This document shows positions 1 through 18,034 of a stretch of DNA of 18,034 bases, piece by piece (position 1 is the stretch's first letter; each line of letters opens with the position of its first letter). The translations under genes and the position numbers were made by a program. The stretch comes from Promethearchaeota archaeon (GTDB taxonomy: Archaea; Asgardarchaeota; Lokiarchaeia; Sigynarchaeales; SOKP01), in assembly GCA_019057735.1 (NCBI GenBank), contig JAHLWV010000019.1, forward strand, positions 1 through 18,034. Direction: 5' to 3'. Below the pieces are notes generated by a model that was given only the letters and a program-made list of their open reading frames with translations, did no database searches and was not told the origin of the DNA.

Positions 1-707
1 CAAGTTCTATTGTTAACTCTCTGTGAGATTAAGTAGTTTTTAACATCAGACAATAGAATATCTGGATCGTATTCCCAGGCCTCCTTCTTATTAAAGGAAA
101 CGCATCTAATTTTATGTAAATTGAACATGGACTTGACTAAAAGACCGTATGTGGCAACTTGAGGAAGAGAAATCATAAAATTTCCTTCAGGCTTATAATC
201 TATCACCTTTACTAGAGCGTTTTCGATTTGGATAAGGTCAATATGTCCGGTTACTACTTTATTATCAATTTTTTTCCATATGGGTATTTCAATCGCAACA
301 GAATTGCTATCTTTGATTAAAATATTCTTTAAAATCGGTTCGTGCCCAGGTTTTTTACCAATTTTGTTAACTCTAAAATTTTCATAAACGGTATTGGCGT
401 AATTCGGTAATTTTGAATCTGAACCATATTGCTTTATTTTTCCCTCTCGTATTAATTTTTTACTAAAACTGTTTATGAAAGCGGGTCTCAAACCTCGGAT
501 TTTAAATTGCGAGACGCGTGGAAGGTTGCGTGTATTGAATAACTCATTCGGTATGGTTCCTTGGTAAATCTTTTTAAAGTAAGAACCCAGAGTTTTAAAT
601 TCCTCTCGATAAGGATTTTCAGGAGATATTTTTTGTTTGTGGTGTGCGATATTCCAGTTAAAGGCATATGGGATATTCTGATGAATAAATAATTTTTTCT
701 TAAGCAT
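1..707 (-). CDS. RecB/Cas4-like PD-(D/E)XK nuclease, C-terminus cut by window edge
   Basis: An open frame runs from ATG at 707 off the left edge; 235 residues are visible. An in-frame TGA lies four codons before the ATG, so this is the only start, and no Shine-Dalgarno is seen. The nuclease core is clear: G154-H-I-D157, then after a short strand V168-I-D170-Y-K172, then Q183-V-A-T-Y187. This is the order of motifs II, III and the QxxxY motif in RecB-family and Cas4-family PD-(D/E)XK enzymes, with D157, D170 and K172 as the expected metal and catalytic residues. The N-terminal 150 residues are basic and not recognised. No cysteines suited to a Cas4 iron-sulfur cluster are visible, but the C-terminus is missing. 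There is no CRISPR array or cas gene nearby, so a DNA repair or processing role is more likely. The family call is firm; the specific function is unknown. Confidence 0.75.
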   Translation of the reverse strand, partial: MLKKKLFIHQNIPYAFNWNIAHHKQKISPENPYREEFKTLGSYFKKIYQGTIPNELFNTRNLPRVSQFKIRGLRPAFINSFSKKLIREGKIKQYGSDSKLPNYANTVYENFRVNKIGKKPGHEPILKNILIKDSNSVAIEIPIWKKIDNKVVTGHIDLIQIENALVKVIDYKPEGNFMISLPQVATYGLLVKSMFNLHKIRCVSFNKKEAWEYDPDILLSDVKNYLISQRVNNRT

Positions 708-763
708 GGAATTCTTGGTTCATAAAGGTGATTCAAAAATATTAATTTGTTAATTAATATACA

Positions 764-776
764 TCAAATATAAAAA
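764..776 (-). promoter_or_regulatory. Candidate TATA box for the nuclease gene
   Basis: Read on the minus strand this is TTTTATATTTGAT, about 60 bases before the ATG at 707. With transcription starting some 25 bases downstream, the leader would be about 35 bases. The surroundings are very AT-rich, so the match is weak evidence. The rest of 708-1000 holds no gene that I can support. Confidence 0.3.
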
Positions 777-1000
777 AAACCATCTATTAATGATTTATTA
801 ATTATTAAAACCTAAAAATAATTTGCTGTGGTAAAGGTTAATTAATTAGATTGAGATGTATTTCCAGAAGCTTAAAAAAAAGTATTTCTTAGTTCTTCAC
901 CCAGTTATATAAAACTACAATCTAATGTGTATGTTGGAGGATATGAGACATAATAAAGTTTTTAGATAATATTACATTCTTAATAATACAATAATTAGTA

Positions 1001-1075
1001 GGACCTGTAGCCAAGCCTGGATATGGCGTCGGACTTCTAATCCGAAGATCGCAGGTTCGATTCCTGCCAGGTCCG
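1001..1075 (+). tRNA. tRNA-Arg, anticodon TCT
   Basis: A full cloverleaf can be drawn. The acceptor arms are GGACCTG (1001-1007) and CAGGTCC (1068-1074), with discriminator G at 1075. The anticodon stem TCGGA/TCCGA encloses the loop CTTCTAA, giving anticodon TCT, which reads AGA and AGG. The T arm is GCAGG-TTCGATT-CCTGC. There is no encoded CCA and no intron. The gene stands alone, with AT-rich sequence on both sides. Confidence 0.95.
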
Positions 1076-1127
1076 CTTCTTATCTTCCTTAGAATTGAAA
1101 ATAATCTCAAATTTGTATGTTGATTTT

Positions 1128-1160
1128 TCAGGTTTGTGTTTTATATAAGCACCCAGGCAT
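1128..1160 (-). other. Tiny reading frame after a duplicated leader (copy B)
   Basis: On the minus strand GAGTGAATTAA precedes ATG CCT GGG and a 10-residue frame, MPGCLYKTQT, ending in TGA. It is listed because the leader and the first codons (ATGCCTGG) match those at 1380-1409. Copy B has a weaker Shine-Dalgarno (GAGTG) and no clear terminator hairpin before the tRNA gene. It may be a decayed copy or a non-coding leader; I do not recognise the peptide. Confidence 0.25.
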
Positions 1161-1299
1161 TTAATTCACTCTCTTAAATTTTAAGTTGGTTTTAATTTTG
1201 AATATCCAATGAAACCAATTTTCTCGTTGTCTCAAATAAACTGTCTAATTATTTATTTAAACTTCAAAAAAATTCAGTTAATATCATTTTCAAGAGTTT

Positions 1300-1369
1300 T
1301 TTATCAAAAAAAGAAAGAAAAATAAATAGTGTTATTATAAGGAGCGTTAAGGCAAATTGCTCTTATAAT
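1300..1369 (-). terminator. Hairpin followed by T-rich tract, minus strand
   Basis: Bases 1334-1345 and 1359-1369 form an 11-bp stem (ATTATAAGAGC paired with GCTCTTATAAT on the minus strand) with one bulged base and a 13-base loop. Directly downstream on the minus strand is a T-rich stretch, TATTTATTTTTCTTTCTTTT and on. This looks like the end of a short transcript that begins upstream of copy A. Archaeal termination mainly needs the T tract; the hairpin may instead stabilise a small RNA. Confidence 0.45.
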
Positions 1370-1379
1370 CATCACAAAT

Positions 1380-1409
1380 TTAGGGATTTGTTCCACTTTG
1401 ACCAGGCAT
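1380..1409 (-). other. Nine-codon frame with Shine-Dalgarno, copy A
   Basis: On the minus strand AAAAGGAGTGATTAAA precedes ATG CCT GGT, encoding MPGQSGTNP and then TAA. GGAGTGAT is a good Shine-Dalgarno at a sensible distance. Eleven bases after the stop the hairpin of 1334-1369 begins. The set reads like a compact unit: promoter, Shine-Dalgarno, short peptide, terminator. It could be a leader peptide, a microprotein or a small RNA. I do not recognise the peptide. Confidence 0.3.
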
Positions 1410-1698
1410 TTTAATCACTCCTTTTAAATATTGAAAAATAATGAACATATTTTTCTCTTTTATATGAATTCGTATGCACTTTCTCGTTTTTTCTTCACTT
1501 ATTAATTTGATTAAATTAGATTATTTAAACTACGAAAATACAGGAGGAGACTTTTAAAGTAAAATAAAAACAACTTAAAAAACTCAGATTTTTATTATTT
1601 TATAACAAATTGTATGATAATAAGTATTAGTTATAGTAAGTAAATTTAAATGATATTTGTGGCCGAAGTAGCTAATCTATTTTTAGCTGTTTTTAATT

Positions 1699-2910
1699 TT
1701 ATAACAAGTCAGAAGGTAAAATTGGATTAATTAAAAGATTTCGAAAATTATTAACTGAAGGGAATTCCCCGTATTTTTTTTTTATGATATTCATTCCAAG
1801 GTTATATGTAAAAGTATTTTTTGAGTATACTGGATCATTAAGTCTTTTTATTTGATTTCTTAGGTCACTTTCACCAAAAAACTCAAATTTTTTACCATAA
1901 GTAATTAATTCTTCATCGGTGTAATTATCAATAAGACCATGATAAGTAAAATTATACCAAAAAAGCATAAGCTTGCTTCTTACTTTATATTGTGTAATCA
2001 TGGTTTCTAGAGATTCTTCTATTGAAATATCTAGACAAAACTCATTTAATCCAATTTCTACTTGATCTCGATAAGAAAAAAGCACATTGATTGCAATATC
2101 TGCGATTCCTTCACTGATTATTAATTTAGGTGAATTGAGGAGTAAAACAGAGTGTTCAAATTGATTCAACTCACGATATAACATCTCTTCTTTAACAGAA
2201 AATTCTGTATGGTGTCCTGGATAACCTTCGTGAGCAGAATACATCAGTAAAGTAGTCCAATACATATTAAATTTCGGATTAATTTCTATTCGGCTATTAT
2301 AATTACCCAAATACCATTCATAGCAAGCCCATTTTATCTTGTCACTGTTTTTTTCTTTTGTTAAATCTAATAAAATTTTCTCATTTTTAGGTAAAAGATT
2401 AATAAACAACTCCTTTGTTCGTTTCTCTGTGATTTTAAGTGCTCTTTTAAAAAATTCGAAAACTTTTTCCTCAGGTACTTTTCGCTTTAACCTTAATTTT
2501 TCGAGTCGTTCTTCTAACCTTCCAGGACCCCCATATGCTTTATCATAGTCATTTTTTAAATTTTTAAGTTCTGATTCATTAGCTGGTTGTAAGACTACGT
2601 CATAAAGTTTTAAAAATTGATTTTTTATTGAAATATCGACACCAATTAATAATTCTATTGAAGTCCTCATTGCCGTAAGCATTTTTTCTATGTATCGTTC
2701 ACGTTTTATATCATAACCTTGTAAGTCCAGTTTGTTTAATAAGTTGTTCGTGTCAATCAATAATTTGTTTGGCGAGGTTATAGCTTCGTTATCGACAATT
2801 TGGCTAAATTTTTCTGGACCGTAATAATAATCGACATATCCTATCATATGTTTGTCAATTCGGAGTGCTAGGAGTAAAAAATCTTCTCCAAACTTGGATA
2901 TTTTTACCAT
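1699..2910 (-). CDS. DUF885-like zinc metallopeptidase
   Basis: The frame opens at TTG 2919; ATG at 2910 (three codons in, MVKIS) is my preferred start, giving 403 residues. No Shine-Dalgarno precedes either. Numbered from the TTG, the protein has HEGYPGHH at 230-237 and SEGIAD with Glu270 about 40 residues later. DUF885 proteins carry HEAxPGHH followed by EGWALY, which supply the zinc ligands and catalytic glutamate of a gluzincin-type peptidase. The rest is predicted helical, as in that family. At about 400 residues it is shorter than many bacterial members (550-600). There is no signal peptide, so it probably acts in the cytoplasm on peptides. It is monocistronic, about 120 bases downstream of the eL15 gene on the same strand. 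The fold and metal site are well supported; the substrate is unknown. Confidence 0.7.
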   Translation of the reverse strand: MVKISKFGEDFLLLALRIDKHMIGYVDYYYGPEKFSQIVDNEAITSPNKLLIDTNNLLNKLDLQGYDIKRERYIEKMLTAMRTSIELLIGVDISIKNQFLKLYDVVLQPANESELKNLKNDYDKAYGGPGRLEERLEKLRLKRKVPEEKVFEFFKRALKITEKRTKELFINLLPKNEKILLDLTKEKNSDKIKWACYEWYLGNYNSRIEINPKFNMYWTTLLMYSAHEGYPGHHTEFSVKEEMLYRELNQFEHSVLLLNSPKLIISEGIADIAINVLFSYRDQVEIGLNEFCLDISIEESLETMITQYKVRSKLMLFWYNFTYHGLIDNYTDEELITYGKKFEFFGESDLRNQIKRLNDPVYSKNTFTYNLGMNIIKKKYGEFPSVNNFRNLLINPILPSDLL

Positions 2911-3035
2911 ATTTAACAAATCATAATAATTTCTAGCAAAAAATAGATCAAAATATCTTAATTTCTCTTAATTATTAAAGTTTTTAAATAAAAATTAGAA
3001 TTTTTTTAAAAAGGAGAAAGCATTAAGATAGAAAA

Positions 3036-3620
3036 CTACTTTCCGCGCCCCTTATTGGCCCCTAAGCTTGGTCGAGTTTTTTCAGAACCCCATCCCTTCT
3101 TATATAATCCACGGGCTTTCTTTCCAGAAGAAGATAAGCCACGAGCTACTCTTCTTGTGTGTTGAGGTTCGCAAATCCAATTAATTTTTGGGTCTGATTT
3201 AATAACTGGATGACTTGGGTCCACCATAATAACTTCGTAATACCAACTCCTTCCATCGGCATATACTTTATAGCTATTCAGAACCTCTAAATTTGGGTAT
3301 TTTCGCTGTACGCGCTCTTCAGCTACCCATTGTAAATTTTTACCGGTTGTGTATTTAGAGACACCCATTGCTCGAGGTTTTCGTCCTCTTTTAGGTCTAA
3401 CTTTATGCATTCCACCTTTTCGGATTCTAGCTCGAACAACGACATATCCTTGTTTTGCCTTATACCCTAAAGTGCGTGCTCTATGCAATTTAGTCGGTTT
3501 TTCAACTCGTTCAATAGATTTTCCTTTTCTATATTCAATTCCTCTTTTCCAGTGATTTGTTTGATATCCAGTTTCGTGTTTTTCGAATGTATCTTTCACA
3601 TAACTATATCCAGACTTCAA
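3036..3620 (-). CDS. rpl15e: Large-subunit ribosomal protein eL15
   Basis: A 194-residue basic protein of the archaeal and eukaryotic L15e family, which is absent from bacteria. Recognisable blocks are RARTLGYKAKQGYVVVRARI, then GGMHKVRPKRGRKPRAMGV, and the C-terminal HTRRVARGLSSSGKKARGL. The length matches archaeal eL15. The start is TTG at 3620 (MKSGYSYVKDTFEK), as the family's N-terminus demands; GGAG lies 12 bases upstream. It binds 23S rRNA in the 50S subunit. It is transcribed alone here, divergent from the DUF2095 gene. Confidence 0.96.
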   Translation of the reverse strand: MKSGYSYVKDTFEKHETGYQTNHWKRGIEYRKGKSIERVEKPTKLHRARTLGYKAKQGYVVVRARIRKGGMHKVRPKRGRKPRAMGVSKYTTGKNLQWVAEERVQRKYPNLEVLNSYKVYADGRSWYYEVIMVDPSHPVIKSDPKINWICEPQHTRRVARGLSSSGKKARGLYKKGWGSEKTRPSLGANKGRGK

Positions 3621-3690
3621 GATTTAGACAAACTCCAATAGTTTAATAAAAAAATAAATAATGCAAAATTAATTAATTTTATTATTTCAT

Positions 3691-3702
3691 CTTTTTATAT
3701 GA
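3691..3702 (-). promoter_or_regulatory. TATA box for the eL15 gene
   Basis: The minus strand reads TCATATAAAAAG, a close match to the archaeal TATA consensus, about 75 bases before the TTG start at 3620. Transcription would begin near 3670, giving a leader of about 50 bases. The 187-base gap is shared with the divergent DUF2095 gene, whose own candidate TATA is TTTATAATA near 3728. Confidence 0.45.
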
Positions 3703-3807
3703 TTGTCAATAATTTTATAGTTTTAAATTTATAATAATACATAATACAGCCTAGAACGTTTTACATCTTGGAACAAGGAAAAAAAGAAGAATATCAGAAT
3801 TAATATA

Positions 3808-4317
3808 ATGACTAATAAGGAAATGAAAGAAGAAGAAAAAAACAAAGAGAAAAATACTTTAGAGAATAAATTGAAGAAAAACTTTGAAATCAACGATGAA
3901 GAAGGTTTGAACCTTTCATACGATAAAAGCGATTTAGAGGCACAATTTCCTCGATTAATGCATGAATTATCTGTAAAAAAAAAAACTCTCAAGATCGAAG
4001 GAGTAGGTGATGATATCGAGCCAGAACAAGCAGAGATTGAGGAACTTCCAAAAGAACACTATTACGAAGATTTAAAAAAACCTGGAGCCATTGACTTCCT
4101 CAGAAGATGTACAAAAACTGAGGATGCCTTAAAAATATTGGATTTTCTTTTAGAACAAAATGAATTAAGTCCGCCAGATTATCACAAATTAAAAAACCGG
4201 ATAAAAAAAGAGGGGGGATTAAAAGAACTGCTTCTTGAATATGGTGGTTTAAAAACGCCCGGATATTACGAAAGGAAATTCCTTAGGAAAAAAAATTTAA
4301 CTGACGGTGAATTATAA
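3808..4317 (+). CDS. DUF2095 family archaeal protein
   Basis: A 169-residue hydrophilic protein. Residues 1-40 are lysine- and glutamate-rich and probably disordered. Residues 42-65 (DLEAQFPRLMHEL) match the FPxLxxEL opening of the family. Residues 92-135 (PGAIDFLRRCTKTEDALKI and following) match the core block with its RRC and the acidic, helical stretch after it, and GYYER at 152-156 matches the GYY ending. DUF2095 is an archaeal family of unknown function with no catalytic motif that I know of. It starts at ATG 3808 with no clear Shine-Dalgarno. It is divergent from eL15 and convergent with the winged-helix gene at 4419. Confidence 0.8.
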   Translation: MTNKEMKEEEKNKEKNTLENKLKKNFEINDEEGLNLSYDKSDLEAQFPRLMHELSVKKKTLKIEGVGDDIEPEQAEIEELPKEHYYEDLKKPGAIDFLRRCTKTEDALKILDFLLEQNELSPPDYHKLKNRIKKEGGLKELLLEYGGLKTPGYYERKFLRKKNLTDGEL

Positions 4318-4330
4318 AACAATAAGAATT

Positions 4331-4410
4331 TAGATTAATGATGAACTTATGACAATCGAAAGAGCTTTTGCTCAAAGCGATGATGTTGTCGCCCCAAACT
4401 GAAATTTAAA
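4331..4410 (+). ncRNA. Candidate C/D box guide sRNA
   Basis: The 100-base convergent gap holds a C box ATGATGA (4338-4344), a C'-like box ATGATGT (4380-4386) and a D box CTGA (4399-4402). Exactly 12 bases (4387-4398, TGTCGCCCCAAA) separate C' from D, the spacing of archaeal guides. AATTT before C and AAATT after D could form a short closing stem. By the D-plus-five rule the guide would pair with UUUGGGGCGACA and methylate its fifth base, a G. Weak points: no clean D' box, and the C to C' stretch is long and contains a small hairpin (GAGC-TTTT-GCTC, 4362-4373), so only one guide may work. Length and position fit the class. Confidence 0.4.
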
Positions 4411-4418
4411 TTTATTAT

Positions 4419-4670
4419 TTAGTCGTTTTCGATCTTTTTCTTAAAGCTCAAACCCTTTTTCGTTAAAATATACCCTTCGACGTCTTTTTTTACAAGTTTT
4501 AATTCGAGGAGAACTGGAACCCGTCCTTTAATACAAGCCATTGGCAATCCTGAGAATATTTTCATACTCTCGTAGTCTTTAGCTCCCTTTTCGATTGCGA
4601 AAAATATTTCAACCCCCATATTCCCAAGTAAGCATTTTAACTCTTGAATAGATTCTTCTCCCTTACTCAA
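4419..4670 (-). CDS. Small winged-helix protein, second gene of the longin-like operon
   Basis: An 83-residue protein that looks like a single winged helix-turn-helix domain. Residues 18-55 give three helices (VEIFFAIEKGA, then YESMKIFSG, then KGRVPVLLELKLV), followed by a wing (VKKDVEGYILTKKGLSF). The start is TTG at 4670, six bases after the stop of the gene before it; the Shine-Dalgarno GGAG lies inside the last codons of that gene, so the two are probably translationally coupled. The partner also carries winged-helix segments. It may bind DNA or work as a protein-interaction module; no family name can be given. Confidence 0.6.
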   Translation of the reverse strand: MSKGEESIQELKCLLGNMGVEIFFAIEKGAKDYESMKIFSGLPMACIKGRVPVLLELKLVKKDVEGYILTKKGLSFKKKIEND

Positions 4671-4676
4671 AGGTTC

Positions 4677-5837
4677 TTAATCTCCTTTTGGCTTATATTT
4701 TTTTGCAATTACTGGTTTAGATTCCTGAGGTAATGATTTTCTCAAATATTCGGGAAAGGCAGTAGTGATCTGAATATTAGTTTTTAAAAAAATATATCGC
4801 TCGTCTTTATATTTTAATTCTTCAATTACATCATATTTTTTTAGGAAGGACAACGAAGAGTTGAGGTGGTCAAGTGCTCTTTTTGAGATTAATTTCGGTA
4901 ATTTATCTTTTGAAATTAGCCCATTTCTTAATTCTGATAGCAGATTGTATTTTTTTGGATCAGAAACAATCTGAAATAAAGCGAATGTATCTTCCTCTAA
5001 TTCTTTTTTATTTTTATTTTCGTAAATACTAAAATACTCCTGTACTTTTGGAAGAAATAATTCGATTAGCTCAAGTTCAATTAATTCGGGATTTTCGTCG
5101 ATATATTCAATTACACTATCGGGAGGGATTCTTTCAGCGTTAACCTCCTTCAATAATAGCACGTACTTTTCTACAATCCCAATTTGATTTATGAAAATAA
5201 ACTGTTTGGAGACTAAAGTATCGATTAACTCTTTGAAATTTAATTTTGGAAATGCGGTGTTATACCATTCTCTTAATCCATCTAAAGCAATTGGGCCTTT
5301 TGAAAGTTTTTTTAACATTAAAAAGACGTTTTTTTTATTTAATAAAGTTGCAATCTTTTCTTCCTCGCTTTTTTCTCGAGTATCTTCAAGTGCTGCCCAA
5401 TATAATTCCTTAACCCATAATTTTATTAAAGAATTGTTTTTATAGATAAGGTCTTTGTCATGTTCCTCAAAATTATTAACATCATTTACATAAAACGCAG
5501 TGAAAATTTCCTCGTTAGAGAGTAGTTTTTCAATAAATTCTGTGCATAAAATGTTTACATTTTGCTCTATTTCCACATTTATTTGTTGATCAAAAATTAT
5601 AGAGACCATTAACATTTCCTTATTTCCGCGAGCCCAATCAGAATGTATTTCAAAATAATTATTGTTTGAGATATTTTGTTCAAAAGAATGAGTAAAAAAT
5701 CCTTCGCTTACTGTTTGATCCATTATATTTGCTATTCTCGTTGAAAGATGTTCATCTAGCATATTTTCGGGATATGAATAAAACACTAGTGGACCAATCT
5801 TTCGATGAAAATAAGATAATGCGACAATAGGTTTCAA
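4677..5837 (-). CDS. Longin/roadblock-like N-domain protein with winged helices
   Basis: A 386-residue protein starting at TTG 5837 after a good Shine-Dalgarno (GGAGAT, nine bases between GGAG and the start). Residues 1-120 alternate strands and helices and open with VALSYFHRKIGPLVFYSYPE. The pattern 'strand, then GPLVFYSYP' resembles longin and roadblock-like domains, which serve small GTPases and are expanded in Asgard archaea. Residues about 165-235 and 290-365 each look like a winged helix, and the tail is basic. There is no signal peptide or membrane segment. The overlap-close downstream gene adds another winged helix. The domain assignment is by pattern, not alignment. A role as a GTPase-linked adaptor or regulator is inference. 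Confidence 0.5.
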   Translation of the reverse strand: MKPIVALSYFHRKIGPLVFYSYPENMLDEHLSTRIANIMDQTVSEGFFTHSFEQNISNNNYFEIHSDWARGNKEMLMVSIIFDQQINVEIEQNVNILCTEFIEKLLSNEEIFTAFYVNDVNNFEEHDKDLIYKNNSLIKLWVKELYWAALEDTREKSEEEKIATLLNKKNVFLMLKKLSKGPIALDGLREWYNTAFPKLNFKELIDTLVSKQFIFINQIGIVEKYVLLLKEVNAERIPPDSVIEYIDENPELIELELIELFLPKVQEYFSIYENKNKKELEEDTFALFQIVSDPKKYNLLSELRNGLISKDKLPKLISKRALDHLNSSLSFLKKYDVIEELKYKDERYIFLKTNIQITTAFPEYLRKSLPQESKPVIAKKYKPKGD

Positions 5838-5917
5838 TTAATGAATCTCCGTTAAATATTGTTGTAAAAATCTCTTCAAACTAATTTTAGTTTTACATAG
5901 AATAAATTAATATTAAA

Positions 5918-5928
5918 GGTTATATATT
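5918..5928 (+). promoter_or_regulatory. Candidate TATA box, HAD-nitrilase operon
   Basis: GGTTATATATT lies about 60 bases before the ATG at 5988 in the 150-base divergent gap. The core TATATA is palindromic and could in principle serve the opposite longin-like gene as well. Confidence 0.4.
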
Positions 5929-5987
5929 CGTAAAAATAAATAAATTTATTTCAATTAAATGTAATTTAAGGTTTTTCTTAAGAGCTA

Positions 5988-6743
5988 ATGTGCCCTATAA
6001 AACTTGTAGGATTTGACCTCGATGACTGTCTTTTCGATTCAACTGGTCTTTCTCAAAGAGCAAGAATTAAGGGTATAGATGCGATGTTAAGCTTAGGGTT
6101 AAAAATTGATAGGCAAAAAGCCTTGATCTTAATCCAAGAAATCGTCGCTGAATATGGTTCTAATTCTTCAAAGCACTATGATTACTTTATTAGGAGATTA
6201 AACCTATATGAAAATTATGCAATCAGTTTTAACGAGCAAGTTAGATACATTACAGCAGCGGTAATGGCTTACCATGGTCAAAAAATTAAGCATATTCAAC
6301 TCTACGACGATGTTTTAAAATCCTTAGAAAAACTTAAAAAATCTTCAATTAAAACCGCGATTATAACGGATGGAATTCCTATCAAACAATATGAGAAGAT
6401 TTTACGACTTGGAATAGACGATTTGATTGATCTAGTCGTAATCTCTGATGAAATTGGGATAAGAAAACCAAATCCTGAGCTATTTTCTTATTGTTTGAAG
6501 AAATTTAAGGTAAAAGGACACGAAACTATTTATGTTGGAGATAATATTTACAAGGATATAATACCAGCTAATTTTAATAAAATCCATAGCGTTTACATAC
6601 ATCGTGGTGGAAAATATGATACCCATATTACAGGTGAAACTATTTCTGAAGAAAACAAACCTGATCATGAAATTTCAGGGCTAGATGAACTTTTCAATAT
6701 TATCAATGATATCAATAAAAAATTTTATATCGGAAAAGTCTAA
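5988..6743 (+). CDS. HAD superfamily subfamily IA phosphatase
   Basis: A 251-residue protein with all four HAD motifs. Motif I is FDLDDCLF, with nucleophile Asp10 and acid/base Asp12. Motif II is IITDG with Thr127. Motif III is Lys160 in RKPNPELF. Motif IV is GDNIYKD with Asp185 and Asp190. A helical cap at about 18-100 fits subfamily IA. The closest type is the archaeal HAD-IA group annotated as small phosphatases or as glyceraldehyde-3-phosphate phosphatase; the substrate cannot be read from sequence. It starts at ATG 5988 without a Shine-Dalgarno. Its stop overlaps the next start (TAATG), so it is co-translated with the amidohydrolase. Confidence 0.85.
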   Translation: MCPIKLVGFDLDDCLFDSTGLSQRARIKGIDAMLSLGLKIDRQKALILIQEIVAEYGSNSSKHYDYFIRRLNLYENYAISFNEQVRYITAAVMAYHGQKIKHIQLYDDVLKSLEKLKKSSIKTAIITDGIPIKQYEKILRLGIDDLIDLVVISDEIGIRKPNPELFSYCLKKFKVKGHETIYVGDNIYKDIIPANFNKIHSVYIHRGGKYDTHITGETISEENKPDHEISGLDELFNIINDINKKFYIGKV

Positions 6744-7558
6744 TGATACGTCTTGCTTGTATTCAACCAGAAATTTTACACCAAATAGATAAAAGTTACT
6801 CTGAAGTAGAAAAAATATTAAATTCTCTTATTAAGCATCACAATAATTGTGATATTATTTGTTTACCGGAAAGATGGACATCACCTATTAATGAAAAAGA
6901 ACTTAATGTTCAAAAAGAAAGGGGAAGCAATTATAAATTTATAAAAAATTTAGCAAAAGAATACGGAATAGGTATAATATCAGGAGCTTTGTGGGAAAAA
7001 AGAAAAGATACGATAAAACCGAGAATTACTAGTTATTTCTTTGATAATAATGGTGATGAGATTAATAGACAAGATAAAATACATCTTTATTCATATGAAA
7101 AGCTTAACTTTGAACCGGGTAAGGAATTAGTCATTTTTTCATTTAAAAAAATCAGTTTTACAATCTTAATTTGTTTTGACATGGCGTTTTTTGAAACCCC
7201 TCGACTTTCTGCTGAAAACGGGGCTGATCTATTATTCTCTCCTACGCAAATTAGCGTAGATGGGATGTTAAATTGGAAAACATATTTAAAAACTCGAGCT
7301 CTGGAAAACAGAATACCAATTGTAGCTTGTAACACTTTTGGGACGATAGTAAAAAGGAAATTTCCAGGGAATAGTAAAATAATATCATTTGAAAAAGATT
7401 ATGTATCGCCTTCAAAACTAAGGGTAATTGAAGGTCCCATTGATACGAGTGGATATGTATATGATGAGATTGATTTAGCATTTCCAAAAAAGCTGAGAAA
7501 ATTGAGATTTAAAGAAGTTATAGATAAAAATGCAATTATCATAAGAAAGACTAATTAA
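6743..7558 (+). CDS. Nitrilase-superfamily carbon-nitrogen hydrolase
   Basis: A 271-residue protein with the complete Glu-Lys-Cys triad: Glu43 in CLPERW, Lys112 in QDKIHLY and Cys144 in ILICFDMAFFE. Further family blocks are the opening MIRLACIQPE and GADLLFSPTQ after the cysteine. The length fits the core domain with no fusion. These enzymes cleave amides or nitriles through a cysteine thioester; this one could be an omega-amidase or N-carbamoyl type, but the specificity is open. Its ATG shares one base with the stop of the phosphatase gene, so they form an operon. A short T6 run at 7597-7602 may end the transcript. Confidence 0.85.
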   Translation: MIRLACIQPEILHQIDKSYSEVEKILNSLIKHHNNCDIICLPERWTSPINEKELNVQKERGSNYKFIKNLAKEYGIGIISGALWEKRKDTIKPRITSYFFDNNGDEINRQDKIHLYSYEKLNFEPGKELVIFSFKKISFTILICFDMAFFETPRLSAENGADLLFSPTQISVDGMLNWKTYLKTRALENRIPIVACNTFGTIVKRKFPGNSKIISFEKDYVSPSKLRVIEGPIDTSGYVYDEIDLAFPKKLRKLRFKEVIDKNAIIIRKTN

Positions 7559-7700
7559 ATAAGAAAATCATAACCATTTCTTAAATTTGGTTCTAATTTT
7601 TTATCAACTTGCAGACCGGTTTTCAAATTTAAGTTGGAGCAGTTTTAGATCCAATGACCTATCTCCCGGGGGGTTTAAATATGAACTTTTAAATTAATAA

Positions 7701-7725
7701 TAAAAAATAAAAAATAAAAAATAAA
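7701..7725 (+). repeat. Seven-base tandem repeat (TAAAAAA) ending at a start codon
   Basis: T residues at 7701, 7708, 7715 and 7722 mark three full copies of TAAAAAA and a partial fourth that runs directly into the ATG at 7726. No Shine-Dalgarno is present. About 25 bases upstream the unusual GC patch CTCCCGGGGGGT (7663-7675) joins TTTAAATA, a possible TATA box. Copy number changes would alter leader length but not the reading frame. Confidence 0.6.
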
Positions 7726-8910
7726 ATGATTTCTGCACAAAGGATAAATAATGAATTTGTAGGTCCAAGAGCGTTATTTGATCAAACTTATATCCCACCT
7801 AAAATATTACATCGAAAAACAGAAGAAAAATCGCTTTATTCAATTCTTAAAGATTCAATATACGATGATTTTCAACTAAATATATTATTTTCAGGTTTAC
7901 AAGGAATTGGGAAAAAAGTCATTGTAAACAAGGTCTTGAACGACATATCTACTTTAAATACTGAACTTATAAAAATCCAAATTGATTGTTCTGAAAAAAA
8001 TGTGGAAGAGATTTTAGTTTCGTTAATAGCTGAAATTGGAAGCAGAAAGAACATCAATTTTGATTATAAATCGTTCCTAAATTCCTCTATCTCGGATTTA
8101 TGGAACTTGTTTAAACTAGTATGTAGAAAAGTAGACCATAATATCACCCTAGTGTTTAATAACATTGAACACATACAACCAGAGGCTTTTAAAAAATTTT
8201 TAAAATACGGCAAAGAAAACAAAATTAATGTAATATCTACGGGTAATCAAGTTTTAAGATCCTCCACCCTGGAAATTTTGAGCGAATTTGACTTTAAGAA
8301 GAAATTAGACTACTTTTCATTCTCCGAGCTTAACGATATTATAAAGCAAAGAATTTCTTTGGCGTTCTTCAATGAGATCGATAAAGAGTTAATAGATTTA
8401 ATTACTGACTTAATTTTCGAACACCATGTACCTGTTCCAGGAAAAGGGATTGAAATTTTAAGAGACCTTTATCCTGTTTTAAATCAAAAAATGACTTTAA
8501 AAAAGTTCGAAATTTATGACATACTTCAAAACCAATTTGACACGCTTCAAATTACAGATGAATTCAGTATGATAAGCTATATCTCAGAATCAGATCTGTT
8601 AAACCTAATTTTTCTGGATAATTTATCTAATTATTTTCTAAAAAATGCAAATCTTTATATAACCATCAAGGAATTAAGAGAACTATATTATGTAACTTGT
8701 GAATCAATAGATTTTGAAAAGGATATAGAGGAATTTAAACGTTTAATCGTTAATTTGCGCAATATAGGGATAATAAACGCTTCAAAAAAAAATTGTGTAA
8801 ATAATTTTCGATACTTTAACGACAATGTTTTGAATTATGATAATTTCTTTATGGTTATAAACCCAAAGCAACTAAAGCCTATCATGGATGCGATTTTCAC
8901 CAAACACTAA
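7726..8910 (+). CDS. Orc1/Cdc6-like protein with degenerate Walker A and B
   Basis: A 394-residue protein with the Orc1/Cdc6 layout: YIPPKILHRKTEE at 22-34 (family: YxPxxLPHRExE), a P-loop region, a sensor 1-like STGN at 171-174, FSFSELNDIIKQRISLAF at 197-214 (family: YxxxEL..IL..R...AF), and a probable winged helix from about 285. The catalytic sites are altered. Walker A is G57-LQGIG-K63-K64, with Lys where Ser or Thr belongs. Walker B is LVFNNIEHI, with Asn145-Asn146 where the family has Asp-Glu. Sensor 2, normally GxxR, is GKGIE. It may still bind a nucleotide but is unlikely to hydrolyse ATP. It is followed by a T11 terminator and smc. A regulatory or origin-marking role is inference. 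Confidence 0.7.
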   Translation: MISAQRINNEFVGPRALFDQTYIPPKILHRKTEEKSLYSILKDSIYDDFQLNILFSGLQGIGKKVIVNKVLNDISTLNTELIKIQIDCSEKNVEEILVSLIAEIGSRKNINFDYKSFLNSSISDLWNLFKLVCRKVDHNITLVFNNIEHIQPEAFKKFLKYGKENKINVISTGNQVLRSSTLEILSEFDFKKKLDYFSFSELNDIIKQRISLAFFNEIDKELIDLITDLIFEHHVPVPGKGIEILRDLYPVLNQKMTLKKFEIYDILQNQFDTLQITDEFSMISYISESDLLNLIFLDNLSNYFLKNANLYITIKELRELYYVTCESIDFEKDIEEFKRLIVNLRNIGIINASKKNCVNNFRYFNDNVLNYDNFFMVINPKQLKPIMDAIFTKH

Positions 8911-8921
8911 TTTTTTTTTTT
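8911..8921 (+). terminator. T11 tract after the Orc1/Cdc6-like gene
   Basis: Eleven consecutive T residues follow the TAA directly, the classic archaeal oligo-T termination signal. It separates the Orc1/Cdc6-like gene from the smc operon. Confidence 0.7.
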
Positions 8922-9004
8922 AATTAAAGAACTTCAATATTGCCTTAAATTGCATAGATTCAACAATAAATTAAAAACGAGAATCCGAACATTCATATCC
9001 CGAG

Positions 9005-9014
9005 CATATAAATA
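9005..9014 (+). promoter_or_regulatory. TATA box of the smc-scpA-scpB operon
   Basis: CATATAAATA fits the archaeal TATA consensus and lies about 60 bases before the TTG start of smc. Transcription would begin near 9035. The short leader then carries ATG at 9044 and an eight-codon frame (MNEMAIQI) whose TGA at 9068-9070 overlaps the smc TTG at 9067-9069. Confidence 0.5.
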
Positions 9015-9066
9015 GATGAAATCATACTTTATTTTATAAAAGAATGAATGAAATGGCGATTCAAAT

Positions 9067-12000
9067 TTGACTTATATCAAAAAAATTTCTATGACCGGAT
9101 TTAAATCATTCGGTGACAGAACTGTTACTCTTAGACTTTCAAGCGGTTTTACTTGTATTGTAGGCCCTAATGGGGCGGGTAAATCTAATATTATCGACGC
9201 TTTAACATTTGCGCTAGGTAGACTGAGCAAAAAAACTATGAGGGCTAAGAGTCTTGAAGATTTGATTTTTGCGGGAGCCCGAGGTAAAAACCCTTCAAAT
9301 AGAGCTTCGGTTACATTATATTTCGATAACTCTGATGAAATTTTTCCAGGTGGAACGGAAACATTTGAAGTTACTCGAACAATTCAACGAGGTGGGGGTG
9401 GAGGATATAAAATGAACGGTAAAAAATCCACTAGAACTCAGATTCTTAATGCTCTTGCAGCTGCCAATGTAGATCCTGATGGAAGTAATCAATTCGTTCT
9501 GCAAGGGAAAATAGTAGAATTAACTCACATGAACCCAGTAACCCGTAGAATATTTATAGAAGAACTTATTGGCCTACAGAAATACGATGAGATGAAGGAT
9601 GGAACTATGAAGGAATTAGAAAAAGCTGAAAGAGATCTAGGCCAATTTGAAGCAATTTTCAAAGAAGTTTCTTCTCAATTAAAAAAAGTAGAAAAAGAAA
9701 AGAATGATGCTTTGGCATGGAAAGAGTTAGATGAACAAATAAACTTATACAACGCTCAATTGATAGCACTAAAGATAGAGAAATTAAGGAACGAAGAAAA
9801 TGATCTAGAAAAAAGCATTGAAGAATCTACTACAATCTTAGAAGAATTAAAAGAAAAATTAACAAGGCAAGACGATATTTTAAAACAAGAATCATTAGTT
9901 ATGGAAAATATTCAAAAAACTATAACTGAAAAAGAAAAAGAAAGGGAAATAATCAATGAAAAAATTACTCATCTTAAAACGCAACAATCTTCAAATCAAA
10001 CGTCTTTAACCCTCGCAAATAAGTCAGTTGAAAAAATTTCTCAAGAGATTAATACTTTGGAAAAATTACAGATGGTTCTTGATGAAAGTCAAACATTTGA
10101 CTCTTTAATTGAATCAGAAAGGAAGGTTGTAGCAGATACCGAGAGTCAAATTGAAGCGGCAAAAGCAGAAATAGAAAGTAAACACCAAAAACAAGCTGAT
10201 ATTGATGCAAAAATTAAAGATCAAAACGATGTAAAAACAGGATTTAATGGAGAAATTTCCATTGTTAAGCAGAAAATTTCATCGAATAAGGCTCAAATTA
10301 AAATTCTGAAAGAAAATATTAAAAAAAACGAAGGAAAAAAACAGAAATTAGAACTAGATCTTAGTAAATTAAAAGGAGAATCTGAAAGCATTGAAGATGC
10401 GATAGCCAATACAAAAAATGAAGCGGAAGCTACAAGAAAAGAAATTAATGACTTAAATATAAAAATTTCAAAAGAGAACGAAAATCAACAAGATCTAGAG
10501 AAAGTTATTATAACTTTACAGAAAGATAAGAACGAACTTAATTCAAAGTCTGCAGATTTTAAATCTATGTTGTCGTCTCTAACTACAGAGATTAAGATGA
10601 ACACCGATAGGATAGAGACGTTGAACTCAGATAAAATTAAAACTGAAGAAAAAATCAAAGAATTAAGTAAAGGGAAAGACACAGAAGAGGCATTAAAAGA
10701 GCTTTTAAAGGAAAAAGACGCGCTAACTAACGAGATAAATAGTTATCGACAACAATTAAAAGATGAAGATTCTATTTATAGAAAAAATGAACAAGATTTA
10801 GAATTATTGTTGATGAAACAAGATTCTATTGAATCAGAAATTAATGATAACAAAACAAAAATTGATAATATTAATACGAGGTCAAATCTATTAAAAAAAG
10901 AATTGACAAATCTTGAGAGAGAAAAACAAGATTTAGAATTAAAATCGTCAACTCTGAACGCAAATTTAACCAAAATTAGCTCTGAATCAGAAGTGCTAAA
11001 TAAAAAAGAAGATAATATTCAAAGACGGTTAGGAGAGCTAACAACTGAGAAAAATAATTTGTTAGCTAAAATAGAAAATACAGAAAAAGAATACGAAAGA
11101 AATACCGAAGATATAACCGGAATCCTCCAAATACTGAACATGCTAACTCAGAATATCAATATATCCGTCGAATCTATCAAGAGTAACATTCAACAGTCTA
11201 ACGCTGAGGCAATTGATACATCAGCGGTCAACTTTAAACAATTTGTCCTTGACATTATCGATATTATGAAGACGATTGAAGACGTAAGCTCTGAGGCAGA
11301 AACAGAAGCTGAACAGAAACCAGAGGATGCTGAAGTGTCTGAAACTCTTAAGTCAATACTTCAGACATTAACTCTTTTTACTGAAAATGTTGACACCACG
11401 ATAGATCAGTTAATTGATTCTGTAAAGGAAACTGCTGATGTAGAGATTCAACAATCTACATCAACATTTGATAGCTTCGTCCAAGATTTAATGGAAATTC
11501 TTGAGAATGTATACTTATCATTGCGAAAACTCACTATGTCAAAATCCCAAGAGCAGTATAAACAGCTTGAAGAGATTACTGAAAATATTGCATCTCAAAA
11601 TGGTGATCTAAACATAATTGAGAATGATTTGACCAGGATAAATACTCAAGAAAAGCATGATTCGGACGATTTATCAGTTACTAGTAAGAGATTAGAAGAA
11701 GTTAATAAGAGAATCACCGAATTACTTGAAAAAATCGAAAAATCTGAAGCTGAGGTTAAACAAAGGAATACCGTAATAGGAGAAAAACAAAAAGAAAATT
11801 TTAATGAAGAAATAAACAATTTAAAACAACTTAAAGAGGACTATTGGGATAAAGTTTCTACCATCAAGAAAAATATAGAAGTAAAACAGCAAGGACTAGA
11901 CGATCTGCAAAAGAAACTTCAAGAATTGCATGGAATACAAAATTTTTATGAAAAAATCATTGATATTGAAAATAATATACAAGAATTAAATTCAAATATA

Positions 12001-13536
12001 GAAAATAAGAAAAATACCATAATTAACACTGAAGAAAGCATTAAAAATCTCAATTTAGAACAAGAAGCTTTAACATTAAAAATTGATTCTCACACTTTAG
12101 AAAAGAATAAGTTTTGGGAGAATACAGAAAAGTTAAGAACTCATATTGGTGACCAAAACAAAAAATTAGAAAGTACAATGGATAACCTAAGGGCACTTGA
12201 AAATGTTATGATGGTTATCAATTCAATTGAAGAATTAGCTAAGGAAAACTTGGAAGCTAACGCAAATATTAAAACTTGTGCTCAAGACATGGAGGGTTTT
12301 AATACCCAAGTAGAAGAGGTGCAAAAGAAAGTCAATGAAATCCAATTAGTCATAGATGCTTTAAGAGAAGATAAAAACAAAGAGTTGGAAGCCCAAAAAA
12401 AAGTTCAAAAAGAATTAAATAAATTAAATAAAGATCTTCAAAAAATACAAGCAAAATTAAACGAATTAAATAAAAATAAAGAACGAGAACAAAAAATAAA
12501 ATCTCTTAACCAAGACATCAAAGAAACTGAGAAACAAATAGAATTAATAGTAAATGATATTGAAACCATTGAAACTGAATTAAAGCAAGAAGAAGACGAA
12601 AAGAATGTAAAACAGGAAGAAATTAATAAGCAGATTCAAGGAAAAGATATATCCTGGCAAAAACAAAAAAATTATCAGAAAGTAATAAACGACCTACGCT
12701 CTGATCTTTCCATGCAAAATGCAAAACTAAACAATTTTGAATCAAAAAAGATTATTACTACCGATCAGATAGAAACCCTTTATCAGAGATCGAAGGATTA
12801 CGGCGCTTTGCCAGTAGTGACTGACGAACTCTCAGAATCCGGATTACAATCAGATATTTCTACAGCTTCTAACAAGAAAAAAGCTTTGGAACCAGTTAAC
12901 TTGAAAGCCATTACGCAATATGATACTGTAAAAGAGCGGTTTGACGAAATAGATATGAGAAGGCAAACGATACAACGCGAAAGAAAAGCAATTCTCGATG
13001 CTATTGAAAAAATCGACCTGGAAAAAACTCGAACATTTATGAAGGCTTACCACGAAATTAATCGTGAGTTTGCTCGCATATTTCAGAAGCTTTCACCGGG
13101 GGGATCTGCAAAAATGATTCTCGATAGACCAGATAAACCTTTTGAAGGAGGATGTAGTATCGAAGCTAGACCTCGTGGGAAGCGTATTTCCAGTTTAGAA
13201 ATATTGAGTGGCGGAGAAAAAACTCTCGTTGCTTTGTCATTTATTTTTGCGGTCCAAGAATTTTATCCTGCGCCATTTTATATTATGGACGAGATTGATG
13301 CCGCCTTGGATGGTCCCAATGTTCATAGAGTAAGTATGGTAATTAAAGAATTTGCCAGACAAGCACAATTCTTGGTGATAAGTCATCGAGAAGAGAATAT
13401 TGTCAACGCAGATCGTATATATGGTGTTACCATGCAACAAAGCGGAATTACCGACATCTTTAGTGTTGATTTAGAAGAAGAAGCTAAAAGGTTACTCGAA
13501 CTTCCGGATGTGCCCCCTACTATTGAAGAAAATTAA
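9067..13536 (+). CDS. smc: SMC condensin ATPase, extra long, without a canonical hinge
   Basis: A 1489-residue SMC; archaeal members are usually about 1150-1200. The head is intact. It has Walker A GPNGAGKS at 33-40, a Q-loop block (QFVLQGKIVELTHMNPVTRR), signature LSGGE at 1380-1384, Walker B FYIMDEID with Asp1408-Glu1409, and a D-loop after it. Two coiled-coil arms of about 510 residues each (roughly 170-680 and 826-1335) flank a centre at 683-825. That centre has none of the glycine-rich hinge motifs and no CxxC zinc hook; it holds two helical repeats around an acidic linker. The TTG start gives MTYIKKISMTGFKSFG, as the family expects, though without a Shine-Dalgarno. With ScpA and ScpB it forms a DNA loop-extruding condensin for chromosome segregation. 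The three genes are in one operon. Confidence 0.95.
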   Translation: MTYIKKISMTGFKSFGDRTVTLRLSSGFTCIVGPNGAGKSNIIDALTFALGRLSKKTMRAKSLEDLIFAGARGKNPSNRASVTLYFDNSDEIFPGGTETFEVTRTIQRGGGGGYKMNGKKSTRTQILNALAAANVDPDGSNQFVLQGKIVELTHMNPVTRRIFIEELIGLQKYDEMKDGTMKELEKAERDLGQFEAIFKEVSSQLKKVEKEKNDALAWKELDEQINLYNAQLIALKIEKLRNEENDLEKSIEESTTILEELKEKLTRQDDILKQESLVMENIQKTITEKEKEREIINEKITHLKTQQSSNQTSLTLANKSVEKISQEINTLEKLQMVLDESQTFDSLIESERKVVADTESQIEAAKAEIESKHQKQADIDAKIKDQNDVKTGFNGEISIVKQKISSNKAQIKILKENIKKNEGKKQKLELDLSKLKGESESIEDAIANTKNEAEATRKEINDLNIKISKENENQQDLEKVIITLQKDKNELNSKSADFKSMLSSLTTEIKMNTDRIETLNSDKIKTEEKIKELSKGKDTEEALKELLKEKDALTNEINSYRQQLKDEDSIYRKNEQDLELLLMKQDSIESEINDNKTKIDNINTRSNLLKKELTNLEREKQDLELKSSTLNANLTKISSESEVLNKKEDNIQRRLGELTTEKNNLLAKIENTEKEYERNTEDITGILQILNMLTQNINISVESIKSNIQQSNAEAIDTSAVNFKQFVLDIIDIMKTIEDVSSEAETEAEQKPEDAEVSETLKSILQTLTLFTENVDTTIDQLIDSVKETADVEIQQSTSTFDSFVQDLMEILENVYLSLRKLTMSKSQEQYKQLEEITENIASQNGDLNIIENDLTRINTQEKHDSDDLSVTSKRLEEVNKRITELLEKIEKSEAEVKQRNTVIGEKQKENFNEEINNLKQLKEDYWDKVSTIKKNIEVKQQGLDDLQKKLQELHGIQNFYEKIIDIENNIQELNSNIENKKNTIINTEESIKNLNLEQEALTLKIDSHTLEKNKFWENTEKLRTHIGDQNKKLESTMDNLRALENVMMVINSIEELAKENLEANANIKTCAQDMEGFNTQVEEVQKKVNEIQLVIDALREDKNKELEAQKKVQKELNKLNKDLQKIQAKLNELNKNKEREQKIKSLNQDIKETEKQIELIVNDIETIETELKQEEDEKNVKQEEINKQIQGKDISWQKQKNYQKVINDLRSDLSMQNAKLNNFESKKIITTDQIETLYQRSKDYGALPVVTDELSESGLQSDISTASNKKKALEPVNLKAITQYDTVKERFDEIDMRRQTIQRERKAILDAIEKIDLEKTRTFMKAYHEINREFARIFQKLSPGGSAKMILDRPDKPFEGGCSIEARPRGKRISSLEILSGGEKTLVALSFIFAVQEFYPAPFYIMDEIDAALDGPNVHRVSMVIKEFARQAQFLVISHREENIVNADRIYGVTMQQSGITDIFSVDLEEEAKRLLELPDVPPTIEEN
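11107..11535 (+). repeat. Tandem 78-residue helical repeat replacing the SMC hinge
   Basis: Residues 683-740 and 761-818 of the SMC align without gaps at an offset of 78. The segments ILQILNMLTQN (686-696) and ILQTLTLFTEN (764-774) match, as do FKQFVLDIIDI (723-733) and FDSFVQDLMEI (801-811). Between them lies an acidic, probably disordered linker (741-759, rich in Glu, Ala and Ser). The linker falls at the exact midpoint of the 1489-residue chain (745), where a hinge belongs. The DNA copies are diverged, so this is an old duplication. Confidence 0.7.
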
Positions 13537-13551
13537 TAATTATAAGTTTAT

Positions 13552-13565
13552 GGTGAATAATCGTT
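13552..13565 (+). promoter_or_regulatory. Shine-Dalgarno and non-standard start of scpA
   Basis: GGTGA at 13552-13556, complementary to the 16S 3' end, is followed six bases later by GTT at 13563. In the scpA frame a TGA at 13554 closes everything upstream, and no ATG, GTG or TTG occurs between it and ATG 13746. ATA (13557) and ATC (13560) are the other candidates. A GTG inside the Shine-Dalgarno opens a seven-codon frame ending in GA-AAA-TAA; a +1 slip there would also enter scpA. Confidence 0.5.
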
Positions 13566-14567
13566 CCAGAAAATAAGAGTGAAGGAAAAAAATACAACTT
13601 CAATGAATGGTCTGTAAAACAAATCCGAGAATTTGCACGTAAAAACAACATAAAAATACCGTCTAAATCAAAAAAGAATGAAATTATTAAACTTATAGAG
13701 AAGATCGCTTCACATCCAGAATTTGTAGACCGAACTCAAGATAATATGGATGTTGAAGTGATGGAAGAAGAGTTAGTCGCCGGTGAGGAAGACGATCCCG
13801 CCTTATTGCATAAAGAAAAACTCGAGTTAAAGTTCTGGCAGAAACCACCTTTTTCAAGCCTTCTAGATCCCGAAGTTGCGAAGGAATCAAATGTTGCTTT
13901 TTACGATCTAGCATCTTTAGTTGATAAATTTTTCAATAATATGCTTGATGAAGACTTTATTAATTATAAGATTGCAGGAATAGCGCTTAAAACTTCGGCA
14001 GTATTACATCATTACAAAATCTCTAGCATAATACGGGATGAAGAACAGATTCAGAAAAAGGAAGAATTGGCGCAATTTAGAGCAAGACACGGTAGATCAA
14101 TACCCAAATCTTTACCACAACCTATTCAACCTAAAATGTTAATCTCCACTAAAGACGAATTATTTGACGCTATGAGATCTGCAATTATTGAGACTATGCA
14201 AAAAAAAGAAAAACTAAAAAGGCGAAGAATGAGACGGGATGAATTAAAAGAACAGCGAATTCAAAAAAAATCTAAAGCACAACTGCCAAAAGAACTTTTA
14301 AAACACATTAGCGGGAAGGAGCAAACTGTAGAAGAGTTACACAACGCTTGGTTTAACAGAATAAAAACTAAAATAAAACTCGATGATAAAGAGACCTCTT
14401 TTTATGACATGGCAGAAATTATTAACATTGAAGAAAAAAGCGACATTGGTAAGAAGTTCGCTTTTGTTCGCATGTTTTTAGCTTTAATGTTCCTCTCAAC
14501 AGGTAATAAGTTAGAACTATTTCAAGACGAAGATTTTAAAGATTTCTCAATAAATTTAAAAAGTTAA
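13563..14567 (+). CDS. scpA: ScpA kleisin subunit with N-terminal SAP-like domain
   Basis: The frame codes well upstream of its first ATG (13746, residue 62). Taken from GTT 13563 it gives 334 residues opening MPENKSEGKK, if the start is read as Met. Residues 16-46, from WSVKQIREFARKN to KKNEIIKLIE, match the two helices and the turn of a SAP-type DNA-binding domain. The kleisin part follows: DPEV...FYDLASLVDKFF, then YKIAGIALKTSAVLHHYK, a basic middle (rich in Lys and Arg, near 195-235), and the C-terminal winged helix ending FLALMFLSTGNKLELFQ, which binds the SMC head. ScpA bridges the two SMC heads. It lies 26 bases after smc. The ScpA call is firm, the SAP call good, the exact start open. 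Confidence 0.85.
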   Translation, partial: VPENKSEGKKYNFNEWSVKQIREFARKNNIKIPSKSKKNEIIKLIEKIASHPEFVDRTQDNMDVEVMEEELVAGEEDDPALLHKEKLELKFWQKPPFSSLLDPEVAKESNVAFYDLASLVDKFFNNMLDEDFINYKIAGIALKTSAVLHHYKISSIIRDEEQIQKKEELAQFRARHGRSIPKSLPQPIQPKMLISTKDELFDAMRSAIIETMQKKEKLKRRRMRRDELKEQRIQKKSKAQLPKELLKHISGKEQTVEELHNAWFNRIKTKIKLDDKETSFYDMAEIINIEEKSDIGKKFAFVRMFLALMFLSTGNKLELFQDEDFKDFSINLKS

Positions 14568-14585
14568 ATTACAATCCTAATTTTT

Positions 14586-14599
14586 GGTGATAGAAACTG
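14586..14599 (+). promoter_or_regulatory. Shine-Dalgarno and CTG start of scpB
   Basis: GGTGAT at 14586-14591 is a perfect six-base match to the anti-Shine-Dalgarno, and CTG at 14597 follows at an ideal distance. In-frame TGA and TAG (14588, 14591) close the frame upstream, and no ATG, GTG or TTG occurs in frame before 15143. As at scpA, the GTG inside the Shine-Dalgarno opens a seven-codon frame ending in GA-AAA-TAA. Confidence 0.55.
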
Positions 14600-15469
14600 A
14601 ACGAAAATAATGAAAAAGAACACGAAAATCAATACGAAGCCGAAACGAATGAAGAAGCACCCTTAGATGAGTCCAATTCCGAAGAAATTCCTCAAGAAGA
14701 AAGGAATTTAGAGGATATTGAGATCGAAATAGAGACCAAAGAAACCATAGAAGATTATCTTAAACAAGATTTTGAGGAAGAAGATATCCAAGAATCTATA
14801 GCAGATGAAACAAGTAGTGAGGAGGAAGATTTATCGCGAATCGAGCCCTCAGAAGAAAGCTTAAGCGATCAAGAGACTGAAATTATAGGATACGATACTG
14901 TTGAATCCCATATACCTCAAGAACTCACGAAGGAAGAATTAGAATTACAATTAAAAGTTCTACGGAGAAATCTAATCGAGGGTGCTCTTTACGCGGCTGG
15001 TAGACCTTTAGATGTAGAAGAATTATCAACTAAATTAGAAATCCCAAAAAAAGAAGTAGAAGAACTTGTAAATGTTGTTGCTTTTGACTATTTAGACCGT
15101 GAAGGCGCTTTAATTGTTGCCCAAATTGGAGAAAAATATCAAATGCAACTAAGGCCCGAACTTACCGAGACAGTCGCCAAATTCGCTAAAGGTGGCGCTA
15201 TTGCTGAGCGCTACTTAAGAACGCTTACCGTAATTGCTTTGAAACAACCGATTTTAAAGTCAACTGTTATTAAATTAAGAGGAAGTGGTGCTTATGAACA
15301 CGTGAAATACCTTTTGGACAACGATCTAATAACAGCGGTAAAAAAAGGAAGGTCAGCAGAATTAACAACAACTGATAAGTATGCGGACATGTTTGGCTTG
15401 CCTAAAAACAAAGAAGAGCTCAAGAGAATGATGATTTCGCAATTAGGGGTTGGAGAAGATATAAATTAG
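14597..15469 (+). CDS. scpB: ScpB with long acidic N-terminal tail
   Basis: Read from CTG 14597 the protein has 290 residues and opens MNENNEKEHE, if the start is read as Met. Residues 1-115 are strongly acidic (Glu- and Asp-rich) and probably disordered. The conserved core starts near 119: LIEGALYAAGRPLDVEELS is the classic ScpB opening, followed by a second winged helix with IAERYLRTLTVIALKQPI and KSTVIKLRGSGAYEHVKYL. ScpB dimers bind the middle of ScpA. A start at ATG 15143 (residue 183) would remove the whole first winged helix and cannot be right. The gene begins 29 bases after scpA and ends the operon. Confidence 0.9.
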   Translation: MNENNEKEHENQYEAETNEEAPLDESNSEEIPQEERNLEDIEIEIETKETIEDYLKQDFEEEDIQESIADETSSEEEDLSRIEPSEESLSDQETEIIGYDTVESHIPQELTKEELELQLKVLRRNLIEGALYAAGRPLDVEELSTKLEIPKKEVEELVNVVAFDYLDREGALIVAQIGEKYQMQLRPELTETVAKFAKGGAIAERYLRTLTVIALKQPILKSTVIKLRGSGAYEHVKYLLDNDLITAVKKGRSAELTTTDKYADMFGLPKNKEELKRMMISQLGVGEDIN

Positions 15470-15511
15470 CATTATATATTATTATTTATTAAAATTTAAT
15501 TTAAGTAATAG

Positions 15512-15583
15512 TGGACCTGACGGGAATTGAACCCGTGGCCTCTTGATTGCGAACCAAGCGATCTGCGACTAATCTACAGGCCC
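15512..15583 (-). tRNA. tRNA-Ala, anticodon CGC
   Basis: On the minus strand the acceptor arms GGGCCTG and CAGGTCC pair with a G3-U70 wobble, the identity mark of tRNA-Ala, and the discriminator is A. The anticodon stem CTTGG/TCAAG encloses TTCGCAA, giving anticodon CGC for codon GCG. The T arm is ACGGG-TTCAATT-CCCGT. There is no intron and no encoded CCA. Confidence 0.95.
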
Positions 15584-15677
15584 ATTTTAACAATAATAAT
15601 ACAATAAAAAAATAAGGGTAAACTAAAAATTTTTGTCATTTTAATTTGAGAAATATATTAATTAGATTTGAATGCAA

Positions 15678-18005
15678 TTAAAACTCCGTTCGACCAATAA
15701 TCTCGTCTTGTGCGGATTTAGATAATTCTGTAAACAATACGGAATAACCAGCGATCCGTACAACTAAGCCTTGATATTCCTTTGGATTTATTTGAGCATC
15801 ACATAGAGTTTCTTTTCCAACTACATTAAATTGGATGTGATAACCTCCATTTTCTTCAAAATAGGTTCTAATAAGTGGAAGGAACAATTCTATCTTTAGT
15901 GTGTTTGGATGAAAAGCTAATATTACTGAGTTTCCATTCGTTATTAACTCATTATCCAGCTTCATTATCGAATTAAGTATCGCAGTTGGACCATTTTTAT
16001 CCCTTCCATTGGTTGGACCAACCCCATTTGAGAGTGGTTCCCTTGACTTTCTTCCATCAGCGGAGGCTGCTGTAAAAACTCCAAATGCCATGTGAAAAGC
16101 TGTAGAATATATCCCTGGATGATACTTTCCACCTCTAAAATTCTCATATTTAAGAACCTCATTACAGAACAAACCTGCTATGTCTCGAGCTATAATGTCT
16201 ACATAATCGTCATCGTTTCCAAACTTAGGGACTTTATTAATAAAGATTTGTCTTATTTCTTCTCCCTTTTTACCATTATAAGTACCTCGGTAATTCTTTG
16301 ATAATATCTTGATTAACTCTTCTAATGAGTATAATTTTTCCTCGTAGACTAATTTTTTAATTACAGCAAGAGAATCGGCAACCGTAGATAAACCAATCAA
16401 TTGAATCGTAGTAAAATCATATTTAGCGCCTCCACTTGTGATATCACACCCCCGTTCAATGCAATCGTCTATAGTTGCGGATAAAAAAGGTTGCGGATTG
16501 AGCTCAGCAATAGCTTTTTCAAGGAAAGACATTGTTTCTACCAAATTTTTTGTAAAAAAGCTAAGTTGGTTCGAAAACTCGTCCAATAAATCTTGGTATG
16601 AAGAGAGCTTTTTTGTGTTTTCAATGCCATATGGCTTTCTTGTAAACATGTCTGTCCCATTGTTCAAGGTTAATTCTAAACACTTAACAATATTTAATTG
16701 AGTAGCGTTTGTACATCCAAATGACTTGTAAGTATGAGTTGGTTCTACACACCCTATTGGCGCGTATCCACGCGCATCCTCTAGAGTATAACCAAGGTTG
16801 TTAAGACCTGGAATCATAACAACATCGTTGAACAAAGCAATACTTGTTCCAGATTTAATAGCTTCTCCAGTTTTTACAAGTAAATCATCTGGAGATTTAT
16901 TATGAATACGAACGGAAAAGGTAGGTTGTACTGTTTTTAGCTTTTTATAAGAATCTAAGAATAGATACGACAATTGATTAGTAGCGTCGTTTCCATCCTC
17001 ATCAACACCTCCTATCGTCATATTTGCTGTGAGTGGCGGTCCTTCTGCAGCTATAATTCCTTTATGGAGGACATAATTCCATAGAGTTGTAAGCTTCAAG
17101 TAAAAACATTCAATTAAGAATTGTACTTCTTCATCAGTTATAGTCCCCTTTTTTATATCCTCAAAATAAAAAGGATAAAGAACTTGATCTATGCGTCCTA
17201 TACTAATAGCAAAGCCTCCATCTTCGAGACCAGCAATAACGTGAGTGAAATACAATAATTGAAAGGCTTCTTTAAATGAGGATGGTGGGTTACCAGAGAT
17301 ATTAGAACAAATTTCAGCAATTTCATAAAGTTCTTTTTTTCTATTACTATTGCCTTCTTTTTCTGCTAATTCAGTTGCCAATATTGAGAATCTTTGAATA
17401 AACTCTTTAGAACCATCTAAAACAATAATAACTGACTCCAAAAAGTTCATTTTCTTTTGATCTTTTGAAAATTCTTTCATCTTCTCTCTTGCTTTTTGAA
17501 TTAAGCCGTTAAATCCCACTTTTAAGACGTTATGATGTCCCGGGAAGAAATGCCCCGTTCCGTTAGTTATGTTTGTATCCACGATATAGGGTAGATTTAG
17601 CATGAGATCGGTTAATTCGGGACTTAAATAAGAGTCAAATCTGGATTTGGTAGTCTCTTCTTCGTTTTTCCAATATGGTATAATTTCTTCGATTATGATT
17701 TGTTTATCGTCATCTGAAAGTAATAGCCGTTGAGTTTCTCGTTTGTTATAGAGGTTAATGTCTTGCTCAATTGTATCAATACGTACTTCAGGATATAAGG
17801 GTGTTCCAACAAATTTAGTACATCGATTCCCAACAACGAATTCATCTTCCCATATTTTTATTGTCATATTCGTCAATAAATGATACATAGCTTTTGCAAA
17901 CCTAATGTTTTGGGGTTCATTCTTTGTAGCTTTATACGACTCAGTGAAGAGTTTAGCTCTTTCTATACAGAGTTCATGTGGTTGGGAAACAACTTCTTTT
18001 TTCAT
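15678..18005 (-). CDS. Glycyl radical enzyme, eliminase type (PFL2/glycerol dehydratase-like)
   Basis: A 775-residue enzyme starting at ATG 18005 and of normal family length. The thiyl-radical site is Cys419 in YAPIGCVEP, with Glu421 as the general base seen in glycerol dehydratase, choline lyase and related eliminases. The glycyl radical loop is RIAGYSV with Gly753 near the C-terminus. Other family blocks are IAAEGPPLTANMTIGG and GRIDQVLYPFY. True pyruvate formate-lyase has a Cys-Cys pair at the active site, so this is not one. The substrate is unknown. It must be installed by a radical-SAM activase, which is not in the window. The enzyme is oxygen-sensitive, so the host is probably anaerobic. 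A T7 tract at 15606-15612 (minus strand) may terminate it before the tRNA gene. Confidence 0.9.
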   Translation of the reverse strand: MKKEVVSQPHELCIERAKLFTESYKATKNEPQNIRFAKAMYHLLTNMTIKIWEDEFVVGNRCTKFVGTPLYPEVRIDTIEQDINLYNKRETQRLLLSDDDKQIIIEEIIPYWKNEEETTKSRFDSYLSPELTDLMLNLPYIVDTNITNGTGHFFPGHHNVLKVGFNGLIQKAREKMKEFSKDQKKMNFLESVIIVLDGSKEFIQRFSILATELAEKEGNSNRKKELYEIAEICSNISGNPPSSFKEAFQLLYFTHVIAGLEDGGFAISIGRIDQVLYPFYFEDIKKGTITDEEVQFLIECFYLKLTTLWNYVLHKGIIAAEGPPLTANMTIGGVDEDGNDATNQLSYLFLDSYKKLKTVQPTFSVRIHNKSPDDLLVKTGEAIKSGTSIALFNDVVMIPGLNNLGYTLEDARGYAPIGCVEPTHTYKSFGCTNATQLNIVKCLELTLNNGTDMFTRKPYGIENTKKLSSYQDLLDEFSNQLSFFTKNLVETMSFLEKAIAELNPQPFLSATIDDCIERGCDITSGGAKYDFTTIQLIGLSTVADSLAVIKKLVYEEKLYSLEELIKILSKNYRGTYNGKKGEEIRQIFINKVPKFGNDDDYVDIIARDIAGLFCNEVLKYENFRGGKYHPGIYSTAFHMAFGVFTAASADGRKSREPLSNGVGPTNGRDKNGPTAILNSIMKLDNELITNGNSVILAFHPNTLKIELFLPLIRTYFEENGGYHIQFNVVGKETLCDAQINPKEYQGLVVRIAGYSVLFTELSKSAQDEIIGRTEF

Positions 18006-18034
18006 TCTTAAAATGCGATCCTTATAATCAGATG

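Follow-up and report, generated by a model that had tools for sequence, protein, structure and literature searches.

The hinge counts among the defining parts of an SMC complex, and engineering in Bacillus subtilis has shown that its fold is exchangeable. The available text of PMC5344682 describes B. subtilis Smc carrying the Rad50 zinc hook as a hinge substitute and growing normally, and that of PMC6969161 describes a Rad50 that is functional with the MukB hinge. Because these published swaps work, an unrelated joint can evidently serve in place of the native one. An smc gene in an 18,034-nucleotide stretch of DNA from a member of the Lokiarchaeia (contig JAHLWV010000019.1, positions 1 to 18,034; the whole stretch is referred to here as the window) raises the question of what holds the arms of such a complex together when the centre of the chain has no hinge at all.

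An SMC protein lacking hinge and zinc hook

The gene (9067..13536, forward strand, as are all of its parts given below; TTG start as listed) encodes a protein of 1489 residues matching SMC_N and the NCBIfam SMC models: PF02463 is found by Pfam at E = 1.2e-43, SMC_prok_B scores 581.6 bits, above its cut-off of 567, and SMC_prok_A 593.4 bits, below its cut-off of 729. Both halves of an SMC ATPase head are present, as judged from PF02463, SMC_prok_B and a tree of head sequences, in which the protein lies among Asgard SMCs. The N-terminal half comprises residues 1-174 (9067..9588; head profile matches 2-174) and the C-terminal half residues 1301-1468 (12967..13470; head profile), and motifs that we take to be Walker A, LSGGE and DEID can be read in the sequence. 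Between the heads lie an ascending coiled-coil arm (residues 175-679; 9589..11103) and a descending one (846-1300; 11602..12966), the upper parts of which fall in helices of an AF2 model (591-748 and 752-909) and the remainder of which is assigned by homology to SMC arms. The closest relatives come from MAGs named Lokiarchaeota or Lokiarchaeia, in agreement with the Asgard origin that the first-pass annotation implied, and share as much as 94% identity along their whole length. Folded in half, the inter-head stretch of 1127 residues would give 563 per helix, such that the arms have approximately 560 residues per helix against approximately 360 in hinge-bearing SMCs (356-363 in eight Asgard proteins of the canonical and sister-order types, after allowing 120 residues for the hinge). 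Two full-length members of family f4 are 1307-1308 residues long, having a tip identical in kind and arm strands shorter by 97 and 88 residues.

The first-pass annotation had described the centre of this chain as having neither a canonical hinge nor a zinc hook, and both statements stand; a hinge-fold match of residues 650-860, named beforehand as their refutation, was not obtained. Pfam finds no PF06470 hinge in the protein at E<=10, and a hinge profile built from 14 Asgard hinges gives only E 0.39-0.47 against the hingeless family in profile-profile comparison. The same profile recognises all four hinge-bearing control sets, namely the sister-order SMCs (E 3e-14), two sets of a weak-hinge paralogue (E 2e-5, with a probability of only 79%, and 2e-10) and a further hinge-bearing set (L067, L070, L188; E 5e-22). 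That a divergent hinge has been overlooked by sequence methods might be suspected from the sister-order SMCs L178-L180, whose hinge scores merely 31-54 bits with our profile; but these and even weaker hinges are detected in the profile-profile test, in which the hingeless family reaches only E 0.4, and AF2 models the hingeless centre as helix only. This explanation is rejected for want of any hinge signal and is extremely improbable. The SMC hinge is absent.

A zinc hook is likewise rejected, since none of the 48 aligned rows, the window included, has a CxxC between residues 600 and 900. Rad50/SbcC and the archaeal ASRP/coalescin proteins share with the hingeless SMC a coiled-coil hairpin end in place of a globular hinge, but differ in carrying a CxxC zinc hook, which the available text of PMC9389158 attributes to the vast majority of ASRPs. 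The family models of Rad50, SbcC and ASRP stay under their cut-offs here, the best Rad50 score being 91.5 bits (cut-off 700) and that of ASRP 141.6 bits (cut-off 300). The engineered Smc with a zinc hook (PMC5344682, in its available text) also has a condensin hinge swapped for an unrelated joint, but that is a laboratory construct, whereas the present case is natural, without CxxC and with longer arms. A cluster of hinge-less SMCs is known from marine Actinobacteria (PMC12153180); these possess SMC heads and a coiled coil with neither hinge nor CxxC, and are set apart, by the description in the accessible part of that report, as bacterial proteins for which it describes no tip repeat or operon. 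No hinge-less SMC of Asgard archaea was found among the titles and abstract openings of the top-ranked literature results, which included few subscription papers and no preprints. Censuses of SMC complexes based on PF06470 will miss proteins of this kind.

A repeated helix at the tip of the arms

In place of the hinge, two tandem copies of one helical unit, aligned without gaps around an acidic linker, had been proposed at 11107-11535, corresponding to residues 681-823 of the 1489-residue frame. The unit occupies residues 680-740 (11104..11286) and 758-818 (11338..11520), at an offset of 78, as seen by self-comparison, profile-profile alignment and AF2; the intervening linker, residues 741-757 (11287..11337), is defined by its composition and by AF2, which places a turn at 749-751, and the stretch below the second copy, residues 819-845 (11521..11601), is conserved within the window's family. 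Each of the marker residues on which the proposal drew was confirmed at its stated place: ILQ at 686 and 764, F-x-x-F-V at 723 and 801, and Asp at 729 and 807. Within residues 677-835 the best ungapped BLOSUM62 self-score is 85, at an offset of 78 (680-737; next offset 37), and neither 1000 composition shuffles nor 1000 shuffles keeping the heptads exceeded 59. The same repeat gives the best offset in 17/17 relatives, at 69-76 owing to indels in the linker, the length of which differs among them, and in 5/5 further members, at 66-69. Because longer, weaker self-similarities exist in the arms, with higher raw scores of up to 174 over 231 residues, a profile-versus-profile test was added: hhalign aligns the two copies over 61/66 columns in exact register with a score of 69.9; the maximum among 66 arm-versus-arm controls is 49.1, over 42 columns, and that among 24 repeat-versus-arm controls is 15.2. 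A mere coiled-coil effect is rejected by the heptad-keeping shuffles and the arm controls. The repeated unit is therefore upheld, but not as a self-contained domain, each copy being a single helix of approximately 60 residues that forms one leg of a hairpin in the AF2 model.

That model, a single-chain run of residues 590-920 with an alignment of 48 sequences, comprises the two helices joined by the turn, with a mean pLDDT of 83 (72-78 within the repeats, 61-64 at the turn) and a pTM of 0.48. As both helices are unbroken on either side of the turn, the repeat copies are predicted to form opposite legs of a single hairpin at the tip of the arms; should these legs pair about the turn, an intramolecular pseudo-twofold may pass close to residues 711 and 789. 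Strong hydrophobics make up 0.37-0.38 of the repeats against 0.25-0.26 of the arms, the charge of the repeats is about half that of the arms, and the tip is acidic in 22/22 members. Conservation within the family peaks at 691-720 (0.84) and 811-840 (0.80), and is ordinary over 721-780 (0.54).

The hinge could have been lost without replacement, leaving the tip as an inert hairpin, and both the unbroken course of the AF2 helices through arm and tip and a tip conservation that is not outstanding relative to four distant f2 relatives are in keeping with such a plain end. Nevertheless, the two peaks are the best conserved stretches between the heads within the family (arms <=0.71), the composition of the tip is unlike that of the arms, and retention of the repeat in 22/22 relatives tested needs a reason; we regard a plain coiled-coil end as quite improbable.

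A substitute joint is instead the reading towards which we lean, if only slightly: the hinge would have been lost in one order, the hairpin would serve as a replacement dimerisation joint in the form of a four-helix bundle, and DNA contact would have shifted in part to the kleisin. Starting from an ordinary smc-scpA-scpB operon in the ancestor of one Lokiarchaeia order, the SMC would have lost its globular hinge, the chain centre becoming a long helical hairpin with both legs copied from one helix of about 60 residues, and the arms lengthening from approximately 360 to approximately 465-563 residues per helix. Two chains would then join at their tips, the four legs (two per chain) packing as a four-helix bundle that closes a ring of head, arm, tip, arm and head like that of other SMC-kleisin complexes. 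A head-on, overlapping (ROP-like) bundle, which would offer every helix an equivalent environment, is favoured over a side-by-side bundle as in chemoreceptors, because only in the former would both same-sequence legs be equivalent. Since the tip is acidic, DNA binding in the manner of a hinge is not expected of it; this contact may have been taken over at the kleisin, the N-terminus of which has gained extensions, several of them DNA-binding-like. Tip dimerisation, its geometry and the shift of DNA contact are all three steps that we infer. The repeat, the predicted hairpin and the hydrophobic excess are all consistent with the first-pass suggestions of a pseudo-twofold hinge half or a four-helix dimerisation module.

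The AF2 hairpin resembles the cytoplasmic hairpin of a chemoreceptor (2ch7) in being a very long antiparallel pair of helices, which is a common arrangement and no sign of kinship: the proteins and their functions differ, there is no sequence family match, and no MCP family is among the five Pfam hits of the hingeless SMC at E<=10. When the tip profile was compared with solved structures, the best 60 of 94 matches fell for the most part outside the core, on the flanking coiled coil (profile positions below approximately 120 or above approximately 210). The chemoreceptor-like shape shows that hairpins of this type can pair, not that SMC tips do so.

Distribution, operon and companion SMCs

Strong matches (E<1e-40) to a tip profile, A1, are present in 65/83 genomes of the class, all in one order: 54/65 in the window's family (f1), 7/8 in f2, 1/1 in f3 and 3/5 in f4, against 0/4 in the other families. 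Some of the misses may be contig breaks, as in G008, where ScpB lies 3 kb from the contig end. With a broader profile and 227 genomes of the phylum, the sole strong match listed outside the class is in G182; it shares 82% identity with f2 members along almost the entire gene, and probably belongs to a mis-binned contig. G048 (f4), which lacks a strong hingeless match and whose SMCs fall with family f17, is judged probably chimeric and is retained in all counts. Weak matches of a further profile, A3 (E 1e-4 to 1e-6), in the window's family were judged to be noise, two that cover the core (G031:C49 and G071:C3) being one enzyme, which we take from its sequence to be cysteinyl-tRNA synthetase.

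Comparison with close relatives, proposed beforehand as a check, also disposes of an assembly error: an alignment of 47 relatives, each with a frame of 900 residues or more, runs through the tip, and the same hinge-less gene occurs in long or chromosome-scale records such as CP070805 and JAIZWK010000001. In CP070831 (L041), the hingeless smc frame is split in two. Hingelessness is a trait of the lineage. In a head tree of 61 rows, rooted on the weak-hinge paralogue and leaving out the duplicates L153, L160 and L162 as well as L189, which has no N-head match, the 16 hingeless rows form one clade (100/100) among hinge-bearing SMCs, such that a single loss of the hinge is the simplest reading of these sequences. 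The best tree unites this clade with the sister-order SMCs (93/89); a grouping with the Loki hinge-bearing SMCs instead survives the AU test (p 0.374).

The gene is followed by the operon partners that the first-pass annotation had named. In the window these are scpA, encoding the kleisin (13557..14567, forward strand, stop-to-stop frame), and scpB, encoding the kite protein (14597..15469, forward strand; PF04079 at 2.7e-33). Pfam gives no ScpA match for the scpA product itself, but this product shares a family profile with the ScpA of L215, which passes the PF02616 cut-off. ScpA and ScpB genes lie 3' of smc on the same strand in 20/20 hingeless loci scanned (17 distinct genomes, picked for having flanks), directly in 16 and after a gap of approximately 2-3.4 kb in 4. 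Compared with Smc-ScpAB, the heads, ABC signature, antiparallel arms and smc-scpA-scpB order are shared, and the differences are the missing hinge, the tandem-repeat tip hairpin, arms approximately 1.5 times as long and an N-terminal extension of ScpA.

In stop-to-stop frames, which make the lengths upper bounds, 81-155 residues precede the conserved ScpA core in 13/13 hingeless operons against 10-28 in 7/7 hinge-bearing ones. The extension of the window's scpA (13599-13700, forward strand) is SAP/Ish1-like, with Ish1 at 1.2e-5 and 25.9 bits, just below the cut-off of 26.6; Ish1 is above cut-off in L013, L021 and L153, and weaker in L215. Elsewhere the extension matches a helix-hairpin-helix (L214, 3e-13), matches a zinc finger weakly (L155) or is strongly basic (L157, +32; L162, +21), and a domain scan that left out L001 recognised no domain in L168, L164 and L218. 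Such DNA-binding-like domains were absent from 7/7 hinge-bearing ScpA in the domain scan. These extensions may reflect DNA contact moving to the kleisin, a correlation seen within one clade.

A SAP-like motif is recognised in 27/34 scpA frames, and 20/27 of these have no ATG, GTG or TTG before it; in 13/25 frames an in-frame ATT or ATA follows a GGTGA-like word at a distance of 6 nt, and L020 has ATG at that place. AUU or AUA starts of scpA are therefore probable; in the window (13557-13746), the candidates are ATA, ATC or GTT. Similarly, the window's scpB has no ATG, GTG or TTG before its domain (14594-14620), and after a GGTGA it reads CTG-AAC-GAA where relatives have ATG-AAC-GAA or TTG-AAC-GAA in the alignment, making CTG the probable start. 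Any usual scpB start is missing in 2/33 frames (the window and L001), and the CTG is common to L003 and L023. Upstream of smc, a weakly AAA/Cdc6-like protein of 394 residues (7726-8910) is encoded, as in 10/20 hingeless loci (8 distinct genomes). Flanking ORFs of 348-475 residues in L155, L156, L160 and L161 match an iterated SMC profile at approximately 115-121 bits, and are probably other coiled-coil or ATPase proteins.

The hingeless SMC might be a specialised second complex and not the housekeeping condensin, a matter independent of the joint. Both types occur together in ten genomes (G027, G029, G037, G040, G043, G046, G047, G051, G059, G061), in which the second SMC has an open frame of 1005-1233 residues, a hinge of >80 bits and ScpB within approximately 3 kb. 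Against this, in 0/24 genomes of the window's genus does a hinge exceed 42 bits, so no SMC other than the hingeless protein was found with ScpA and ScpB there; hinge-bearing operons of other Asgard families (L193-L195) have the same smc-scpA-scpB order as the hingeless one; and no ScpA was recognised in the DNA fetched around the Loki hinge-bearing SMC at any of 8 loci, one of them L170 from G064, a genome without a strong hingeless match. In these eight, ScpB adjoins smc (on the opposite strand in L163). A specialised role is rather unlikely, and the first-pass description of the SMC as the chromosomal condensin fits the window's genus; it does not extend to all Lokiarchaeia, because some relatives carry the second, hinge-bearing SMC.

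Weaker hinge matches occur in 22/24 genomes of the genus and, at the loci examined, belong to a separate paralogue of approximately 1150 residues, near which neither ScpA nor ScpB was found. This third, weak-hinge SMC (L171, L175, L184) is found across the phylum (1120-1190 residues in full-length rows), has similar-sized neighbours in the three loci examined and may form a further SMC complex. The sister-order operons L178-L180, whose SMC has the hinge of 31-54 bits, encode ScpA and two ScpB proteins. In G030, a solitary hinge protein of 247 residues (L213:8024-8764, reverse strand; PF06470 at 4.2e-25), possibly a remnant of a lost hinge-bearing SMC, accompanies SMC matches to the hingeless and weak-hinge types.

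An Asgard lineage close to eukaryote ancestry would have exchanged the hinge in what is apparently the only SMC-ScpAB of the window's genus. Which functions of a hinge are needed, as joint, DNA gate or DNA-binding site, is now testable, because relatives with and without a hinge, genomes with both systems and the genome with a solitary hinge can be compared.

A headless protein carrying the tip module

A protein with no SMC heads, 927-1044 residues long from stop to stop, is encoded in four f2 genomes (G043, G047, G050, G051), as at L159:7000-10131 (reverse strand), with further copies in L219, L225 and L226. Profile comparison finds the SMC tip hairpin in it twice (E 4e-18 and 9e-10; arm controls E>=0.06). 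Its tail is lysine-rich, with an HC2-like match below cut-off (E 0.012). Foldseek with an AF2 model of the protein gave no convincing match, and a protein search returned 7 records, the query included.

This protein bears on whether the SMC tip might dock to another protein instead of to a second SMC, the chains being held by heads and kleisin only. The partner would be the headless module protein in some relatives and something not found elsewhere. The existence of a headless relative of the tip, having two modules and a histone-H1-like tail, speaks for docking, and an acidic tip would suit a basic partner; yet the protein occurs in 4/83 genomes of the class, all f2, genomes lacking it still have the tip, and no further strong carrier is among the matches listed for the 227 genomes of the phylum (<=9 candidates scored per genome). 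We consider docking unlikely, though it carries real weight. Equally tentative is a fuller version of the substitute joint, in which hinge exchange occurred naturally through a duplicated helix forming a head-on, pseudo-222-symmetric four-helix bundle, DNA-binding modules were repeatedly recruited to the kleisin, and the headless protein, with its H1-like tail, plugs the tips, cross-linking complexes or chromatin.

A reverse search from the headless protein gave matches in 47/83 genomes, with 65 places listed: the 4 headless genes, 54 in hingeless smc genes (44 genomes) and 7 elsewhere. All 54 of the smc places overlap the tip stretch, at modest E of 8e-4 to 2e-10.
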